This document shows, in pieces, positions 1 through 64,000 of a DNA stretch of 64,000 nucleotides. A program made the position numbers and the translations under genes. Source of the stretch: Janthinobacterium tructae (GTDB lineage Bacteria; Pseudomonadota; Gammaproteobacteria; Burkholderiales; Burkholderiaceae_D); contig NZ_CP041185.1 of the NCBI RefSeq assembly GCF_006517255.1, positions 1,240,001-1,304,000 on the forward strand, written 5' to 3'. Within the stretch, counting starts at the first letter, position 1. Every line of letters starts with the position of its first letter. The notes beneath the pieces were generated by a model. That model searched no databases, was not told the DNA's origin, and worked only from the letters and a program-made list of their open reading frames with translations.

Positions 1-696
1 AATGGCAAGCCTATCCCATCGTCGCGCGTTGATGCAGTCGTCAAGCAAGTCGTCGCCCAAGGCCAGCAACCGGATTCGCCGCAGTTGCGCGAAATGATCA
101 AGAAGGACTTGATCGGCCGTGAAGTGCTGATGCAAGAAGCGGAAAACAAAGGTTTCGGTAAAGATGCAGCCGTCAAGCAGCAAATCGAGAACGCACGTCA
201 GGCCATCGTCATCAACGCCCTGGTCGGCGACTACCTGAAAAAGAACCCCGTCAACGACGCTGAAATCAAGGCCGAATACGACAAGTTCGTAGCCCAGACG
301 GGCGACAAGGAATACCATGTGCGCCACATCCTGGTGGCCACCGAAGCCGAAGCGAAAGACATCATCGCCAAGCTGAAAGCCGGCGCCAAGTTCGAAGACC
401 TGGCCAAGCAATCGAAAGATACCGGTTCGGCCGACAATGGCGGCGACCTGGACTGGGCGGCCCCATCGTCGTTCCCGAAAGTGTTCTCCGACGCCTTCGT
501 GAAACTGCAAAAAGGCCAGGTCACCGACACCGCGGTACAAACGCCTAACGGTTTCCACGTGATCAAGCTGGACGACACCCGCGCGGCCAAGCTGCCGACC
601 CTGGAAGAAGTCAAGCCACAGATCGCCGAAGCGCTGCAGCAAAAGAAACTGCAAGCGTATCAGGAAGAAATGATCAAAAAAGCAAAAGTTCAGTAA
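1..696 (+). CDS. Parvulin-type peptidylprolyl isomerase, first tandem copy (5' end cut by window)
   Basis: The reading frame is open from base 1, so this is the C-terminal 231 residues of a gene starting upstream. It is a periplasmic PpiC/SurA-like parvulin that would isomerise prolyl bonds during folding of exported proteins. A helical N-terminal segment leads to the parvulin core, opened by a VRHILVATEAEA motif and closed by GFHVIKLDD, with the two conserved His. The protein ends with a Lys-rich helix. It is roughly three-quarters identical by eye to the next gene, so the two are a recent tandem duplication. The signal peptide presumably lies before the window. Confidence 0.85.
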   Translation, partial: NGKPIPSSRVDAVVKQVVAQGQQPDSPQLREMIKKDLIGREVLMQEAENKGFGKDAAVKQQIENARQAIVINALVGDYLKKNPVNDAEIKAEYDKFVAQTGDKEYHVRHILVATEAEAKDIIAKLKAGAKFEDLAKQSKDTGSADNGGDLDWAAPSSFPKVFSDAFVKLQKGQVTDTAVQTPNGFHVIKLDDTRAAKLPTLEEVKPQIAEALQQKKLQAYQEEMIKKAKVQ

Positions 697-708
697 GAAC
701 TGACCTCC

Positions 709-730
709 CCGGCGCCCTTTTCGGCGCCGG
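709..730 (+). terminator. GC-rich hairpin after first parvulin gene
   Basis: An 8 bp perfect stem (CCGGCGCC at 709-716 with GGCGCCGG at 723-730) and 6 nt loop lies 12 bases after the stop codon. It has no clear T tract behind it, so termination may be partial. Confidence 0.4.
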
Positions 731-767
731 TCGTGTATTCTGCGCCTGAATGCGCACTGCGCGACAG

Positions 768-798
768 TTGCGATCTTTTGTACCGGTTTTTGTATACT
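768..798 (+). promoter_or_regulatory. Possible sigma-70 promoter for second parvulin gene
   Basis: TTGCGA at 768-773 and TATACT at 793-798 lie upstream of the second parvulin gene. The spacer is 19 bp, longer than ideal. The -10 box is close to consensus and sits 14 bases before the start codon at 813, implying a very short leader. A ribosome site (AGGA at 803-806) follows. Confidence 0.4.
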
Positions 799-812
799 TA
801 TTAGGAATAAAC

Positions 813-1589
813 ATGATTTTGAAGCCAGCCCGCCTGATCTTAGCCCTGGTCGCCGTCGTCGCGATCCCTGCCTTCGCGCAAAACGTCGCCACCGTAAATG
901 GCAAGGCCATCCCATCGTCGCGCGTTGACCAGGTCGTCAAGCAAGTCGTCGCCCAAGGCAAGCAAGCCGATTCGCCACAATTGCGCGAAGCCATCAAGAA
1001 AGACCTGATCGGCCGTGAAGTGCTGATCCAGGAAGCCGACAAGCAAGGCTACGGCACGCGTGCGGAAGTCAAGTCGCAGATCGACAATGCCCGTCAAAGC
1101 ATCATCATCAATGCCCTGCTGGCCGACTACGTCAAGAAGAACCCTGTCAAGGACGCTGAAATCAAGGCCGAGTACGACAAGTTCAAGGCACAAGCGGGCG
1201 ACAAGGAATACCATGCACGCCACATCCTGGTGGCCACCGAAGCGGAAGCGAAAGACATCATCGCCAAGCTGAAAGGCGGCGCCAAGTTCGAAGAACTGGC
1301 GAAAGTATCGAAAGACGGTTCCGCAGCCAATGGCGGCGACCTGGACTGGGCTAGCCCAGCTTCGTACGTGAAGCCATTCTCCGACGCCATGGTGGCCCTG
1401 AAACCAGGCCAGGTCACGCAAACGCCCGTGCAATCGCAATTCGGCTTCCACGTGATCAAGCTGGAAGAAACCCGTCCGACGAAGCTGCCGGCACTGGAAG
1501 AAGTCAAGGGTCAAGTGGCCGAGTCGCTGCAACAGAAGAAACTCGCGGCCTACCGCGATGAACTGATGAAGAAGGCAAAAATCCAATAA
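813..1589 (+). CDS. Parvulin-type peptidylprolyl isomerase, second tandem copy
   Basis: This 258-residue periplasmic PpiC/SurA-like folding catalyst begins with a signal peptide (about residues 1-22, cleaved after AFA). A helical region (about 30-125) precedes the parvulin domain (about 132-218), which carries the conserved ARHILVATEAEA (His137) and GFHVIKLEE (His213) motifs. The ATG at 813 was chosen because AGGA precedes it and it gives a clean signal peptide; an upstream in-frame ATG at 750 does not. It is a close paralogue of the preceding gene, with most differences in the N-terminal helical part. Its substrates are unknown. Confidence 0.88.
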   Translation: MILKPARLILALVAVVAIPAFAQNVATVNGKAIPSSRVDQVVKQVVAQGKQADSPQLREAIKKDLIGREVLIQEADKQGYGTRAEVKSQIDNARQSIIINALLADYVKKNPVKDAEIKAEYDKFKAQAGDKEYHARHILVATEAEAKDIIAKLKGGAKFEELAKVSKDGSAANGGDLDWASPASYVKPFSDAMVALKPGQVTQTPVQSQFGFHVIKLEETRPTKLPALEEVKGQVAESLQQKKLAAYRDELMKKAKIQ

Positions 1590-1604
1590 GATTGGATGAA
1601 GATG

Positions 1605-1632
1605 AAAAGGCGCTCCACGGAGCGCTTTTTTT
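1605..1632 (+). terminator. Intrinsic terminator after parvulin gene
   Basis: A GCGCTC stem at 1610-1615 pairs with GAGCGC at 1620-1625 around a 4 nt loop and is followed by seven T residues (1626-1632). This is a textbook rho-independent terminator 15 bases after the stop codon. Confidence 0.85.
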
Positions 1633-1647
1633 ACGCTTGGAGATGCG

Positions 1648-2328
1648 ATGAATCTACATGAAGAATTAAAAATCGCGCTGGAAGCGGTTGCCGAACCGGG
1701 CCGTGCGGCGCCCATGCAGGCGTATATGCGCGACCAGTTCGTGTTCCTGGGCGTGGCGGCACCGCAGCGGCGGCTGGCCGCCAGGGACTTGCTGGCGGGT
1801 TTGAAAGGCATCGATGCCGATGTGCTGCTGGAACATGCGCAACTGCTGTGGCAGCAGCCGCAGCGCGAATACCAGCACGTGGCGCTCGACATGCTGGCCC
1901 TGCACCGGCGCCAGCTGGGCGTCGAACACCTCCCCGCCCTGCTCGGCCTGGCGCGCCAGCGCGCCTGGTGGGACAGCGTCGACGGCATGGCGGGCATCGT
2001 GGGCGACGTGCTGCAGGCGGAACTGCGGCGCGGCGGCGACGGCCATGCGCACATGGACGCAGCCTTGCAGCACGAAGATTTCTGGCTGCGCCGCATCGCC
2101 ATGCTGCACCAGCTGGGCTGGCGCGCCGACACGGATGCCGGCTGGCTGTTCGACGCGGCCCTGGCACTAGCCCATGAAGAGGAGTTTTTCATCCGCAAGG
2201 CCATCGGCTGGGCCTTGCGCGATTACGCGCGCCACGCGCCGGCAGAGGTGCTAGCTTTTGCTACGGAGCACCGCCTGCAACTATCGCCGCTCAGCTACCG
2301 CGAAGCGCTGAAGCACCAGCTACCTTGA
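1648..2328 (+). CDS. DNA alkylation repair protein, AlkD-like
   Basis: This 226-residue all-helical protein of the AlkD family (HEAT-like repeats) would excise positively charged alkylated bases such as 3-methyladenine and 7-methylguanine. The AlkD active-site segment is visible as WWDSVD (Trp108, Asp109, Asp112). A second conserved segment, FWLRRIAMLHQLGW, supplies the Arg that matches Arg148 of Bacillus cereus AlkD. The length is typical. GGAG at 1639-1642 precedes the ATG. The 3' end overlaps the convergent TetR gene by 38 bp. Confidence 0.85.
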   Translation: MNLHEELKIALEAVAEPGRAAPMQAYMRDQFVFLGVAAPQRRLAARDLLAGLKGIDADVLLEHAQLLWQQPQREYQHVALDMLALHRRQLGVEHLPALLGLARQRAWWDSVDGMAGIVGDVLQAELRRGGDGHAHMDAALQHEDFWLRRIAMLHQLGWRADTDAGWLFDAALALAHEEEFFIRKAIGWALRDYARHAPAEVLAFATEHRLQLSPLSYREALKHQLP

Positions 2329-2965
2329 CGGCCTGGCCACCCAGCAATCGCAGCGCCGCGTCAATGCGGGAAGTGGCATCCCAGGCGGGCACAGGCGCCA
2401 GCAAGCCCAGCGCCATCTGCCGCAGCGGCTCGGCAATCACCATGGCCAGCAGCAAGCCGGCCAGTTCCTGCCCATCGTGCAGCACCAGATGACCGCGCGC
2501 GGCCTGGCGAGCCAGCCACTCTGCCAGCAAGGCCGTGCCCCGCTCGATGCCGTTGCGCTGATACACGGCAAGTAACTGCGCGCGCGCGGGAAACTCCGTG
2601 CACAGCAGGCGGAACAGGCCGACGGCGTCCGCCGTCAGCACGCGCGCCGCCATCGTCTGCAAGATCTCCTTCAATAAGGGCAGCACTTCGCCGGGCGCGG
2701 CCGCATCGTGCGCCATCGCCGGCAAAAATGCATCCGTCCAGCCGCGTACCACCAGAGCGACCAGTTCCTCGCGGTTGGCCGCATATTGATACAGCGACTT
2801 CTTTGCCATGCCCGCGTGGCGCGCCACCGCTTCCATGGTCGTGGCCGCATAGCCTTCGTGCAGCAGCAGCCAGGTGGCCGCCTGCACGGCCGCCTCGCGC
2901 GCTTCCTCGGGCGGACGCGCCGGACGGCCCCGTCCACGCACAGCCTTGCTCTCTTCTTCCTGCAT
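2291..2965 (-). CDS. TetR family transcriptional repressor, neighbour of DAPG hydrolase gene
   Basis: This 224-residue TetR/AcrR-type repressor has its helix-turn-helix at about residues 30-75 (TTMEAVARHAGMAKKSLYQY), followed by a variable helical ligand domain. The start has GGAG five bases upstream. It is transcribed divergently from the DAPG-hydrolase-family gene, with a 107 bp gap containing an inverted repeat. By analogy with PhlH, the TetR repressor of phlG in Pseudomonas, it probably represses its neighbour and itself and is released by a phenolic ligand; that is inference from position. The 3' end overlaps the AlkD gene tail to tail. Confidence 0.8.
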   Translation of the reverse strand: MQEEESKAVRGRGRPARPPEEAREAAVQAATWLLLHEGYAATTMEAVARHAGMAKKSLYQYAANREELVALVVRGWTDAFLPAMAHDAAAPGEVLPLLKEILQTMAARVLTADAVGLFRLLCTEFPARAQLLAVYQRNGIERGTALLAEWLARQAARGHLVLHDGQELAGLLLAMVIAEPLRQMALGLLAPVPAWDATSRIDAALRLLGGQAVKVAGASALRGS

Positions 2966-3015
2966 GCCGGCTCCAGTCTTGATCGATGGGCAATTCTACA
3001 CTGAAACATATTTAG

Positions 3016-3032
3016 GAAACGCTATCCGTTTC
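3016..3032. promoter_or_regulatory. Candidate TetR operator between divergent genes
   Basis: GAAACG at 3016-3021 and CGTTTC at 3027-3032 form a perfect 6 bp inverted repeat with a 5 bp centre. It sits just upstream of a TATAAT box (3040-3045) that would serve the plus-strand hydrolase gene, so a bound repressor would occlude the promoter. Confidence 0.5.
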
Positions 3033-3072
3033 TTTAATATATAATTGTCTCACCCCAACAAAGGAGAACGAC

Positions 3073-3771
3073 ATGACGAAGCCTATTGAATTCCCATGGA
3101 GCATCACCAACACGGGCGACTTGCTCGACCCGTTTCCCCTGCACCTGGAAACGGGTATCACGCGCCTGGAAGACGGTTGCCTGCTGGTGGCGGCGCGCAC
3201 GGAGCTGCACGGCTGCAGCGGGCGCATGCTGGACTGGTGGTTTACGTTTTTCGAGACGACGCAGCACATCAAGTGGTGGCATCCGCACGATCACGTGGCC
3301 CATCACGGCTGGAACAGCGCGTGGAAAAAGGGAGAGAGTTATTACGGCGCCTCGATCGAGGCGGTGGAATCCTTGGGCGACATTGCGCCCGTAAAAGCCA
3401 AGCTGAAGTTCCATGATCCGAAGGAGGTCTTTGACCCGGCGCAACTGCAACTGGCCAAGGACAGCGGCGCCCTGTCGGCCGCCATCTGCGCGCGCATCGG
3501 CTTTGGCGACCACGTGGTGCTCGATCCGCACGGTGACCCGCTCGACGGCGAAATGCTGCACCTGACACGCGACACGCCCACGGGCTGCGTACTGCGCAGC
3601 CGCTTCTTGCTGGGCCGCAACAGTCTCGATCCCGTGCGCGAGGTGCCCGACGTGCTGGGCCTCAATTTGCTGCGCCATTGCTACAGCGAATTTACCTATC
3701 TGTCGCGTTTCCTGCCGTCCTTGTACTACGGCGAGCACGCCAACGGCGAAAAGGCGCCGCTGCCCTGGTAA
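3073..3771 (+). CDS. DAPG hydrolase (PhlG-like) family protein
   Basis: This 232-residue protein resembles the PhlG family of zinc C-C hydrolases, which split 2,4-diacetylphloroglucinol into monoacetylphloroglucinol and acetate. The visible signature is a His-rich segment (IKWWHPHDHVAHHGW, residues 66-80) and a C-terminal HCYSE motif (His202, Glu206), the H-x3-E arrangement used for metal binding in PhlG. AAGGAG precedes the ATG. It has no signal peptide, so it is cytoplasmic. No phloroglucinol biosynthesis genes are nearby, which suggests detoxification rather than self-turnover. The true substrate could be another acylphloroglucinol. Confidence 0.75.
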   Translation: MTKPIEFPWSITNTGDLLDPFPLHLETGITRLEDGCLLVAARTELHGCSGRMLDWWFTFFETTQHIKWWHPHDHVAHHGWNSAWKKGESYYGASIEAVESLGDIAPVKAKLKFHDPKEVFDPAQLQLAKDSGALSAAICARIGFGDHVVLDPHGDPLDGEMLHLTRDTPTGCVLRSRFLLGRNSLDPVREVPDVLGLNLLRHCYSEFTYLSRFLPSLYYGEHANGEKAPLPW

Positions 3772-3777
3772 GCAGCC

Positions 3778-4671
3778 TTACAGCCGCTTGTGCATGCGCG
3801 CCAGCGGCAGTTTGATGTCATCGGGCAAGTCCAGGTGAAAATCTTCCGTGACGGCAAAACCGCTGGCCCGGTACAACGGCACGCCGGGCAAGGTGGCGGC
3901 CAGTTCCAGTGCAGTAAAACCGGCGGCCAGCGCCTGGCGTTCGCAATGGCGCATCAACATGCTGCCCAGGCCCTGGCGCGCGGCGCTTGGCTCGACAAAA
4001 AAGGCGCGGATGCGGCCAGGCTGGCTGGCCGGGTCGAGCAGCGGGTCCGGCCCGCTCTTCGCACGGTCGGCGCCATACAGGGTGGCGCGCCGGCTCCAGC
4101 CGCCGCAGGCCAGCATGGCGCCGTCGCGCTCGATGACGAAATACGTCTGGTCAGCCACCAGTTGCGTATCGACGCCGAACACGTGGCGCGTCACGGCCTC
4201 GGCCTGTTCCTGCGTATAAAACCCCGCGCTCAATGCCACGCCGGAACGGGCGATCAGTGCATTCATGGCGGGCACATCGGCCGGCAGCGCCACGCGCAGG
4301 CGCGTCAAGGCGCCAAAGCTGAACCAGGCACGCGCGATGCGCCCCTGTTCCACCTCATATGTTGCCACCAGCTCCTGCGCGGAAACACCGTCCGGCGTGT
4401 CGCCATGCACGATCTCGTGGTCGATCACCAGCTTGCCGCAAGCGATGCGGTTGAGCAACTGCGCCTGTGGCCGGCTGGCGGCGAAACGCGCCGTGAAACG
4501 GGGGCCGATCTGCGCACTGCCCGTGGCCAGCAAGGTATCCGGGTGCTGGAATTGCTGCGCATCATCGGCATAGATGGCCAGCAAGGCGGGCACGTCGTGG
4601 GCGTTGTAGGCGTCCAGTTGTGCCTGGACCACCGCCGTGGGCGAAATGCGTGTATCGTTGGCAAGCGCCAT
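3778..4671 (-). CDS. SnoaL-like domain fused to GNAT N-acetyltransferase
   Basis: This 297-residue protein has two domains. Residues about 8-120 look like a SnoaL/ketosteroid-isomerase-like cone fold (VQAQLDAYNAHDVPALLAIY, then QELVATYEVEQGRIARAWF). Residues about 125-297 are a GNAT domain with the acetyl-CoA loop RQGLGS inside FFVEPSAARQGLGS and a closing GFAVTEDFHLDLP strand. The ATG at 4671 has AGG nine bases upstream and was preferred to an upstream TTG at 4707. The acceptor substrate is unknown. The fusion may let the isomerase-like pocket bind a small molecule for acetylation, but this is speculative. Confidence 0.75.
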   Translation of the reverse strand: MALANDTRISPTAVVQAQLDAYNAHDVPALLAIYADDAQQFQHPDTLLATGSAQIGPRFTARFAASRPQAQLLNRIACGKLVIDHEIVHGDTPDGVSAQELVATYEVEQGRIARAWFSFGALTRLRVALPADVPAMNALIARSGVALSAGFYTQEQAEAVTRHVFGVDTQLVADQTYFVIERDGAMLACGGWSRRATLYGADRAKSGPDPLLDPASQPGRIRAFFVEPSAARQGLGSMLMRHCERQALAAGFTALELAATLPGVPLYRASGFAVTEDFHLDLPDDIKLPLARMHKRL

Positions 4672-4817
4672 GCGTGCACCTGTTGTGATGTGGTTGGAAA
4701 GTTGCAAAGCGTAACATTGTCGCCCCTGTCGCGGCGCGGTTTACTGCGATAATAACAAGATTCGCCTCAAGCAGCATGTTGAGACGTCACCAATCAATCG
4801 CAGCAGGAGTAAAGATC

Positions 4818-5711
4818 ATGAAATGGGAAGGCAATCGCGAAAGCGACAATGTGGAAGACCACCGTGGCGAAGGAGGCAGTGGTGGTAGCGGTGGCGGCGG
4901 TTTCGGTTTTGGCGGGCGCTCGATCGGCATCGGCACCATCGTCATCGCCCTCGTCGGCTCGTATGTGCTGGGCGTCAATCCCCTGACCTTGCTGAATCTG
5001 CTCAGCGGCGGTGGCGGCCAGGTCAGCACCCAGCAAAGCCAGTCGCCGGCGCGCCAGCCGCCCGAATCGGACGACATGGCCCGCTTCGTGAAAACCGTGC
5101 TGGCCGATACGGAAGACACGTGGGGCGCCCTGTTCAAGGCCGAAGGGGGCACCTATGTGCAACCCAAGCTGGCGCTGTTTTCGGGCAGCATCCCCACAGC
5201 CTGCGGCACGGGCCAGAGCGCCAGCGGCCCCTTCTATTGCCCCGGTGACCAGAAAGTCTACCTGGACCTCGATTTCTTCAAGCTGATGCAGCAGCGCTTC
5301 AAGGTCTCGGGCGAATTTGCCGAAGCCTATGTGATCGCACATGAAGTGGGCCACCACGTGCAAAACCTGCTGGGCTTGTCCGAGAAGGTCGACAAGGCGC
5401 GCCGCACGCAATCGGAGCGCCAGGCCAACGCCATGTCCGTGCGCCTGGAATTGCAGGCCGACTGCTTTGCCGGCGTATGGGCATTCCACGCGAACCAGGA
5501 TCGCAAGATCCTGGAACAGGGCGATGTGGAAGCGGCACTGAAAGCGGCCACGGCCATCGGTGACGATGCGCTGCAGCGCCAGTCGCAAGGCCATGTCGTG
5601 CCCGACTCATTTACGCACGGCACCTCGGAACAGCGCGTGCGCTGGTTCAGCAAGGGCATCGAGAGCGGCCAGATTTCACAGTGCAATACGTTTGAGGCAC
5701 GCCAGCTGTAA
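4818..5711 (+). CDS. ypfJ: Neutral zinc metallopeptidase, YpfJ/KPN_02809 family
   Basis: This 297-residue membrane-anchored protein starts with the family signature MKWEGNRESDNVEDHR. A Gly-rich stretch (17-33) and one transmembrane segment (about 36-53) follow, and the peptidase domain faces the periplasm. The HEVGHH motif at 175-180 supplies the zinc ligands and catalytic Glu. ELQADCFAGVWA at 211-222 carries the family's conserved acidic residue. AGGAG lies nine bases before the ATG; an upstream in-frame start at 4776 lacks the family N-terminus. The physiological substrate is not known. Four Cys (129-141 and later) may form periplasmic disulfides. Confidence 0.85.
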   Translation: MKWEGNRESDNVEDHRGEGGSGGSGGGGFGFGGRSIGIGTIVIALVGSYVLGVNPLTLLNLLSGGGGQVSTQQSQSPARQPPESDDMARFVKTVLADTEDTWGALFKAEGGTYVQPKLALFSGSIPTACGTGQSASGPFYCPGDQKVYLDLDFFKLMQQRFKVSGEFAEAYVIAHEVGHHVQNLLGLSEKVDKARRTQSERQANAMSVRLELQADCFAGVWAFHANQDRKILEQGDVEAALKAATAIGDDALQRQSQGHVVPDSFTHGTSEQRVRWFSKGIESGQISQCNTFEARQL

Positions 5712-5725
5712 TGCAGGCAAAGCCA

Positions 5726-5795
5726 GCATGCCGCCTGGTCGGGCGGCATGCGCTCAGGGCACGCCGCCTGGTCGGGCGGCATGCGCTCAGGGCAC
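5726..5795. repeat. Tandem 33 bp repeat forming two hairpins
   Basis: A 33 bp unit (5730-5762) is repeated exactly at 5763-5795. Each copy carries GCCGCC and GGCGGC arms around TGGTCG. The first copy extends to a perfect 10 bp stem (5726-5735 with 5742-5751). The second copy covers the stop codon of the minus-strand solute-binding gene. It probably acts as a bidirectional transcription barrier between convergent genes. Confidence 0.7.
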
Positions 5796-6551
5796 GCCGA
5801 CGTCGTAGCGCTTGCCCAGCCGCTTCAGTTCGCCTGTCTCGATCAGGTTAGTCAATTCCTGGTCGAACTGCAGGCGCAGCTTGTCGAAAGTCGGCGAGCG
5901 GGGGAAGGCGAAATAGCCATTCTGTACTTCGATGACCTTGGGCAAAGGTTTCACCTGGCGAGCATAGCCCAGGCGGGCGATCACGGGATCGGTATTGCGG
6001 CGGTTGCTGACGAACACGTCGACGTGATTGTGCACCAGCATCTTCAAGCCATTTTCCACATTGTTGGCCACGCTGACCTGCAAGCCGGGCCGCACGCGCT
6101 CCCAGTCCGCGCCATACGCCCAGCCATTGAGCAGCACCACTCTGCGGTTCTTCAGCACGCTATAGTCGCCATCCCAGCCGAAACTGGCGTCCTGGCGCGT
6201 ATAAAAGACCATCTGGTCCTGGTAAAACGGCTTGTCGGAAAACGCCATGCTGGCGATGCGCTCGGGCGTCTTGTAGGGGCCGATCAGGATATCGGCCTGG
6301 CCCTGCACCAGCATGGCTTGCGCGCGCGCCCACGGCACCATGCGAAAACGCACGGTGTTACCCGTGCGCGCCGCCATCAGGCGCAGCAGTTCCGCGCCCA
6401 GGCCGCCATACTCGCCGCTGTTCTGGTACTCGAACACGCGCTCGAACTGCGCGCCCACGGCCAGCAGTTCCCGGGCTGGCGCCTGCGATGGCACAAGCAA
6501 CACCGGCCACAGCAGCGCCAGGGCCAGCAGGCGCCGCCCGCTTTTTCGCAT
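5787..6551 (-). CDS. Periplasmic solute-binding protein, SBP_bac_3 family
   Basis: This 254-residue exported protein has a signal peptide (about 1-26, ending SQAPA-RE) and the bilobed fold of family 3 solute-binding proteins. GGLGAELLRLMAARTG, QGQADILIGPYKTPER and FVSNRRNTDP are recognisable. The ATG overlaps the nadC stop codon by one base (TGATG), so it is translationally coupled to nadA-nadC. No permease or ATPase follows, so it may be an orphan sensor-type binding protein. The genetic link to NAD synthesis suggests a ligand related to aspartate, quinolinate or a pyridine, but this is only inference. Confidence 0.75.
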   Translation of the reverse strand: MRKSGRRLLALALLWPVLLVPSQAPARELLAVGAQFERVFEYQNSGEYGGLGAELLRLMAARTGNTVRFRMVPWARAQAMLVQGQADILIGPYKTPERIASMAFSDKPFYQDQMVFYTRQDASFGWDGDYSVLKNRRVVLLNGWAYGADWERVRPGLQVSVANNVENGLKMLVHNHVDVFVSNRRNTDPVIARLGYARQVKPLPKVIEVQNGYFAFPRSPTFDKLRLQFDQELTNLIETGELKRLGKRYDVGVP

Positions 6552-7417
6552 CAGCCGACGATGCGCAAGGAGTAATCGGTGGCCCGCACGTCCTTGGTCA
6601 GGCTGCCGATCGAGATGCGGTCCACGCCCGTTTCGGCAATCGCCCGCACGGTATCGGCATGGATGCCACCCGACGCTTCCAGCAAGGCACGGCCGTTGGT
6701 GAGGGCCACGGCGTCGCGCAGCATGTCGTTGCTGAAGTTATCCAGCAGCACGGAGACGGCGCCCGCATCGAGCGCTTCGCGCAATTGTGCCAGGGTTTCC
6801 ACCTCGATCTGCACGGGCACGCCCGCGTCGAGGTTACGCGCGTTTTCCAGGGCCTGGCTGACGCCGCCCGCCGCCGCGATATGGTTTTCCTTGATCAGGA
6901 TGCCATCGTACAGGGCCAGGCGCTGGTTCTTGCCGCCGCCGACGCGTACCGCATACTTTTGCGCCAGGCGCAGGCCCGGCAAGGTCTTGCGCGTGTCCAG
7001 GATGGAAGCCCTGGTGCCGGCGATCACATCGACATACTGGCGCGTGGCGGTGGCGACCGCAGACAGCAGCTGCAGGAAATTGAGGGCGCTGCGCTCAGCC
7101 GTCAGCAAGGCGCGCGCGGGCGCCTGAATCGTGCAGACAACGCTGTCGGCCGTCATCATGTCGCCTTCGGCGTAATGCCAAACGATATCGATGCTGCGGT
7201 CCAGGCTTTTCATGATGCCTTCGAACCACGGCGCGCCGCACAGCACGGCCGCTTCGCGCACGATGACGCGGGCCGTGACGATGTGGTCGGGCGGCACCAG
7301 TTCGCCCGTCAGGTCGCACTGGCCCACGTCTTCCAGCAAGGCGGCCAGCAGATTGCCTTCGAACGCGCGCGCCAGGGCCGGATCGAAAGGAGCGAAAGAA
7401 TTAACGAGGGTACTCAT
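6551..7417 (-). CDS. nadC: Nicotinate-nucleotide pyrophosphorylase (quinolinate phosphoribosyltransferase)
   Basis: This 288-residue enzyme converts quinolinate and PRPP to nicotinate mononucleotide, CO2 and PPi, the third step of de novo NAD synthesis in the cytoplasm. All family motifs are present in order: [19 protein letters not shown] (substrate phosphate and carboxylate binding), KENHI, the acidic QIEVE, LLDN and EASGGI. The start codon overlaps the nadA stop by four bases (ATGA), so the two are coupled. Length is typical. nadB is not in the window. Confidence 0.95.
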
Positions 7418-8547
7418 GCTGGACCGATTCCTTGGAACAATGTGGTTTCTTTTGCCAGGTCCGCACCCGGCTTGAGGCCCGCCTTCTTGGCGGCGGCGAA
7501 GTCGAGCATGCGATTGATCGAGCGCACGGCCAGCTGGCCGACGGCGGGATCGACGTGGATTTCATTGTGCATGTTTTCCAGCGTTTGCGCCAGGTTCAGC
7601 AAGCCGTTCATGGCCATCCACGGACAGTGCGCGCAGCTTTTGCAGGTGGCGCTGTTGCCGGCCGTGGGCGCTTCGATGAAGCGCTTGCCCGGCGCGGCCG
7701 CGCGCATCTTGTGCAGGATGCCATTGTCGGTGGCGACAATAAACGTGTCCGTATCCATGGTTTGCGCGGCCGCAATCATTTGCGACGTCGAGCCCACCAT
7801 GTCGGCCAGCGCCACCACGTTGGCGGGCGATTCCGGATGCACGAGGACCTTGGCTTGCGGATACTCTTCCTTGAGCAAATCGAGTTCGATGCCCTTGAAT
7901 TCGTCGTGCACCAGGCAGCTACCCTGCCACAGCAGCATATCGGCGCCCGTTTCCTTCTGGATATACGAACCCAGGTGTTTATCGGGTGCCCAGAGGATTT
8001 TCTTGCCCTGCGCATGCAGGTGGGCGACGATGTCGAGGCCGATCGACGACGTCACCATCCAGTCGGCGCGCGCCTTGACGGCCGCGCTGGTGTTGGCGTA
8101 GACGACGACCGTGCGGTCCGGATGGGCATCGCAGAAGGCCGTGAATTCGTCCACCGGGCAACCGAGGTCGAGCGAACAGGTCGCGTCGAGGTCAGGCATT
8201 AATACGGTTTTCTCGGGGCTGAGGATCTTGGCCGTTTCGCCCATGAAGCGCACGCCGGCCACGACCAGGGTCTTGGCCGGATGGTCGCGCCCGAAGCGGG
8301 CCATCTCCAGGGAATCGGAGACGCAGCCGCCCGTGGCCTCGGCCAGGTCTTGCAGGTCAGCATCAACGTAATAGTGGGCAACGAGCACGGCTTCGCGCTC
8401 GATCAGCAGGCGCTTGATGCGCGTGATCAGTTCGGCTTTTTCAGCCGGGGAAGGCGTCGCTGGCGTGCGTGCCCATGCGTGGGCAGTGCAGCTGGCTCCG
8501 TCTTGTGGATGTTCATACTCGACGGATTTGATGGCTAAAGTTTGCAT
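7414..8547 (-). CDS. nadA: Quinolinate synthase NadA
   Basis: This 377-residue [4Fe-4S] enzyme condenses iminoaspartate with dihydroxyacetone phosphate to quinolinate. The cluster cysteines are visible in [17 protein letters not shown] and the C-terminal CKSCAHC segment. [14 protein letters not shown] is the N-terminal family signature. The ATG at 8547 ([13 protein letters not shown]) was chosen because the frame further upstream is low-complexity and unlike NadA. No strong ribosome site precedes it. It is the first gene of the nadA-nadC-solute-binding operon, and the REP-like palindromes lie upstream. Confidence 0.93.
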
Positions 8548-8659
8548 GGCTGTGTCAAACAAAAACGGGATAGACCGGCACGAACGCAATGAAGCTGGTG
8601 CGCCGGAACGAAAGGACCGCGGCGCGTCGGTGTGGGGCTGGGTGGCTGGCGTTGTCATA

Positions 8660-8773
8660 TCGGACTACGCTGCGCCTCGGCGGCCCCGCTAATCCGACCT
8701 ACGCGACCTACGCGACCAACCCGGGCAACTCACCCTGACGTAGGTCGGATTAGCGCACAGCGCGTAATCCGAC
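8660..8773. repeat. Pair of inverted REP-like palindromes
   Basis: GCTAATCCGACCTACG at 8688-8703 and its exact reverse complement at 8739-8754 face each other across 35 bp. The right copy continues as a hairpin (GTCGGATTA at 8744-8752 with TAATCCGAC at 8765-8773). A degenerate left partner begins around 8662. The GTAGGTCGGATTAG...TAATCCGAC form is that of widespread extragenic palindromes. It lies between the nadA promoter region and the end of the ABC-F gene. Confidence 0.7.
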
Positions 8774-8792
8774 ACAACGTTACCCTACATAA

Positions 8793-10391
8793 TTAATCAA
8801 TCCCTTGGCTTCTGAGGTAATCCTCATAGTTGCCGCGGTAATCGACCACTTCATCTTCCTTGATCTCGATGATGCGGTTGGCCAGCGAGGACACGAATTC
8901 GCGGTCATGCGAGACGAAGATCAGGGTGCCCGCGTATTTTTCCAGCGCGATGTTCAACGATTCGATCGATTCCATGTCCATGTGGTTGGTCGGCTCATCG
9001 AGCATCAGCACGTTGTGGCGGCCCAGCATCAGCTTGCCGTACATCATGCGGCCCTTTTCACCACCGGACAGTACCTTGACGGCCTTTTTCACATCGTCGC
9101 CGCCGAACAGCAGGCGGCCCAGGATGGAGCGCACGGCCTGGTCATCGTCGCCCTCTTTCGTCCACTGGCCGATCCAGTCGGTCAGGTTAGTGTCCTTGGC
9201 GAAATCTTCCGTCGGATCTTGCGGCATGTAGCCCACGTTGGCGTTTTCCGCCCACTTCACGCGGCCCTGGTCCGGCTGCAGGCCGGCGATGTCGCCCGCA
9301 ATGCAACGCAGCATGGTGGTCTTGCCGGCGCCGTTGGCGCCGATGATGGCGATGCGCTCGCCCGCTTCGACCATGATGCTGAAATTCTTGAACAGCTGGC
9401 GGTCAAAACCTTTCGAGATGTTCTCGACTTCCACAGCCAGGCGGTGTAATTTCTTTTCGCCGTCGAAACGCACGAACGGATAGGCGCGCGACGATGGCTT
9501 GATGTCGTCGACCTTGATTTTTTCGATCTGCTTGGCACGCGATGTCGCCTGGCGGGCCTTCGATTTGTTGGCGGCGAAGCGGCGCACGAATTCCTGCAGC
9601 TCGGCAACCTTGTCTTTCGCTTTCGCGTTGTTGGCCAGCTGCTGGTTGCGCGCCTGGGTCGAGGCGAACATGTATTCGTCGTAGTTACCCGGGTAAATCT
9701 TCAGGGTGCCGTAGTCCATGTCGGCCACGTGGGTGCAGACCTGGTTCAGGAAGTGGCGATCATGGGAAATGATGATCATGGTGGAGTTGCGCTCGTTGAG
9801 CACGTCTTCCAGCCAGCGAATCGTGTTGATATCCAGGTTATTCGTCGGTTCGTCGAGCAGCAGGATGTCCGGATTCGAGAACAGCGCCTGCGCCAGCAGC
9901 ACGCGCAGCTTCCAGCCTGGCGAGACATTGCTCATCGGGCCTTGATGCAACTCGATGGCGACACCGGCGCCCAGCAGCAGTTCGCCCGCGCGCGATTCGG
10001 CCGTGTAGCCGTCGTATTCGGACACTTTGCCTTCCAGATCGGCCGCCTGCATGTAGTCGTCGTCGGTCGCTTCCGGGTTCGCGTAGATCGCGTCGCGTTG
10101 CTGGATGGCGGCCCACATTTCCGTGTGGCCCATCATGACCACGTCGAGCACGCGCATGTCTTCAAACGCGAACTGATCCTGGCGCAGCTTGCCCAGGCGC
10201 TCGTTGGTATCGAGCATGACATTGCCGCCCGATGGGTCCAGGTCGCCGCCCAGGATCTTCATGAACGTCGACTTGCCGCAGCCGTTGGCGCCGATCAAGC
10301 CATAGCGGTTGCCGTCGCCGAACTTGACGGAGATATTCTCAAACAATGGCTTGGCGCCAAACTGCATCGTAATATTTGCGGTTGATAGCAT
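8793..10391 (-). CDS. ybiT: ABC-F family ATPase, YbiT-like
   Basis: This 532-residue cytoplasmic ABC-F protein has two ATPase cassettes and no membrane segments. ABC-F proteins bind the ribosomal E site and modulate translation. The first Walker A (GANGCGKST, 34-42) and the second (GANGAGKTT, about 354) are intact. Two LLDEPTN/MLDEPTN Walker B regions and a LSGGEKGR signature are also seen. The N-terminus ([20 protein letters not shown]) and C-terminus ([11 protein letters not shown]) match E. coli YbiT closely in length and sequence. The inter-cassette linker is Lys/Arg-rich. Confidence 0.92.
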
Positions 10392-10615
10392 GTGATATTG
10401 GGTCTTTATTCAGTTAAAACAGCTAGTTAAGTACTTTTCTCCCATTATACAGCACCCACCCTCTTCCACTCTATAGTAGCCCGGCGAGAGCACTCTGAGC
10501 AAATGTGGAGAAATACAGGCAGCAGATGATGGCAAGAAAATACCATTGCCGCAGTTCCATTTAGCAGATACCCTGCGCGGTATCCGTTTCCCACTCATCA
10601 CCTCGCAGGCATCAC
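10392..10615. other. Intergenic spacer between divergent ybiT and DUF2939 genes
   Basis: About 220 bp of lower-GC sequence holds the promoters of both neighbours. I see no strong box pair, repeat or RNA structure in it. Confidence 0.5.
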
Positions 10616-11158
10616 TTGAAAAAAATCACCATCGCCGCCGCCGTGGCCGTCATTGCCGTCGCCGCCACCGCCTACGCTTCGCCGTACTACGCCTTGCACC
10701 AGATCAAGACCGCCCTGGCCGAACGCAATGCCGAAGCCCTGGCCGGGCACGTGGACTTCCCCGCCCTGCGCGCCAGCGTCAAGGCGCAGCTGGAGGCCAG
10801 CATGGCGCGCAGCATCGAGGCGACAGCCGGCAGCGGCAACCCGCTGGCCGCCCTGGGCCAGTCGATCGCCAGCGCCATGCTGGGCAAGATGGTCGACACC
10901 ATGGTCTCGCCCGCCGGCGTCGTCGCGCTGGTCAACAAAAGCGCCGTCAGCCCGCAAGCAAGCGACACGGCAGATGCGCCGGCCGATGGCGCACGGAAGA
11001 AGGCCGACTATTCGGCAGGCTATGCCGGCGTAAACACCTTCGTCGTGCGCGCCAAGGATGGCAATGCGCAGGAAGGTGCACTGGTCCTGCAGCGCCATGG
11101 CGTGTGGGGCTGGAAACTGAGTTCGATCGAGATTGCGTCGGCGATGGCCGGCCGCTAG
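10616..11158 (+). CDS. DUF2939 family exported protein
   Basis: This 180-residue protein has an N-terminal hydrophobic signal or anchor (about 1-22) and the DUF2939 pattern SPYYALHQIKTALAERNAEALAGHVDFPALRASVKAQL. The C-terminus holds a conserved GVWGWKLSSIEI strand. The family function is unknown. The start is a TTG preceded by AGG at 10607-10609; the codons after it read KKITIAAAVAVIA, a typical export signal, and no ATG fits. It is probably periplasmic or inner-membrane anchored. Confidence 0.7.
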   Translation: MKKITIAAAVAVIAVAATAYASPYYALHQIKTALAERNAEALAGHVDFPALRASVKAQLEASMARSIEATAGSGNPLAALGQSIASAMLGKMVDTMVSPAGVVALVNKSAVSPQASDTADAPADGARKKADYSAGYAGVNTFVVRAKDGNAQEGALVLQRHGVWGWKLSSIEIASAMAGR

Positions 11159-11208
11159 CAGCGCGGCAGTGGCAGCCTGCGGGGGCTACCCTGCCCGCCC
11201 CCCCCCGA

Positions 11209-12543
11209 TCAGAAGGTCATCGGCAACCTGACCGAGATGGAAACATCGGGCGTATCGCGCGTCAGACCGGCGCCCACCGACACATTCAAGCTCCGGTCCT
11301 TGCCAAGGCGATACGAAAACCCCATCAGCAGGGTACCCAGCTGCGTACGCACGGAACCGGGCACGGTCATGCCATTTTGACGCGTGCGTCCAACGCTGCT
11401 GTGATCGTAGCCCAGACTGAGCGAGGCCTTTTCATTCAGCGCCAGACCGATGCCGAAATTCACGCCGAAAATCTTCCCTGGCTCGATGGTGCCGAGCGGT
11501 TCGCGCACGCCATTGAGCACCAACCGGCTCACATCAGTGCGCTTGAAGCCGTGCAGGTAGCTGATGCTGCCAAAGAATACGGCTGGATCGGAGGGAAACA
11601 GCCAGGTCAGGCTGGGCTGCAGTGAATAGAAACCGGAGCCGGTGGGCAAGTCCAACGGCAAGCCCGTCCCGGTCGCGTTCTCGCCCACGCAGCGCTGCGT
11701 ACAGTCCGTGATGACCTCGAACGGATCGCGTCCTGTGCGCGACTTGAAGCGCAGGCCGGCCACGTAGTATGGCTTGTCGGCGCCGCCATTGTTCAGTTGG
11801 TAGCGGGCGGCCACCTCGACATCGCCCAAGGCGCGGCCACTGGTGTCGAACACCCGCTCCGAGGCCGTGCCGGTAAACAGTTCGCGACTGACGGTGGCAT
11901 CGGAGCGATAGACATATGGCACCCTGGCTTCGACTTCAAGACGGTTGCTCAAGCCGGTGCGCACGGTCAGTGCGCCGGTCAGGGTATTGCGCTTGACTTC
12001 GCGCACATCGATCAAGCCGATCAGCAAGGCGGGAATAATGGTGTAGCCGACCAGGGCGACCCGATTGCTGGACGAGTAACCGAATTGCATCGACGGTTCC
12101 AGCACGTAGCGTCCCTTGGGCGTCAGCACGCCGGGCTGTTCGAACAGGGGAGCCACTTCGGGCGGCCGGACAGGCGGGCTTGGCGCCTGCCCCACCGGCT
12201 GGGGCGTCGGCGGTGGCGCCTGTGGCGCGGAGCCGGCGTCCTGGATGTCCGCCAGCGACAAGTACGCCGCCCGCAAACCCGTGCCCCGCTGCCGGGCCAG
12301 GCGGTTATTGTCGACAGGTTCATTGCCCTGCAGCACATCGATGCGGCGCTGCTGTTCATGCATCGATGCGCGCAGCGCCTCCAGCAGGTGCCGCTGTTCG
12401 GCCAATTGCGCTTTCAGGCTTTCCAGCTGCGCCGCCAGATCGTCCTGGCTGGCGCCCGGCGCTTGCTGGGCCTGAACGGCTGCACACAGCAGGATAGCCG
12501 ACACACCTGCCGTACCAAATCGCAATAAGTAAAGATGCCGCAT
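11209..12543 (-). CDS. FapF-like outer-membrane beta-barrel with N-terminal coiled coil
   Basis: This 444-residue protein has a signal peptide (about 1-26, AVQA-QQ), a heptad-rich coiled coil (about 35-75), a Pro-rich linker (about 100-130) and a long beta-barrel of alternating strands ending in a terminal Phe. That is the architecture of FapF, the trimeric outer-membrane pore that exports Pseudomonas functional amyloid. GGAGAG sits directly before the ATG at 12543. It is the last gene of a five-gene operon with a C39-like peptidase and three exported proteins. A pair of Cys (about 279 and 283) lies in one loop. A generic outer-membrane transporter is the alternative. Confidence 0.65.
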   Translation of the reverse strand: MRHLYLLRFGTAGVSAILLCAAVQAQQAPGASQDDLAAQLESLKAQLAEQRHLLEALRASMHEQQRRIDVLQGNEPVDNNRLARQRGTGLRAAYLSLADIQDAGSAPQAPPPTPQPVGQAPSPPVRPPEVAPLFEQPGVLTPKGRYVLEPSMQFGYSSSNRVALVGYTIIPALLIGLIDVREVKRNTLTGALTVRTGLSNRLEVEARVPYVYRSDATVSRELFTGTASERVFDTSGRALGDVEVAARYQLNNGGADKPYYVAGLRFKSRTGRDPFEVITDCTQRCVGENATGTGLPLDLPTGSGFYSLQPSLTWLFPSDPAVFFGSISYLHGFKRTDVSRLVLNGVREPLGTIEPGKIFGVNFGIGLALNEKASLSLGYDHSSVGRTRQNGMTVPGSVRTQLGTLLMGFSYRLGKDRSLNVSVGAGLTRDTPDVSISVRLPMTF

Positions 12544-12659
12544 AGTCTCTCCCGATGACAAGCCCTGCCTATCAGTAGCCGGCCCTGGCAGCCCAACCGC
12601 AATGACCCGGTGCTACTGCACGATGCCGCCAGGGGAATCCGGGCGGCTTGCTGAAAACC

Positions 12660-13163
12660 CTATCTGGGACCTGCAACACTGCCCAGTGCATTTTGCAAGG
12701 TGTCCTGGAAGTTCGCCAGCTTCAGCAATTGCAGACTGTTCACGCTGCTATTGATGATCGTCTGGGTACGCAAGACCTGGTCATTCAAGCTGTTCTGGAT
12801 CACGGTGCCGGCCATCGTTTGCGCCATCGGGCCTGGCGAAAACACGTTGCCGGCGCCGTTCTGCAGGACAGTCATCGAGGCGACTGCCGTACGCGCCAGA
12901 TTCGCTTCCTCGACGCTCAGGTGCGCCAAGTCGGCAATCGTGAACGCCACGCTCGATACCACGCTGCCATTGACGCTGACCAGGCGCTCTATCCCCAACG
13001 ACAGGCTCAAGCCACCTGGCATGTCGAAACCGCCCCGTGCCTGCTCCAGCGTTTCCTCGCTGACCGGCGTCCAGCCCGCTGTTGGCGGCTCGGCGCCGGC
13101 ATTCTGCGCGGCAGCAAGCAGGCACGCCAGGCTGGCAGCGGCAAACCGCTCTTTCTTGTGCAT
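12660..13163 (-). CDS. Small exported protein of Fap-like operon (FapE-like position)
   Basis: This 167-residue protein has a signal peptide (about 1-24, NAGA-EP). A short LEQARGG segment (39-45) resembles a double-glycine processing site. The Asn/Gln/Ser-rich C-terminal half includes VIQNSLNDQVLRTQTIINSS. The VIQNS motif is shared with the other two exported proteins of the operon. A strong GGAGG precedes the ATG at 13163, which was preferred to the upstream ATG at 13193. Position between the peptidase and the barrel matches fapE. It is probably a secreted minor component; no enzymatic motif is visible. Confidence 0.65.
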   Translation of the reverse strand: MHKKERFAAASLACLLAAAQNAGAEPPTAGWTPVSEETLEQARGGFDMPGGLSLSLGIERLVSVNGSVVSSVAFTIADLAHLSVEEANLARTAVASMTVLQNGAGNVFSPGPMAQTMAGTVIQNSLNDQVLRTQTIINSSVNSLQLLKLANFQDTLQNALGSVAGPR

Positions 13164-13192
13164 ATATCCTCCAGCGTGGCGTTTGCCCGCCA

Positions 13193-13930
13193 TTAAAAAT
13201 TCCCGCCGTCATTCTTCGGCATGGTGAGCTGATCGAGCCCGCTGCGGCTGATCGCCAGTCCCAGTGGCGCTTGCGGCGCCGCGCGCCAGTCATCGGCATC
13301 ATTGAAGCGGGCCGCCTGCATTGCCCCCTCGGTCGCCACCGGGCCAGGTGCGGACGGCGTCACGCGTCCATGGATCACGAACAGCAAACGGCCCTGCCAG
13401 ATCGCCTCGAAACTGGCGCGCGGCATGGCCCGCGTGCCGCCGGCCGGATCGCCGATCAGCACGCGGCTCTGGCCCAGCCCCTTGACCACGACAAAATGCC
13501 GGTAGCCTTGCTCGGCCACCAGCACGATGGCGGGAAAGCCCGCCTCTGCCAACTTATCCAGCGGCAACTGAAACCCGTCGGCCAAAAAGCCACGACTGGC
13601 AAGAAAACGCTTGATATCAAGCAAGGAAAATCCCTCTTTGCGTATCTTTTGCTGATCACCTTGCTGGTACATTTGCTCAAAAACAAACTCTTCCGTCACT
13701 GGATCGGCATAATGATGGGTCAGCAAGGTGGCCACCGCGGCGGAACCGCAACTGAAGTCGTATTGCTGGTGCAAGGTGCGCTGGAAACGCGCTTCGCGCA
13801 TGCTCACCAGCGGCACCTCGAAGCGCGTGCCAAAGGCACCGATATCGGCCGCGCTGGCGCCTGGGGATGCCACGCCGCCCAGCAAGGGCAGGCATAGCAT
13901 GAGCAACGAGCATGTGCTGGGCGTGGCCAT
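13193..13930 (-). CDS. C39-like cysteine peptidase of Fap-like operon (FapD-like)
   Basis: This 245-residue exported protein has a signal peptide (about 1-28, ASA-AD) and a bacteriocin-processing-type C39 peptidase fold. Catalytic Cys61 lies in DFSCGSAAVATLL, His145 in GYRHFVVVKG and Asp161 in LIGDPAGG, so the triad is complete. It stands alone, without the ABC transporter parts normally fused to C39 domains, as in FapD of Pseudomonas. It starts two bases after the preceding stop codon. The likely role is periplasmic processing or gating of the operon's exported substrates, possibly at double-glycine sites. Confidence 0.8.
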   Translation of the reverse strand: MATPSTCSLLMLCLPLLGGVASPGASAADIGAFGTRFEVPLVSMREARFQRTLHQQYDFSCGSAAVATLLTHHYADPVTEEFVFEQMYQQGDQQKIRKEGFSLLDIKRFLASRGFLADGFQLPLDKLAEAGFPAIVLVAEQGYRHFVVVKGLGQSRVLIGDPAGGTRAMPRASFEAIWQGRLLFVIHGRVTPSAPGPVATEGAMQAARFNDADDWRAAPQAPLGLAISRSGLDQLTMPKNDGGNF

Positions 13931-13932
13931 GC

Positions 13933-14364
13933 CTAGCGCAACTGCAAATTGATGATGGTGGCGTTCTGGATCAGCACATTGGCGCCCGAATTCTGAATGA
14001 CGATCGGGATGCCGGAAGCGTTGGCAAATGCGGCGCCATCGATCGTGTTGGCGCCCGTACTGACGTAGCTGGCCGAGTTGCCAGTGACAAAGCCACTCAG
14101 CCGCGCTTCATTGCTAACCGTCTCGGTGCCGCCACGCGCCTGGTCCAGGGCGGATGCGCCAGCGGCCCGGCCAAGCCCCCCCGCAAAAATCCCATCGACC
14201 GTCAACGGCATCAGCGCGGTCAGCGCCGTGGTCGGAGCAGCAATCGGCAGACTCAACTCTGGCCCGGCAAGCAAGGGCAGCGCCCTTGCTTCCTGTCCAG
14301 CCATGGCACCTGTGGAAAGACAGGCCAGGCTGGCACAGCATATCGAATGAAAAAAAAGGCGCAT
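13933..14364 (-). CDS. Small exported protein of Fap-like operon (FapA/B-like position)
   Basis: This 143-residue protein has a signal peptide (about 1-22, GAMA-GQ), a hydrophobic Ala/Pro-rich middle and a LDQARGG segment (73-79) like that in the other small protein. The C-terminal beta-rich tail (119-143) reads IVIQNSGANVLIQNA then IINLQL. The tail motif recurs in the glycine-rich first gene. AAGGGG precedes the ATG at 14364; ATGs at 14370 and 14382 are alternatives. It could be a fibre nucleator or minor subunit, by analogy with FapB. No homologue was recognised with certainty. Confidence 0.6.
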   Translation of the reverse strand: MRLFFHSICCASLACLSTGAMAGQEARALPLLAGPELSLPIAAPTTALTALMPLTVDGIFAGGLGRAAGASALDQARGGTETVSNEARLSGFVTGNSASYVSTGANTIDGAAFANASGIPIVIQNSGANVLIQNATIINLQLR

Positions 14365-14392
14365 GCTCATCCCCTTGTTCATGACTTGCGAT

Positions 14393-14452
14393 GCTCCGCC
14401 GCGGCATTGCCACGGCGGAGCCTGACACTAGACTGACAAGCAGCCTAGTGTC
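14393..14452 (-). promoter_or_regulatory. Two stacked hairpins after glycine-rich gene
   Basis: GACACTAG (14424-14431) pairs with CTAGTGTC (14445-14452), which includes the stop codon of the glycine-rich gene. GCTCCGCCG (14393-14401) pairs with CGGCGGAGC (14413-14421). With no T tract these are more likely mRNA-stabilising or partial-termination structures. They would raise the first gene's yield over the rest of the operon. Confidence 0.6.
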
Positions 14453-15992
14453 CCACTGCCAGATTGGCCTGCACCGTCACACTTTGCTGTATCAGCGAAG
14501 AGATGCCGCTGTTCTGGCTGATGACCAGCAAGCCTGCCGCCGACTGCGCGGTACCGCTCATGGTGTTGGACATATCGAACGCACCGGCATTGACGGCCAC
14601 CGCACCGCCGGCACCACCCGAGCCGCCCGCGCCGGAACCGCCGGTTGCCGCGCCGCCCGTGTTGGTGCCACCGCTACCGGCGGCGCCACCACTATTGCTG
14701 CCACCGCCAGCACCGCCAGCACCGCCAGCGCCAGCAATGGCGCTGCCGTTTGATGGCGAGCCATTGCTGGCGCTGCCATTGCTCGAACTGCCGCCAGCCG
14801 CACCGGCGCCACCCGTGTTTTGCGCCATCCCGCTGCTGCCGCCATTGCCGCCCGCAGCACCAGCGGCACCATTGCCGCCCGTGCTGGTGCCGCCCGCGCC
14901 GGCGCCACCGGCACCACCGGTACCACCAGTTGCAGCGGCCCCGGCGCCGCCCGTGCTCGTCAACGCGGCGCCAGCACCACCGGCACCGGAGCTACCGGCA
15001 CCGCCTGCGGCCCCCGCGCCACCGGTATTGGTGCCACCGGCACCGCCGGCACCGCCCGTCGCCGCACCACCGTTGGCTGTGGCGGCACCACTACCGAAGT
15101 TCTTGGCCAGGCTACCGGTACTGCCGCTACCGCCGGAGCCGCCAGCGGCACTGTGGGTGTTGCCGCCATCGCCGCCTGGACCGCCGAAGGCTTTGCCGCT
15201 ATCGCCACCGTTACCGCCTGTCGTGCGACCAGTATCGCCGCCGGAGCCGCCCTTGGCCGCACCAGCCAGGCCGCCCTTGCCACCGTTGCCGCCATAGACA
15301 TCGCCGCCGGCAGCACCACGACCACCTGCACCACCCTTGCCGCCAGCGCCAGCGTCCCCGCTGCTGGCGTTCTTGGCCAGTCCGCCCGCGCCACCGGCCC
15401 CGGCAGTGCTATCCCCCACCATCGCCGCGCCATTGATGGCACTGCCATTCCTGGCGCTGCCCCCTTTCGCACCCGATGCGCCGTCGCCACCGATGGCCGC
15501 GCCGCCCGAGCCGCCCTTGCCATAGGCATCGCCCCCCTGTGCGCTGCCGCCTATGCCCCCCTTGCCAGTGCCACCGTTGGTATTGCCATTATTGGTGGCG
15601 ACATTGCCGATATCACTGACCTTGTTGCCCGACACCGCGCCACTCAGGGTGCTCGCTGCCGTCGCCGTCGATGTATTGAAGGCATTTGCCACGTTACTGG
15701 TGCTGGTACCGCCATTATTTGCCGCAGATGCGCCCAGCGCCGTGGCTTTCGCGTTGCCGCTGCTATTGTTTTGCCCCGTGCTCTTGTCGTTATTCTGGTC
15801 CGAGTTATTGTCTTGCGAGGCGCTGGAATGCGCGCTCGCCCCGGGTCCGGAACCAGACTGTGTCGTGGTGTTGCTCGCCGTCTGGGTATTGTTGCCATTG
15901 ACATCGTCGACCTTGGTCGAGCCACTGTTCTGGGCATGAGCGCTGAATCCGAAGGCCAGCGCGATCGCTGCCACGATGAGAGTTTTTTTCAT
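14445..15992 (-). CDS. Very glycine-rich exported protein, probable fibre subunit of Fap-like system
   Basis: This 515-residue protein has a signal peptide (1-20, AHA-QN) and an Asn/Ser/Thr-rich segment (about 21-130). A long run of Gly-Gly-X repeats (about 130-455) carries GGAGGAGG, GGNG and GGSG blocks and looks like PE_PGRS proteins. The C-terminal tail includes LLVISQNSGISSLIQQSV. AGAGGA lies eight bases before the ATG. It is the first and best-translated gene of the operon, behind a sigma-54 promoter. Pseudomonas FapC is Gln/Asn-rich instead, so this would be a compositionally different substrate. A surface adhesin is the alternative. Confidence 0.7.
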   Translation of the reverse strand: MKKTLIVAAIALAFGFSAHAQNSGSTKVDDVNGNNTQTASNTTTQSGSGPGASAHSSASQDNNSDQNNDKSTGQNNSSGNAKATALGASAANNGGTSTSNVANAFNTSTATAASTLSGAVSGNKVSDIGNVATNNGNTNGGTGKGGIGGSAQGGDAYGKGGSGGAAIGGDGASGAKGGSARNGSAINGAAMVGDSTAGAGGAGGLAKNASSGDAGAGGKGGAGGRGAAGGDVYGGNGGKGGLAGAAKGGSGGDTGRTTGGNGGDSGKAFGGPGGDGGNTHSAAGGSGGSGSTGSLAKNFGSGAATANGGAATGGAGGAGGTNTGGAGAAGGAGSSGAGGAGAALTSTGGAGAAATGGTGGAGGAGAGGTSTGGNGAAGAAGGNGGSSGMAQNTGGAGAAGGSSSNGSASNGSPSNGSAIAGAGGAGGAGGGSNSGGAAGSGGTNTGGAATGGSGAGGSGGAGGAVAVNAGAFDMSNTMSGTAQSAAGLLVISQNSGISSLIQQSVTVQANLAVGH

Positions 15993-16061
15993 TGCAGTTT
16001 CCTCTTTAAAAGTTAATCAGGATGCTGGCACCAGACAAAAGCGTCGGGTCCACAGCTACAC

Positions 16062-16077
16062 TGCAAATTTAGTGCCA
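16062..16077 (-). promoter_or_regulatory. Sigma-54 promoter of the Fap-like operon
   Basis: On the minus strand the sequence reads TGGCAC-N5-TTGCA, an essentially perfect -24/-12 element. Transcription would start near 16050, giving a leader of about 58 nt before the glycine-rich gene. The gene immediately upstream encodes a GAFTGA-containing sigma-54 activator. Confidence 0.85.
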
Positions 16078-16180
16078 GCAATAAAAAATTTGGCCAAGTC
16101 ATTGAATTACAAAGCCTTATTCGATGCTCTTCGGCTTGCATGGCATTCCCCTCGGAAACTTGGCAAACAAAACACGGAAA

Positions 16181-16311
16181 ACTGTCACAGTCGTGCGCCA
16201 CCGGCTTTTCCGTCACGGCTTGCCAAAATAGAGATATCTGCGCAAAATCAAGCACTTGCAAGATGCCATGCCGCTCCCGCGCCTGTCTCAATGCTGTTAC
16301 ACCGTTACAGC
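16181..16311. promoter_or_regulatory. Candidate activator binding sites upstream of the sigma-54 promoter
   Basis: Two dyads share the half-site CTGTYAC. One is ACTGTCACAGT at 16181-16191, and the other is GCTGTTACACCGTTACAGC at 16293-16311 (14 of 19 positions symmetric). They lie about 105 and 220 bases upstream of the -24 box, a normal distance for enhancer-binding proteins. The rest of 16078-16359 is non-coding. Their role is inferred from symmetry and place. Confidence 0.5.
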
Positions 16312-16359
16312 TGCGACTATCCGCACGCAGGGCAAAGGACTTCCTCTTGGGCGCCAGGT

Positions 16360-17706
16360 TCAACATTCAATATTGAGCTTCTTGATCATCCGGTACAGCG
16401 TCATGCGCGACACGCCCAGGTCGCGTGCCGCCTTGCTGATATTGCTGCCGGCACTGGCCAGGCTGGCCTGCACGGCGTCACGGTCCGCACGCCAGCGAAT
16501 ACTGCCGAGTGCGACATCGGCGCCCGGCGCGTGCGCAACTGACAGGCCCAGGTCCTCCGGCAGGATCGCCCTGCCTTCCGCCATCACCATGGCGCGCCGC
16601 ACCCGGTTGATCAATTCGCGCACATTGCCCGGCCAGCTATGGCTGCAGATCGCTTCGACGGCGGCGTTGCTGAAGCCGCGCACCAGCGGCGCCCGTTCCG
16701 ATACATAGGTGGCAAAAAAATGGTTTGCCAGCAACATCAAGTCTTCCCTCCGTTCGCGCAAGGGAGGCACATCGAGCGCCAGCACGTTGAGCCGGTAGTA
16801 CAAATCTTCCCGAAACGTCCCTTGCTTCACCGCCTCCAGCAAATTGACATGCGAGGCTGCAATGACGCGCACGTCGACCGGAGTACTGTGCGTGGCGCCG
16901 ACACGGTAAATCGTTTTTTCCTGCAGAAAGCGCAGCAAATTGGTTTGCAAGGAGAGTGGCAGGTCGCCTATTTCGTCGAGAAATACCGTGCCTCCGGCCG
17001 CCGACTCGATCAGGCCCCGCTTGTCGCAGGTGGCTCCCGTGAATGCGCCCCGTTGATGGCCGAACAACTCCGATTGCGCCAGGCCAGCCGGAATCGCGCC
17101 GCAGTTGATGGGCACAAATGGACCTGCCGCGCGCGCGGAATGGACGTGTATGGCTTGCGCTGTCAACTCCTTGCCGCTACCCGACTCGCCCCAGATCAGC
17201 ACCGGCGCGCTGACACCGGCAACCTTCAGGATCTGGTGCCGCAGACGGCCAATGGCGACGCCACTGCCCTTGAGCGACATATCGGCCTGTTCCAGCGCAC
17301 ACAGAGGCACGTCCGGCATCTCGCGCAAAGAGGCGTAGCCATAGGCATGGCCCAAGGTATGCCGCAGGCGCAGCATATCGACAGGCAAAGTGTGATAATC
17401 ATAGCAATGGTCGCGGACCAGGCGCCGGCATGCGGCCGTCTGCAAGGCGCGTGATGGGAAAATGCCCACCCATTGCATCTCCCAGTGCTGATGCAAGAAA
17501 CTGTCGATTTCTCCCAGTCCGTCGAGCGGCGAAATCAGGATACCAACCGGAAAAGCCTGCGTGCGCAGCGCGCGTGCCGCAGCCGCCAGGCCGGTCACGC
17601 TGCAGACTTTCCAGCCTTCCCATGCCACCCCAAACTGCCGCATGTCTGCCTCATGCAGCAAACCATTGCCACTCAAATCGATACACAATAACTGTCGTTT
17701 CAACAT
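16360..17706 (-). CDS. Sigma-54-dependent transcriptional activator, VpsR type
   Basis: This 448-residue enhancer-binding protein has an N-terminal receiver-like domain without the usual phospho-acceptor motif (about 1-125; its layout resembles Vibrio VpsR). An AAA+ domain follows, with Walker A GESGSGKE (173-180), the sigma-54 contact loop GAFTGA (220-225), Walker B VFLDEIGD (241-248) and the DVRVIAASH region. A Fis-type helix-turn-helix closes it (about 420-445, [16 protein letters not shown]). VpsR itself lacks GAFTGA, so this copy can work with sigma-54. GGAGG precedes the ATG at 17706. It probably activates the adjacent Fap-like operon, perhaps in response to c-di-GMP. Confidence 0.87.
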
Positions 17707-18154
17707 CCAGCCTCCAAATTGACTGTGATCATCAGAAAACATCACGCCACCGCGTCGCGCAAGAAGAAGCGCCCTGCCGGGCAGCCAGATAGGCTGTCGC
17801 ACTCATGCAAGCCTGTCTTGCTTTCCGGAATGATAAAAGCCGATGAGCAGACTACTGCGGATGCGACACCATCACTGCCACCTGACTGCAGTAAATGGAA
17901 GCCTTAACAATCAATGACTTAAGATAAGGAGTGGCAAAGAAACACCCGCGATGGAACAGCCCTCAGGCAGGGTAGCGAGATTTGTGTATATGTGTGACAA
18001 TCTTATTGATGTATATCACTGCGCTACTAAAAAATACTTTCTTTTATAGAGAGTTTGTATCTTCTGCCACACTGAATTTTCCACAGTCATCAAAGGTGCG
18101 GCTAAGCCGTTCGACATCTTTCTTATCAAGCAAGATGCACCTCCACGAGATCCC
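17707..18154. other. Long intergenic region between the activator gene and an exported hypothetical
   Basis: This 448 bp stretch is unusually AT-rich on its right side (17980-18130). It must hold the divergent promoters of both neighbours. A small hairpin CCCTcaggcAGGG lies near 17960-17972. I see no convincing gene, riboswitch or repeat. Confidence 0.5.
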
Positions 18155-18808
18155 ATGCCGACAAAACATGCTTTGATGCTGGCCATCGCCGTCTTGACCA
18201 ACACGGCCCTGGCTGCCGCCCCGCTTGAGCAAGCCGGGCGCAGCCACTCTGTCGCCGCGCGCATGCAGGCGGAAACGTCCAGCGCCGCCGATCCCGATGC
18301 TCCCGCGCCGCTGCCCGTGCCCAGCGACATTTCGCTGGCCGAGCTGGAGCGCCGCTGGGCGCTGGGACAGGCGCAGGCCGCCGAAAAACACTTGAGCAGC
18401 GCGCTCGACCCGGCCGCGCTGACGGCCCTGGCGCAGCAGATGCAATGCATGGATATCGTCGGCGTGCAGGCATTTGGCTACCCGCTGGAGCAAACGCAGC
18501 CCACCGTGCTGAGCGGCGCGCACCTGCTGGCGCGCTGCCCGGACAGGGCCTATGTGACGATCACGGCGATGTCGATGGCGGGCAAGTCTGGCAAGCGCGT
18601 CACGATTTCGCCGCAGTCATTCAACCAGACCATGGATGGCAAGCCCGCGCGGCGCCTGTATTACAAGGCGCCCAACGGCCGCCAGAAGGAAACGCTGACC
18701 ATCATCGATGGCAGTTATGTGTATGCGCTCGAGTACTGGTCGCTCGATGACAGCCAGCAGAGCGGCATGGTCGGCATGCGCCGCATGGAAACATTGACGT
18801 TGCCATAA
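18155..18808 (+). CDS. Exported hypothetical protein
   Basis: This 217-residue protein has a signal peptide (about 1-21, ALA-AA) and an Ala/Pro-rich linker. A globular domain of about 120 residues contains two Cys (about 98 and 128) that could pair in the periplasm. The C-terminal part reads RRLYYKAPNGRQKETLTIID, suggesting a beta-rich domain. It has no recognised family. It is divergent from the sigma-54 activator gene across a long AT-rich spacer, so it might belong to the same regulon, but nothing in the sequence proves this. Confidence 0.6.
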   Translation: MPTKHALMLAIAVLTNTALAAAPLEQAGRSHSVAARMQAETSSAADPDAPAPLPVPSDISLAELERRWALGQAQAAEKHLSSALDPAALTALAQQMQCMDIVGVQAFGYPLEQTQPTVLSGAHLLARCPDRAYVTITAMSMAGKSGKRVTISPQSFNQTMDGKPARRLYYKAPNGRQKETLTIIDGSYVYALEYWSLDDSQQSGMVGMRRMETLTLP

Positions 18809-18917
18809 CAACAGGGGAAGTTATCTTGCAGGGACGCGCCCGGAGCAAAGCCTTGTCGGCTGTAAACGGCAGTGGCCGGCGGCAAAGATGCCGCCGGCCA
18901 CGTTCAGACACCGCTGC

Positions 18918-19610
18918 TTACATGCCCAGCGACTTGAGCAGGTCGGCGTTGTCGTCGTCTTCCGGTTCCACTGCAGGCGCCGGGGCAGCGCCGCGTTCGC
19001 GGTTCGCGTATTCCGTATCCATCAGCGAGTCGGCATCGACTTCGCGCGAATCGAAATCGTGCAGCTTGATGAACTCGGTACGGTCGATCGCCAGTTCCAG
19101 ATAGAAAATGTTGTTCTTTTCCGTGTAGAAGGTGACGCGACGCATTTCCGGGCGGTCCAGCGGCGTGTCTACACTGAGCATCACCTGCTTGTTCAGCACC
19201 AGCATCTTCGGCTGGCTCTGGGTGATGTTCGTTTGCAATTCGCGCCGCACCTTGCCCGTGAAGTCGCCCACGATCTGGTTCATCAGTTCGCCCATGATGT
19301 TCGACACTTCGTCCGACGTGTAGAAATTGGCCAGTTCCGACTTCGGCATACCCATGTGCAACATGTAGCGCTCGTAGATTTCCATCGCCGTATCGGCGGC
19401 AAAATTGAGCACCACCAGACCCGTGAAACCACCATCGAACATCACGAAGCAACCGATGTCCGGCTTCAGGCCGGTCTTGGTAATGCGCTGCACCATGCCT
19501 GAATAATTGACTCTGCTTTGCGTTGCAACGTTGAGCACCCGAACCACCGAGTTGCACAAACTCATCAACAAATCTTCTGTACCGTACACAACATCCTTTT
19601 CTGCATCCAT
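18918..19610 (-). CDS. DUF3334 family protein, CheX/CheC-like
   Basis: This 230-residue cytoplasmic protein starts with the DUF3334 signature (MDAEKDVVYGTEDLLMSLCN). It carries CheX-like segments, notably DEVSNIMGELMNQIVGDFTG (about 100-120), reminiscent of the E-x2-N helix of CheC/CheX phosphatases. An acidic C-terminal tail ends DDDNADLLKSLGM. GGAGAGG lies six bases before the ATG at 19610. The neighbouring chemoreceptor gene on the same strand supports a role in chemotaxis-type signalling. The catalytic activity is not established. Confidence 0.75.
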   Translation of the reverse strand: MDAEKDVVYGTEDLLMSLCNSVVRVLNVATQSRVNYSGMVQRITKTGLKPDIGCFVMFDGGFTGLVVLNFAADTAMEIYERYMLHMGMPKSELANFYTSDEVSNIMGELMNQIVGDFTGKVRRELQTNITQSQPKMLVLNKQVMLSVDTPLDRPEMRRVTFYTEKNNIFYLELAIDRTEFIKLHDFDSREVDADSLMDTEYANRERGAAPAPAVEPEDDDNADLLKSLGM

Positions 19611-19911
19611 GAGCAACCTCTCCTACTATTTTAAAGATGACAGCACTGTTTCCCTGCCCGTCGCGAGCCGAAATATGACCGTTTCGCTCAGCAAGCGGAC
19701 GACTTCACCTTTGCATGCCTGACCTTGCCTGACCGTGCGAGCCGCGTTGCCGCCAGCACGAACCGCCCTCTTACTTTTTTCTGTATAGAAATAAGTATCA
19801 GATGCGCAGAATACCCAGATGTAACATTTCCGTCCAGCCATACCTGCATTTACTTGACGATCTGTGCGGAAATGTCATGCGCCGCCGCCTGCGGCGCCAC
19901 GCTACGGGTGC
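19611..19911. other. Intergenic region between chemoreceptor and DUF3334 genes
   Basis: About 300 bp separates two minus-strand genes. A GCGCCGC/GCGGCGC hairpin (19879-19885 with 19891-19897) lies just after the chemoreceptor stop and may act as a weak terminator. The rest presumably holds the DUF3334 promoter; no clear boxes were recognised. Confidence 0.45.
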
Positions 19912-21537
19912 CTAGCCGCGCATGGTCAAGGCCAGGGGCCGATGCCCGGCTGCCCCTGCCGCACCGGCCTGCGTGGCCGGTGGCGCGTCCTTCAGGCGGA
20001 ACACTTGCACCGCGTGCGACAGCTGCGCCGCCTGATCCTGCATGGCATTGGCCGCGGCCGCCGCCTCTTCGACCAGGGCCGCATTTTGCTGCGTCACCTG
20101 GTCCATCTGACTGATGGCTTCATTCACCTGCTCGATGCCGAGGCGCTGCTCTTCGCTCGCATCCGTGATCTCGCCGATGATGGCGCTCAGGCGCTGGACG
20201 CTATCGACCACCTCCTGCATGGTGGCACCGGCCTGATCGACCAGCTTACTGCCCGCGCCCACCTTCTCCACGGAATCATCGATCAAACCCTTGATTTCCT
20301 TGGCGGCGCTGGCCGAACGCTGGGCCAGGTTGCGCACTTCCGTGGCCACCACGGCAAAACCGCGTCCCTGTTCGCCCGCGCGGGCAGCCTCCACGGCGGC
20401 ATTCAGGGCCAGGATATTCGTCTGGAAGGCGATGCCGTCGATCACGCCGATGATATCGGCAATCTTGCGTGAGGAATCATTGATCGAGCCCATGGTCTGC
20501 ACCACTTCGGATACCACCGCGCCGCCCTTGACAGCCACGCTGGACGCCGCCGACGCCAGCGAGCGCGCCGCCAGCGCATTGTCCGCATTCTGCTTGACGG
20601 CCGCCGTCAGCTCTTCCATCGACGATGCCGTTTCTTCGAGCGAACTGGCCTGCTGTTCCGTGCGCGATGACAAGTCCATGGTCCCGACGGCGATCTGCGC
20701 CGAAGCAGTGGCGATGGTATCGGTGCCGCCGCGCACTTCGCCCACAATGCCAACCAGCGCCGTGTTCATGTCGCGCAGGGCGGCCATCAGCTGACCCGTT
20801 TCATCTTGCGAACGCACGACGATATCGCTGCTCAGGTCGCCCTGCGCCACGCGCTGGGCCAACGCCACCGCCTCGACCAGTGGGCGCGTAATGTTACGGG
20901 TCAGCAAGATCGCCAGCATGCACGCCAGCAGCGCGGCGATGACGCCGCCGCCCAGCAAGACCCACGTCGTGCGCGACTGCAAGGCGGCCGCTTCCTGGCC
21001 GCGTTGCCCTAATAACATACTTTCCGTCTTGCCTATGTCGGCGAGCAAGATACGCATCGCATCCATGGCCGCCTTGCCCTTGCCGGCCTGCTCCGCCGCC
21101 ACCACGGCGTCGAGGCTGCCATCGACGGCCGCCGCGCGGCGCAAGGCGATCACGGGATTGATCGCCGTCGCCAGCCATTGCTGCTGAGCACCTTCCAATG
21201 CCTTCAGCCGCGCCAGCTGGGCAGGGTTGTCGGCAGTCAAAGCGCGGATCTTTTGCAAGTGTTCGGCAAAGCCGCGCTGGCCGCTTGCCAGCGGTTCCAG
21301 CGAGCTATCCTTGCCGGTCAATGCAAAGCCGCGCTCGCCGGTCTCGATGTTGATCAGGCTTTCGAGCAAGGCATTGGCCTCGCCCATGACCTCGTACGTA
21401 TGGATATTCAGTCCATTGGCCTCACCCAGGCGGGAAAAATTCGCTTGCGCAGACGCGACCAGTATCGCCAGCAAGGCGATGACGGCGCCAAAGGCCAGGT
21501 AGAGGCGGGTGCCGATCTTCAAGTTGGACAATGCCAT
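19912..21537 (-). CDS. Methyl-accepting chemotaxis protein with CHASE3-like sensor
   Basis: This 541-residue receptor has transmembrane helix 1 (about 10-30) and a periplasmic four-helix sensor of CHASE3 type (signature [20 protein letters not shown]). Transmembrane helix 2 (about 190-212), a HAMP domain (about 213-266) and a cytoplasmic signalling hairpin follow. The hairpin tip is conserved ([20 protein letters not shown], near 375-395). The C-terminus lacks a CheR-binding pentapeptide. It would transmit ligand signals to CheA/CheW in the inner membrane; the ligand is unknown. It is divergent from the AraC gene. Confidence 0.93.
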
Positions 21538-21647
21538 TTTCGTACTCCAGTAAGAACAAACATCAAGGCGCCATCATAGCGATAAAAAAGGAAACATTTG
21601 TTGCTTATGGGATACAATTTATATCTTATCGTCTTTTTATAATTTCC

Positions 21648-22466
21648 ATGGATCGCTTGTCTGCCCTATTGCTGCGCTTTGGATTCTCAGCCGACACCTT
21701 CTTCCAGGGAACGTTTTGCGGCAACAACCACTTTCCCGCGCAGCCGGGAAGGGGCCATCTGCATCTGGTGCGCGAAGGGCCGGCGACCTTCGTCCACGCA
21801 GACGGCACCCGGCTGCACGTCGATGCGCCCACGCTGATTCTCTACCCGCGCCCGCAGGCGCATGGTCTGCATACGGGTGCCGGCACGGCGCAGCTGTTAT
21901 GCGCCAGCGTGCATCTGGCGGGCGACGGCGAGGCTGCGATCGACAGCCTGCCGGCCTGCCTGCAGGTGCCGCTGGCGCAACTGCCGGCGATGGCTGGCGT
22001 GCTCGAGCTGCTGTTCGACGAGGCGCAGCATGGCGGGCTGGGACAGAAACTGGTGCTCAACCGCTTGTGCGACGTGCTGATCGTCCAGCTGCTGCGCCAT
22101 GCGCTGGCCAACCATCTCATGTCGGCCGCATGCCTGCTCGACCCGTCCGATGCCGTCCTCGCCAACGCCATGACGGCCATGCGCGACCATCCCGGGCGCC
22201 ACTGGACGGTGGCATCACTGGCCACCCTGTGCGGCATGTCGCGCAGCCGCTTCGCGCGCCAGTTCCACGCGGTCATCGGTTGCCCGCCGGCCGCATACCT
22301 GACGGGCCAGCGCATGTTGCGCGCCCAGGCGCTGCTCCAGCAAGGCCGGCTGGTGCAGGATGTCGCGCTGGAAGTGGGCTATGCCAGCCAGCCGGCTTTC
22401 ACCCGTGCCTTCCGCGCTTGCACCAGGCTGTCGCCGCGCGACTGGCTGACACAGGGCAACAGCTAG
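21648..22466 (+). CDS. AraC family transcriptional regulator (cupin sensor domain)
   Basis: This 272-residue regulator has an N-terminal cupin-type domain (MDRLSALLLRFGFSADTFFQ, typical of the Cupin_6 group). The C-terminal double helix-turn-helix spans about 170-268 (WTVASLATLCGMSRSRFARQF and VALEVGYASQPAFTRAFR). The ATG at 21648 was chosen because homology starts there; a longer frame from 21531 is not family-like. No strong ribosome site is visible and a TATAAT box lies at 21638-21643, so the message may be nearly leaderless. Targets are unknown. Confidence 0.85.
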   Translation: MDRLSALLLRFGFSADTFFQGTFCGNNHFPAQPGRGHLHLVREGPATFVHADGTRLHVDAPTLILYPRPQAHGLHTGAGTAQLLCASVHLAGDGEAAIDSLPACLQVPLAQLPAMAGVLELLFDEAQHGGLGQKLVLNRLCDVLIVQLLRHALANHLMSAACLLDPSDAVLANAMTAMRDHPGRHWTVASLATLCGMSRSRFARQFHAVIGCPPAAYLTGQRMLRAQALLQQGRLVQDVALEVGYASQPAFTRAFRACTRLSPRDWLTQGNS

Positions 22467-22720
22467 AAATCGAGCGCCCGCAAGACCACGCTGCTGACCC
22501 GCAGGTCGCGGCTCAGATAAGCGAAGGCGCGCTGGCCGATGCGCAGGCGGTGGGCGTCGAAGATGAGCAGCCAGTCGCCGCCCTGGCCCTGGTCCAGGCT
22601 GCGCAATGCCGTCACGCTGATACGGCAAGTCTTTTCCACGCCGAAGACGGTCAGATGAAAGCGGATGACGTCGCCCGCCGGTTCGAGCGCGATGCTGTCG
22701 CGCAGGATGTCATAGGGCAT
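22463..22720 (-). CDS. Small DUF1488-like protein
   Basis: This 85-residue protein has the pattern IRFHLTVFGVEKTCRISVTAL followed by LLIFDAHRLRIGQRAF, which resembles DUF1488 proteins (beta strands, a conserved Cys, then an F-x3-R-x2-I helix). Function is unknown. It starts 12 bases after the histidine kinase stop on the same strand and is probably co-transcribed. It overlaps the convergent AraC gene by four bases. Confidence 0.6.
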   Translation of the reverse strand: MPYDILRDSIALEPAGDVIRFHLTVFGVEKTCRISVTALRSLDQGQGGDWLLIFDAHRLRIGQRAFAYLSRDLRVSSVVLRALDF

Positions 22721-22732
22721 GACCGCCGCCGT

Positions 22733-23884
22733 TCATGTGGCGGCATTGGCCATAGCAGCGGCATGCCGTGGCAAGTCGATGATGAAGACGCAGCCATGGC
22801 CAGGCGCGCTTTCCACGCTCAAGGTACCGTCATTCGCTTCCACGCTGCGCCGGGCAATCGACAGGCCCAAGCCCAGGCCCGTCTTGTTGGCGCCGCCTTG
22901 CGTGAAAGGCAGAAACATGTCATCCACAGCCTGCGGCGACAGGCCGGCGCCATTGTCCTTCACTTCGATCCTGATCCGTTCGCCGTGCGCATACGCGCGC
23001 AGCATTACCGTGCCCTTCGGCGCACCAAATTTGAAGGCATTCTGCAGCAGGTTGCCTACTGCCGAAAGCAGCAAATCCTGGTCCGCATTGAGCTGCAGCA
23101 AGGGTGCAACCTCGTCGACGATCAAGGTGCAGCGCAGTAACTCCGCTTCCAGGCTGGCCGAATGGCTCAGTTCACTGATGAAATTATCCAAGGAAAATAC
23201 CGAGCGTTGCAGGGTCAGGCCCGCCTCCACCCGCACTTCAGCCAGCGAGCGGTCGATCAGGGTACGCAAACCGACGAGGCTGCGTTCGAGCACTGCGCCA
23301 GTGGCGCCCGTCACGCCCATGCCGCCCTGCTTGATCGCCGCGACGGCCAGGCCTGCCGTGCTGAGGTGATTGCGCAGTTCATGGGCGAAAAAGCCGATAC
23401 GCTGGCTCAGTGCCAGTGCCTGCTCATTGGCGATGAGCACGTCGCGCCGCTGGGTAAATTCGGACACGGCCTCGGCAATGCCGTTATCGAGGCAGCGGTT
23501 CAGCGTCCTGAATTCCTCGACGGCAAATTGCTCGCCCAGCGCCACGGCCAGATCGCTGACAGCCTGGCACAGGTCGCCATAATCGTGCACCACCTGGCTG
23601 ACGGAATAGCCGAGCGCCAGCAATTTCCCGCCGTGCGTGCTGGCGCTGTCGGCCAGTTCCGACGTGCCCTGCGCACTGCCGTCGGCGGGGCCGGAAATGG
23701 CCAGGCTTTGCGCCAGCTTGCCCGCCTCTTCCGCCTTCAGGGTGCGGATCAGCTGATCGAGGAAGATGGGTATGCCTTCCCTTAACTGTATTTCAGTCGA
23801 AAAACGCAGGGGCCGCTTGGCCACTTTGTCACGACAACGGCGCTCCAGCTCCGCGCGATTTTCCGCTAGGAATACATGCATCAT
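22733..23884 (-). CDS. Soluble sensor histidine kinase
   Basis: This 383-residue protein has no membrane segments. An all-helical N-terminal region (about 1-150) is RsbRD-like. The dimerisation helix has the phospho-acceptor motif FFAHELRNHLSTAG. The ATPase domain has the N box (NLLQNAFKFG), G1 box (DNGAGLS) and G2 box (GLGLGLSIARR). The ATG at 23884 was taken; an in-frame TTG at 23917 with AGG upstream is possible. No response regulator is adjacent, so the partner is elsewhere. Confidence 0.85.
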   Translation of the reverse strand: MMHVFLAENRAELERRCRDKVAKRPLRFSTEIQLREGIPIFLDQLIRTLKAEEAGKLAQSLAISGPADGSAQGTSELADSASTHGGKLLALGYSVSQVVHDYGDLCQAVSDLAVALGEQFAVEEFRTLNRCLDNGIAEAVSEFTQRRDVLIANEQALALSQRIGFFAHELRNHLSTAGLAVAAIKQGGMGVTGATGAVLERSLVGLRTLIDRSLAEVRVEAGLTLQRSVFSLDNFISELSHSASLEAELLRCTLIVDEVAPLLQLNADQDLLLSAVGNLLQNAFKFGAPKGTVMLRAYAHGERIRIEVKDNGAGLSPQAVDDMFLPFTQGGANKTGLGLGLSIARRSVEANDGTLSVESAPGHGCVFIIDLPRHAAAMANAAT

Positions 23885-24042
23885 GGCGTTTTCGGCAATC
23901 TCAATGGTTAAGAACAAGCAAGCCTAGCGCGATGACCCGTCAAGCACCGTCTGTTACCGTACATACCTAGATACTTGCGCGCACGCAGCGGCCATCCCCT
24001 GTGCTATTGTCATCGCATACATAACTTAAGCAGGTGCCCCAG

Positions 24043-24360
24043 ATGCAAAACATCGTTACCAGCGTTTCATTCCGCTACATCGATCCGCGCCACAAAGAGC
24101 CGGGCCCGAGCAAGCAATTCATCAACCAGAACATCCTGCTGCCGTCGGGCGCCCATCTGCCGCGCATGGGCGAAGCAATCGAACTGATGCACTGGGACTT
24201 GAACCGCGACATGAAATCGGGCGTGTATTCCGTCCTGTTCATCCACACGCGCATCGCCTTGTTTGACGGCAACGACAAGCCTTCCGGCTGGCACACCACG
24301 ATCACCGTGGGCCCGCAATCCGATGAAATCGACGTGCGCTTCCTCACTGCCCCGTCCTGA
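24043..24360 (+). CDS. Hypothetical protein
   Basis: This 105-residue protein has no signal peptide or membrane segment. AGG at 24032-24034 lies eight bases before the ATG; a GTG at 24034 is an alternative. Composition is mixed, with HWDLNRDMKSGVYSVLFIHT near the middle, suggesting a small beta-rich fold. I do not recognise a family. It precedes the large unknown gene on the same strand by 122 bases. Confidence 0.6.
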   Translation: MQNIVTSVSFRYIDPRHKEPGPSKQFINQNILLPSGAHLPRMGEAIELMHWDLNRDMKSGVYSVLFIHTRIALFDGNDKPSGWHTTITVGPQSDEIDVRFLTAPS

Positions 24361-24482
24361 CGCCCGTGCGGCCCTTGTTGCGGCCAGGCCCGGCCACCTA
24401 AAATAGTGCCTTATATCAAACATGACCGTGACGGCAGCCGGTGGCGCTGTCATGTGCAAGGCAAGGAAAGACGACGATACTG

Positions 24483-26153
24483 ATGAGTACTCTTGTAGAG
24501 CTGGTAACACAGGAAATGACGGCGGCCATCCACGCCTGGTTCGATGAGCGCCTGCTGCGCACGGACCTGGAGCAATCCGTCAGGCGCACGACCTTGCAAG
24601 CGGGCATCTTCAATGACTTGCTGCTCGACTACAAGCCAGGGCGCGCGATCGCCGACGATCTCGACCTGGGCTTCGACGACGACGCGCGCCCCGGCACGGC
24701 AGCGCGCCTTGACGATGCGCAAATGCGCGAGCTTGTCGTGCCACAACTGACGGCCGTGGTCAAGGCCCGCCTGGCGCCGCTGGTGGACACGCCGATGATC
24801 GACTACCGCTTCACCTGCCGCGGCAAGTTCCAGACGGCGCAGGGCAAGCTGCACCTGACGTTGCTGGAATACGTCAACGAAGATAAACGCCAGGCCTTGC
24901 TGGAAAACATACACGCGTACATCGGGCAAAAGCTCACACATGGCAAGCATCCGACGAAGCCGCTGGAAACGTTTTTCCTGGCGCGCCACCTGCTCGACCC
25001 GCAGCTGTTCCCGCAGCTCGACGTGGCCTGGAGCATCGCCCAATACGGAAGCATCCAGGCCTTGAACAAGAGCCAGCCGGACGCCTTGGCCGAGCACCGC
25101 GCCGACATCATCCGCGCCATCACGCAATGGGCGGAAAACGTTTTCCTGCCACAATTTTATGACCGCGCCCTGTCTGCCTACCGCGCCACCGACTACACGC
25201 TGAAAGCGGGCGCGGCGCCCGATGCACAGACACAGCAGCCGATCGACCTGCTGCTGTATGGCGCCGTGATGATCTTGCGCCATGACGCCAGCTACGCCAA
25301 ACCCAAGGGCCTGAAGTTGCTGGAAATCGCGCGCGAACTGGGCAGCGAACGGGCCGTGCGCATGCTGCAGGAAGGCAGCGGCACCTTCCCCGATGCCGAC
25401 ATCCACCTGAAAAATGCGCTGCTGGAATGCCGCGCCAACGATGTGTTTGCCACGATCAGCATCACGATTGCCCGGGAAGAGCCAGACGCGTATGCGCAGG
25501 CGCTGGCGTTCGTCACGCATTTGCTGCAAAACGGTTTTCCGAAAAGCTACCAGATCAAGCTCAAGGCCAAGGCCAAGGAATATCTGCCCATCAAGGGACT
25601 GGCCAAATCCGACACGCACCGCTTCTTTGCCAACGCCCTCGCCCATGCCTCCCTGCAGCCGCAACTGGAAGCCTATGCGCGCGCGGCCATTGAAGAATTC
25701 GAATTCTATGCCGACACGGAAGGCGAAAAGAATTGCATGCCCGGCAGCTACGCCACGTTTGGCCTGGGTTTACTCGATGCGCGCTATTTCCCCCTGGTGC
25801 AGCACTACATGGAGAACGTCGACGAGGAACACCAGTGCGTGCAGGACCAGTTCACGGCGGCTTTTGCCGAGCAGCATGGCGTGACGCGCGAATCCGTCCC
25901 CGTGCTGGCCGCATGTCTGCGCGCCTGCACGGATAGCGCCAAGGTGAAAATCCAGGCGGAACTGGACGAGGTGGAGAAGCTGGAACTGTTCTGCCAGCAA
26001 CTGCAAGGGCTGGAAGGCTATCTGGTCGAGCACATGCTGTATCCGGTCTGGGGCAAGCTGGAAAAACTGGCCACCCTGGCGCGCAAGGCGGACGGCCGGC
26101 GCAAGGAGCTACTGCTGGCCTTGCTGGAAGCGGCCAGCAAGACCGCCGCCTAA
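24483..26153 (+). CDS. Large uncharacterised cytoplasmic protein (possibly DUF6138-like)
   Basis: This 556-residue mostly helical protein has no signal peptide, transmembrane segment or nucleotide-binding motif. Conserved-looking stretches include LLDPQLFPQLDVAWSIAQYG, PIDLLLYGAVMILRHDASY and KAKEYLPIKGLAKSDTHRFF. The layout reminds me of DUF6138, but this is from memory only. The ATG at 24483 has AAGGA 15 bases upstream, longer than ideal; a GTG at 24441 is the alternative. It stands alone in its orientation with small hypotheticals on either side. Confidence 0.65.
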   Translation: MSTLVELVTQEMTAAIHAWFDERLLRTDLEQSVRRTTLQAGIFNDLLLDYKPGRAIADDLDLGFDDDARPGTAARLDDAQMRELVVPQLTAVVKARLAPLVDTPMIDYRFTCRGKFQTAQGKLHLTLLEYVNEDKRQALLENIHAYIGQKLTHGKHPTKPLETFFLARHLLDPQLFPQLDVAWSIAQYGSIQALNKSQPDALAEHRADIIRAITQWAENVFLPQFYDRALSAYRATDYTLKAGAAPDAQTQQPIDLLLYGAVMILRHDASYAKPKGLKLLEIARELGSERAVRMLQEGSGTFPDADIHLKNALLECRANDVFATISITIAREEPDAYAQALAFVTHLLQNGFPKSYQIKLKAKAKEYLPIKGLAKSDTHRFFANALAHASLQPQLEAYARAAIEEFEFYADTEGEKNCMPGSYATFGLGLLDARYFPLVQHYMENVDEEHQCVQDQFTAAFAEQHGVTRESVPVLAACLRACTDSAKVKIQAELDEVEKLELFCQQLQGLEGYLVEHMLYPVWGKLEKLATLARKADGRRKELLLALLEAASKTAA

Positions 26154-26250
26154 AGTGCGCAACGTTATGACTTTCACCATTTATAATGCGGGCGCTAGAA
26201 TTGCCGAAAAGCATTTTTTGGCGCCTGACATTGAATTGTGGAGAAATTAC

Positions 26251-26940
26251 ATGCACCAAACACAAGAAACATCGCGTGCCGCCCTGCTGGCCGCAGCCTT
26301 TGCCGCCGCGGTGGCGCTGGCGCAGCCCGCCATCGCCGCAGAAACCGCCGTGGAACTCGCACCGCTGGACGTCGCCAATCTGTACATCAAAACCATCATC
26401 AACCAGGATGAAGTCAGCGTCGCCAAACTCAACGCCTACCTGCGCCCAACGCGCCTGGCGGGCCATCAAAGCGCCGAATACGCGTCGTACAGCGGCTTGA
26501 AGGAAGCGGACGCCAAGTTTCCAACGGAAACCGGCAAGCTGATCGCCGACCTGTTCCCGGCAGCCATGCGCGCGGCCGTGACGCCGGCCGCCGAATTGCT
26601 GGCCGCCAACGTCATCGCTGCGAAGAATGGCGCCGTCTGCCTAGCCACCAAGGCGGACCCGGTGACCGTGGAAAACGGCATGCAGACGGCTGCCGTCAGC
26701 TTCGAATGCCAGCTCGTCAAGGTGCCCGTGGCATGGGCGGCGGCGGCCCAGCAACTGGCGAAGAGCGGCTGCAAGGTCGAGCAATGCAAGGCCGGCCTGC
26801 AAAAGATCGCCGCCACCTATACCAGCTCGCCGAAGCAAACCTGGCGCGCCGTGTTTGCCGTCAGCCGCGAAAAGAATGCGGAAGCCTGGCGCAACGATTT
26901 CGCGCGCGAAACCTTCGATGAAATCTGGGAATACCTGTAA
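26251..26940 (+). CDS. Exported hypothetical protein
   Basis: This 229-residue protein has a clear signal peptide (about 1-30, AIAA-ET), and four Cys in the mature part (two in SFECQ and GAVCLA, two in SGCKVEQCKAG) that could form periplasmic disulfides. GGAGA precedes the ATG at 26251, and a TATAAT box lies at 26182-26187. No family is recognised. It follows the large unknown gene but seems to have its own promoter. Confidence 0.65.
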   Translation: MHQTQETSRAALLAAAFAAAVALAQPAIAAETAVELAPLDVANLYIKTIINQDEVSVAKLNAYLRPTRLAGHQSAEYASYSGLKEADAKFPTETGKLIADLFPAAMRAAVTPAAELLAANVIAAKNGAVCLATKADPVTVENGMQTAAVSFECQLVKVPVAWAAAAQQLAKSGCKVEQCKAGLQKIAATYTSSPKQTWRAVFAVSREKNAEAWRNDFARETFDEIWEYL

Positions 26941-26965
26941 TCCTGGCGTCGTTTAGAATGGCCGG

Positions 26966-27286
26966 ATGGATACCCTGATACCGCAGCCTGCAGGCCTGGC
27001 CTTGCTGCGCCTGCTCGACCCCGACCATGTGGAGGGCGCGGTGGTCGAGCAAGTGCTGGCGCAAGACTTGCCTGCCCTGCACGGCAGGCAACTGCTGGCG
27101 CTGCTGCGCCGGCTGCGCGCCGCCCAGTCCAACCGGCAGCACTATGCGGGCGCCAGCGCCGAGCAGGCCGAACAGCTGTTTGGCGCCGCCATCGCCGCCG
27201 TCAAGGCGGAGCTGGCCACGCGCCCGCACCTGCCCAACAAGCAGGAAGCCAAGGCCCTGCGCCAGGCGGCGGCAAAGAAGCGCTGA
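26966..27286 (+). CDS. Hypothetical protein, helical
   Basis: This 106-residue, Ala/Leu/Gln-rich protein is predicted helical with a basic C-terminus (NKQEAKALRQAAAKKR). No family is recognised. It lies 25 bases after the exported protein and could be co-transcribed. The amino-acid bias is partly that of any GC-rich frame, but codon positions look coding. Confidence 0.5.
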   Translation: MDTLIPQPAGLALLRLLDPDHVEGAVVEQVLAQDLPALHGRQLLALLRRLRAAQSNRQHYAGASAEQAEQLFGAAIAAVKAELATRPHLPNKQEAKALRQAAAKKR

Positions 27287-27370
27287 ACGGGTCTGCGGTG
27301 CGCGGGCGGGCACGGCCCTCCTTCTATAATCGGCGACGATACATTGTTTCCCGCATTGAAAGGATTCCCC

Positions 27371-28018
27371 ATGCCCACACGCTTTTCCCGCCACGCAGCC
27401 GGCTGCGCCGCACTTGCCCTCTCCGCTCTGGCCACCATGCAGGCGGCCCATGCCCAATCCCAGCCGACGGGCCCCATCGACGCGCGCGCCGTGTGGCAGG
27501 AACGCTCGCTGTCGGCCTGCCGCAGCGAACAATCCCAAACTGCACCCGACGTCTGCCTGCTGCGCACCATGCAGCGCTCCGGCGCGCGCCCGCAAGCCGT
27601 CGCCGCCGCCAGGATGCTGGTCAGGGCGAACAAGGCGGGTTTCATCTCCGCCTGGCGCCCGCTGAGCAAGGCGGCCCTGGCCACCGTCACCTATCCGTTT
27701 CGCGCCAACACGAATGAAGGCAGCTTGCTGATCGGCAGCGATGGCGCCGCCATCGACGTCGACGAGGACGCCGTGCGCGAGGAAGACCGCGCCACTGCGG
27801 CCTGGCGCGCGTTTTCCGCCGCCCATCCGGACGCCGCGCCGTTCGCCCCCGCCGACTTTATTGGCGGCACGGCCACCGATGATGGCGGCCAGCGCCTGCT
27901 GTTTTCCACGCCCCTGAAGAGCTGCCATGCCTGCGCCGACGATGGCGCACTGCTGGTCGCCTATACGGTGGACAAGGCGGGGATCGTGCGCGAACGGCAA
28001 CTCTTGACGATCAAGTAA
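27371..28018 (+). CDS. Exported hypothetical protein with CxxC motif
   Basis: This 215-residue protein has a signal peptide (about 1-29, AHA-QS) and a C-terminal CHAC motif (KSCHACADDG). Two Cys near the mature N-terminus (LSACRSE, DVCLLR) are probably disulfide-bonded. The CxxC lacks a following His, so heme attachment is unlikely. AAAGGA precedes the ATG. No family is assigned. The gene is followed closely by the esterase gene on the same strand. Confidence 0.6.
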   Translation: MPTRFSRHAAGCAALALSALATMQAAHAQSQPTGPIDARAVWQERSLSACRSEQSQTAPDVCLLRTMQRSGARPQAVAAARMLVRANKAGFISAWRPLSKAALATVTYPFRANTNEGSLLIGSDGAAIDVDEDAVREEDRATAAWRAFSAAHPDAAPFAPADFIGGTATDDGGQRLLFSTPLKSCHACADDGALLVAYTVDKAGIVRERQLLTIK

Positions 28019-28112
28019 GACTGCATCAAGGATAAGATAGAATTGCCCGATGGCATGTCCATACGCGTACATGCCATCGATCCGACTTACTTATCCTTTA
28101 TCATGGGAAATC

Positions 28113-28964
28113 ATGCGCCGCTCTTGCCTTGCACTGCACCTCACCGCCGCCCTGCTGCTGTCCAGCCCCTTCCACCTCGCCCATGCCACGCCCGCCGCCA
28201 GCGCGGCCACCCCGCTGGTCATCGGCGAAAGTTTCAGCATCGATTCGCAGGCGCTGCAGGAACAGCGCCATATCAATGTCTACCAGGCGCGCGCCTGGGA
28301 TACGCCGCCCGATGCGCCGCTGCCTGTGCTGTACATGCCGGACGGCGGCGTGGCGGAAGACTTTTTGCACGTGGCGGGCTTGCTGCAAGTGTCGGTGGCG
28401 AATGGCACGATGCGCCCCTTCATGCTGGTTGGCATGCAAAACACGCAGCGCCGGCGCGACCTGACGGGGCCGACCGATAATGCGCAAGACCGCAAGATCG
28501 CCCCCGTGGTGGGCGGCTCGCCAGCCTACCGGGCCTTCATCCGCGATGAACTGATGCCGGAAGTCAAACGGCGCTACCGCACGACAGGCGAAACGGCCAT
28601 CGTCGGCGAATCGCTGGCGGGCCTGTTCGTGGTGGAAACATACTTGCTGGAACCGCAGCTGTTCGACCACTATTTGGCGTTCGACCCCAGCCTGTGGTGG
28701 AACCATGGCGCCCTGCCGCGCCAGACGGCGGCCCTGCTGGCCAAGGGCAAGCCGGGCAAGCGCAGCCTGTACCTGGCGTCCAGCAGCGAAGCGGGCATCG
28801 CCGTCGAAGTGCAGCGCCTGTCCCAGGTGCTGGAAAAACAGGCGCCGCCGGGCTTGCAATGGCATCTGGAAAAGATGCCGGAAGAAACCCATGGCACGAT
28901 CTACCATCCGGCCGCCTTGAAAGCGTTCCGCGCCGTGTTCAAGCCTGTTACCGCGCCGCAATAA
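28113..28964 (+). CDS. Exported alpha/beta-hydrolase, esterase D/IroE-like
   Basis: This 283-residue protein has a signal peptide (about 1-24, AHA-TP) and the putative-esterase fold. The nucleophile elbow is GESLAG, and the catalytic His lies near the C-terminus in ETHGTIYHPA. Related families include IroE/Fes-type siderophore esterases and mycolyl-transferase-like esterases; this one is periplasmic or secreted. The substrate is unknown. The ATG at 28113 gives the best signal peptide. The gene is convergent with the LysR gene, with a 9 bp gap. Confidence 0.78.
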   Translation: MRRSCLALHLTAALLLSSPFHLAHATPAASAATPLVIGESFSIDSQALQEQRHINVYQARAWDTPPDAPLPVLYMPDGGVAEDFLHVAGLLQVSVANGTMRPFMLVGMQNTQRRRDLTGPTDNAQDRKIAPVVGGSPAYRAFIRDELMPEVKRRYRTTGETAIVGESLAGLFVVETYLLEPQLFDHYLAFDPSLWWNHGALPRQTAALLAKGKPGKRSLYLASSSEAGIAVEVQRLSQVLEKQAPPGLQWHLEKMPEETHGTIYHPAALKAFRAVFKPVTAPQ

Positions 28965-28973
28965 GCGGCACGG

Positions 28974-29867
28974 CTACGGCCTCGGCAGCGCCTGGCCCAT
29001 CTGCTCGCGCAGCCAGTGCAGCAAGGTGGTGCGGCGCGCATCGCCGTCGAACGGCAGCGGCGACAGCAAAAAATAGCCGCTGCCGTCGCGCCGGAAACCC
29101 AGGGGCGCGACCAGGCGCCCGCTGTCGATATCTTCGCGCGCCATGAAGACGGAACCGATCGCCACGCCCAGGCCGGCGCAAGCGGCTTGCAGACTCAGAT
29201 AGAAATGCTCGTAGGTCTGGCTGTTGCCATGGCCGAGGCTACTACTGCCGTCGTCCGTGCCGGCGCCGCGCCAGTGCGCCCAGGCGGCCGGGCGCGACGC
29301 CGTGTGCAGCAGGCGTTGCGCGGACAAATCCAGCTGGCCTTGCCCCAGCAGAGCCGGCGCGCACACGGGCGCGATCCATTCGTCGCACACCTTTTCCGCA
29401 TGCAGTACCGCATCCCACGCAAAATCGTTGCGCCGCAGCGCCACGTCCACCGCGTCGCGCTGGAACGCCACCGGCCCGCCCGAGGCGAACAGGTGCAGCG
29501 GCACTTCCGGATGGCGCTGGTAAAAGTCGCCGAGGCGCGGGATCAGCCATTTCATCGCAATCGTCGGCTCGCATGACACCACCAGCGGCGCCGGGCGCAC
29601 CGGCTGGCGCACCGCATCGAGGGCGGCGTCGAGCCGTTCGAATACCTGCCCGACGGCATCGCGCAACTGCGCGCCCGGTGCAGTCAGGAAGACGCCGCGG
29701 TTGCGGCGTTCGAACAGGGCCGTGCCCAGCGACGTTTCCAGCAGGCGGATTTGCCGGCTGACTGCCCCGTGCGTCACGTGCAGCTCGTCTGCCGCCTGGA
29801 CAAAACTGCCCAGCCTGGCAGCCGCCTCGAAGAAACGCAAGCTACCGAGTGCCGCCCGCCTAGTCAT
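28974..29867 (-). CDS. LysR family transcriptional regulator (GcvA-like)
   Basis: This 297-residue regulator has an N-terminal winged helix (residues 1-60, RFFEAAARLGSFVQAADELH then THGAVSRQIRLLE) and a C-terminal substrate-binding domain of GcvA type. It is divergent from the LysE exporter, with a 169 bp gap. The usual arrangement is that such a LysR protein activates the exporter when its substrate, an amino acid, accumulates. The inducer cannot be told from sequence. Confidence 0.85.
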   Translation of the reverse strand: MTRRAALGSLRFFEAAARLGSFVQAADELHVTHGAVSRQIRLLETSLGTALFERRNRGVFLTAPGAQLRDAVGQVFERLDAALDAVRQPVRPAPLVVSCEPTIAMKWLIPRLGDFYQRHPEVPLHLFASGGPVAFQRDAVDVALRRNDFAWDAVLHAEKVCDEWIAPVCAPALLGQGQLDLSAQRLLHTASRPAAWAHWRGAGTDDGSSSLGHGNSQTYEHFYLSLQAACAGLGVAIGSVFMAREDIDSGRLVAPLGFRRDGSGYFLLSPLPFDGDARRTTLLHWLREQMGQALPRP

Positions 29868-30036
29868 GATCTGTCATTTTTTCTCACACATATCGGCAAG
29901 ATATCATCGTTTTTCATCGGCCACTATTATACGGACAATGTGCCTTCTGGCCAACGGCATGGGCGCAGTGTCTTGCCCATACAGGCGACGAATACTCACC
30001 GATTGCCATGCGGCCGCCACTCTCCAAGGAAGATAC

Positions 30037-30657
30037 ATGATTGCATTGCTTGCCGTTGCATTGATTACCCTGCTGGCCTCCATCGTCCCCGGCCCCGATT
30101 TCGCGATGGTCACGCGCAACAGCTATCTGCATGGACGCCGCGCGGGCTTGCTGGCCGCGCTCGGCATCGCGCTGGGCGTGCAAGTGCACGTGTTCTATAC
30201 GATGTTTGGCGTGGGACTGATCATTGCCAGTGCACCGGCCCTGTTTACGGTGATCAAGACCGTGGGCGCCGTGTACCTGATCGTCATCGGCTGGAAAACC
30301 TGGAGCAACCGCGCGGGCCTAGTCATCGACCTGCATGGCGGCGCCAGCGTGCCCCGGCACACGATCCTGCTGAACGGCTTCCTGACGAATGCCCTGAACC
30401 CGAAAACCACCTTGTTCGTCATCAGCACCTACACCCAGGTGGTGCAGCCGGGCACGCCATTGAGCGTCCAGTTCGGCTACGGGCTGTGCATGTCCGCCAT
30501 CCACCTGACCTGGTTTGCCCTGGTGGCCATCTTTTTCTCGCAAGCAAGCTTTCGTTTGCGCATGGTCAAGCACCAGCGGACCCTCGACCGGCTGATCGGT
30601 ACGCTGCTGATGGCGCTGGGCGTGCTGCTGGCCTGCGCCAACATGGACAAACTGTAA
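30037..30657 (+). CDS. LysE/RhtB family amino-acid exporter
   Basis: This 206-residue inner-membrane protein has about five or six hydrophobic segments. The LysE/RhtB N-terminal signature is ASIVPGPDFAMVTRNSYLHG and the motif NALNPKTTLFV is present. It would export a neutral or basic amino acid or a homoserine-like compound. AAGGA lies seven bases before the ATG at 30037; longer frames from 29701 or 29751 run into the divergent LysR promoter and are not family-like. Confidence 0.88.
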   Translation: MIALLAVALITLLASIVPGPDFAMVTRNSYLHGRRAGLLAALGIALGVQVHVFYTMFGVGLIIASAPALFTVIKTVGAVYLIVIGWKTWSNRAGLVIDLHGGASVPRHTILLNGFLTNALNPKTTLFVISTYTQVVQPGTPLSVQFGYGLCMSAIHLTWFALVAIFFSQASFRLRMVKHQRTLDRLIGTLLMALGVLLACANMDKL

Positions 30658-30733
30658 TGGCGCGCACGGCTCAGGCACACGCCACGGCGGGTAAAATCGG
30701 CGGCCCATCGTCCCCCGCCCGAGTCCCGTCCCC

Positions 30734-31588
30734 ATGAGCTTTTTGCAATTATTGATTCTTTCCATCGTCCAGGGCTTCGCCGAACTGCTGCCCGTCTCCA
30801 GCTCCGCCCACGTCATCATGGCGGAAAAATGGATGGGCCTGGACCCCACGTCGCCCGAGCTGACCATGCTGCTGGTGATGCTGCACACCGGCACCATGTT
30901 CGCCGTCATCGTGTATTTCTGGGCATCCTGGCGCGCCACGTATTTCAGTTCGACCGCCGCCTTCCGCAGCAATGTGCTGCTGCTGGCGGCCGCCACGGCG
31001 CTGACGGGCATCGTCGGCTTCGGCTTGCTGAAAGCGATTACGCACGTCATGAGCAAGGATGCGCCCGGCTTTGAAATCGAGCACCTGTTCGGCAACGCGA
31101 AACTGATGGCCGCCGCGCTGGCCGCCGCTGGTGTGCTGATCATCGTCTCGTCGCGCCTGCAAGCGCGCCAGCATGGCACCTTGTCCATCGGCAAGGCCAT
31201 GCTGATCGGTGCCGTGCAAGGCCTGTGCCTGCCCTTCCGGGGCTTTTCCCGCTCGGGCGCCACCATTTCCGCCGGTATCGCCATGGGCGTGCCGCAACGC
31301 CGCGCGGAAGAATTCAGCTTTGCCCTGGCCGTGGTGCTGACGCCGGCCGTGCTGGCCAAGGAAGGCTGGCGCTTTTACCAGGCTGTGGCAAATGGCAGCC
31401 TGGACCATCTGGAACACGGCAACAGCCTGCTGCACCTGCTGGGCCCCAGCCTGCTGGGCATGCTGCTGTCATTTCTGGCCGGCTTGCTGGCGCTGCGCTG
31501 GCTGTCGCGCTGGCTGGAACAGGGCCGCTGGCATTTCTTTGGCGCGTATTGCCTGCTGGCCTCTGCCGTGGTGCTGTACGTAGGGTAA
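30734..31588 (+). CDS. uppP: Undecaprenyl-diphosphatase UppP
   Basis: This 284-residue polytopic membrane enzyme dephosphorylates undecaprenyl pyrophosphate to recycle the lipid carrier for peptidoglycan and polysaccharide synthesis; overproduction gives bacitracin resistance. The two active-site signatures are present: [14 protein letters not shown] (about 13-26) and [14 protein letters not shown] (about 168-181). Length is typical. The mntP gene follows 58 bases downstream on the same strand. Confidence 0.95.
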
Positions 31589-31646
31589 AATCGCCGGGTT
31601 TCCAGTTTATACACACGTCCCAGCCAGGTTTTACAGAAAGCCAACG

Positions 31647-32216
31647 ATGAATTTCGCCGCCACCGCCGCCCTCTCCCTTGCCATGTCCACCGATGCCTTC
31701 GCGGCCGCCGTGGGCAAGGGCGCCGCCCTGCACAAGCCGCAATGGCGCGAGGCGCTGCGCACGGGCCTGATCTTTGGCGTCATCGAAGCCATCACGCCCA
31801 TCATCGGCTGGGCCCTGGGCAGCGTGGCCGCGCCCTACGTGGAAGCGTGGGACCACTGGATCGCCTTCAGTCTGCTGGGCATCATCGGCCTGTTGATGAT
31901 ACGCAATGCCCTGTCCGACGCCGACGAGGACGAAGCGCCGGCCCAGTCGCACTCGTTCTGGGTGCTGGCCGTCACGGGCCTGGCCACCAGCATCGACGCC
32001 ATGGTGGTGGGCGCGGGCCTGGCCTTGCTAGGCGCCAACATCGTCGTCACAGCCGCCGCCATCGGCTTTTCCACCTTCGTCATGGTGACCTTGGGCGTGA
32101 TGCTGGGCCGCGTGCTGGGCACAGTGGCAGGCCGGCGCGCCGAACTAGTGGGCGGCCTGGTGCTGATCATCATCGGCTGCGTGATCTTGTACGAGCATAT
32201 CGGCCATCCGGCCTGA
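31647..32216 (+). CDS. mntP: Manganese efflux pump MntP
   Basis: This 189-residue inner-membrane protein has six hydrophobic segments in two related halves. The conserved acidic signatures are [16 protein letters not shown] (first half) and [15 protein letters not shown] (second half). These Asp residues line the Mn2+ path in the family. It would lower cytoplasmic Mn2+. No yybP-ykoY riboswitch fits into the short upstream gap, so control may come through readthrough from uppP. Confidence 0.93.
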
Positions 32217-32322
32217 CGATGGGCCGGCCAACGGGCGCGCACGCCACAGGTGCCGGCATGGCCGGCGACGCGCTTTGTGCTACATTCATTGCTCTGCATT
32301 CCTGTCTCGCAAGGTGAACACC

Positions 32323-32529
32323 ATGGAAACTCTGGAGCTGCTTTTTTCCGCGCTGGTGCGCGAAACGGCCGTGTCGATACGCGACCACCATGTCCCCTTT
32401 GCCATCAAGCACGACGAGCGCGCCTATTTCGAGTGGATGGACGGACACCCGATCAATGGTTATGTCCAGGAAGCGTATCGGGAGATCGAAGAGACAGCCC
32501 AACAGATCCGCGCCATTCGCGCTGGGTGA
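32323..32529 (+). CDS. Small hypothetical protein
   Basis: This 68-residue acidic protein has AAGGTG eight bases before the ATG. It has no signal or membrane segment and no recognised family. Its stop codon directly abuts the fold-back repeat that follows. Confidence 0.55.
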   Translation: METLELLFSALVRETAVSIRDHHVPFAIKHDERAYFEWMDGHPINGYVQEAYREIEETAQQIRAIRAG

Positions 32530-32530
32530 T

Positions 32531-32652
32531 GACGGCTGCCGCAAGCTACTGCGCGGGGGGGGCGTTGCGGCCGGCGATGCTCACCGTACTCATGTACGGT
32601 TGCGCTTCTCGGCCATACATCCCCTCCGCTCGCTACGCTTGCAGCAGCCGTC
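32531..32652. repeat. Fold-back (MITE- or REP-like) palindromic element
   Basis: GACGGCTGCCGCAAGC at 32531-32546 and its reverse complement at 32637-32652 match at 15 of 16 positions, so a 122 bp segment can fold back. Inside it a perfect hairpin ACCGTAC-tcat-GTACGGT occupies 32583-32600, and a run of eight G lies near 32555. There is no open frame in it. Confidence 0.6.
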
Positions 32653-32767
32653 GTGACGTGCGTTGGATCGCCGTCAAATATTGAGTATTGAGCGAGATCA
32701 ATCACTCAACTGTTCGATACGCGTAAGAAGGTCTGGGCCACGACAATCAGGTCTGGAGGCGGGAGAC

Positions 32768-33073
32768 ATGGATCAGCAACAAAAACACCGGATCAGGGGT
32801 TACGAATTTCATGTGACGGGGGCGCTGGAGAAGGATGGCCGCTATCGGGGCATGATTTTAATCAGCAAGCGCGGCGATACGCAGCAGGTGTATGCCAAGC
32901 CCGTACTGATAGAAACGCCCAGCAGCTTCAAGTCCGCGCATGCGGCCTTGATCGAGGCATCGGCGTACGCCCAGGAACTGATCTATAACGGCGCCATCAA
33001 GGCGCTGCTGCCGGACGATGCGCCGGCGCAGAACAGGCAGGCGCCGCAGCCGCCGGATTTCGTCGGCAACTGA
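32768..33073 (+). CDS. Small hypothetical protein
   Basis: This 101-residue soluble protein is preceded by GGAG. It has a beta-rich first half (YEFHVTGALEKDGRYRGMIL) and an Ala-rich helix, and ends in a Pro-rich tail. No family is recognised. The fold-back repeat separates it from the preceding small gene. Confidence 0.55.
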   Translation: MDQQQKHRIRGYEFHVTGALEKDGRYRGMILISKRGDTQQVYAKPVLIETPSSFKSAHAALIEASAYAQELIYNGAIKALLPDDAPAQNRQAPQPPDFVGN

Positions 33074-33146
33074 CGCTGGCCTGCCCATCCGATCACCGAG
33101 GGCGGCGCGTATAATGACGCGCTTTCCCGGATGAAAACTCAACACC

Positions 33147-33392
33147 ATGGAACTTGTGAATCTACCGCTGGTCTTCCTGATCGGCTGCGCGCTGATTGCC
33201 CTGCTGGCCAAGAAGAATGGCTACTCGTGGTACCTGTTTTTCTTTGCCATCGCCGTGCCGGCGCCCCTGCTACTGCTGGCCTTGCCGCATGTGCTGGGCG
33301 CGCACGCCGCTTCGCTGACCTCCGTACGTCTGGGCACGGCCCTGCTGTTCCCGTTCGCAGGCCTGCTGCTGGCCTTGCGGCGCCAAAGCTGA
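33147..33392 (+). CDS. Small inner-membrane hypothetical protein
   Basis: This 81-residue protein has three hydrophobic segments (about 5-21, 27-48 and 60-76) and a short KKNGYSW loop. It is probably an integral inner-membrane protein of unknown role. Confidence 0.55.
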   Translation: MELVNLPLVFLIGCALIALLAKKNGYSWYLFFFAIAVPAPLLLLALPHVLGAHAASLTSVRLGTALLFPFAGLLLALRRQS

Positions 33393-33405
33393 CGCAGCGC
33401 GCAGC

Positions 33406-33627
33406 TTAACGTGCCTGCATGCCATCGGCCAGGCGCCAGCCGACGGACAGCGCCAGTTGCTGCGCCTCTTTTTCATTGCTGCAATCGTCGTAGTCGCAGG
33501 TATCCGCATACGCGCCGCGCGCCTGGTTCTGGCTGACATACGAGCCGACCCACCGGCCATCGCGGCGCTGGCAAGCCGTGGCGCTGATGATAAAACCTTT
33601 GTGGATGGTGGGATTTTCAAACGACAT
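33406..33627 (-). CDS. Small hypothetical protein
   Basis: This 73-residue protein has an excellent ribosome site (GGAGG) before the ATG at 33627. Three Cys occur, two of them in DTCDYDDCSNE. The N-terminal half (KGFIISATACQRRDGRWVG) suggests a small beta sheet. No family is recognised. Confidence 0.55.
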   Translation of the reverse strand: MSFENPTIHKGFIISATACQRRDGRWVGSYVSQNQARGAYADTCDYDDCSNEKEAQQLALSVGWRLADGMQAR

Positions 33628-33767
33628 AATTCCTCCGATGCAAGAAGCGTCAGCCACCTGACTGGCTTCCACTGTGCGCCATATCCCGCCCGCAGTCTGT
33701 ACGCTGGCCCACACCCACGCCTGCGTGCCATGGCGCGCGCACCAAGGCGATCAGGTATGATTTCGCC

Positions 33768-34481
33768 ATGTGTGGACGATTCGATCAAAATGACACGGCG
33801 CGCGTGCTGGCGTCGTCCTTCGGCTGGACCGACGCGGTGTTCGACAGCGAGGCCGAGCCGCACCTGAACGTCTCGCCCGGCACCTACCGGCCCGTGCTGC
33901 ATATCGAGAATGGCGTGCGCCGGGTCGACGACTTGTTCTGGGGTTACCGTCCTGCCTGGGCCGCACAGGCCGTACCCGCGCCCGGCAAGAAGAAAATCCC
34001 CATCGCCATCAATGCCCGCCTGGAAAAACTCGCGGGCGCCTACTGGAAGCCGCTGCTGCGCGCGGGACGCGGCATCGTCTGCGTGTCCGGCTGGCATGAA
34101 TGGACGGGAGAGAAAGGCACGAAGCAGCCGTGGCACATCCACCGCCGCGACCGCGCGCCCCTGTTCCTGCTGGCGCTGGCCCATTTCGGCCCCTACAAGC
34201 ACAGCCGCGAGGAAGCGGGCTTCGTGCTGGTGACGGCCGACAGCCTCGGTGGCATGGTCGACATCCACGACCGCCGTCCCGTGGCCGTCAGCCTAGAGGA
34301 CGCACACCGCTGGCTAACCCCCGAGCTTTCCCCCGAGCAAGCACTGCACCTGGCGCGCAGCTGCATGCTCGACGTGGAACTGTTCGAATGGCATGCCGTC
34401 GACAATCCGCTTGTGCCGTCCGCCAAACCCAAGGCGCCGCCGGTGACGCCGCAAGGCGCGTTCGACTGGGGAACGGATTAA
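33768..34481 (+). CDS. SOS response-associated peptidase (SRAP, YedK/HMCES-like)
   Basis: This 237-residue SRAP-domain protein would crosslink covalently to abasic sites in single-stranded DNA through Cys2, exposed after Met removal (MCGRFDQ). The other active-site residues are visible: Asn in AINARLEKL, Glu in GWHEW and His in DIHDRRPV. The stop codon's last base is also the first base of the 160 bp MITE-like element, so the end of the gene may have been set by that insertion. Confidence 0.88.
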   Translation: MCGRFDQNDTARVLASSFGWTDAVFDSEAEPHLNVSPGTYRPVLHIENGVRRVDDLFWGYRPAWAAQAVPAPGKKKIPIAINARLEKLAGAYWKPLLRAGRGIVCVSGWHEWTGEKGTKQPWHIHRRDRAPLFLLALAHFGPYKHSREEAGFVLVTADSLGGMVDIHDRRPVAVSLEDAHRWLTPELSPEQALHLARSCMLDVELFEWHAVDNPLVPSAKPKAPPVTPQGAFDWGTD

Positions 34482-34640
34482 GAGCCTATCCCAGTAGATG
34501 AATACATCCCCTGCTGGTGCCCCTCAGAAGCGGGGACGGCGTTGATCGTCGTCGCGTGGCTCGCCACGCGTCCTCCTCACGCCTTGTCCGCGCTCCTGAT
34601 GAACTGCCAACAGAAGACGCTCCCAACCGGGATAGGCTCT
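34481..34640. mobile_element. MITE-like element, 160 bp with 12 bp inverted ends
   Basis: AGAGCCTATCCC at 34481-34492 and its exact reverse complement at 34629-34640 bound a non-coding 160 bp segment. It contains a perfect hairpin CGCGTGGC-tc-GCCACGCG (34553-34570). It has no transposase and would need one in trans. Its right end was later hit by the IS4-type element. Confidence 0.6.
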
Positions 34641-34646
34641 AAGACA
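34636..34646. repeat. Left 11 bp target-site duplication of the IS element
   Basis: GCTCTAAGACA is repeated exactly at 36129-36139. The first five bases are the right end of the MITE-like element. Confidence 0.85.
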
Positions 34647-36128
34647 CACCCCTTTAAAGGTGCGTCGTCACAGATGAGATAAAACCTGCACTCTTTGTAG
34701 CAAACATCATCTAACTGGGACAGGAGGAAACTGCCATGATGATGAATGCTGTGGTATCGCACTGCGCAAAAATCAGCCCGCTGACTGTAATGGCAAGGCT
34801 GGCGCTGCAACGTGCCCTCGATCCTGCTTGGGTCGATGCACTTTTCGAGCGCGAACGTGGCGCCCAGTACCAGAGGGAGCTACTGTTCTCGACGACAGTC
34901 GAACTGATGTCCGTGGTCGCAGTTGGGCTGCGGCCATCGCTTCACGCTGCAGCGCAGGCTTACCCTGATTTGCCTGTTTCGGTGCAAGCTTTATATGACA
35001 AGGTCAAGCGTACCGAGCCGAACCTGGTACGGGCGCTGGTCACCGGCAGCGTCGAGCGCCTTGGAGATGTGATCACGCCATTTTTGCAGGGGAATGCACC
35101 GCTGGTTCCAGGTTACCGCACCCGAATCGTGGACGGTAACCATTTGCCTGCAAGCGAAAAGCGGTTGAAGCCTTTACGCGCCTTTCGCGGCGCCGCAATG
35201 CCTGGCCAGTCCCTTGTGGTGTATGACCCTGATTCGGGCCTGGTCGTCGATATGGAGCCTTGCGAAGATGCACACTCGCAGGAACGCGCCGTGATGCCGC
35301 CGTTACTGGAGCGTTCGCATCCGGGCGACCTGTGGATTGCTGATCGCAACTTCAGCACGCGCATGATCCTGTCCGAATGGGATCGCCGTGGGTGTGCCTT
35401 CATCGTGCGTGAGCACGGTCGTACGCCCAATCCGGCACCGCTCGACGAGCTGACATATCGAGGGAGAATCGCGACCGGCGCCGTCTTTGAACAGTGCGTT
35501 GCCATCCCTGGAGCTACAGGACAGAAGGTAGCATCACGTCGCATTGAACTGCAACTTTACAAGCCCACTGACGATGGCGAAATGATTCTCCGATTACTGA
35601 CGAATCTACCAAAAGAGCATTTCAGCGCACGCGCCATTGCTCGCCTATACAGCAAGCGCTGGCGGATCGAGACAATGTTCCAGCGGCTCGAATCGGTCTT
35701 GCACAGTGAAGTCAAGACTCTCGGACACCCGCGCGCAGCCTTGTTCGCGTTCGGTATCGCGATCCTGGCCTATAACGTGCTGACTGTCTTGCAGTGCGCG
35801 GTAAGCGCCGCGCACGACCTAGTTGCCAGCGGCATTGAGCTATCGCCGTTTTATGTGGCCGTGGAGGTGCGAGCGCACTATGCCGGCATGGTGATGGCTG
35901 TGCCAACCAAAGCATGGCAGCGTTACGACGCCATGTGTGCATCAGAGCTGAGCAAATTACTGCTTCAGATTGCCGCTTACGCCAAACCAAAAACGCTGCG
36001 CAAACACCCTCGCGGCCCGAAAAAAACAGTGAAAAAAGGCTACGTGGCCGGCGCTGTTGCGCGACGCCACGTATCAACGGCACGGGTATTAAAAGACGGG
36101 GCTGTCAATGTACACCTTTAAAGGGGTG
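34647..36128 (+). mobile_element. Complete IS4-family insertion sequence, 1482 bp
   Basis: Near-perfect terminal inverted repeats begin CACCCCTTTAAAGGTG at 34647 and end with the complement at 36128. Weaker pairing continues further in toward the ACA at about 34671. The element is flanked by an 11 bp target duplication, a length typical of the IS4/IS231 group. It carries one intact transposase gene, so it is probably recent and still active. Confidence 0.88.
34736..36121 (+). CDS. IS4 family transposase
   Basis: This 461-residue DDE transposase has catalytic Asp in RTRIVDGNHLP and in DLWIADRNFSTR, and the Y-x2-R-W-x-I-E motif (YSKRWRIETMFQRLES) supplying the catalytic Glu. An N-terminal helical DNA-binding region and a basic C-terminus complete it. 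Codon use is less GC-biased than the neighbours. The frame has no stops or shifts. The gene lies wholly inside the inverted repeats, and its last codons enter the right one. Confidence 0.92.
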   Translation: MMMNAVVSHCAKISPLTVMARLALQRALDPAWVDALFERERGAQYQRELLFSTTVELMSVVAVGLRPSLHAAAQAYPDLPVSVQALYDKVKRTEPNLVRALVTGSVERLGDVITPFLQGNAPLVPGYRTRIVDGNHLPASEKRLKPLRAFRGAAMPGQSLVVYDPDSGLVVDMEPCEDAHSQERAVMPPLLERSHPGDLWIADRNFSTRMILSEWDRRGCAFIVREHGRTPNPAPLDELTYRGRIATGAVFEQCVAIPGATGQKVASRRIELQLYKPTDDGEMILRLLTNLPKEHFSARAIARLYSKRWRIETMFQRLESVLHSEVKTLGHPRAALFAFGIAILAYNVLTVLQCAVSAAHDLVASGIELSPFYVAVEVRAHYAGMVMAVPTKAWQRYDAMCASELSKLLLQIAAYAKPKTLRKHPRGPKKTVKKGYVAGAVARRHVSTARVLKDGAVNVHL

Positions 36129-36139
36129 GCTCTAAGACA
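36129..36139. repeat. Right 11 bp target-site duplication of the IS element
   Basis: This is an exact copy of 34636-34646. It contains the stop codon (36132-36134, minus strand) of the DUF418 gene, which the insertion therefore left intact. Confidence 0.85.
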
Positions 36140-37274
36140 GCCGCGCCAGGCGGCGCCACAGCGCCTCCATGGGACCTTGCCTGAAATGGCGCAGCCAGTA
36201 ACGGCTTAATAGCACCTGCCCCGCCATGATCGCTACTGCCAGGCCCAGCATCTCGGCCGGACGCAGTGTTGCGCCCCAGCCCAGGCCCGGCCCCTGCAGC
36301 AGCCAGGTGCCGATCAAGGATTGCAACAGATAATTGCTCAGCGCCATGCGTCCCACGGGTGCCAGCCATGCGCCCAGCCAGCGCAGCATGCAGGGACCGG
36401 CCAGCATCAGCGCGGCCACATAGCCGGCCGCCAGCAAGGGGCCACCGGCGAACAGGCCCACTTCGAACAGGGCCGCGTCCAGCACGATTTGATACGGATC
36501 GGCTACCTGCCACGCGATGGCGCCCGCCGCCAGCAGGTTGAACGGCAAGCCCACGCCCAGCCCTACGGCGCACACGCGCCGCCACAGCCGCTGGTGGCGT
36601 TGCGGCTGCGTCAGCCAACCGCAACGCACGGACAAGATGCCCAGCAAGAACAGCACGATGATATGCGGCAGCATGACGATGGCATACAGCAGCGAGACGA
36701 GAAAATCGTTGGCGCGCAGCCTGGCCACGGCCCACGCGCTACCCTGCGTGTAAATCGCGTAGCGCTCCGCAAAGCCATGCAGGTCGCGCGCGATGTCCGG
36801 CGCGCCACCCTGCTGGCCCACGGGAATCAACAAGCACATGAATAATAGAAAACCGGCCGCCACCAGCCAGGCGCGGTTGCGCACGCGGCTGAGCCTGGCA
36901 GATGCCAGCGGCAGGACCAGCATGCCGGCGACGGCATACGAGGTCAGCACGTCGCCGCTCCAGATGAGGAAACCGTGCAGCAGGCCAAACACCAGCAACC
37001 AGCGCAAACGGCGTTTATAAGCCGCTTGCGCCGCTTCCCAGCTGCCCAGCTGGCGCTGCAGGGAACGTGTCTGCAGGGCAAAGCCGGCGCCAAACAGAAA
37101 CGCAAAGATGGGATAGAACTTGAATTGCGCCAGCGCCGCGACCAAAAAAATGACAAGCTGGTCCAGCACGGGCGGCTGCGCCGGCAAGGTGCCGTAACGC
37201 AAGGAAAGCGTGCCCCAGGCAAAGCCCCAGATATTCACCAGCAAGATGCCAAACACGGCGATGCCGCGCAGCAC
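36132..37274 (-). CDS. DUF418 family inner-membrane protein
   Basis: This polytopic protein of at least 380 residues has about eight to ten hydrophobic segments. It carries the DUF418 C-terminal signature (GRMALSNYLLQSLIGTWLL). The N-terminal LDVLRGIAVFGILLVNIWG motif starts before the GTG at 37274, in the same open frame. The real start therefore lies upstream, but no ATG is available; a CTG at 37328 overlapping the LD-carboxypeptidase stop is one candidate. The function of the family is unknown. The stop codon is formed at the MITE boundary. Confidence 0.75.
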   Translation of the reverse strand: MLRGIAVFGILLVNIWGFAWGTLSLRYGTLPAQPPVLDQLVIFLVAALAQFKFYPIFAFLFGAGFALQTRSLQRQLGSWEAAQAAYKRRLRWLLVFGLLHGFLIWSGDVLTSYAVAGMLVLPLASARLSRVRNRAWLVAAGFLLFMCLLIPVGQQGGAPDIARDLHGFAERYAIYTQGSAWAVARLRANDFLVSLLYAIVMLPHIIVLFLLGILSVRCGWLTQPQRHQRLWRRVCAVGLGVGLPFNLLAAGAIAWQVADPYQIVLDAALFEVGLFAGGPLLAAGYVAALMLAGPCMLRWLGAWLAPVGRMALSNYLLQSLIGTWLLQGPGLGWGATLRPAEMLGLAVAIMAGQVLLSRYWLRHFRQGPMEALWRRLARLS

Positions 37275-37324
37275 ATCGAGCTGCAGCAGCCTGCCAGATT
37301 TGGCGTGAATGGCGTTCGGGGAGT

Positions 37325-38242
37325 TCAGGGCCGCGCCAGGGTCGGGTAATCGCTCAGCTGCAGGCTGAAGCCGGACGCATCCGATTGCAGGCGCGCCTGG
37401 CCGCCGAACGGCAAGGTGACTCGGCGGCGGATGTGGCCAAATTCCAGCCCCGTCAGCACGGGCACGGGCGAACGCTGGCGCACATATGCCAGCATGACGT
37501 CAAAATCGTAGCCCCTGTCCATGGGGCTCAATTTATAGGCGGAAAAATCACCGAGCACGATCGCGTTCTGGCGCTGGAGCACGCCCGCGTGCAGCAATTG
37601 CAGCAGCATGCGCTCGACGCGGTACGGGTGTTCGTTGACGTCTTCCAGAAACAAAATGCCGCCGTCGACCTGGGGAAAATATGGCGTGCCCAGCAGATGC
37701 ACCAGCATGGCCAGGTTGCCGCCCCACAAGGTGCCCGTCAGCTCGACCTGCGGATTGCCCGCTGCCCTGCCCTCTACCTCATGCGTGGGTCCCGCCAGGC
37801 AGGACCACAGCTGATCGAGCGTAAACTGCTCGGGCTCGTCGCGTGTAAAATCGTCGCAGATCATGGGGCCGGCAAAGCTGGCGCGGCCCGTTTTCGCGAG
37901 CAAGCCCATGTGGAAGGCCGTGAAGTCGCTGTAGCCGACAAACAGCTTGCCGCTGGCGGCCATGCGGTCGAAATCGATGTCGGGCAGGATGCGGCTGATG
38001 CCGTAGCTGCCGCGCAAGGCAAGCACCACCTGCACGTCCGGGTCGGCCGCCGCCGCGTTCAGCTGCGCCAGCCGGCCCGCATCCGTGCCGCCGAAGCGCT
38101 GGAAGGTGTGTTCGGGGTCGTAGTAACTGTGGACGGTGGCGCCTTGCGCCTGCAGGCGGGCGATGCCGCGCGCCACGGCTGCGTCATCGGGCGCGCAACC
38201 GCCGGGCGCCACGATGGCGATGCCAATCTCGGGTGTCTTCAA
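37325..38242 (-). CDS. ldcA: Muramoyltetrapeptide (LD-)carboxypeptidase, S66 family
   Basis: This 305-residue cytoplasmic serine peptidase would remove the terminal D-Ala from murein tetrapeptides during peptidoglycan recycling. The Ser-Glu-His triad of family S66 is visible: Ser105 in VGYSDFTAFH, Glu in FLEDVNEHPYRVER and His in LEFGHIRRRVTLPFG. RGSYGISRILP is the conserved preceding loop. The DUF418 gene follows with essentially no gap, so the two are co-transcribed. Confidence 0.88.
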   Translation of the reverse strand: MKTPEIGIAIVAPGGCAPDDAAVARGIARLQAQGATVHSYYDPEHTFQRFGGTDAGRLAQLNAAAADPDVQVVLALRGSYGISRILPDIDFDRMAASGKLFVGYSDFTAFHMGLLAKTGRASFAGPMICDDFTRDEPEQFTLDQLWSCLAGPTHEVEGRAAGNPQVELTGTLWGGNLAMLVHLLGTPYFPQVDGGILFLEDVNEHPYRVERMLLQLLHAGVLQRQNAIVLGDFSAYKLSPMDRGYDFDVMLAYVRQRSPVPVLTGLEFGHIRRRVTLPFGGQARLQSDASGFSLQLSDYPTLARP

Positions 38243-38284
38243 AATATGCCTGGCTAATCAAATGGTGGGCGCGCCAGATTACTT

Positions 38285-39202
38285 TCAAGCTGGCTGGGAG
38301 CGCATCTGGGGCGCCATCTTACCTTGCAGATGCACATCGATCAAGGCGAGCAGGCGCTCGATCAGCTGGGGCGGCATGTCGTGCCCCATGCCTTCGATCA
38401 CTTCCAGCCGGGCGCCCGGGATCAGCGCCGCCGTATCGATGCCGCAGGCGACAGGGATCAAGGGGTCGGCCGCGCCATGGATCACCAGCGCCGGACAGCT
38501 GATGCTCGGTAGCAAGGCCGTGCGTTCGCCCGAGGCGGCAATCGCCACCATTTGCCGCGCCACGCCTTCGGGGCAACTGCCCCGCTGCAGCGCCGCGTCG
38601 ATGCGCTGGTACAGCAGTCTTTCCGAAACGGGATAGGCGGGGCTGCCGATGACGCGCACGGTGGCCGCCATGTGCGCCATCAGTTCGGCGCGGCTGGCAT
38701 TGCGTTTCGGACGTTGCAACAAGGCGTTGCGCGCCGCCCGCGTGGGGCCGGGCAAGCCGCGCCGGCCGCTGCTCGACATGATGGAAGTCAGGCTGAGCAC
38801 ATGCTGCGGCGCGCGCGCCGCCATCACTTGCGCGATCATGCCGCCCATCGACACGCCGATCACGTGCGCCTGGGCAATACGCAGGGCCGTCAGCAAGCCC
38901 AGCGCATCGTCCGCCATGTCATCGAGGGTATAGGAAGTCTTCAGGGGCCAGCCGATGAGGTTTTTCACGTAAGCCAGCGGCAGATACGGTTTACCCGCCA
39001 GCGCCATCTTGCTCGACAGGCCACTGTCGCGGTTGTCGAAACGCACCACCCGAAAACCTTGCTCGACGATGCCTTCGACGAAGTCCGCCGGCCAGGCGAT
39101 CAGTTGCATGCCCAGGCCCATGACCAGCAGCACGCACGGATCGTTGGGGTCGCCGTGGCTTTCATAAGCTATGTTGAGGCCGTTCGCCATGATGGTTGCC
39201 AT
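38285..39202 (-). CDS. Alpha/beta-fold hydrolase
   Basis: This 305-residue protein has an oxyanion region (LLVMGLGMQLIAWP), the nucleophile elbow GVSMGG, acidic residue in HGAADPLIP and His in GMGHDMPP. AGAGG precedes the ATG at 39202. The N-terminus lacks a signal peptide. It resembles TesD/RsbQ-like small-molecule esterases, but the substrate is unknown. Confidence 0.82.
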   Translation of the reverse strand: MATIMANGLNIAYESHGDPNDPCVLLVMGLGMQLIAWPADFVEGIVEQGFRVVRFDNRDSGLSSKMALAGKPYLPLAYVKNLIGWPLKTSYTLDDMADDALGLLTALRIAQAHVIGVSMGGMIAQVMAARAPQHVLSLTSIMSSSGRRGLPGPTRAARNALLQRPKRNASRAELMAHMAATVRVIGSPAYPVSERLLYQRIDAALQRGSCPEGVARQMVAIAASGERTALLPSISCPALVIHGAADPLIPVACGIDTAALIPGARLEVIEGMGHDMPPQLIERLLALIDVHLQGKMAPQMRSQPA

Positions 39203-39312
39203 GATTGCCTCTCTTCCAGGAACCGGCACGCAGGCACGATCTGCGGCCCTGGAATCAGCATACCACTATTGTGATAGTACCATCGTGACTCATGCGGAAG
39301 TCGAACTCAAGT

Positions 39313-39341
39313 GTTGCCGCGCCGGTACGCCGGGCGGCAAC
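39313..39341 (-). terminator. Strong hairpin after the HmuS-like gene
   Basis: GTTGCCGC (39313-39320) and GCGGCAAC (39334-39341) form an 8 bp stem with a secondary CCGG pairing in the loop, just downstream of the minus-strand stop codon. It has no T tract. Confidence 0.4.
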
Positions 39342-39352
39342 GGCGCAGCTAC

Positions 39353-40507
39353 TTACTTAGCCTTAGGCAAGGAATCGGCCAGGTCGACCCACGCTTGCGG
39401 CTGCGGCTTGCCGCGCTCGCGCACGCCGAAGAAAGAGACCACTTGCGTGCCATCGTTATCGAAGAACTCGACCGAGGTGACGCCGCCGCGCTTGACGACC
39501 CAGCCGCTGCGCAGGGCCGTGTCGCGGATGTGCAGATTGAAATCCGGGTCCAGCACGTTGAAGAAACCGCCGGCGGCCATGGTTTTCTCGATCTTGCCGC
39601 TGTAGATCTGCGTCAAGCCTTCATTGCCCAGGAACACCATGATGGCGACCTTGTCCTTCGCCGCGTTTTCCAGCAGCGTGCGCAGCGCTTGCGGCGTCAC
39701 GCGCTCGACCACGCCGGCCGGCGCCAGGCGCAGCGCCTGTTCGCGCGTCAGATGGAATTCGCGCATGATTTGCGCAAACTGATGCACGTCCGTCATATCT
39801 TTCCAGGCCAGCTGGAATTCCTTGACATCGATTTCGCTGTCGGGCTTTTCCACCGCCTTTGGCGCCACAGCCAGCACGTTCAATTCCGCGCTTTGCTGGG
39901 GCAGGCGGAAGTTTGCCACCAGCTTGTCGTAGACGGCCACGCCCGGCTCGTTGCGCAGGTAGATTTTGTGCACGGCCGTACCGTTGGCATCAAAAAATTG
40001 CAGGCTGCGCGTGGGCTTGCCGTCGCGGCCCGCTTGCTCCACGGCAAATGCATATTTCCAGTTTTCAAAGTGAAAACGCAGGTCGATCTGGCCGCCCAGG
40101 TAGCCGCCGGCGATATTGCGCTGGCGCGCCTCCGTTTCCGGGTCCTTGGCATCGGCCTGCTCGGACTTGTCGCCCGCCTGCTTGAACTTGCTGGCGACGC
40201 CCGTCGTTTCGATGACGCCGTTTTCATTGCGCGTAATCGCTTGCACCAGGCCCAGGTCTAGCGCGGCGCGCATGATTTCGCGCGGTTGATTGCCATCGGC
40301 CTGCAAGCGCGTCACGCCCTTGCTGATGTTGGTGGCTAGCAATTGCGCTTCGGATACACCCAGCGCGCGCGCCGCGTCGCGAATCTGCAGCTTCGGCTGC
40401 TCCGCGCGCAAGGTGGACCAGCGTTCCGCCAGGGGAGCTGGGGCCGCGCTTGCGTTTGCAATCAGCAGGCCGCCTAGCAGGGATAGAACGAGTTTGGATA
40501 ACTTCAT
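39353..40507 (-). CDS. hmuS: Hemin-degrading factor-like protein (HmuS/HemS) with a signal peptide
   Basis: This 384-residue two-repeat HemS/ChuS-type protein has the characteristic N-terminal LQIRDAARALGVSEAQLLAT and two repeated cores, one with AVHKIYLRNEPG (the His there matches the heme-ligand position) and one with TDVHQFAQIMREF. Members are normally cytoplasmic heme carriers or oxygenases. Here an added N-terminal hydrophobic stretch (MKLSKLVLSLLGGLLIANASA) looks like a Sec signal, which would put it in the periplasm. It lies downstream of the heme receptor, behind an intrinsic terminator. Confidence 0.82.
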   Translation of the reverse strand: MKLSKLVLSLLGGLLIANASAAPAPLAERWSTLRAEQPKLQIRDAARALGVSEAQLLATNISKGVTRLQADGNQPREIMRAALDLGLVQAITRNENGVIETTGVASKFKQAGDKSEQADAKDPETEARQRNIAGGYLGGQIDLRFHFENWKYAFAVEQAGRDGKPTRSLQFFDANGTAVHKIYLRNEPGVAVYDKLVANFRLPQQSAELNVLAVAPKAVEKPDSEIDVKEFQLAWKDMTDVHQFAQIMREFHLTREQALRLAPAGVVERVTPQALRTLLENAAKDKVAIMVFLGNEGLTQIYSGKIEKTMAAGGFFNVLDPDFNLHIRDTALRSGWVVKRGGVTSVEFFDNDGTQVVSFFGVRERGKPQPQAWVDLADSLPKAK

Positions 40508-40532
40508 AGAGAGACCATTCAATCAAACATGG

Positions 40533-40556
40533 AAAAAAGAGGGGCAAGCACCCCTC
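40533..40556 (-). terminator. Intrinsic terminator between heme receptor and hmuS
   Basis: On the minus strand GAGGGG pairs with CCCCTC around a 6 nt loop, followed by a run of six T. It sits 12 bases after the receptor stop and 26 bases before the hmuS start, so hmuS is expressed by readthrough or from its own promoter. Confidence 0.8.
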
Positions 40557-40568
40557 CCCGGTAAAAAC

Positions 40569-42926
40569 TTAGAAATTGACGCTGAGGCTGGCGGCGACGT
40601 TGCGGCCCGGCTTGGCATAGCGCTCGATCTCGGCGCGCGTTGCCGCCGTGGTGCCGGCGGACAGGCTGCGCGCAGCGGCGTAGTCCCAGTACTTGCGGTC
40701 CGTCAAGTTGTACACGCCGACGACGATCTTCGCGTTCTTGTGCGCGTTCCAGTAGGTCGACAGGTCGAAAATCGTGTATGACGGCACGCTGAAGCGCGGC
40801 GCGGTCGTACCCGTCAGCAAGTCGTTCGGCGCCTGTTTGTCGCCCGCATGCACGGCCGTCAGGGCCAGGCCGAACAGCTCGTTTGCATGGTCGTAGCCGA
40901 AGGTCAAGGCCGTCTTGGCCGGCGCCACCGAGGCCAGGCCGCCGCTGTCGCCCGTCAGGGTATTGAAGGAGCGGCCCTTGGCCACGCCCGTCGCCAGGTC
41001 GATGCGGTAACCCTGCATGGATGGCGCCCAGGCGCCCAGCTCCGCGCGCAGGGTCAGCTCGGCACCCCAGGTGCGCGCATTGCCGATGTTTTCCGGACGG
41101 AACAGGCCCTGGGTGATGGTGGGATAGTTCACCGGGTCATCTTCCTGCATTACATATTCGATCATGTTTTTGTATTCCGTCTGGTAGACGGAGGCGTGCA
41201 TGCTCAAGCCTTTGACGACGTCGCCCTTCAAGCCCAGTTCATAGGCCTGGCTGGTTTCCTTGCGCAAATTCGCATTGCCCAGCACGGCATAACCCCTGCC
41301 CGTGCCCGTATAGCTGATGGAATCATAGGTGCCCGTGCGTTCGGCCGCCGTCGGCAGGCGCGTGCCGCGCGTCACGGTGGCGTAGGCGTTCATTTGCGGC
41401 AAGACTTCCACGGACAGGCTCAGGCTGGGCGTGAAATACGTGTCGCTCTGCTTGCGTATTTCCTTGGACGCGCCCGGTACGCCGATAGCGTAGTGTTGCA
41501 GGTTTTTCGGCGCGTCCTTGCGGTAATCGGCACGCAAGCCCGGCGTCAACACGGCCTTCTTGCCTGCAAGATCAAAGCTGAGGTCATCGCGCACATACAG
41601 GGCCAGCTTGCTCGTATCCATGTCGGCCATGCGGTTCTTGTTGGTGATCTGATGCTGGCCAGTGGCGATGATGAGACGGTCTTCACGCCACGGACGGCGC
41701 GTTTTCAGCTGTTCCAGCTGCACGCCGTACAACAGCGCATTGTCGGCGTTGAGCTGCTTGAACGCTTCGGACGTGACGCCGATGCTGTCATTCTGGAAGC
41801 TCGTTTCAATGGAACGCTGCGCCGGGCTGCCAAAGGTGTAGCGACCTTGCGTCTTGTCGTCGGTGTTCGCATTCTGCAGATAGACCTTCGACGTCAGGCG
41901 GTCGAACAGGGCGAAATCCTTGAGCGCCACGTCGTGGCCCAGGCTGACGCGCGTGCGCCTGGTGGTGGAATCCTGCTGCACGCCCGTCGGATAATACGTG
42001 CTGACCTTGCTGCGCAGATCGCGCTTGTTCTTGCGCTCGAACATGTCGACCGTCAAGTCGAGCTTTTGTTCGCCAGGCAAGGTCCACACGAGCTTGGACA
42101 GCAAGGCGTTCGAATGCCAGTCGTCCGGGTTGACGGGGGTGCTGCCGCGGCTGTCCATCTGCTCGCCGTCGCGGCGCACGTAGACGGCCAGGCCCTGCAG
42201 CTTGTCGCCCATCCTGGCGGCACCCGTCAGGGTGTGCGCATTGCTGCGGTCGGCCGTGGCGCGGCCGTATTTATAGGCGACATAATGATCCCGCCCCTCG
42301 CCCAGGTAATCTTCGGGCGACTTGGTGATGAAAGCCACGCCGCCGCCCAGGCCGGGATTGGCGCCGCTGGCAGCCGTCGTACCCGAATCGATGCGCACTT
42401 CGCGGAACGTTTCCGGGTCAAAATAATCACGGCCCGTGGCGAAGGCGTTGAGGGTGTTGCCGTCCGGCTTAGGTGCCGCGTCGGGCAGCGCAATGCCATC
42501 GAGTTCCAGGCTGACCCGGTTGCCTTCCAGGCCGCGGATGTTGTAACCGGTATTGCCCGAACCATCCCACACACTGCCGCTGCCCGAGGCCGCCGCTGGC
42601 GCGGTAATCAAAGGCAGGTAGCGCACGATGCCGCCCATGTCGGTGACATTGCGGCGCTCCAGGTCGTCCGCCGTGACGACCGTCCTGGTGCCGGCGCGGC
42701 GTTCGTAATCCTGCTTGGCGTTGACGACGATTTCCGGGAAGACAGGCAGCCTGGCCGGTTCCTGCGCAGCCGTGCCCGCGTTGATGGCGGCCGTTTGCGC
42801 CATGGCAGGCAGCAGCGGCGCGGCGAACAGGCCCAGCAAGGCGGCGCGCAACACCAGGTTGTGGCGACGGGCAGGAACGGGAGATACGACGGGCGCAGCG
42901 GAGCGCTGCAGAAGCACTGTAGTCAT
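40569..42926 (-). CDS. TonB-dependent heme/hemoglobin receptor
   Basis: This 785-residue outer-membrane receptor has a signal peptide with a long charged n-region (about 1-43), a plug domain (about 60-190, IVVNAKQDYERR then GNTGYNIRGLEGNRVSLELDG) and a 22-strand barrel. The C-terminus ends in Phe (NVAASLSVNF). Heme-receptor hallmarks are FRPENIGNARTWGAEL and GNANLRKETSQAYELGLKG (the NPNL-box region). It imports heme-iron with TonB energy. A Fur-box-like palindrome lies about 100 bases upstream, and an HmuS-like gene is downstream. Confidence 0.9.
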   Translation of the reverse strand: MTTVLLQRSAAPVVSPVPARRHNLVLRAALLGLFAAPLLPAMAQTAAINAGTAAQEPARLPVFPEIVVNAKQDYERRAGTRTVVTADDLERRNVTDMGGIVRYLPLITAPAAASGSGSVWDGSGNTGYNIRGLEGNRVSLELDGIALPDAAPKPDGNTLNAFATGRDYFDPETFREVRIDSGTTAASGANPGLGGGVAFITKSPEDYLGEGRDHYVAYKYGRATADRSNAHTLTGAARMGDKLQGLAVYVRRDGEQMDSRGSTPVNPDDWHSNALLSKLVWTLPGEQKLDLTVDMFERKNKRDLRSKVSTYYPTGVQQDSTTRRTRVSLGHDVALKDFALFDRLTSKVYLQNANTDDKTQGRYTFGSPAQRSIETSFQNDSIGVTSEAFKQLNADNALLYGVQLEQLKTRRPWREDRLIIATGQHQITNKNRMADMDTSKLALYVRDDLSFDLAGKKAVLTPGLRADYRKDAPKNLQHYAIGVPGASKEIRKQSDTYFTPSLSLSVEVLPQMNAYATVTRGTRLPTAAERTGTYDSISYTGTGRGYAVLGNANLRKETSQAYELGLKGDVVKGLSMHASVYQTEYKNMIEYVMQEDDPVNYPTITQGLFRPENIGNARTWGAELTLRAELGAWAPSMQGYRIDLATGVAKGRSFNTLTGDSGGLASVAPAKTALTFGYDHANELFGLALTAVHAGDKQAPNDLLTGTTAPRFSVPSYTIFDLSTYWNAHKNAKIVVGVYNLTDRKYWDYAAARSLSAGTTAATRAEIERYAKPGRNVAASLSVNF

Positions 42927-43024
42927 GATGATCCGGTTTAAGAGTGGAAGCTGGCTCTTGAACCTGGATCGATAACGATGCGCAAGGGAAGTTTGCTGGC
43001 GAAAACAATACTGTAACACGAATC

Positions 43025-43040
43025 ATTCTCATTTGAGAAT
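43025..43040 (-). promoter_or_regulatory. Fur-box-like palindrome upstream of heme receptor
   Basis: ATTCTCA-TT-TGAGAAT is a perfect 7 bp inverted repeat with a 2 bp centre, preceded by AATC. It resembles the TGAGAAT-type Fur consensus and lies 99 bases upstream of the receptor start, in an AT-rich stretch. Confidence 0.7.
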
Positions 43041-43079
43041 GGCAGTTGGTCTGGACAGATGTTATTTCGCAACAGTTAC

Positions 43080-43106
43080 AAAAAATGCCAGCCGCGATGG
43101 CTGGCA
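43080..43106 (-). terminator. Intrinsic terminator after tadA
   Basis: TGCCAGCC pairs with GGCTGGCA around a 5 nt loop, followed on the minus strand by six T. It ends the queE-queD-tadA unit, nine bases after the tadA stop. Confidence 0.9.
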
Positions 43107-43114
43107 AGACCAGG

Positions 43115-44066
<952 letters not shown>

Positions 44067-44075
44067 ATTGTTTTG

Positions 44076-44711
44076 TTAAGGTATTTGCAGGAGTTTATGG
44101 GTTTGCAGGCTCAGCTTCCACTTCGGGTTGCTTTTGCACGTCTCGATGGCCAGTTGCATGTTGTGCGCGGCCAGAGGGCCGTCCATCGCCTGCACGAAGA
44201 AGTTCTCGAAGTCCAGTTGTTCGTAGGCGGCCAGGTCTTGCTGGAACTGGGGAATGACCACCTTGATTTCATTGCCTTTGTGTACGACCAGTGTCGAACC
44301 CATCTTCGGGCTGACGCAGATCCAGTCCACGCCGGGCGGAACGGGCAAGGTGCCGTTGGTTTCGATGGCGATGGTAAAGCCCACCGCATGCATGGCGTCG
44401 ATCAGGGCCGTGTCCAGTTGCAGCAGCGGCTCGCCGCCCGTAAACACCACGTATTTGCTCGGCGCGTAGCTGGCCGGCCACAGGCTGTCGATCAGCGCGG
44501 CCAGTTCCTCGGGCGTCTTGAACTTGCCGCCCCGTTCGCCATCGGTGCCGACGAAATCCGTGTCGCAGAACTGGCACACGGCCGTGGCGCGGTCACTTTC
44601 GCGGCCCGTCCACAGATTGCAGCCGGAAAAGCGGCAAAACACGGCCGGACGGCCCGCGTGCGCACCTTCGCCCTGCAGGGTATAAAAAATCTCTTTGATG
44701 CTATAAGTCAC
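44076..44711 (-). CDS. queE: 7-carboxy-7-deazaguanine synthase QueE
   Basis: This 211-residue radical SAM enzyme makes 7-carboxy-7-deazaguanine from 6-carboxytetrahydropterin. The cluster motif is the unusual CX14CX2C (Cys31, Cys46, Cys49), the variant characterised in Burkholderia QueE, instead of CX3CX2C. VFTGGEPLLQ and AIETNGTLPV are the SAM-binding motifs. The start is a GTG at 44711 with AGGA six to seven bases upstream; longer ATG frames are not family-like. queC is not in the window. Confidence 0.9.
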   Translation of the reverse strand: MTYSIKEIFYTLQGEGAHAGRPAVFCRFSGCNLWTGRESDRATAVCQFCDTDFVGTDGERGGKFKTPEELAALIDSLWPASYAPSKYVVFTGGEPLLQLDTALIDAMHAVGFTIAIETNGTLPVPPGVDWICVSPKMGSTLVVHKGNEIKVVIPQFQQDLAAYEQLDFENFFVQAMDGPLAAHNMQLAIETCKSNPKWKLSLQTHKLLQIP

Positions 44712-44808
44712 TGTATTTCCTAAGAGCTGGCTGGCGTCATCGCGCAAGGCGACCGCAGCGATGCCCGCGCACAACGCCGGAACCGCAAATGCCGATTGAC
44801 AACCCTCT

Positions 44809-44839
44809 ATTATATGCCGCCACGATACTTCCCGTGCAA
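44809..44839 (-). promoter_or_regulatory. Possible promoter of the queE operon
   Basis: On the minus strand TTGCAC (44834-44839) and TATAAT (44809-44814) are separated by 19 bp, about 100 bases upstream of queE. The rest of the 289 bp gap (44712-45000) shows no riboswitch that I recognise. Confidence 0.4.
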
Positions 44840-45000
44840 ATGCCGTGGCCGCCACCTGGCGCCGCGGTGTCAACCGGCAAGAAAGCCACAGGGGCAGGCA
44901 TAACTGCGTAGCTTTTGCGTTTAGACAATATAAATAACCCAAAGTTAATATATTTTCTGTAAGAACATTGCCCGTTGGAAAACTTTTGGGGAGCAAGGAC

Positions 45001-45915
45001 ATGCTGCAACGCTGGATACGCCTGCCGTACCGCCTGAGCATTCTGGCCTGCCTGACGGCCGCCGCACTCGCCGCCGCACTCGCCGCCTTGCACGCCGGCT
45101 ATGCGGCCGGGACGATGCCGCGAGCCAGCATCCCCTCCCCTCTGCTGGTGGCCTGCGCCCTCCTGCTCCTTGCGCTGGCGCTGTTGCTGTGGCGACAGCA
45201 CCGCCTGGCGCTGCGCCAGCGGGGGCTGGAACAGCTGCGCGCCGACGCCGAGCAGACGCGCCTGGCCAGCGGGCAGCGCAAGGCGCGTGAACAGGAACGC
45301 CTGCGCATCGGGCGCGATATCCACGACGACCTGGGCCAGCATCTGCTGACCCTGAAAATCGACCTGTCCATGCTGCAGGCCAGCACGCAGGGCGCGACGC
45401 CTCAGCTGGCGCGGCAACTGGCCGTGATGGCGCGCAATGTCGACCTCAGCATCGCGGCGCTGCGGCGCGTCATCCACGACCTGCGCCCGCCCGCCCTCGA
45501 TGCCGGCCTGCAAGCGGCGTGCGACGGCTTGCTGACGGACTTCCAGCGCAGCACGGGCATCGATTGCAGCTGCGATTACCGGCTCGACGCCGCCGCCGGC
45601 AGCATACATGGCCCCCTGCTATACCACGCGCTGCAGGAAGCGCTGGCCAATATCGCCCGCCATGCGCGCGCCACGCATGTCCAGCTGAGCCTGCAACAAG
45701 CGGGCGACACCCTCGCCTGCCGCATCAGCGACGACGGCGTCGGACTGACCGGTTCGCCGCCGCGCCTCGGTTGCGGCCTGTCCGGCATGCATGAGCGCGT
45801 GGCCGCCGCCGGCGGCAGCCTGCACATTGCCAGCCACAGCGGCGCCGGCACCACCTTGCACCTGTCGCTGCCCCTGCCAGGCTGCGGCCACGATGAAGCA
45901 ATGGCCCATCGCTGA
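45001..45915 (+). CDS. Membrane sensor histidine kinase, NarL/DesK-type (HisKA_3)
   Basis: This 304-residue protein has two transmembrane helices (about 12-36 and 48-64) with a very short periplasmic loop, a coiled coil and a HisKA_3 domain with His in RIGRDIHDDLGQHLLTLKID. The ATPase domain carries ALQEALANIARHA, DDGVGL and GCGLSGMHERV. Such kinases pair with LuxR-type regulators, none of which is adjacent. GGGGAG with a suitable gap precedes the ATG at 45001. The signal is unknown and may be sensed in the membrane. Confidence 0.85.
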   Translation: MLQRWIRLPYRLSILACLTAAALAAALAALHAGYAAGTMPRASIPSPLLVACALLLLALALLLWRQHRLALRQRGLEQLRADAEQTRLASGQRKAREQERLRIGRDIHDDLGQHLLTLKIDLSMLQASTQGATPQLARQLAVMARNVDLSIAALRRVIHDLRPPALDAGLQAACDGLLTDFQRSTGIDCSCDYRLDAAAGSIHGPLLYHALQEALANIARHARATHVQLSLQQAGDTLACRISDDGVGLTGSPPRLGCGLSGMHERVAAAGGSLHIASHSGAGTTLHLSLPLPGCGHDEAMAHR

Positions 45916-46008
45916 AAATATTGCTCTATATCAACACCATCGCTACTCCACGCTGCATCATGGCCAAGGAGCCAGCTCCCCCCATTCACGCCCAGGAAGG
46001 ATGCATTC

Positions 46009-46995
46009 ATGCCGGATAGTCACGCACATGCCAGCGCATCGCCGTATGGCGAAGCCCAGGGTTTCGCCGTCAAGATGATGGAATTGCTGGTGGTGCCCAC
46101 CTTTGTCCTCGATGTGCATGGGCGGGTGATGATCTGGAACCGCGCCTGCGAGCAGCTGACGGGCGTGCCGGCGGCCGAAGTACTGGGCACGTGCGAGCCG
46201 GGCCGCTGCTTTTACAACGACGAGCGCCCCACCCTGGCCGACCTGCTGCTGGCCGGACGCGGCGGCGACATGCGCGCGCTGCACGCGCAGCAGCAATACC
46301 GCAGCAGCACGGGCAGCAATCTGTGTGCAGAAAACTGGTGCGACATGCCGCGCACGGGGCGGCGCCGCTACCTGGCCGTCGATGCCAGCCCCATCTACGG
46401 CAATCACGGCGAACTGATCGCCGTGGTGGAAACCCTGCGCGACATGACGGAAGAAAAACGTGCGCAGGTGGAACTGGAACGCCTGGCCACGCGCGATGGC
46501 TTGACGGGGCTGGCGAACCGGCGCTGCTTCGACGACACCATGCTGGCCGAATGGCAGCGCGCCCAGCGCCAGGGCCAGCCCCTGTCGCTGCTGATGGTCG
46601 ATGTCGACAATTTCAAGGAATACAACGACAGCCACGGCCACCAGGGCGGCGACCTGTGCCTGCGCAAGGTGGCCGGTGCCGTGGCCAGCGAAATGCGCAC
46701 GAACGACCTGGTGGCCCGCTATGGCGGCGAGGAATTTGCCGTCATCCTGCCGAACCAGTCGCTCAAGGGTGCGGCCATCGTGGCCGAACGCATCCGCCAG
46801 CGCGTGGAGCGGCTGCAACTGCCGCGCAAGCGCTCCGACGGCGCCTGCGTCACCGTCAGCATCGGCGCCGCCACGGCCCTGCCCGGCCCCGGCACGCAAC
46901 TGGGACAGCTGATCCACACGGCCGATTGCGCCCTGTACCGCGCCAAGCACCTGGGACGCAACCGCATCAGCCTGCCGGAAACCACGCTCACGTAA
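46009..46995 (+). CDS. Diguanylate cyclase with PAS domain
   Basis: This 328-residue cytoplasmic protein has a PAS domain (about 20-145) and a GGDEF domain (about 160-325). The active site is intact (GGEEF, 239-243), and the inhibitory I-site RxxD lies at 230-233, so it should make c-di-GMP with product feedback. DGLTGLANRRCFDD opens the domain. Cys residues in the PAS part (61, 67, 106, 111) might sense redox or metal. A link to the VpsR-type activator's possible c-di-GMP input is speculative. Confidence 0.92.
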   Translation: MPDSHAHASASPYGEAQGFAVKMMELLVVPTFVLDVHGRVMIWNRACEQLTGVPAAEVLGTCEPGRCFYNDERPTLADLLLAGRGGDMRALHAQQQYRSSTGSNLCAENWCDMPRTGRRRYLAVDASPIYGNHGELIAVVETLRDMTEEKRAQVELERLATRDGLTGLANRRCFDDTMLAEWQRAQRQGQPLSLLMVDVDNFKEYNDSHGHQGGDLCLRKVAGAVASEMRTNDLVARYGGEEFAVILPNQSLKGAAIVAERIRQRVERLQLPRKRSDGACVTVSIGAATALPGPGTQLGQLIHTADCALYRAKHLGRNRISLPETTLT

Positions 46996-47010
46996 GCAAT
47001 AAAGAAGCAA

Positions 47011-47035
47011 GACCAAATTTGGTGTATATTTGGTC
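47011..47035 (+). promoter_or_regulatory. Operator of the toxin-antitoxin pair
   Basis: GACCAAAT (47011-47018) and ATTTGGTC (47028-47035) form a perfect 8 bp inverted repeat. The palindrome ACCAAATTTGGT (47012-47023) overlaps it. It lies 30 bases before the antitoxin start and covers a TATATT -10-like box, as expected for autoregulation by the antitoxin. Confidence 0.7.
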
Positions 47036-47065
47036 CTATCGTAGTTTATCTCATTCGGAGACGCC

Positions 47066-47353
47066 GTGAACCTCAAGGAACGCATCAAGCCGATCTCCTA
47101 TCTCAAGGCCAATACGACCGAAATCGTCAACAGCTTTGACGCTGGCCAGGACGAGCCCATCATCATTACGCAAAATGGCGAAGCGAAGATGGTCGTGCTA
47201 TCGATGCACGCTTACCAGGAAGGCAAGCGGCAGGCGCAGCAGATGCAGGAACAGCATGCGTTCATGAAGCTGATCGCCCTGGGCAACCAGGACATCGCGC
47301 GCGGCGACGTGGTGTCCGAAGAAGACTTCCTGGCCAGCCTCGACCAGGCTTGA
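47066..47353 (+). CDS. Type II antitoxin, Phd/YefM family
   Basis: This 95-residue antitoxin has the Phd/YefM DNA-binding core (ISYLKANTTEIVNSFDAGQD then IIITQNGEAKMVVLSM) and an acidic C-terminal tail (VVSEEDFLASLDQA) that would wrap the toxin. The start is GTG with CGGAG upstream. The toxin ATG follows one base after the stop codon. Confidence 0.9.
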   Translation: MNLKERIKPISYLKANTTEIVNSFDAGQDEPIIITQNGEAKMVVLSMHAYQEGKRQAQQMQEQHAFMKLIALGNQDIARGDVVSEEDFLASLDQA

Positions 47354-47354
47354 G

Positions 47355-47687
47355 ATGGCGCGCCTCGTCGTGCTGAAAAGCGCCGCAGCCGATTTCAAGG
47401 AATTGCGCAGCGACTTCCAGGCGCGCCATGCGGCAGCGCCATGCGAGCAGTTCACCTCGGACTTTCGCCAACTCTTTGCCGATCTGAAGGCCTATCCCGA
47501 CGGCGGCGCACCCATCGAAGCGGCCCGCGACCTCGGCCTGGACGTGCGGCAGCGCCTGTGCCACGACATCCGCGTCGTGTACCACCATGATCGCGCGCAC
47601 GGCATCGTGTACATCCGCATGTTCCTGCCGACCCGGCGCGACTTTCTCAGCCATCTGACGGCACGCATCCTGCGGCCCGACTTTTAA
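47355..47687 (+). CDS. Type II toxin, RelE/ParE family
   Basis: This 110-residue basic protein has the RelE/ParE fold pattern: an N-terminal strand (ARLVVLKSAAADFKELRSDF), helices and C-terminal strands (RQRLCHDIRVVYHHDR then IVYIRMFLPTRRDF). It could be a ribosome-dependent mRNase (RelE) or a gyrase poison (ParE); sequence alone does not decide. It is translationally coupled to its antitoxin. Confidence 0.87.
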   Translation: MARLVVLKSAAADFKELRSDFQARHAAAPCEQFTSDFRQLFADLKAYPDGGAPIEAARDLGLDVRQRLCHDIRVVYHHDRAHGIVYIRMFLPTRRDFLSHLTARILRPDF

Positions 47688-47768
47688 TCTCGCCCCTATG
47701 CACGGCGGCCTGAATATTCTATGCTGCGGCGTTGCACTTTCATAACATCCAAAAAAGAAGGAGCCCTC

Positions 47769-50645
47769 GTGTCAAGAATCATGCCCGCTTTATTACCCGC
47801 TTTCGCCCTGGCCCTGTCGGCCATGGCCTCGTCGAACCTGGGCGCCGCGCCCGTCAAACCGGCCGCCACTCACAGCGCCACAGCCAGCAAAGCAGATTTG
47901 CTGCCATTCAAGGCCACCGAAAAGACCCTGGCCAATGGACTAAAAATCATCATCGTGCCAACCGGCTTCCCGAACCTGGTCTCGCTGCAAATTCCTGTGC
48001 AGACGGGCTCGCGCAATGAAGTCGAGCCGGGCAAGTCCGGTTTCGCGCATTTTTTTGAACACATGATGTTTCGCGGCACCAAGGCCTATCCGCCCGAGAA
48101 ATACCAGGAAGTCATCACCCGCGCCGGCGCGCGCCAGAACGCGTATACCAGCGACGACCTGACCAATTACCACACGACGTTTGCCAAGCAAGACCTGGAA
48201 ACCGTGCTGAAGGTGGAGGCGGACCGCTTCCAGCACCTCGACTACGCGGAAGACGCGTTCAAGACGGAATCGCGGGCCGTGCTGGGCGAATACAACAAGA
48301 ACAGCGCCAATCCCGTCTCGAAACTGTTCGAAGTGATGCGCGACAGCGCCTACACCACGCATACCTACAAGCACACGACGATGGGTTTTATCCAGGACAT
48401 CGAAGACATGCCGAACCAGTACGCGTATTCGAAGCTCTTCTTCGACCGCTGGTACCGTCCTGAGCGCACCACCATCATCATCGCCGGCGACGTCGAGCCG
48501 CAGCAAGCCATCGCGCTGGTGGAAAAATACTGGAGTCAGTGGCAGCGCGGCAAGCAGCAGGCGGCCGTGCCCGTGGAACCCGCGCCGCATGGCCCCGTCT
48601 ACAAGCACGTGGCCTGGCCGACGCCGACCCTGCCATGGGTGGCCGTGGGCTTCCACGCACCCGCGTTTTCCGTGAAGGACAAGGACCAGGCAGCACTGGC
48701 AACGTTGCTGTCGCTGTCGTTCGGCCGCACTTCGCCGCTGTATAAACGCCTGGTGCAAAATGAGCAAAAGGTCGACCAGTTGTTCGAGATGACGCCGGAC
48801 CGGGTCGACCCGACGCTGGCCGTGCTGGGCGCGCGCGTGAAAAACATCGATGACGCCGTCTACGTGCGCGACGCCATCCTGGCCACCGTGGCGCAGCTGC
48901 GCGATACGCCAGTGAGCGAAAAAGACCTGGCGGATGCCAAGTCGGCCGAAAAATACGGCCTGATCCGCTCACTCGACAACACGGAGCAGATCGCCGGCAC
49001 CCTGGCGTCCTTCGTGCATTTCGACCGCTCGTATGCCACCATCAACCAGTACTACCGCCTGATCGATACGCTTACGCCGGCCGACCTGCAGGCCGCCGCG
49101 CGCAAATACCTGACGGACGACGGCCTGGTGGTAACCACCCTGTCAAACCAGCCGATGGCAGCCGCCATCGCCACCACGCCGAAGCTGGCCAGCCTGCTGC
49201 CGCCCGCCTCGAACGCAAAATTTGACGTCTTGGTGCAAAAGTCCGCGCTGCCGCAGATCCGCTACAAGCTGCTGTTTACGGCCGGTTCCGCGCAAGACCC
49301 GAAAGGCAAGGAAGGCCTGGCCGCGCTGACGGCCGCCATGGTGGCGTCCGGTGGCTCGTCCGAACGCAAGATCGACGAAGTCAACCAGGCCCTGTTCCCG
49401 CTGGCCGGCAGTTTCAGCCAGCAGACGGACAAGGAAATGACGACGTTTACGGGTTCCATCCACCGCGATAACTGGACGCAGTTCAACGCCATCGCCCTGC
49501 CCCTGCTGCTCTCGCCGGGTTTCCGCGAAGACGACTTCCGCCGCCTGAAGGATGCCCAAAAGAACGCGCTGCTGCTGGACCTGAAGGACAATAACGAAGA
49601 GGAATTCGCCAAGGAACGCCTGCAAACGAATGTGTATGCAGGCACGCCGTATGGTCACCCTGTGCTCGGTACGGTGGCCGGCATCGACGCCATCACCCTC
49701 GACGATGTCAAACAGTTCTGGAAGAGGGCGTATGCGCAAGGCGCCGTCAAGGTGGGCCTTTCCGGCGAGGTGTCCGACGCCATGACGGCCTCGCTGACGC
49801 AGGCACTCGGCAAACTGCCGGCCGGCCCAGGCTTGCCGGCCACCGTCAAACCCGCGGGCCGCAAGGCGCAGGGCCTGGAAGTGGAAATCATCGAGAAAAA
49901 TACGCGCGCCACGGCCATCTCGTTCGGCCTGCCTTTGGAAGTGACGCGCACGCACCCGGACTTCCCCGCCCTGTGGCTGGCGAAGACGTGGCTGGGCGAG
50001 CACCGCGCTTCGAACTCCTACCTGTACCAGCGCATCCGCGAAATCCGCGGCATGAACTACGGCGATTACGCCTACATCGAAGCTTTCCCGCGCGGCATGT
50101 ATCAGTTCTTCCCGAACCCGAACCTGGGCCGCAAGGCGCAGCTGTTCGAGATCTGGATCCGCCCCGTGGCGCCGGACAACGCCCACTTCGCCCTGCGCGT
50201 GGCCCTGACGGAATTGGGCAAGCTCATCGACAACGGCCTGACGCAGGACGACTTCGCCACCACGCGCGACTACCTGATGAAGAACGTCTTCGTCATGACC
50301 TCGACGCAGGACCAGCAACTGGGCTATGCGCTCGACTCGCAATGGTATGGCACGCCGGAATTTACCAAGCTGATGCGTGACGGCCTGTCGAAACTGACGG
50401 TGGCCGATGTCAACCGCGCCATCAAACAGCATTTGTCGGCGAAAAACCTGTCCGTGGTGATCGTCGCCAAGGATGCGGCCGGCTTGAAGGATAAGCTCGT
50501 CAGCGACGCGTTTTCTCCCATCAAGTACGACGGCAACAAGCCGCAGGCGCTGCTCGATGAAGACAAAGTCATCGGCGCGATGAAGCTGAACATCAAACCG
50601 GCAGCCGTTACCGTGACGCCAGCGGCGCAGGCGTTCGCGAAGTAA
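47769..50645 (+). CDS. Exported M16 family zinc peptidase (two-domain)
   Basis: This 958-residue protein has a signal peptide (about 1-26, LGAA-AP) and tandem M16 halves. The first half carries the inverted zinc motif HFFEH (His94, Glu97, His98) and the downstream acidic ligand in ESRAVLGEYNKN, so it is active. The second half lacks the motif, as usual in pitrilysin-like single-chain enzymes. The GTG at 47769 has a perfect AAGGAG six bases upstream; an ATG at 47781 is too far from it. It would degrade peptides in the periplasm. Confidence 0.9.
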   Translation: MSRIMPALLPAFALALSAMASSNLGAAPVKPAATHSATASKADLLPFKATEKTLANGLKIIIVPTGFPNLVSLQIPVQTGSRNEVEPGKSGFAHFFEHMMFRGTKAYPPEKYQEVITRAGARQNAYTSDDLTNYHTTFAKQDLETVLKVEADRFQHLDYAEDAFKTESRAVLGEYNKNSANPVSKLFEVMRDSAYTTHTYKHTTMGFIQDIEDMPNQYAYSKLFFDRWYRPERTTIIIAGDVEPQQAIALVEKYWSQWQRGKQQAAVPVEPAPHGPVYKHVAWPTPTLPWVAVGFHAPAFSVKDKDQAALATLLSLSFGRTSPLYKRLVQNEQKVDQLFEMTPDRVDPTLAVLGARVKNIDDAVYVRDAILATVAQLRDTPVSEKDLADAKSAEKYGLIRSLDNTEQIAGTLASFVHFDRSYATINQYYRLIDTLTPADLQAAARKYLTDDGLVVTTLSNQPMAAAIATTPKLASLLPPASNAKFDVLVQKSALPQIRYKLLFTAGSAQDPKGKEGLAALTAAMVASGGSSERKIDEVNQALFPLAGSFSQQTDKEMTTFTGSIHRDNWTQFNAIALPLLLSPGFREDDFRRLKDAQKNALLLDLKDNNEEEFAKERLQTNVYAGTPYGHPVLGTVAGIDAITLDDVKQFWKRAYAQGAVKVGLSGEVSDAMTASLTQALGKLPAGPGLPATVKPAGRKAQGLEVEIIEKNTRATAISFGLPLEVTRTHPDFPALWLAKTWLGEHRASNSYLYQRIREIRGMNYGDYAYIEAFPRGMYQFFPNPNLGRKAQLFEIWIRPVAPDNAHFALRVALTELGKLIDNGLTQDDFATTRDYLMKNVFVMTSTQDQQLGYALDSQWYGTPEFTKLMRDGLSKLTVADVNRAIKQHLSAKNLSVVIVAKDAAGLKDKLVSDAFSPIKYDGNKPQALLDEDKVIGAMKLNIKPAAVTVTPAAQAFAK

Positions 50646-50662
50646 GCAGGCGCTGTGTCAGT

Positions 50663-50689
50663 CCCATCCGATGCTGGCCGTCGGATGGG
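50663..50689 (+). terminator. Hairpin after the M16 peptidase gene
   Basis: CCCATCCGA (50663-50671) and TCGGATGGG (50681-50689) form a 9 bp perfect stem 17 bases after the stop codon. No T run follows, so it is a probable but unproven terminator. Confidence 0.5.
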
Positions 50690-50749
50690 GTTGCCTCCGA
50701 GGATGAGCAGGCTTGAACACATCAACGATGCTACGGTGAAGGATCTGCA

Positions 50750-51385
50750 GTGACATGCTGCCACATTGACCATATCGCCATCACGGCGCCAACGCTGGAA
50801 GCGGGTGCCGAGCTGGTGCGGCTGGCGCTAGGGGTGGAACCTCAGGCTGGCGGAGCGCATGCCCACATGGGGACGCATAACCTTCTGCTGCGGCTTGGCG
50901 ATTCTGTCTACCTGGAAGTGATCGCGCCCGACCCCACGGCGCCGCCACCATCCAGGCCCCGCTGGTTCGCGCTTGACACCCTGGCCGCCAATGCGGCACC
51001 GGCACTCGCCACCTGGATAGCCCGCACTACCGATATCGAGGCAAGCGTTGCGGCTTGTTCGGAGCCACTTGGCAATATCGAGGCGATGAGCCGAGGTGCC
51101 CTGAATTGGCTGATCACCATTCCCGATGATGGCGCGTTGCGCCTGCATGGCGTTGCCCCGGCACTCATCGAGTGGCAAGCGGCAGCGCACCCGGCGGCCA
51201 GGCTGCAGGACCATGGACTGTCCCTCATCAAGCTTGACCTGTTTCATCCCGAACCGGAACGCATTGCGCGCTTGCTGCTATCGCTGGGCCTTGATAGCCA
51301 GGTGGCTGTGCACCCGTCGACAGGGGAACGCGGCCCCCGCCTGGTGGCCCACATCAACACGCCGCAGGGGCCGCGCCAACTGTAA
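50750..51385 (+). CDS. VOC (glyoxalase-like) family protein
   Basis: This 211-residue protein starts with CCHIDHIAITAPTLEAGAELV, the first beta-alpha unit of a glyoxalase-like VOC domain, and contains HAHMGTHNLLLRLGDSVYLEVI. The start is GTG with AAGGA seven bases upstream. It is probably cytoplasmic. The metal-binding His/Glu pattern is consistent with the glyoxalase_3 type. The substrate is unknown. Confidence 0.78.
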   Translation: MTCCHIDHIAITAPTLEAGAELVRLALGVEPQAGGAHAHMGTHNLLLRLGDSVYLEVIAPDPTAPPPSRPRWFALDTLAANAAPALATWIARTTDIEASVAACSEPLGNIEAMSRGALNWLITIPDDGALRLHGVAPALIEWQAAAHPAARLQDHGLSLIKLDLFHPEPERIARLLLSLGLDSQVAVHPSTGERGPRLVAHINTPQGPRQL

Positions 51386-51422
51386 GACCGGCGGACAATC
51401 AAGCGCGCCCGCGTTTGCCAAC

Positions 51423-51677
51423 TCACTCGAAGGGATTGGCCACCGAGGTCACCTCGGGCGGCGGCAACTGGTCGGGCAGTTCCTGCTTTTCCAGCTGCGC
51501 CACCACGTCGGCCAGCAGTTTTTGCAGCTGTTTCGCCAGGGCCAGGCCCGGCTTGTCCAGGGTCAGGTCGATGTCGCCGCTGAGGCTGATGCGGTCGATG
51601 CGGTTTTCGATGCTCAGATTGCCGATTTCCAGCACATCGCTTTCATTGGCGTAGGGGACGAATTTCTTTGCGCACAT
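51423..51677 (-). CDS. Small conserved-looking hypothetical protein
   Basis: This 84-residue acidic protein (MCAKKFVPYANESDVLEIGN then LSIENRIDRISLSGDIDLTL) ends in a helical and Pro-rich tail. AGAGGA precedes the ATG at 51677. It lies 11 bases after the nuclease stop on the same strand. No function is assigned; the two-gene arrangement could hint at a partner or inhibitor of the nuclease, but this is speculative. Confidence 0.6.
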   Translation of the reverse strand: MCAKKFVPYANESDVLEIGNLSIENRIDRISLSGDIDLTLDKPGLALAKQLQKLLADVVAQLEKQELPDQLPPPEVTSVANPFE

Positions 51678-51688
51678 GGGATTTCCTC

Positions 51689-52477
51689 TCAACGGTTTTT
51701 GGACTTGCTACTGATCTTCGGCAAACTCAGCATGCGCAGCTTTTGCTGGCGCGTCAGCGACGGTAACAGATCGATGCCTATCCTGTCTTCCAGTTGCGCA
51801 ATGCTCAGCATTTCATATTGCTTGGTATCGACGTTTTCGATGAAGTAGGCGGCGCCGGCGCGCTGGCGCGGGCTGTACACGGCCTTGTACAGGTGGCTGG
51901 GCACAATGACTCTTCCCACCTTGCGCAAGTTACCGCCAATGAACGCCGGCCCCGTGATCACGTACAAATCGCCCTCCTTCTTGGCCATCTTGCGCACGGC
52001 ACCCTCGATGCCGGCCCACACATAGCGGTTGTTGCGTGCATCCTGCGGCACCATGTTGGCCAGGGTAAAGCTGTCGTGCTGGCTCTGGCGATCCGGCATG
52101 TCGCCGTTGGGCGCCATGTGGCCACGGTCGAAGCCGCTGCGCGCATAATCGGCCAGTTCCGCGCGCTGGGCGGCGGGCAGCTTGCGTTCGGCGTGGAAGG
52201 AGTTTTCGCGTGACAAGTCCTGCGCCGCTTCCAGATTGTTCGCCGTCAGGTGTTCAGCCGACCATAGCGGCGTGCGCGTGATCCCCGAGTGCATCACGCC
52301 AAACACGTTGTAGCACAGCTCCCTGGTCGCCACGTCCAGCTTGGGGTTGGTGATTTCCGGCTTGCGGCCATCGACATAATGGGCGGGACAGGCATCGGCA
52401 TGCGCCAGGTTCGCGGCAAAGGCGGACGCCAGCAAGCCGCACGCCAGGGTCAGCCTGGCGATCGATCGTTGAATCAT
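51689..52477 (-). CDS. Exported DNA/RNA non-specific endonuclease (NucA type)
   Basis: This 262-residue secreted or periplasmic nuclease has a signal peptide (about 1-27, AHA-DA) and a His-Me finger domain with the catalytic DRGHMAPNGD motif (His general base, Asn metal ligand). An Asn-rich SFTLANMVPQDARNNR motif also belongs to the family. Three Cys occur in the mature part. It may scavenge DNA for phosphate or nucleotides. The ribosome site is moderate. Confidence 0.9.
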   Translation of the reverse strand: MIQRSIARLTLACGLLASAFAANLAHADACPAHYVDGRKPEITNPKLDVATRELCYNVFGVMHSGITRTPLWSAEHLTANNLEAAQDLSRENSFHAERKLPAAQRAELADYARSGFDRGHMAPNGDMPDRQSQHDSFTLANMVPQDARNNRYVWAGIEGAVRKMAKKEGDLYVITGPAFIGGNLRKVGRVIVPSHLYKAVYSPRQRAGAAYFIENVDTKQYEMLSIAQLEDRIGIDLLPSLTRQQKLRMLSLPKISSKSKNR

Positions 52478-52704
52478 ATTTCCCTAAGTGAAATCGTTGC
52501 AGGCCAGCATTCTAGCGGACGCCGGCCCGCACCACAAACCTGCACACACCTGGCGTGCGCGGGTGCGCGCGGCGGCGAGCGGGCGTGCAGGCGGCCCTGC
52601 GCAGAGCTGGCGCAAATAAAGGCCAAGCGGCTGCGCACAGCCATTCATATCTGCTAAGATTGCCTTGATTCGTTCGCATCGACCATTCAAGATCTGGAGA
52701 GCAT

Positions 52705-53232
52705 ATGATCAAAAAAACCCTGCTGCTGATCGTCGTCGTCGTCGCCGCCATCCTCGGCTATGCCACCACCAAGCCCGACACCTTCAGTGTCCAGCGCGAA
52801 ATCACCATCAAGGCCCCGCCCGAGAAAATCGCCGGCCTGATCACGGACTTCCATTACTGGGCCGCCTGGTCGCCGTGGGAAAAACTCGATCCGGCCATGC
52901 GCCGCACCTTTGCGGGCCCGGCCAATGGCCTGGGCGCGCAATATGCGTGGCAAGGCAATGACAAGGTGGGCGCCGGCCGCATGGAAATCACGGAAGCGGC
53001 CCAGCCCGAGCGCACCGTCATCAAGCTGGACTTCCTGAAACCGTTCAAAAGCCATAACACCACCACGTTTACCATGACACCCGAGGGCGACGGCACCAGG
53101 GTGAACTGGACCATGACGGGCCCCAGCCCTTACGTCAGCAAGGTCATGACGGTGTTTGTCAGCATGGACCGGATGATCGGCAAGGATTTTGAAAAAGGCT
53201 TGAACAACCTGAAAACGGCGGCGGAGCGCTAA
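52705..53232 (+). CDS. SRPBCC (START-like) domain protein with N-terminal anchor
   Basis: This 175-residue protein has one N-terminal membrane segment or uncleaved signal (about 4-20), followed by a polyketide-cyclase-like SRPBCC domain (VQREITIKAPPEKIAGLI to the end). Such domains bind hydrophobic ligands in a deep cavity. Ligand and partner are unknown. A clear terminator follows. Confidence 0.82.
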   Translation: MIKKTLLLIVVVVAAILGYATTKPDTFSVQREITIKAPPEKIAGLITDFHYWAAWSPWEKLDPAMRRTFAGPANGLGAQYAWQGNDKVGAGRMEITEAAQPERTVIKLDFLKPFKSHNTTTFTMTPEGDGTRVNWTMTGPSPYVSKVMTVFVSMDRMIGKDFEKGLNNLKTAAER

Positions 53233-53253
53233 GCTCTGCTCGCAGCATGCAGC

Positions 53254-53280
53254 AACAGGGCCCGCGCGGCCCTGTTTTCT
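53254..53280 (+). terminator. Intrinsic terminator after SRPBCC gene
   Basis: AACAGGGCC (53254-53262) and GGCCCTGTT (53268-53276) form a 9 bp stem with a 5 nt loop, followed by a T-rich tail (TTCT). It may also serve the convergent phcQ-like gene through its A-rich left flank. Confidence 0.75.
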
Positions 53281-53310
53281 TTGGCGCCGGCCCCTTGAGG
53301 ACCGCCCTGC

Positions 53311-54324
53311 TCAGAACTGCTCGATCCAGGCCGCCAGGTGGTCCGGCGTGAGCGCCGGTTCAGCCTGCACCACCTTGCCCTGCAAGCCCAGTTCCGTCTT
53401 ACTCAGCTGCAAGGACCAGCCGCGCCGCGCCAGCCACAGCAAGCTGGCCAGCCAGAATGCGTGGATGGACGAGACGGGCGTGGTGGTCGGCGTTTCCAGG
53501 AATTCCGTCAGCAGGCGGCCATCGAGGAACAGGGCAGTGCCGCCCTGGTTTTGCAGCGCCGCGCCAAACACGGGCAACAGCATGTCGATCGATTGCTCCA
53601 CGCCGCGCCCCGGGTGCTCGCGCTCGAGCGTGTCGAGCTGCTGGCGCACGGCGGCGGCAAAGACGGTGCCGCGGAAGGCTTCCGAACTGACCAGATCGGC
53701 ATAATCCATCAGCAGCCAGTCCGGCTCGGGCGGCGTGACGCCGGCCGTCAGGGCCGCCGACAGATACGCTTCCACGGGCAGCTGCTGTTCCGGACCGGCC
53801 AGGCTGGCGCACAAGGCGTACAGGGTGCCGATACGGTTGGCGACGGCTTGCCGCTGGCGCACCATCAGCTTTTCGCGCAGCAACTGCGCGTGTTCATTGC
53901 GCAGCCGCGCCAGTTCCAAAGCCTGCTTGAGTTCCATGCGCAGCGCCGCGATATCCCACGGCTTCTGGATATAGCGGTGGATCTGCCCCTGATTGACGGC
54001 TTCCACCGTGTGCTCCAGCTCGGAATACGCGGTGGTCAAAATGCGCACGATGTGCGGGTAGCGGTCCCAGGCATAGGACAGCAATTCGTTGCCATAGGCG
54101 CCAGGCATGCGCTGGTCCGACACCAGCACGGCGATGCGCTCGGCTTGCGCGTCGAGGATGCGCTTGCCCTCCTCGACCGAGGTCGCCGTCAGCACGTTGG
54201 CCAGCGGCGCGATGGCGCGTTGGAAATATTTGAGGGCGTTGGCCTCGTCATCGACATAGAGTATCGTCGGCAAGCCTTGCGCCGGCTCAAGCTGAGCCGG
54301 CAAACGCAGATTGGCGTCAATCAT
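53311..54324 (-). CDS. phcQ: Response regulator, PhcQ-like
   Basis: This 337-residue protein has an N-terminal receiver domain (about 18-140) with phospho-acceptor Asp70 in VLVSDQRMPG, the acidic pair in YVDDE and Lys in IQKPWD. A helical C-terminal half has no recognised DNA-binding domain. It is the fourth gene of an operon in the order of Ralstonia solanacearum phcBSRQ, where PhcQ is a regulator acting on phcA-controlled genes. Its start overlaps the phcR-like gene by 8 bp. The name is by synteny and domain match. Confidence 0.75.
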   Translation of the reverse strand: MIDANLRLPAQLEPAQGLPTILYVDDEANALKYFQRAIAPLANVLTATSVEEGKRILDAQAERIAVLVSDQRMPGAYGNELLSYAWDRYPHIVRILTTAYSELEHTVEAVNQGQIHRYIQKPWDIAALRMELKQALELARLRNEHAQLLREKLMVRQRQAVANRIGTLYALCASLAGPEQQLPVEAYLSAALTAGVTPPEPDWLLMDYADLVSSEAFRGTVFAAAVRQQLDTLEREHPGRGVEQSIDMLLPVFGAALQNQGGTALFLDGRLLTEFLETPTTTPVSSIHAFWLASLLWLARRGWSLQLSKTELGLQGKVVQAEPALTPDHLAAWIEQF

Positions 54325-55414
54325 GCTCGTTCCTTATATGTACTGGAAAATTCAGGGTGACTGTGGTGGCACTGCCAAATTCGGTGGCGATATCGAGGTT
54401 GCCGCCGAACGATTGCATCATGCGGTGGCAAAATACCATGCCCCAGCCCTTGCCTTCGTTGCCGCTGGCACTGACGGGGTCGAGCAACAGCTGCGCGACA
54501 ATCTCGGGGGCGATGCCGGCGCCATTGTCGCGCACCGTGATGCGGCCCGCATCGATGCGGATGCCGATCGCAGGATGGGCTTGCTCGCCGGCCGAACGCA
54601 GGGCATTCGCCAGCACGGACGATAAAATCAGCGCGACGCAATTGGGCGACTCGGCAATGGCGAAATCCTCGCCCTGCTCGACCGTGATGGCGGCGCGCTG
54701 GGCCGTACTCAAGGGATAGCTGTCGAGCAAGGCGGCCAGCAACTGGCGCGCGCTGCCGGCGCTGCGTCCACCCTGCATGCCCGGCCCGGCGCTGGCCAGG
54801 CGCACCGTGTCGACAAAACTGGCCAGCACGGACAAACAATAGCGCGCATTGTCGTGCATCAAAGCGGCCGCTTCGCCGATCTCGGCCTGTGGTGCGGCGT
54901 CCGCCTGCGCGCGCCGCGCGATGCCGCGCGCAAAGTTGGCGATGGCCGCCAGCGGCGTGTTCAATTCGTGCGCCAGGAAGGCCAGCGATTCCTCCATCGC
55001 CACCAGGCCCTGGCGGCGCGCGGCGCGCTCGCGTCCCGTCTGCACGGCCAGCTGCAGCGCCGTTTGCATGGCGACCATGTCAAGCGGCTTTTCCAGCAGG
55101 CGGAACAGCGCGCCGCCGTTGATCAGTTCGAGCAGCACGTCCTTGTCCGCATACGCCGTCACCAGCATGCTGACGATGTGCGGATAGCATTGCGCCACTT
55201 CCTGCAGCAGCTCGCTGCCAAGGCGGTCCGGCATGCGGTAATCGGTGACGAGCACATCGATGTTGGCGGCCTCATCTTTCAGCAAGGCCAGCGCCGCATC
55301 GACGCTGTGCGCCGTCAGCACGCGGTAGTGCGCACCGATGGCGCGCGCGAAGTACTTGCAGGCGAGCGCTTCATCGTCCACGTACAGCACGCTGGCGCGG
55401 CTATCGTTGTCCAT
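54317..55414 (-). CDS. phcR: Response regulator-histidine kinase hybrid, PhcR-like
   Basis: This 365-residue protein has a receiver domain first (Asp58 in VLVTDYRMPD, Lys in LEKPLD). A kinase core follows, with His in AFLAHELNTPLAAI and ATPase boxes LANALRSAG, DNGAGIAP and GKGWGMVFCHRM. A receiver joined to a C-terminal kinase is the unusual layout of PhcR. ATG at 55414 overlaps the phcS-like stop by one base (TAATG), so translation is coupled. It probably passes the quorum signal from PhcS toward the PhcA regulator. Confidence 0.8.
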   Translation of the reverse strand: MDNDSRASVLYVDDEALACKYFARAIGAHYRVLTAHSVDAALALLKDEAANIDVLVTDYRMPDRLGSELLQEVAQCYPHIVSMLVTAYADKDVLLELINGGALFRLLEKPLDMVAMQTALQLAVQTGRERAARRQGLVAMEESLAFLAHELNTPLAAIANFARGIARRAQADAAPQAEIGEAAALMHDNARYCLSVLASFVDTVRLASAGPGMQGGRSAGSARQLLAALLDSYPLSTAQRAAITVEQGEDFAIAESPNCVALILSSVLANALRSAGEQAHPAIGIRIDAGRITVRDNGAGIAPEIVAQLLLDPVSASGNEGKGWGMVFCHRMMQSFGGNLDIATEFGSATTVTLNFPVHIRNEHD

Positions 55415-56757
55415 TAACGGCCCTCCCAGTCGGAGCGCTGCAAGTCGAAATTCATGCTGGCCCATACACCCAGCTCGCTTTCGGCGGAGAGGGTGCCGCC
55501 GTGGCGCTCGATCACGCCATAGCTGATGCTCAGGCCCAGGCCCAGCCCCTGCCCCACTTCGCGCGTGGTGAAGAACGGTTCGAACACGCGCGCCAGGTTT
55601 TCCGGGGCGATGCCGGGGCCGTTGTCGCGCACGCTGATGCGCAGGCGGTTCTCGTCCCAGCGGGCCGTGATGCGGATCTCGAATGGCGGCGCATTGCCCT
55701 TGCGCATGGACAGCACGGCATTGCCCAGCAAATTGATCAGCACGCCCACGATGGCCGCCTCGTCGCCGCGCACCAGGGTGTCGACCGGCAAGTCGTGGCT
55801 GATGCTGACATTCTTCGTTTCATGCCCCACCAGGCGGATGGCCGCGTCGAGCGCGCTGCGGAACTGGAAATGGCCCGTTTCGAGCTGGTTGCCGCTCTTG
55901 CGGTAGGCAAAGGTTTTTAAATCGGACACGATGTGCTGCACGCGCAGCATGCCCTGCTTGGCGTCGGCCAGGCATTCGCTCACCAGCGCGCTTTGCTTGG
56001 CGGCCGGGTCTTCAATGGCCACCTCGATGGCCATCATGCAGAAATTCACGGGGTTGTTGACTTCATGCAGCATGCCGGCGGCCAGGGTGCCGATGGCGGC
56101 CATTTTCTCCTGCTGCAGCATCTGCCCCTTGATATCGGCCAGGCTTTTGTTGGTTTCTTCCAGCTGGGTGTTCTTTTGCGCCACTTCCGCCTTCAGCTGG
56201 AACAGCATGAAGCGGGCGCGCTCATTGAAATAGGTAAACACGGCGCTGATGCTGGCCGACATGATCAGGAACAGGCAATTGACGACAAACGTGGCCGGCA
56301 AGTCGAAGCCGCCCGCATGCCAGGCGCAGGCGGCCACGTACAGCAGGCAGGAGATGGCGCCGAAGACCATGTTTTGCCACAGGCCGAAGGCCAGCACGAT
56401 GCCCGAGGAATAGATGGCCAGGGTCATGCCCACGTAATAGATCGAGGTGGCGCCTTCCGTGATGGCGATCATCCAGGCGATCATGATTTGCGGCAGGATC
56501 AGCCAGACAAAAGTCAGTCCCTGGATACGGTCTTGCGCCCAGCGCGTGCGCATGGCCAGCACGACGAAAAAGATCAGCACGGACACAAGGATGCGCGCAC
56601 TGGTAAACGCCGACTGCTTGTCCGGATACAGCGCCGAATCGAGGCCCATGCCCAGCAGGATCAGCACGATGCCCGTGTAAGCGCCGCCGCGGCTGAATTC
56701 CAGGCGGAAGTCGCGCAAAACGGCCGTGTAGCCGGCGTGCAGGCCTGGAGTATCCAT
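55414..56757 (-). CDS. phcS: Membrane sensor histidine kinase, PhcS-like
   Basis: This 447-residue kinase has about six transmembrane helices (residues 27-175), a coiled coil (about 185-215), the dimerisation domain with His231 in AAGMLHEVNNPVNF and a complete ATPase domain (LLGNAVLSM, DNGPGIAPENLARVF, GLGLGLSISYGV). In Ralstonia the PhcS kinase responds to the methyl ester made by PhcB. The ATG at 56757 overlaps the phcB-like stop by one base (TGATG). Confidence 0.82.
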   Translation of the reverse strand: MDTPGLHAGYTAVLRDFRLEFSRGGAYTGIVLILLGMGLDSALYPDKQSAFTSARILVSVLIFFVVLAMRTRWAQDRIQGLTFVWLILPQIMIAWMIAITEGATSIYYVGMTLAIYSSGIVLAFGLWQNMVFGAISCLLYVAACAWHAGGFDLPATFVVNCLFLIMSASISAVFTYFNERARFMLFQLKAEVAQKNTQLEETNKSLADIKGQMLQQEKMAAIGTLAAGMLHEVNNPVNFCMMAIEVAIEDPAAKQSALVSECLADAKQGMLRVQHIVSDLKTFAYRKSGNQLETGHFQFRSALDAAIRLVGHETKNVSISHDLPVDTLVRGDEAAIVGVLINLLGNAVLSMRKGNAPPFEIRITARWDENRLRISVRDNGPGIAPENLARVFEPFFTTREVGQGLGLGLSISYGVIERHGGTLSAESELGVWASMNFDLQRSDWEGR

Positions 56758-58151
56758 CAAGGAATGCTCACTTCCGCGAACACATTCACGCCCGTGGCGT
56801 CGACATAGATTTTCGGCGCCGTCGCATGTTCGGGCAGCAAGGCCGACAAGCCCGCCTCATTGCGATAGATCAAATGCCACTCCAGCAAATGCTCCATGCC
56901 GAACTTGCCCGGATTGTCGGCGTGCACATTCGTCACCAGCAGGCGCCCGCCCGGCCCCACGCGCGAGGCGAAATGCAGCAGCAGGCGCGCGCACACCTTG
57001 TCGGACAGGTAGTCGAACAGGCCGGCGCAATACACGGCGTCGAAACTGCCGGGCAAGCCCGTGATGCCCGAGCCGTGACGGCGCTTGAGCAGGTTGTGCA
57101 CGGAGTCGTGCACATAATCGATTTCCACCACGCTTCCCGTGCGCTGCATGATGGTGGTCAGGCGCGCGCGCGTCCAGTCCAGCGTTTCGCTGCTGAAGTC
57201 GACCAGCTCGAAGGCCAGCCACTGCGCATCCGGGCACGTTTCCAGGAAACGCTGCACCTCGATGGCGGGGCCGCAGCCCACGTTGAGCACTTTATACACG
57301 CGCCCGGCAACACGCGCCTCGGCCGCCTTGTGCGCCAAAAACTCCGTCAGGATATCGATGCGGTTGCGGTGCGCCGTGGCGACAGCCGCCTGCAAGAAGG
57401 CTGCATTGACAATCTGAAAATACGTGCTCGGACCCTGGCGCGGATCGTCGAGCAGCTGATTGACCATCTGGTAATCGCCCGCATAGCCGAGCGGTTTGGT
57501 AAACGTGCGGAAGACGAACGGCGCGCGCAGGATCAGCGGGTGCAGCGCCGTCTGGGCAAAGGCCCGGTGGGCCGGCGCCCGTTCTTCCTCGACCAGCGAG
57601 GCTTCCACCTCGAGCTGGCGCAAGTACAGCTGGGTTTGCTCCATCAGCGGCAAGGCCAGCTCGTCGAAGATGTCGGCGCGCAGGCGGCCGTTTTCCTTCG
57701 GCAGCGAGTCGGACAAGTCGACTTGCTCGACCCAGCGCGCCACCTCCGACAAAAAGGCGCGCATTTCGTTGACGACGATCTGGTAATCGCGACGGATGCG
57801 GAAGCGCTCGCCCCAGCCCGCGACAAAGGCGCTGGACTCTTTCGCCACGGCGCCCTTGACCACCACCACGTCGCTCAGCTCGCGCCACTCGTCGATCAGG
57901 GTGACGGAAACGATGGCGGTCAGGCCCGTGTTGACGCTGCTGATGACGACGGCCTTGCCCACATAGGCGTTCTTCGCCCCCATGCGCACCGTCACGTCAT
58001 TGAGCACCTCGCTGACCTGCACAATCGAGTAGGGATTGTAGATTTCCATGACCAGCGAATTGCGCTGCAAGTTGAAAATCGTGCCGCGCACCGCCTCACC
58101 CTGGGTGTTACGGAAACTGACGACTGGATCGATCTGCGATTGTGAATACAC
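56757..58151 (-). CDS. phcB: SAM-dependent methyltransferase, PhcB-like (quorum-signal synthase)
   Basis: This 464-residue protein has a PilZ-like beta domain at the N-terminus (about 8-90), a helical middle with FTKPLGYAGDYQMV (217-230) and a class I methyltransferase domain with motif I LNVGCGP (289-295) and FELVDFS. PhcB in Ralstonia methylates 3-hydroxy fatty acids to the volatile signals 3-OH PAME/MAME. The operon order B-S-R-Q is identical. The start is GTG at 58151 (the frame is closed just upstream) with no good ribosome site, so expression may be low. The acyl chain specificity cannot be read from sequence. Confidence 0.8.
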   Translation of the reverse strand: MYSQSQIDPVVSFRNTQGEAVRGTIFNLQRNSLVMEIYNPYSIVQVSEVLNDVTVRMGAKNAYVGKAVVISSVNTGLTAIVSVTLIDEWRELSDVVVVKGAVAKESSAFVAGWGERFRIRRDYQIVVNEMRAFLSEVARWVEQVDLSDSLPKENGRLRADIFDELALPLMEQTQLYLRQLEVEASLVEEERAPAHRAFAQTALHPLILRAPFVFRTFTKPLGYAGDYQMVNQLLDDPRQGPSTYFQIVNAAFLQAAVATAHRNRIDILTEFLAHKAAEARVAGRVYKVLNVGCGPAIEVQRFLETCPDAQWLAFELVDFSSETLDWTRARLTTIMQRTGSVVEIDYVHDSVHNLLKRRHGSGITGLPGSFDAVYCAGLFDYLSDKVCARLLLHFASRVGPGGRLLVTNVHADNPGKFGMEHLLEWHLIYRNEAGLSALLPEHATAPKIYVDATGVNVFAEVSIP

Positions 58152-58370
58152 GATTGGGCATTATCAAGTTGCCCGGCTGCCGGCGCACCACGCTGGGCAC
58201 GCCAGTTTCCAGGCTGGGTTAAGGCACGGCACAGCGGTCGTCGCCGCCGCACCGGAGCGCCTCAAAGCGCGTCTGTTCGCTCTCTGATCGAGTGTACTAT
58301 GGATGTAGTAGAACGGGCAATTGTTCCCACTGGAATGACTGCCCGTGGCGCTGGCGCGCAACGCCGCCAT
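58152..58370. other. Intergenic region upstream of the phcB-like gene
   Basis: This 219 bp gap holds the promoter of the phc-like operon on the minus strand and the end of the AraC gene's transcript. I see no clear operator or sigma boxes. Confidence 0.45.
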
Positions 58371-59396
58371 TCAACCGGCCACGAACAGTGCCAGCGCATG
58401 ACGCAACAACTGCGGCGTTTGCCCCGTCCAGCGCTTGAACGAGCGGCGAAAGTTGGTGGCATCATGAAAGCCGAGGTAGGCGGCCACGGCGTCGTTGTCG
58501 TAGCCATGCGCCTGGAACAGGTAGATGGCCTTGTGCGCGCGCACCTGGTCCAGCTCGGCCTGGAAATGCGTGCCATGGCGTGCCAGGTGGCGCTTGAACG
58601 TGGCGGGACTGACGCCGAATTCCTGTGCCGTGCGTTCCAGCGTGGGTGCGCAGCGGATATTGGCCAGCAGGTAGTCGTACAGCGCACCGAGCAGGCTCGT
58701 TGCCGGTACAGGTGCCAGGGCGGCCGCCCGCAAGGCCAGCGCGGCCGCCGTGGCATTGCCGCGCGGCCAGGGTTTATCAAGCCAGCTGGAATCGATGAGC
58801 ATGGCATCGACCTGGCAATCGAAACGCAGCGCCTGGCCCAGGTGCACCTCGTGCTGCTCCACGTGACGTGGCCGCGCGCGGTTGAAGCAGAAGCGCCACG
58901 GCAACGCCTCGCCGGCCAGCCAGCGGCACATGGCCGCCAGCGCCGTCATGTGCATTTCCACCAAAAAAGGCAGCTGGCTCGGCGCGCCGAACGCATCGAC
59001 CCAGTACAACACGTGCAGCTCGCCCGCCTCGCGCAAGCGCGGCTGCAGCAGCGGACACAGCAAGGTGTGGAAGCCGCACAGGATGGTCAAGGCCTGGCGC
59101 AAGTTCTGCGCCTGCAGCAAGGCATGGCTGGCGGCGCCGTAATGACCGGGCAGCATTTGCTGGCCCAGCATGAAGCTGGTGTCGGCACTGTCCAGGCCGC
59201 GCGCCACATTGGCCAGCAGTTGCAGGTATTGCGCGGCGCTGACCTGGCTTTCCGCACACGGCAGCGCACCACCGTCGAGGCCCGTGCCCTTGAGTAGCGG
59301 CGCCACAGCCAGTTCGCGGCTGCGCGCGTAGTCGAGCACCAGCGCCGGCTGGTGATGGGCCGCGATGCTGGGGTCGCCTTGCTGGTTCAGCGGCAT
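58371..59396 (-). CDS. AraC family regulator (OruR/ArgR-like ligand domain)
   Basis: This 341-residue regulator has a large N-terminal ligand-binding domain of the AraC_binding_2/OruR kind and a C-terminal helix-turn-helix pair (TLERTAQEFGVSPATFKRHL then AVAAYLGFHDATNFRRSFKR). The ATG at 59396 overlaps the stop of the preceding GGDEF-like gene by one base (TGATG), so the two are coupled. The frame extends further upstream, but that part is only a shadow of the preceding gene. The target is unknown; the neighbouring phc-like operon is a candidate by position. Confidence 0.82.
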   Translation of the reverse strand: MPLNQQGDPSIAAHHQPALVLDYARSRELAVAPLLKGTGLDGGALPCAESQVSAAQYLQLLANVARGLDSADTSFMLGQQMLPGHYGAASHALLQAQNLRQALTILCGFHTLLCPLLQPRLREAGELHVLYWVDAFGAPSQLPFLVEMHMTALAAMCRWLAGEALPWRFCFNRARPRHVEQHEVHLGQALRFDCQVDAMLIDSSWLDKPWPRGNATAAALALRAAALAPVPATSLLGALYDYLLANIRCAPTLERTAQEFGVSPATFKRHLARHGTHFQAELDQVRAHKAIYLFQAHGYDNDAVAAYLGFHDATNFRRSFKRWTGQTPQLLRHALALFVAG

Positions 59397-60298
59397 CAGG
59401 CAGGCGCGGCGGAACTGATCCCGGCACCGGAGCGCGGCGTTTCCACGGCACGGCTCAGTTCGGCCAACACCACTTCCGGCACGCCATCGGTAAGCGAGCA
59501 GGCATGCCGCAGGCTCAAACGGATTTCGCGGTTGTCGTTGGCATGGTGGCGCATCTGCCCCACCATGGCGCACAGGTGGCGCGCCTTCACGGCCGCATCC
59601 TCGCGCGACACGCCCGGCATCAGCACGGCAAAGCGGTCGCCCGCATAGCGGCACAGCAAATCGTCATTGCGCAAGTTCAGCAGCAGCATGTGGCCCACGG
59701 CTTGCAGCACGCGGTCGCCTTCGCGGTGGCCGTATTCGCGGTTAATCAGGTGAAAACTGTCGATGTCGAGCAAGACCAGCGCGCAATCGAGACCGGGCCG
59801 GCGTTCCTGTTCCAGGCGCATCTGCGTGCGCAGATAGCTGGCGTCGGCCAGCTGCGTGATGCGGTCGAAGGCGCGGTGGTCGCGGAACAGGCGCTCGCGC
59901 TTTTGCAGGTGTTCGTTCAGGCGAAACTGCTCCTGGCGCCAGTAATACATGCCGATGGTCAGCACCAGCATGCCAAACGGAATCAGCGCTTCCAGCCAGT
60001 TGTCCCACACGGCGCTCTTATCGACGGCAAAGAATTCATCCAGGCAATCGGCCCAGGAGCCCAGCATGATCGCGCACAGGCCGCCGGCGATCAGGCTCGT
60101 CACACGTCCGCGTGGACGGCTGCTGAGGGTAAACAAAAACCAGATGCCCGCCATGACGGCCGTGCCGCCTTCGCAGACGATATCCATCCACTTCCAGATG
60201 GCAAACGGTTTAAGGTGGCCTAGTGTCGCGTACAGGAAAAAGAACAGGGGCAATGCCAGCGCGGCGGCAATCAGACTGTTACGGTGCAACGGCAGCAT
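59396..60298 (-). CDS. Membrane protein with degenerate GGDEF domain
   Basis: This 300-residue protein has about four hydrophobic helices (residues 8-125) and a GGDEF-like domain (about 145-290). The signature is changed to AGDRF (in LLCRYAGDRFAVLMPG) and the metal-binding DIDSFHLINREYGH segment is retained. Loss of the first Gly and of the Glu suggests no cyclase activity, so it could be a GTP or c-di-GMP sensor. AAAGG lies eight bases before the ATG at 60298. It is coupled to the AraC gene. Confidence 0.78.
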   Translation of the reverse strand: MLPLHRNSLIAAALALPLFFFLYATLGHLKPFAIWKWMDIVCEGGTAVMAGIWFLFTLSSRPRGRVTSLIAGGLCAIMLGSWADCLDEFFAVDKSAVWDNWLEALIPFGMLVLTIGMYYWRQEQFRLNEHLQKRERLFRDHRAFDRITQLADASYLRTQMRLEQERRPGLDCALVLLDIDSFHLINREYGHREGDRVLQAVGHMLLLNLRNDDLLCRYAGDRFAVLMPGVSREDAAVKARHLCAMVGQMRHHANDNREIRLSLRHACSLTDGVPEVVLAELSRAVETPRSGAGISSAAPA

Positions 60299-60483
60299 GT
60301 GGGGAACCTTTAAAAGTGGTGCTGTCGCCACGATAGCGCCCGCCCATGACGGCACGATGACATACGCCACACCCCTGCGGCAGGTGCAAACGGCTCATCA
60401 TGAGCAACGCAACTGATGCAAATCCAGCAAGCCATTGCCCGTGCGCCCTGCGCTGGCAGGTCATTTCAGCTCACCACCCTTCA

Positions 60484-60497
60484 TTTCCGGCCGGAAA
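60484..60497. promoter_or_regulatory. Perfect 14 bp palindrome upstream of the Pho-box promoter
   Basis: TTTCCGGCCGGAAA reads identically on both strands. It lies 41 bases upstream of the Pho box and may be a second regulator's operator or a short hairpin. The rest of 60299-60537 shows only a GGCC-GTTG-tttt-CAAC-gc-GGCC hairpin (60507-60528). Confidence 0.45.
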
Positions 60498-60537
60498 GCG
60501 TTCACAGGCCGTTGTTTTCAACGCGGCCAGCCCTTGC

Positions 60538-60571
60538 CTGTCACGCAACCGTCATATTTGCTGCCTAGAAT
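60538..60571 (+). promoter_or_regulatory. Pho box and -10 element of the TonB receptor-phytase operon
   Basis: CTGTCAC (60538-60544) and CCGTCAT (60549-60555) are two 7 bp direct repeats, each one mismatch from CTGTCAT, separated by 4 bp as in the PhoB consensus. TAGAAT follows at 60566-60571, 10 bases after the second repeat, the normal position for a PhoB-activated -10 box. The receptor starts 33 bases further on. Confidence 0.75.
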
Positions 60572-60604
60572 CCGCCCGGTTCCCTACCCCTAACCGAGCT
60601 CTTC

Positions 60605-63142
60605 ATGAAAACCTTGCACACTTCCTTCCCCTCCCCGCTGCGCCTGACTGCACTGTCCCTGGCCATCATGGCCGTCTTCAGCGGTCCAAGCCATGCACAA
60701 GCGCAGGATGCAGATGGCTTGCCGGCCGCCACCGTCGTCGTCAGCGGCCAGCGCGCCAGCCTGCGCAACGCCATCGCGGCGCAAGAGAAAGCCGACAACA
60801 TCATCAGCGTCATCAGCAGCGATGATATCGGCGGCTTGCCCGATAAAAACGCAGCCGAAGCACTGGCCCGCTTGCCGGGCGTATCGGTGCAGCGCGACCA
60901 GGGCGAAGGCCGCTACATCACGGTGCGCGGCCTGGGGCCGGACCTGAACGCGGTGACCATCAACGGCGCGCTGGTGCCGTCGCCGGAAGCGGGCCGCCGC
61001 GCCGTGGCGCTCGATATCCTGCCTGCCGGCCTGATCCGCACGCTGGAAGTCTCGAAGACCCTGCTGCCGGAAATGGATGCCAATTCGCTGGGCGCCACCA
61101 TCGAAGTCAAATCGCTGTCCGCCTTCGACTTGCCCGGCAAGCTGCTGTCGGCCAACGTGGGCGCCAGCCATGATGAAAAGACGGGCAAGACCAGCCCCAG
61201 CGGCGGCGCCCTGTGGGCCCAGCGCTTCCTCGATGGCAAGCTGGGCGTGGCCGCCGGCCTGAGCGCGGAAAAGCGCTCGTTCGGCTCCGATGACGTGGAA
61301 ACGGGCGGCGCCTGGAGCAAGGGTAAATTATCTAGCCTGGAGTTGCGCGACTACCTGCCCGTGCGCAAGCGCGGCGCGCTGGCCGTCAACCTCGATTACC
61401 GCCCGGAAGCGGGCAACAGCTGGTTTTTGCGCTCGTTCGTCAGCGAATTTTCCGACGATGAAGTACGCGACCGCCTGACCATCAGCAATATCGCGGGCGG
61501 CAGCCTGGCCGAAAGCCAGACGGCTGGCGCGCGCGCCGAGCGCCGCATCCGCCAGCGCAAGTACACGCAGCAAGTACGCTCGCTGGTGCTGGGCACGCAG
61601 CAGAAATCGGGCGACTGGACGCTGGACGTGAAAGGCGGCATGAGCCGCGCCACGGAAGACACGCCAGAGTCCTTGAACGACGGCCGTTTCCGTGGCACCA
61701 GCAATTTTGCCGGCATCAGTTTCACGGATACGCAGGAGCCGAAATTGAGCGGCCCCGCCTCGCTGTACGATCCGGCCAGCTACGCGCTGAACGCCATCAC
61801 CCTGCAAAAGCGCTACTCGAAGGACAATGAACACCACGCGCGCATCGACCTGGCGCGCAAGTTCGACATCGCCACCCTGAAATTCGGCGCCAAAATCAGC
61901 CGCCGCGAAAAAACCAATGACACGGATCAATGGGCGTATAACAGCAACAAGGCCAGCAGCGGCAATTACTGGGGCGCCGGCTCGACCTCGATGAGCAACT
62001 TCGTGCAGGGCCACACGCTCGACTATGACCTGGGCAACATCGGCGTGGCTCTGGACCCCACGCTGATACGCGCCCGTGTGGCGGGACTGGACCGCGACAA
62101 GGCGCGCCTGGCCACCGAGTCCATCATCAACGACTACCGCATGCATGAAGACATCAACGCCATGTATGTGCAAAACAGCTACGACTTCGACGCCTGGCAC
62201 ATCCTCGGCGGCGTGCGTCTTGAGCGCACCAGCTTTGAAGCGGCCGGCTCGCAAGTGGACAGCACCGGTTTGGCCACGGCCTTGACGCGCGAACGCTCGT
62301 ACACCAACTGGCTGCCGAACCTGCAAGCCCGTTATGACGTCGATCAACATACCAGCGTGCGGGCCGCCTGGACGCAAGCCGTCGTGCGCGCCAACTTCAG
62401 CCAGCTGGCGCCGGGCATCAGCCTGGCCAGCAACACGGAAGCCGTGATCGGCAACCCGGACTTGAAACCGCTGAAAGCAAACAATTTGGACCTCGGTATC
62501 GAGCGCGTGCTGGGCAATGACGGCGTGATGTCCGCCTACGGTTTCTACAAGGACATCAAGAATTTTACCTACACGACGAACCTGGCCGGCACGGGTCAGT
62601 GGGCCAATTACACCTCGGCGACCTCGTATGCGAACGGCGACGCGGCCCAGGTCAAAGGCATCGAACTGGCCTACATGCAGCCGCTGCGCATGCTGCCGGC
62701 GCCGTTCAACAAGTTCCTCGTCGGCGTGAACGGCACCCTGAGCACCTCGAGCGCGCAAATCGGCCGCTACGACAAGGCCAGCAAGCAGCAGATGAACCGC
62801 GACATCCGCCTGCCGGGCCAGTCGAACCAGGTCATGAACTTGATGCTGGGCTATGAAACGGGGCCGGTGAGCGCCCGCCTGGCCCTCAACTACAAGTCGC
62901 CGTATCTGCTGGAAATGGGCAACGACATCCTCGACCAAAGTCAGGACCACATCGTCGACAGCCAGAAGCAGCTTGATTTCTCGCTGTCGTACCAGATCAA
63001 CAAGCAGTTCCAGGTAACGTTTGAAGCGGCCAACCTGAACAACGAGAAATACTATGTCTACCAGGGCACGAAGCAATACAACGTGCAGAACGAACAATAC
63101 GGCCGCACTTTCAAAGTGAGCCTGAAAGCCAGCGCCTTCTGA
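60605..63142 (+). CDS. TonB-dependent receptor paired with phytase
   Basis: This 845-residue outer-membrane receptor has a signal peptide (about 1-33, AQA-QD), a plug (VVVSGQRASLRNAIAAQEKA, then LPDKNAAEALARLPGVSVQR and GLGPDLNAVTINGALVPSP) and a barrel ending in Phe (FKVSLKASAF). It is of the FyuA/oligosaccharide-type receptor group common in Caulobacter and Xanthomonas. The next gene encodes a phytase, so uptake of inositol phosphates or a phytate-metal complex is plausible. The upstream Pho box suggests phosphate-starvation control. The ribosome site is weak. Confidence 0.85.
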   Translation: MKTLHTSFPSPLRLTALSLAIMAVFSGPSHAQAQDADGLPAATVVVSGQRASLRNAIAAQEKADNIISVISSDDIGGLPDKNAAEALARLPGVSVQRDQGEGRYITVRGLGPDLNAVTINGALVPSPEAGRRAVALDILPAGLIRTLEVSKTLLPEMDANSLGATIEVKSLSAFDLPGKLLSANVGASHDEKTGKTSPSGGALWAQRFLDGKLGVAAGLSAEKRSFGSDDVETGGAWSKGKLSSLELRDYLPVRKRGALAVNLDYRPEAGNSWFLRSFVSEFSDDEVRDRLTISNIAGGSLAESQTAGARAERRIRQRKYTQQVRSLVLGTQQKSGDWTLDVKGGMSRATEDTPESLNDGRFRGTSNFAGISFTDTQEPKLSGPASLYDPASYALNAITLQKRYSKDNEHHARIDLARKFDIATLKFGAKISRREKTNDTDQWAYNSNKASSGNYWGAGSTSMSNFVQGHTLDYDLGNIGVALDPTLIRARVAGLDRDKARLATESIINDYRMHEDINAMYVQNSYDFDAWHILGGVRLERTSFEAAGSQVDSTGLATALTRERSYTNWLPNLQARYDVDQHTSVRAAWTQAVVRANFSQLAPGISLASNTEAVIGNPDLKPLKANNLDLGIERVLGNDGVMSAYGFYKDIKNFTYTTNLAGTGQWANYTSATSYANGDAAQVKGIELAYMQPLRMLPAPFNKFLVGVNGTLSTSSAQIGRYDKASKQQMNRDIRLPGQSNQVMNLMLGYETGPVSARLALNYKSPYLLEMGNDILDQSQDHIVDSQKQLDFSLSYQINKQFQVTFEAANLNNEKYYVYQGTKQYNVQNEQYGRTFKVSLKASAF

Positions 63143-63159
63143 TGATGATTGTAAATACC

Positions 63160-64000
63160 ATGAAAAAAACCGTACTCTGCAGCGCTTTGCTGGCCGCCTT
63201 TTGCCTCTCGGCTACAGCGCAAGCCGCGCCTGTCCAAGCTGTTCCTTCCTTCACGCAGGAAGCGGAAGAACTGGCCCGCCTGCCCGGCGGCGGCTGGCTG
63301 ACCCTGGATAAACACGGCTTGCGTTTGGTCAATGCGGCCGGCCAGGAACAGGACCGCATCGCCGTGCGCGCCAAGCAGCTCGACACGCGCATCGATGGCA
63401 ATCGCGTGCTGGCCGTGTTCCTGGAAGCGGACACGCAGCGCCCTCTGCCCGTGACGGTCGATGTGCAGGCCGGCAAGCTGGTCAAGCTGGCGCCGTTCCC
63501 CGTGCCCACGTTTTCCGTGGAAGCATCGTGTTTGTACCGCGACGCGCAGCAGCTAGCTCATCTGTTCCTGATCGGCAAGGATGGGCAAGCGGAACAGTGG
63601 GTGATGCAGGGAGAACAGCGCAGCCTGGTGCGCAAACTGGCTTTGCCGCCGCACGCGAAGCATTGCCGGGTCGACGACGGCGCCCGGCGCCTGCTGGTGA
63701 GCGAGGCTAACATGGGTGTGTGGGCGTATGACGCCGATTCGGAGGGCATGGGCAAGCGCGAAGTGGTGGCGCTGCGCAAGCCGTATGGCCAGCTGGACGG
63801 CGGCGCCGGCGCGCTGGCCGTGCTGCCCGGTGGCGTGGCCGTGCTCGACGGCAAGGCGGAAAAGCTGCACCTGTACACCCATCAGGGCGGGCAGTGGACG
63901 GCACTACCGCCGCAAGCGGTGGCCTTGAACGTACGCAAAGGCGACAGCCAGCTGACGCTGGACAAGGAGTCGCTACTGCTGCGCGGCAAGAGCGGTTGGC
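63160..64000 (+). CDS. 3-phytase (beta-propeller phytase), N-terminal part, cut by window end
   Basis: The frame is open from the ATG at 63160 to the end (280 residues). A signal peptide (about 1-24, AQA-AP) is followed by propeller blades, including the phytase signature VSEANMGVWAYDADSEGMGK, where BPP enzymes have an acidic-aromatic active-site segment. Starting only 17 bases after the receptor stop, it is in the same operon. The degenerate early blades suggest the dual-domain type, with an incomplete first domain and the catalytic one beyond the window. The enzyme would release phosphate from phytate outside the cytoplasm. Confidence 0.75.
   Translation, partial: MKKTVLCSALLAAFCLSATAQAAPVQAVPSFTQEAEELARLPGGGWLTLDKHGLRLVNAAGQEQDRIAVRAKQLDTRIDGNRVLAVFLEADTQRPLPVTVDVQAGKLVKLAPFPVPTFSVEASCLYRDAQQLAHLFLIGKDGQAEQWVMQGEQRSLVRKLALPPHAKHCRVDDGARRLLVSEANMGVWAYDADSEGMGKREVVALRKPYGQLDGGAGALAVLPGGVAVLDGKAEKLHLYTHQGGQWTALPPQAVALNVRKGDSQLTLDKESLLLRGKSGW

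Follow-up and report, generated by a model that had tools for sequence, protein, structure and literature searches.

The window, which is the whole 64,000-nucleotide stretch analysed here and likely comes from a Janthinobacterium, carries a cluster of six genes on the minus strand between positions 17,802 and 11,209: a sigma-54 activator, a gene for a glycine-rich protein, S149, a C39 peptidase, S177, and an outer-membrane barrel. The open reading frames were called mechanically, and export signals were assessed by eye and with a simple script. A sequence-only reading had described five same-strand genes encoding a signal-peptide-bearing Gly-rich protein, two small exported proteins, a stand-alone C39 peptidase with a complete Cys-His-Asp triad, and a coiled-coil plus beta-barrel outer-membrane protein. 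That description holds: all five genes downstream of the activator are open on the minus strand in the mechanical list, the two small proteins (149 and 177 aa) have the C39 gene between them, and the features are as follows.

16360..17802, minus: sigma-54-dependent activator with VpsR domain, AAA+ domain, and Fis-type HTH (Pfam matches; inside the gap described below)
16062..16078, minus: sigma-54-like -24/-12 promoter, CTGGCACTAAATTTGCA, one mismatch to the consensus
14445..15992, minus: Gly-rich exported protein, 515 aa, likely the major subunit, with a signal-peptide-like N-terminus
14601..15572, minus: PGRS-like Gly-rich stretch, about residues 141-464, with glycines at spacing 3 mildly over-represented
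14448..14594, minus: C-terminal Gln/Asn/Ser module of the same protein, residues 467-515 (S149 profile match)
13933..14382, minus: S149, small exported protein, 149 aa, with a leader-like motif and one FapB-like C-terminal repeat
14128..14163, minus: double-glycine leader-like motif of S149 (L..xRGG pattern), ending R83-G84-G85
13193..13930, minus: FapD-like C39 cysteine peptidase, 245 aa, likely periplasmic (Pfam and NCBIfam)
12660..13193, minus: S177, exported, in the FapE position (FapE profile match at the leader)
13029..13064, minus: double-glycine leader of S177, V44 to G55, predicted to be cut after G55
11209..12561, minus: FapF-like outer-membrane protein (FapF sequence and fold match), likely start at 12543

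In all three operon-free congeners examined (3/3), one clean 7.07-kb stretch, from about 11,160 to 18,232, is absent; judged from these comparisons, the module is present or absent as a unit within the genus. The activator (Sigma54_activat 2.5e-65, VpsR 2.9e-12, HTH_8 3.2e-07) is counted as part of the module because it sits inside this stretch. Such an activator lies within the fetched stretch at only 22 of the 38 type-A loci (relatives of the cluster) in a 60-locus set, and an activator-like gene does so at 18 of 22 Fap loci. VpsR-type regulators respond to c-di-GMP. The site at 16078-16062, which we take to be a candidate -24/-12 element, lies 69 nt upstream of the Gly-rich gene and is the sole match in the window at one mismatch or fewer; at two or fewer, the whole window shows no excess (11 observed, 11.5 expected).

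Relatives of the cluster are common in Burkholderiales and present in further Gammaproteobacteria in the GTDB sense (the tallies, 39/300 and 13/40, include the window's own genome). The order S149-C39-S177, on one strand and within 1.5 kb, recurs in 77/80 loci of an 80-locus set (exceptions L181, L198, and L203, the last without an S177 match) and in 29 of the 34 type-A loci with a C39 match in the second, 60-locus set (exceptions L077, L080, L109, L110, and L123). All four genes occur together in 75/80 loci of the former and 29/38 type-A loci of the latter, and these counts indicate an arrangement beyond chance. The barrel gene has the same orientation as the peptidase gene in 45, and the opposite in 31, of the 76 loci of the 80-locus set that have both.

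The barrel protein has a periplasmic coiled coil (39-77) followed by a beta-barrel (about 152-445), and by sequence and model it is a relative of FapF. It matches the FapF structure 5o67 in the PDB at E 1.5e-27, and the fold predicted by AlphaFold2 finds FapF at E 1.9e-20, with FapF chains at ranks 1-18. The model is a monomer of moderate confidence, to which DSSP assigns 15 strands against 12 in FapF; for the alignment used in folding, L131 and L183 were dropped as over-long ORFs and L157 was added. The peptidase, to judge by its sequence, is a relative of FapD: it matches Pfam Peptidase_C39 (1.8e-20), its nearest NCBI family is FapD (E 5.1e-37, 127.3 bits), and Q55, C61, H145, and D161, which include the whole triad, are invariant in 18 homologues. 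Its predicted fold is nearest to the peptidase domains of ComA, PCAT1, and LahT, a comparison confined to other C39 domains because no FapD structure turned up. The likeness to FapF and FapD whose absence would have refuted the sequence-only reading is present, for the barrel in sequence and predicted fold and for the peptidase in sequence.

These similarities, together with D-E-F-like genes in Fap order and one FapB-like repeat in S149, would suit an ordinary but diverged Fap operon in which the Gly-rich protein is FapC, S149 is FapB, and the peptidase, S177, and barrel are FapD, FapE, and FapF. We consider this unlikely. In the peptidase tree, type A forms its own clade (100/99), apart from the Fap clade (99/98) and a Fil-like clade (100/100); the sample comprised 16 of the 80 loci of the 80-locus set (those with a number divisible by 5, one peptidase each) and the loci of the 60-locus set above 200 bits, with L080 and L098 below that value. 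Classic Fap genes also co-occur with the type-A system in the same genomes: as separate loci in two (L101 with L116; L082 with L093), in a third (L079 with L094) where only FapF is seen for the Fap side, and in a fourth (L242) where parts of both systems lie within 12 kb. The NCBI curated cut-offs are missed as well, by the barrel for FapF (144.4 bits against 700) and by the peptidase for FapD (against 330), but these thresholds are demanding: classic Fap loci not of Pseudomonas type also fail the one for FapF, which is reached in 0 of 369 genomes of the class. Given the separate clade, the lack of detectable FapC repeats, and the presence of both systems in the same genomes, the cluster is, on sequence grounds, not a classic Fap operon. 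The proposed FapA-F parts list thus stands for D, E, and F and for one FapB-like repeat in S149, and does not extend to demonstrable orthologues of FapC and FapA; similarity of S149 to FapA is confined to the leader (16 columns), and S149 was not taken to be FapA. The suggestion of a divergent, possibly undescribed system agrees with the clade and the cut-offs, and with a full-text literature search (few subscription papers, no bioRxiv preprints) that returned no description of the system or of the FapE leader. The putative Fil pilus system also has a secreted C39 peptidase and a related barrel, and the scores here fall below its cut-offs (FilB, E 8.3e-32, 110.7 bits against 475; FilC, 58.6 against 630); Fil-like peptidases differ in forming their own clade, with none above the NCBI FilB cut-off. 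At two Fil-like loci (L234 and L235), exported neighbours carry a leader-like motif of another kind, TGQ.G or SGQ.G, with another large exported gene adjacent.

S177 lies between the C39 and barrel genes, as FapE does between fapD and fapF, and its likely true start is the ATG at 13163, giving 167 aa, which is also a frequent length in the homologues nearest to it. Against the FapE profile it scores 57.5 (40 controls, at most 13.9) over 37 columns that cover the leader and about 20 residues downstream. The C39 leader consensus is L(-12)xxxE(-8)L(-7)xxxxG(-2)G(-1) (PMC6959990), and by its residues the S177 motif is a textbook C39 leader placed shortly past a Sec-type signal. The two glycines are kept in 113/115 homologues, and position -12 is V, L, M, or I in 98 of 110 aligned sites, a number set by a search pattern that itself required L at -7 and R at -3. 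Five of the 115 fall outside this pattern: L073 (RGG present, start truncated), L084 (IQGG), L118 (M at -7, RGG), and L126 and L170 (RAG). A signal peptide was callable in 82/114 proteins. The first leader alignment held the window and 26 relatives (27 of 34 rows), chosen for clean starts, and omitted L066, L069, L070, L073, L081, L086, and L112. Nearly every S177 homologue among the matches listed is annotated merely as hypothetical.

S149 resembles S177 at both the leader and the C-terminus. The L..xRGG motif is found in 83/112 S149 proteins; in the 86 with a callable signal peptide, the loose leader pattern is found in 46. Five loci in which the pattern skipped the site or put it in the wrong place (L087, L089, L090, L091, and L108) were read by eye. 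Candidate substrates were picked with a Gln-containing C-terminus as a criterion, so that 84 of the 112 S149 places yielded one and the rest had no candidate or failed the filter (L112 and L082 among them). One repeat matches the FapB profile (probability 74%, 38.1 against a control maximum of 18.5), and the gene position differs.

Classic FapE has the same leader with the final Gly replaced by Arg or Lys at 25 of 26 visible sites, RG[R/K] where the cluster has RGG, and this form includes four operons whose FapF exceeds the NCBI cut-off. FapE matches below 50 bits were excluded; in a later search, those below 25 bits look FapB-like, and L243 (21 bits) was left out. The leader of S177 and FapE is a candidate cleavage site for FapD-type peptidases. 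In the portions of the papers available, the FapD target is 'unclear' in 2017 (PMC5557850), 'yet to be determined' in 2018 (PMC6173800), and 'thought' in 2025 to comprise the N-terminus of FapE together with part of FapF (PMC12822426). The Pseudomonas FapF linker contains GG, as excerpts of PMC5557850 and PMC5135000 have it; the window's linker (residues 79-145) has none, so the idea of the linker as target does not transfer.

GG and GA are the usual cleavage sites of C39 peptidases (per an extract of PMC5557850), and the Arg or Lys in FapE may therefore mean that the Fap register is shifted or that the motif serves for docking only. The same residue lends something to a fibre or adhesin system without cutting, in which GG would serve for docking and the C39 domain would act as a chaperone, as some C39-like domains are inactive chaperones (part of PMC6173800). 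This is improbable for the cluster: its catalytic residues are invariant, and Pseudomonas FapC secretion needs the active-site Cys of that operon's peptidase (from a section of PMC5557850). Six columns separate type-A from FapD peptidases cleanly at a 75% threshold (63, 73, 96, 117, 118, and 186), and they include no obvious acidic pocket in FapD by which to explain the Arg/Lys. A point against cutting at such motifs is FapA, which also bears a leader-like motif but whose processing was not seen by mass spectrometry in Pseudomonas, as far as the available text of PMC5557850 goes.

The main substrate of the system is Gly-rich or else Asn/Ser/Asp-rich, and here it is likely fibre-forming. The earlier view of it as PGRS-like instead of Gln/Asn-rich stands for the Gly-rich stretch (42.5% Gly over residues 141-455) but not for the last 50 residues, a Gln/Asn/Ser module shared with S149 (50.4 against the S149 C-terminus profile, where 40 column-shuffled controls do not exceed 16.7). 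No FapC repeats were detected with FapB and FapC profiles, the C-terminus lying within the shuffled-column range. Direct homology of this C-terminus to FapB, FapC, or FapE was rejected, 2, 10, and 4 of 40 shuffles, respectively, scoring as well, and amyloid formation is therefore not implied by homology. The protein has no double-glycine leader of the S149/S177 kind. Mycobacterial PE_PGRS proteins have a Gly-rich low-complexity stretch, and the likeness is one of composition only. Glycine pairs at lag 3 within residues 141-455 reach 1.28 times expectation (maximum of 500 shuffles 1.24), only a mild excess for the idea of a polyglycine-II helix.

Because C39 peptidases usually act in bacteriocin export, with cuts at GG (as stated in part of PMC5557850), the two small GG-leader proteins could also be toxins of a microcin-like system. 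We find this highly improbable, since the module's six genes include no ABC transporter and the C-terminal modules are shared: the small proteins are alike at leader and C-terminus, and the Gly-rich protein ends in a stretch similar to S149. The peptidase and substrates also have Sec-like signals. The peptidase shares its fold and leader consensus with the PCAT/ComA/LahT domains; they belong to ABC transporters, whereas it stands alone, with a Sec-like signal and a FapF-type pore adjacent.

The sequence itself shows the gene order, the kinship of pore and peptidase with their Fap counterparts, and the conserved leader motif. The reading we prefer, with a probability of about 0.68, is a relative of the Fap apparatus that likely exports a Gly-rich surface fibre protein, its peptidase predicted to cut the FapE-like S177 after GG. 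The sigma-54 activator would switch the operon on, possibly upon c-di-GMP, and Sec would carry all five products over the inner membrane. In the periplasm, S177 and probably S149 would dock the leader helix (V-12, L-7, M/L/A-4) in the peptidase groove and be cut after Gly-Gly, which may license or start export via the trimeric coiled-coil barrel. The leaderless Gly-rich protein would then follow, assembling outside the cell through its C-terminal Gln/Asn/Ser module; S149, which bears a related module, might nucleate it, and the Gly-rich stretch would form a shaft or spacer. Against this reading weigh the Arg or Lys of classic FapE, the S149 motif missing from part of its family, the loci with barrel and peptidase genes in opposite orientation, and the activator seen at only some type-A loci.

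The cluster would add a common fibre-secretion system with a Gly-rich main subunit, the fibre role being predicted, of use for biofilm biology and protein materials. A textbook GG leader exactly where that of FapE is altered yields a residue-level prediction of the FapD-type target in both systems, and this candidate site is new, the target being undetermined or presumed in the published text available. We would put even odds on a broader proposal: that secreted stand-alone C39 proteins (FapD, the cluster's, and probably the Fil type) are periplasmic GG-leader peptidases whose substrates bear a two-stage address, Sec signal and C39 leader; that the FapD site in FapE is L-x4-L-x2-(M/L)-R-G-(R/K), with the cluster as the GG and perhaps ancestral form; that leader cutting gates secretion; and that unlike main subunits, polyglycine or Asn/Ser/Asp-rich, are swapped before one C-terminal assembly module.

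The window covers 1,240,001-1,304,000 of a 6.31-Mb single-contig genome, and the system under study takes up a single stretch of it:

17,802-11,209, minus strand: probable Fap-like secretion cluster

Along this strand the order is a sigma-54 activator with a VpsR domain, a Gly-rich exported protein, S149 (a small exported protein of 149 aa), a C39 peptidase, S177 (177 aa, in the position of FapE) and an outer-membrane barrel. The five same-strand genes of the sequence-only reading are thus confirmed and the activator is added to them. Signal peptides were called by eye and with a simple script, and a sigma-54-like promoter lies upstream of the Gly-rich gene. The regulator and the five genes are one module of about 7.07 kb, gained or lost together, because they are absent together from three operon-free genomes (L290-L292) and the operon-bearing congener L293 is collinear with the window from 5,787 to 17,784 (90% identity). 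The operon-free genomes match the window to 11,148-11,160, carry 145-171 bp, and match again from 18,232 onward, with 88-96% identity on either side. Of 40 genomes from the genus, 13 have S177, among them that of the window, and this genome has a single FapF-like locus and a single C39 locus of this kind. Elsewhere in the window, AT skew reaches 0.33 at 36,001-37,000, the top value among 64 one-kb steps.

The barrel and the FapF family of NCBIfam align almost end to end (4.3e-42, under the family cut-off), and the barrel's likeness to FapF is seen both in sequence, against the crystal structures (1.5e-27), and in predicted fold. The AlphaFold2 monomer (20 sequences, mean pLDDT 70.9, pTM 0.60) has a predicted long helix at residues 39-77 and strands starting at 152; a structure search with it returned FapF chains at ranks 1-18 (best 1.9e-20, TM 0.81 by target length), followed by a COG4313 channel. 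The peptidase is likewise closest to FapD (5.1e-37), then FilB (8.3e-32), and its predicted structure (mean pLDDT 75.4 overall, with block means of 89-95 for residues 61-190) matches the peptidase domains of ComA, PCAT1 and LahT. In a tree of 75 peptidases the 50 rows from loci of the window's kind (type A) form their own clade (support 100/99), with 17 FapD rows in a second (99/98) and a third (100/100) made up of five Fil-like rows; type A groups with Fap with weak support (82/44).

The system is Fap-like in its probable working, yet by membership tests it is no classic Fap operon, since its peptidase falls outside the FapD clade, family cut-offs are missed and FapC repeats were not detected. 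Relatives of FapD and FapF are already known in general, as the available portions of two papers place both in larger families (PMC3792158) and note fapD-fapF pairs in five further phyla (PMC6173800). A GTDB count of 1172 fap clusters, according to the part available, used profiles requiring a FapB/C repeat (PMC12392863). Neither the system nor its leader is described in the literature searched, and the proposal of a divergent, possibly undescribed system stands.

That leader is best seen in S177. Across 27 diverse S177 proteins mean column identity is 18%, and only M1, both glycines and a Gln-Asn pair are invariant. The site is GG in 113/115 proteins and AG in two, a median of 29 residues past the predicted signal-peptide cut. 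Numbered from the predicted C39 cut after Gly-Gly (-2/-1), the 110 proteins fitting L..xRGG carry L-7, R-3 and GG, with W-15 in 80, V/L/M/I-12 in 98, M/L/A-4 in 88 and F+1 in 96. The loose leader pattern occurs in 78/82 S177 and 46/86 S149 proteins (strict pattern, 56/82 and 7/86), against 14/637 (strict, 0/637) of the remaining signal-peptide-like ORFs of the same loci. The PCAT1-type consensus, in the accessible text of PMC6959990, is L(-12)xxxE(-8)L(-7)xxxxG(-2)G(-1), where A55 and I59 of PCAT1 pack with leader L-7 and L-12 in a hydrophobic knot. In the alignment, whose chain numbering is the paper's plus three, the two PCAT1 residues correspond to G100 and L104 of the window peptidase, inside a GFS(L/M)LD stretch conserved in the type-A and FapD clades alike.

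The same leader can be followed into FapE. An S177-FapE profile alignment covering the leader and about 20 further residues scored 57.5 (at most 13.9 in 40 column-shuffled controls). In FapE of classic Fap loci, for example ELSDEELGGLRGRY, the final Gly is swapped for Arg/Lys. Among 60 loci there were 19 FapE matches of at least 50 bits: 17 with RG[R/K], one with TGK (L091) and one cut off (L090). A further 8/8 sites in L242, L274-L277, L278 (two copies) and L279 bring this form to 25/26 visible sites. L274-L277 come from four genomes whose FapF exceeds the NCBI curated cut-off, and are therefore likely Pseudomonas-type Fap; L278 is one Fap locus with two FapD-FapE pairs.

Published work, as far as the portions available go, reports that FapC secretion requires the active-site Cys of FapD, that none of the Fap proteins was found to carry a canonical C39 site, with GG and GA motifs of FapE as possible sites, and that peptides of the first 70 or so residues were missing for FapE alone (PMC5557850); the partly available 2025 review presumes the FapE N-terminus and part of FapF to be FapD targets (PMC12822426). 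A FapE motif soon past the signal peptide fits the lack of these first peptides in the mass-spectrometry data, Arg/Lys at -1 aside. FapA also has a leader-like motif (e.g., ELSDSDFAGVTSG) in L274, L275 and L277, as the first fap gene, and in several of L095-L107, in tension with the absence of FapA processing by mass spectrometry in the same partly available source (PMC5557850).

S149 shows L..xRGG in 83/112 proteins, the remainder being mostly AG, SGG or RG-like, and its C-terminus resembles one FapB repeat (profile score 38.1; controls at most 18.5). The C-terminal module of the Gly-rich protein is related to that of S149 (50.4; controls at most 16.7) and has no detectable relation to FapB, FapC or FapE profiles. 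Of the proposed Fap parts list, the FapF-like, FapD-like and FapE-leader matches are supported, with no detectable FapC counterpart. At least 20% Gly was found in 78/84 candidate main substrates; the other six (L085, L086, L115, L117, L121, L122) are rich in Asn/Ser/Asp/Thr with a C-terminus of the same kind, which was partly a selection condition for the 84. Because passenger composition varies while the end stays, the sequences suggest that this end, rather than the Gly-rich stretch, may be the assembly or export signal.

Around Fil-like or other stand-alone C39 peptidases (L234, L235, L239, L241), some small exported neighbours have related motifs past the signal peptide (e.g., LNDTGLEQATGQAG, LSDSALDNITAG), ending in TGQAG, ITAG or AAGG. 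Such leader-like motifs suggest that a Sec-plus-C39 route may be general among stand-alone secreted C39 peptidases. One genome, G345, has six separate FilB family matches.

A barrel relative occurs in 39/300 genomes of the order (the window's genome and classic FapF counted), and the FapF family was matched in 69/369 genomes of the class, none above cut-off. A named-genome scan confirmed at least 584 peptidase relatives among 596 stretches taken. The best 80 of these at least 584 formed the named set, led by Janthinobacterium sp. TND4EL3 (88% identity), and include Janthinobacterium, Duganella, Massilia, Rugamonas, Variovorax, Polaromonas, Cupriavidus, Ralstonia, Paraburkholderia, Pandoraea, Dyella, Pseudoxanthomonas and others. 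The full set of four genes is present in 75 of these best 80, and 77 have S149, peptidase and S177 in that order on the same strand in at most 1.5 kb. S177 had 177 homologue matches; among the 120 listed, none has a Pfam domain, those shown with a source name are "hypothetical" or "uncharacterized" save P0084, and many of the closest from named organisms are Janthinobacterium proteins. Together with the TND4EL3 match, this makes Janthinobacterium the likely genus of the window. A second set of 60 loci comprised 38 type A and 22 classic Fap, and genes of both kinds co-occur at least in genomes G311, G134, G235 and G268. At L242 (G268), a span of about 12 kb takes in classic genes for FapF, FapE and FapD as well as the end of the type-A cassette, and in Massilia (L153 and L155) the S149-C39-S177 cassette comes in two copies, separated by about 7 kb.
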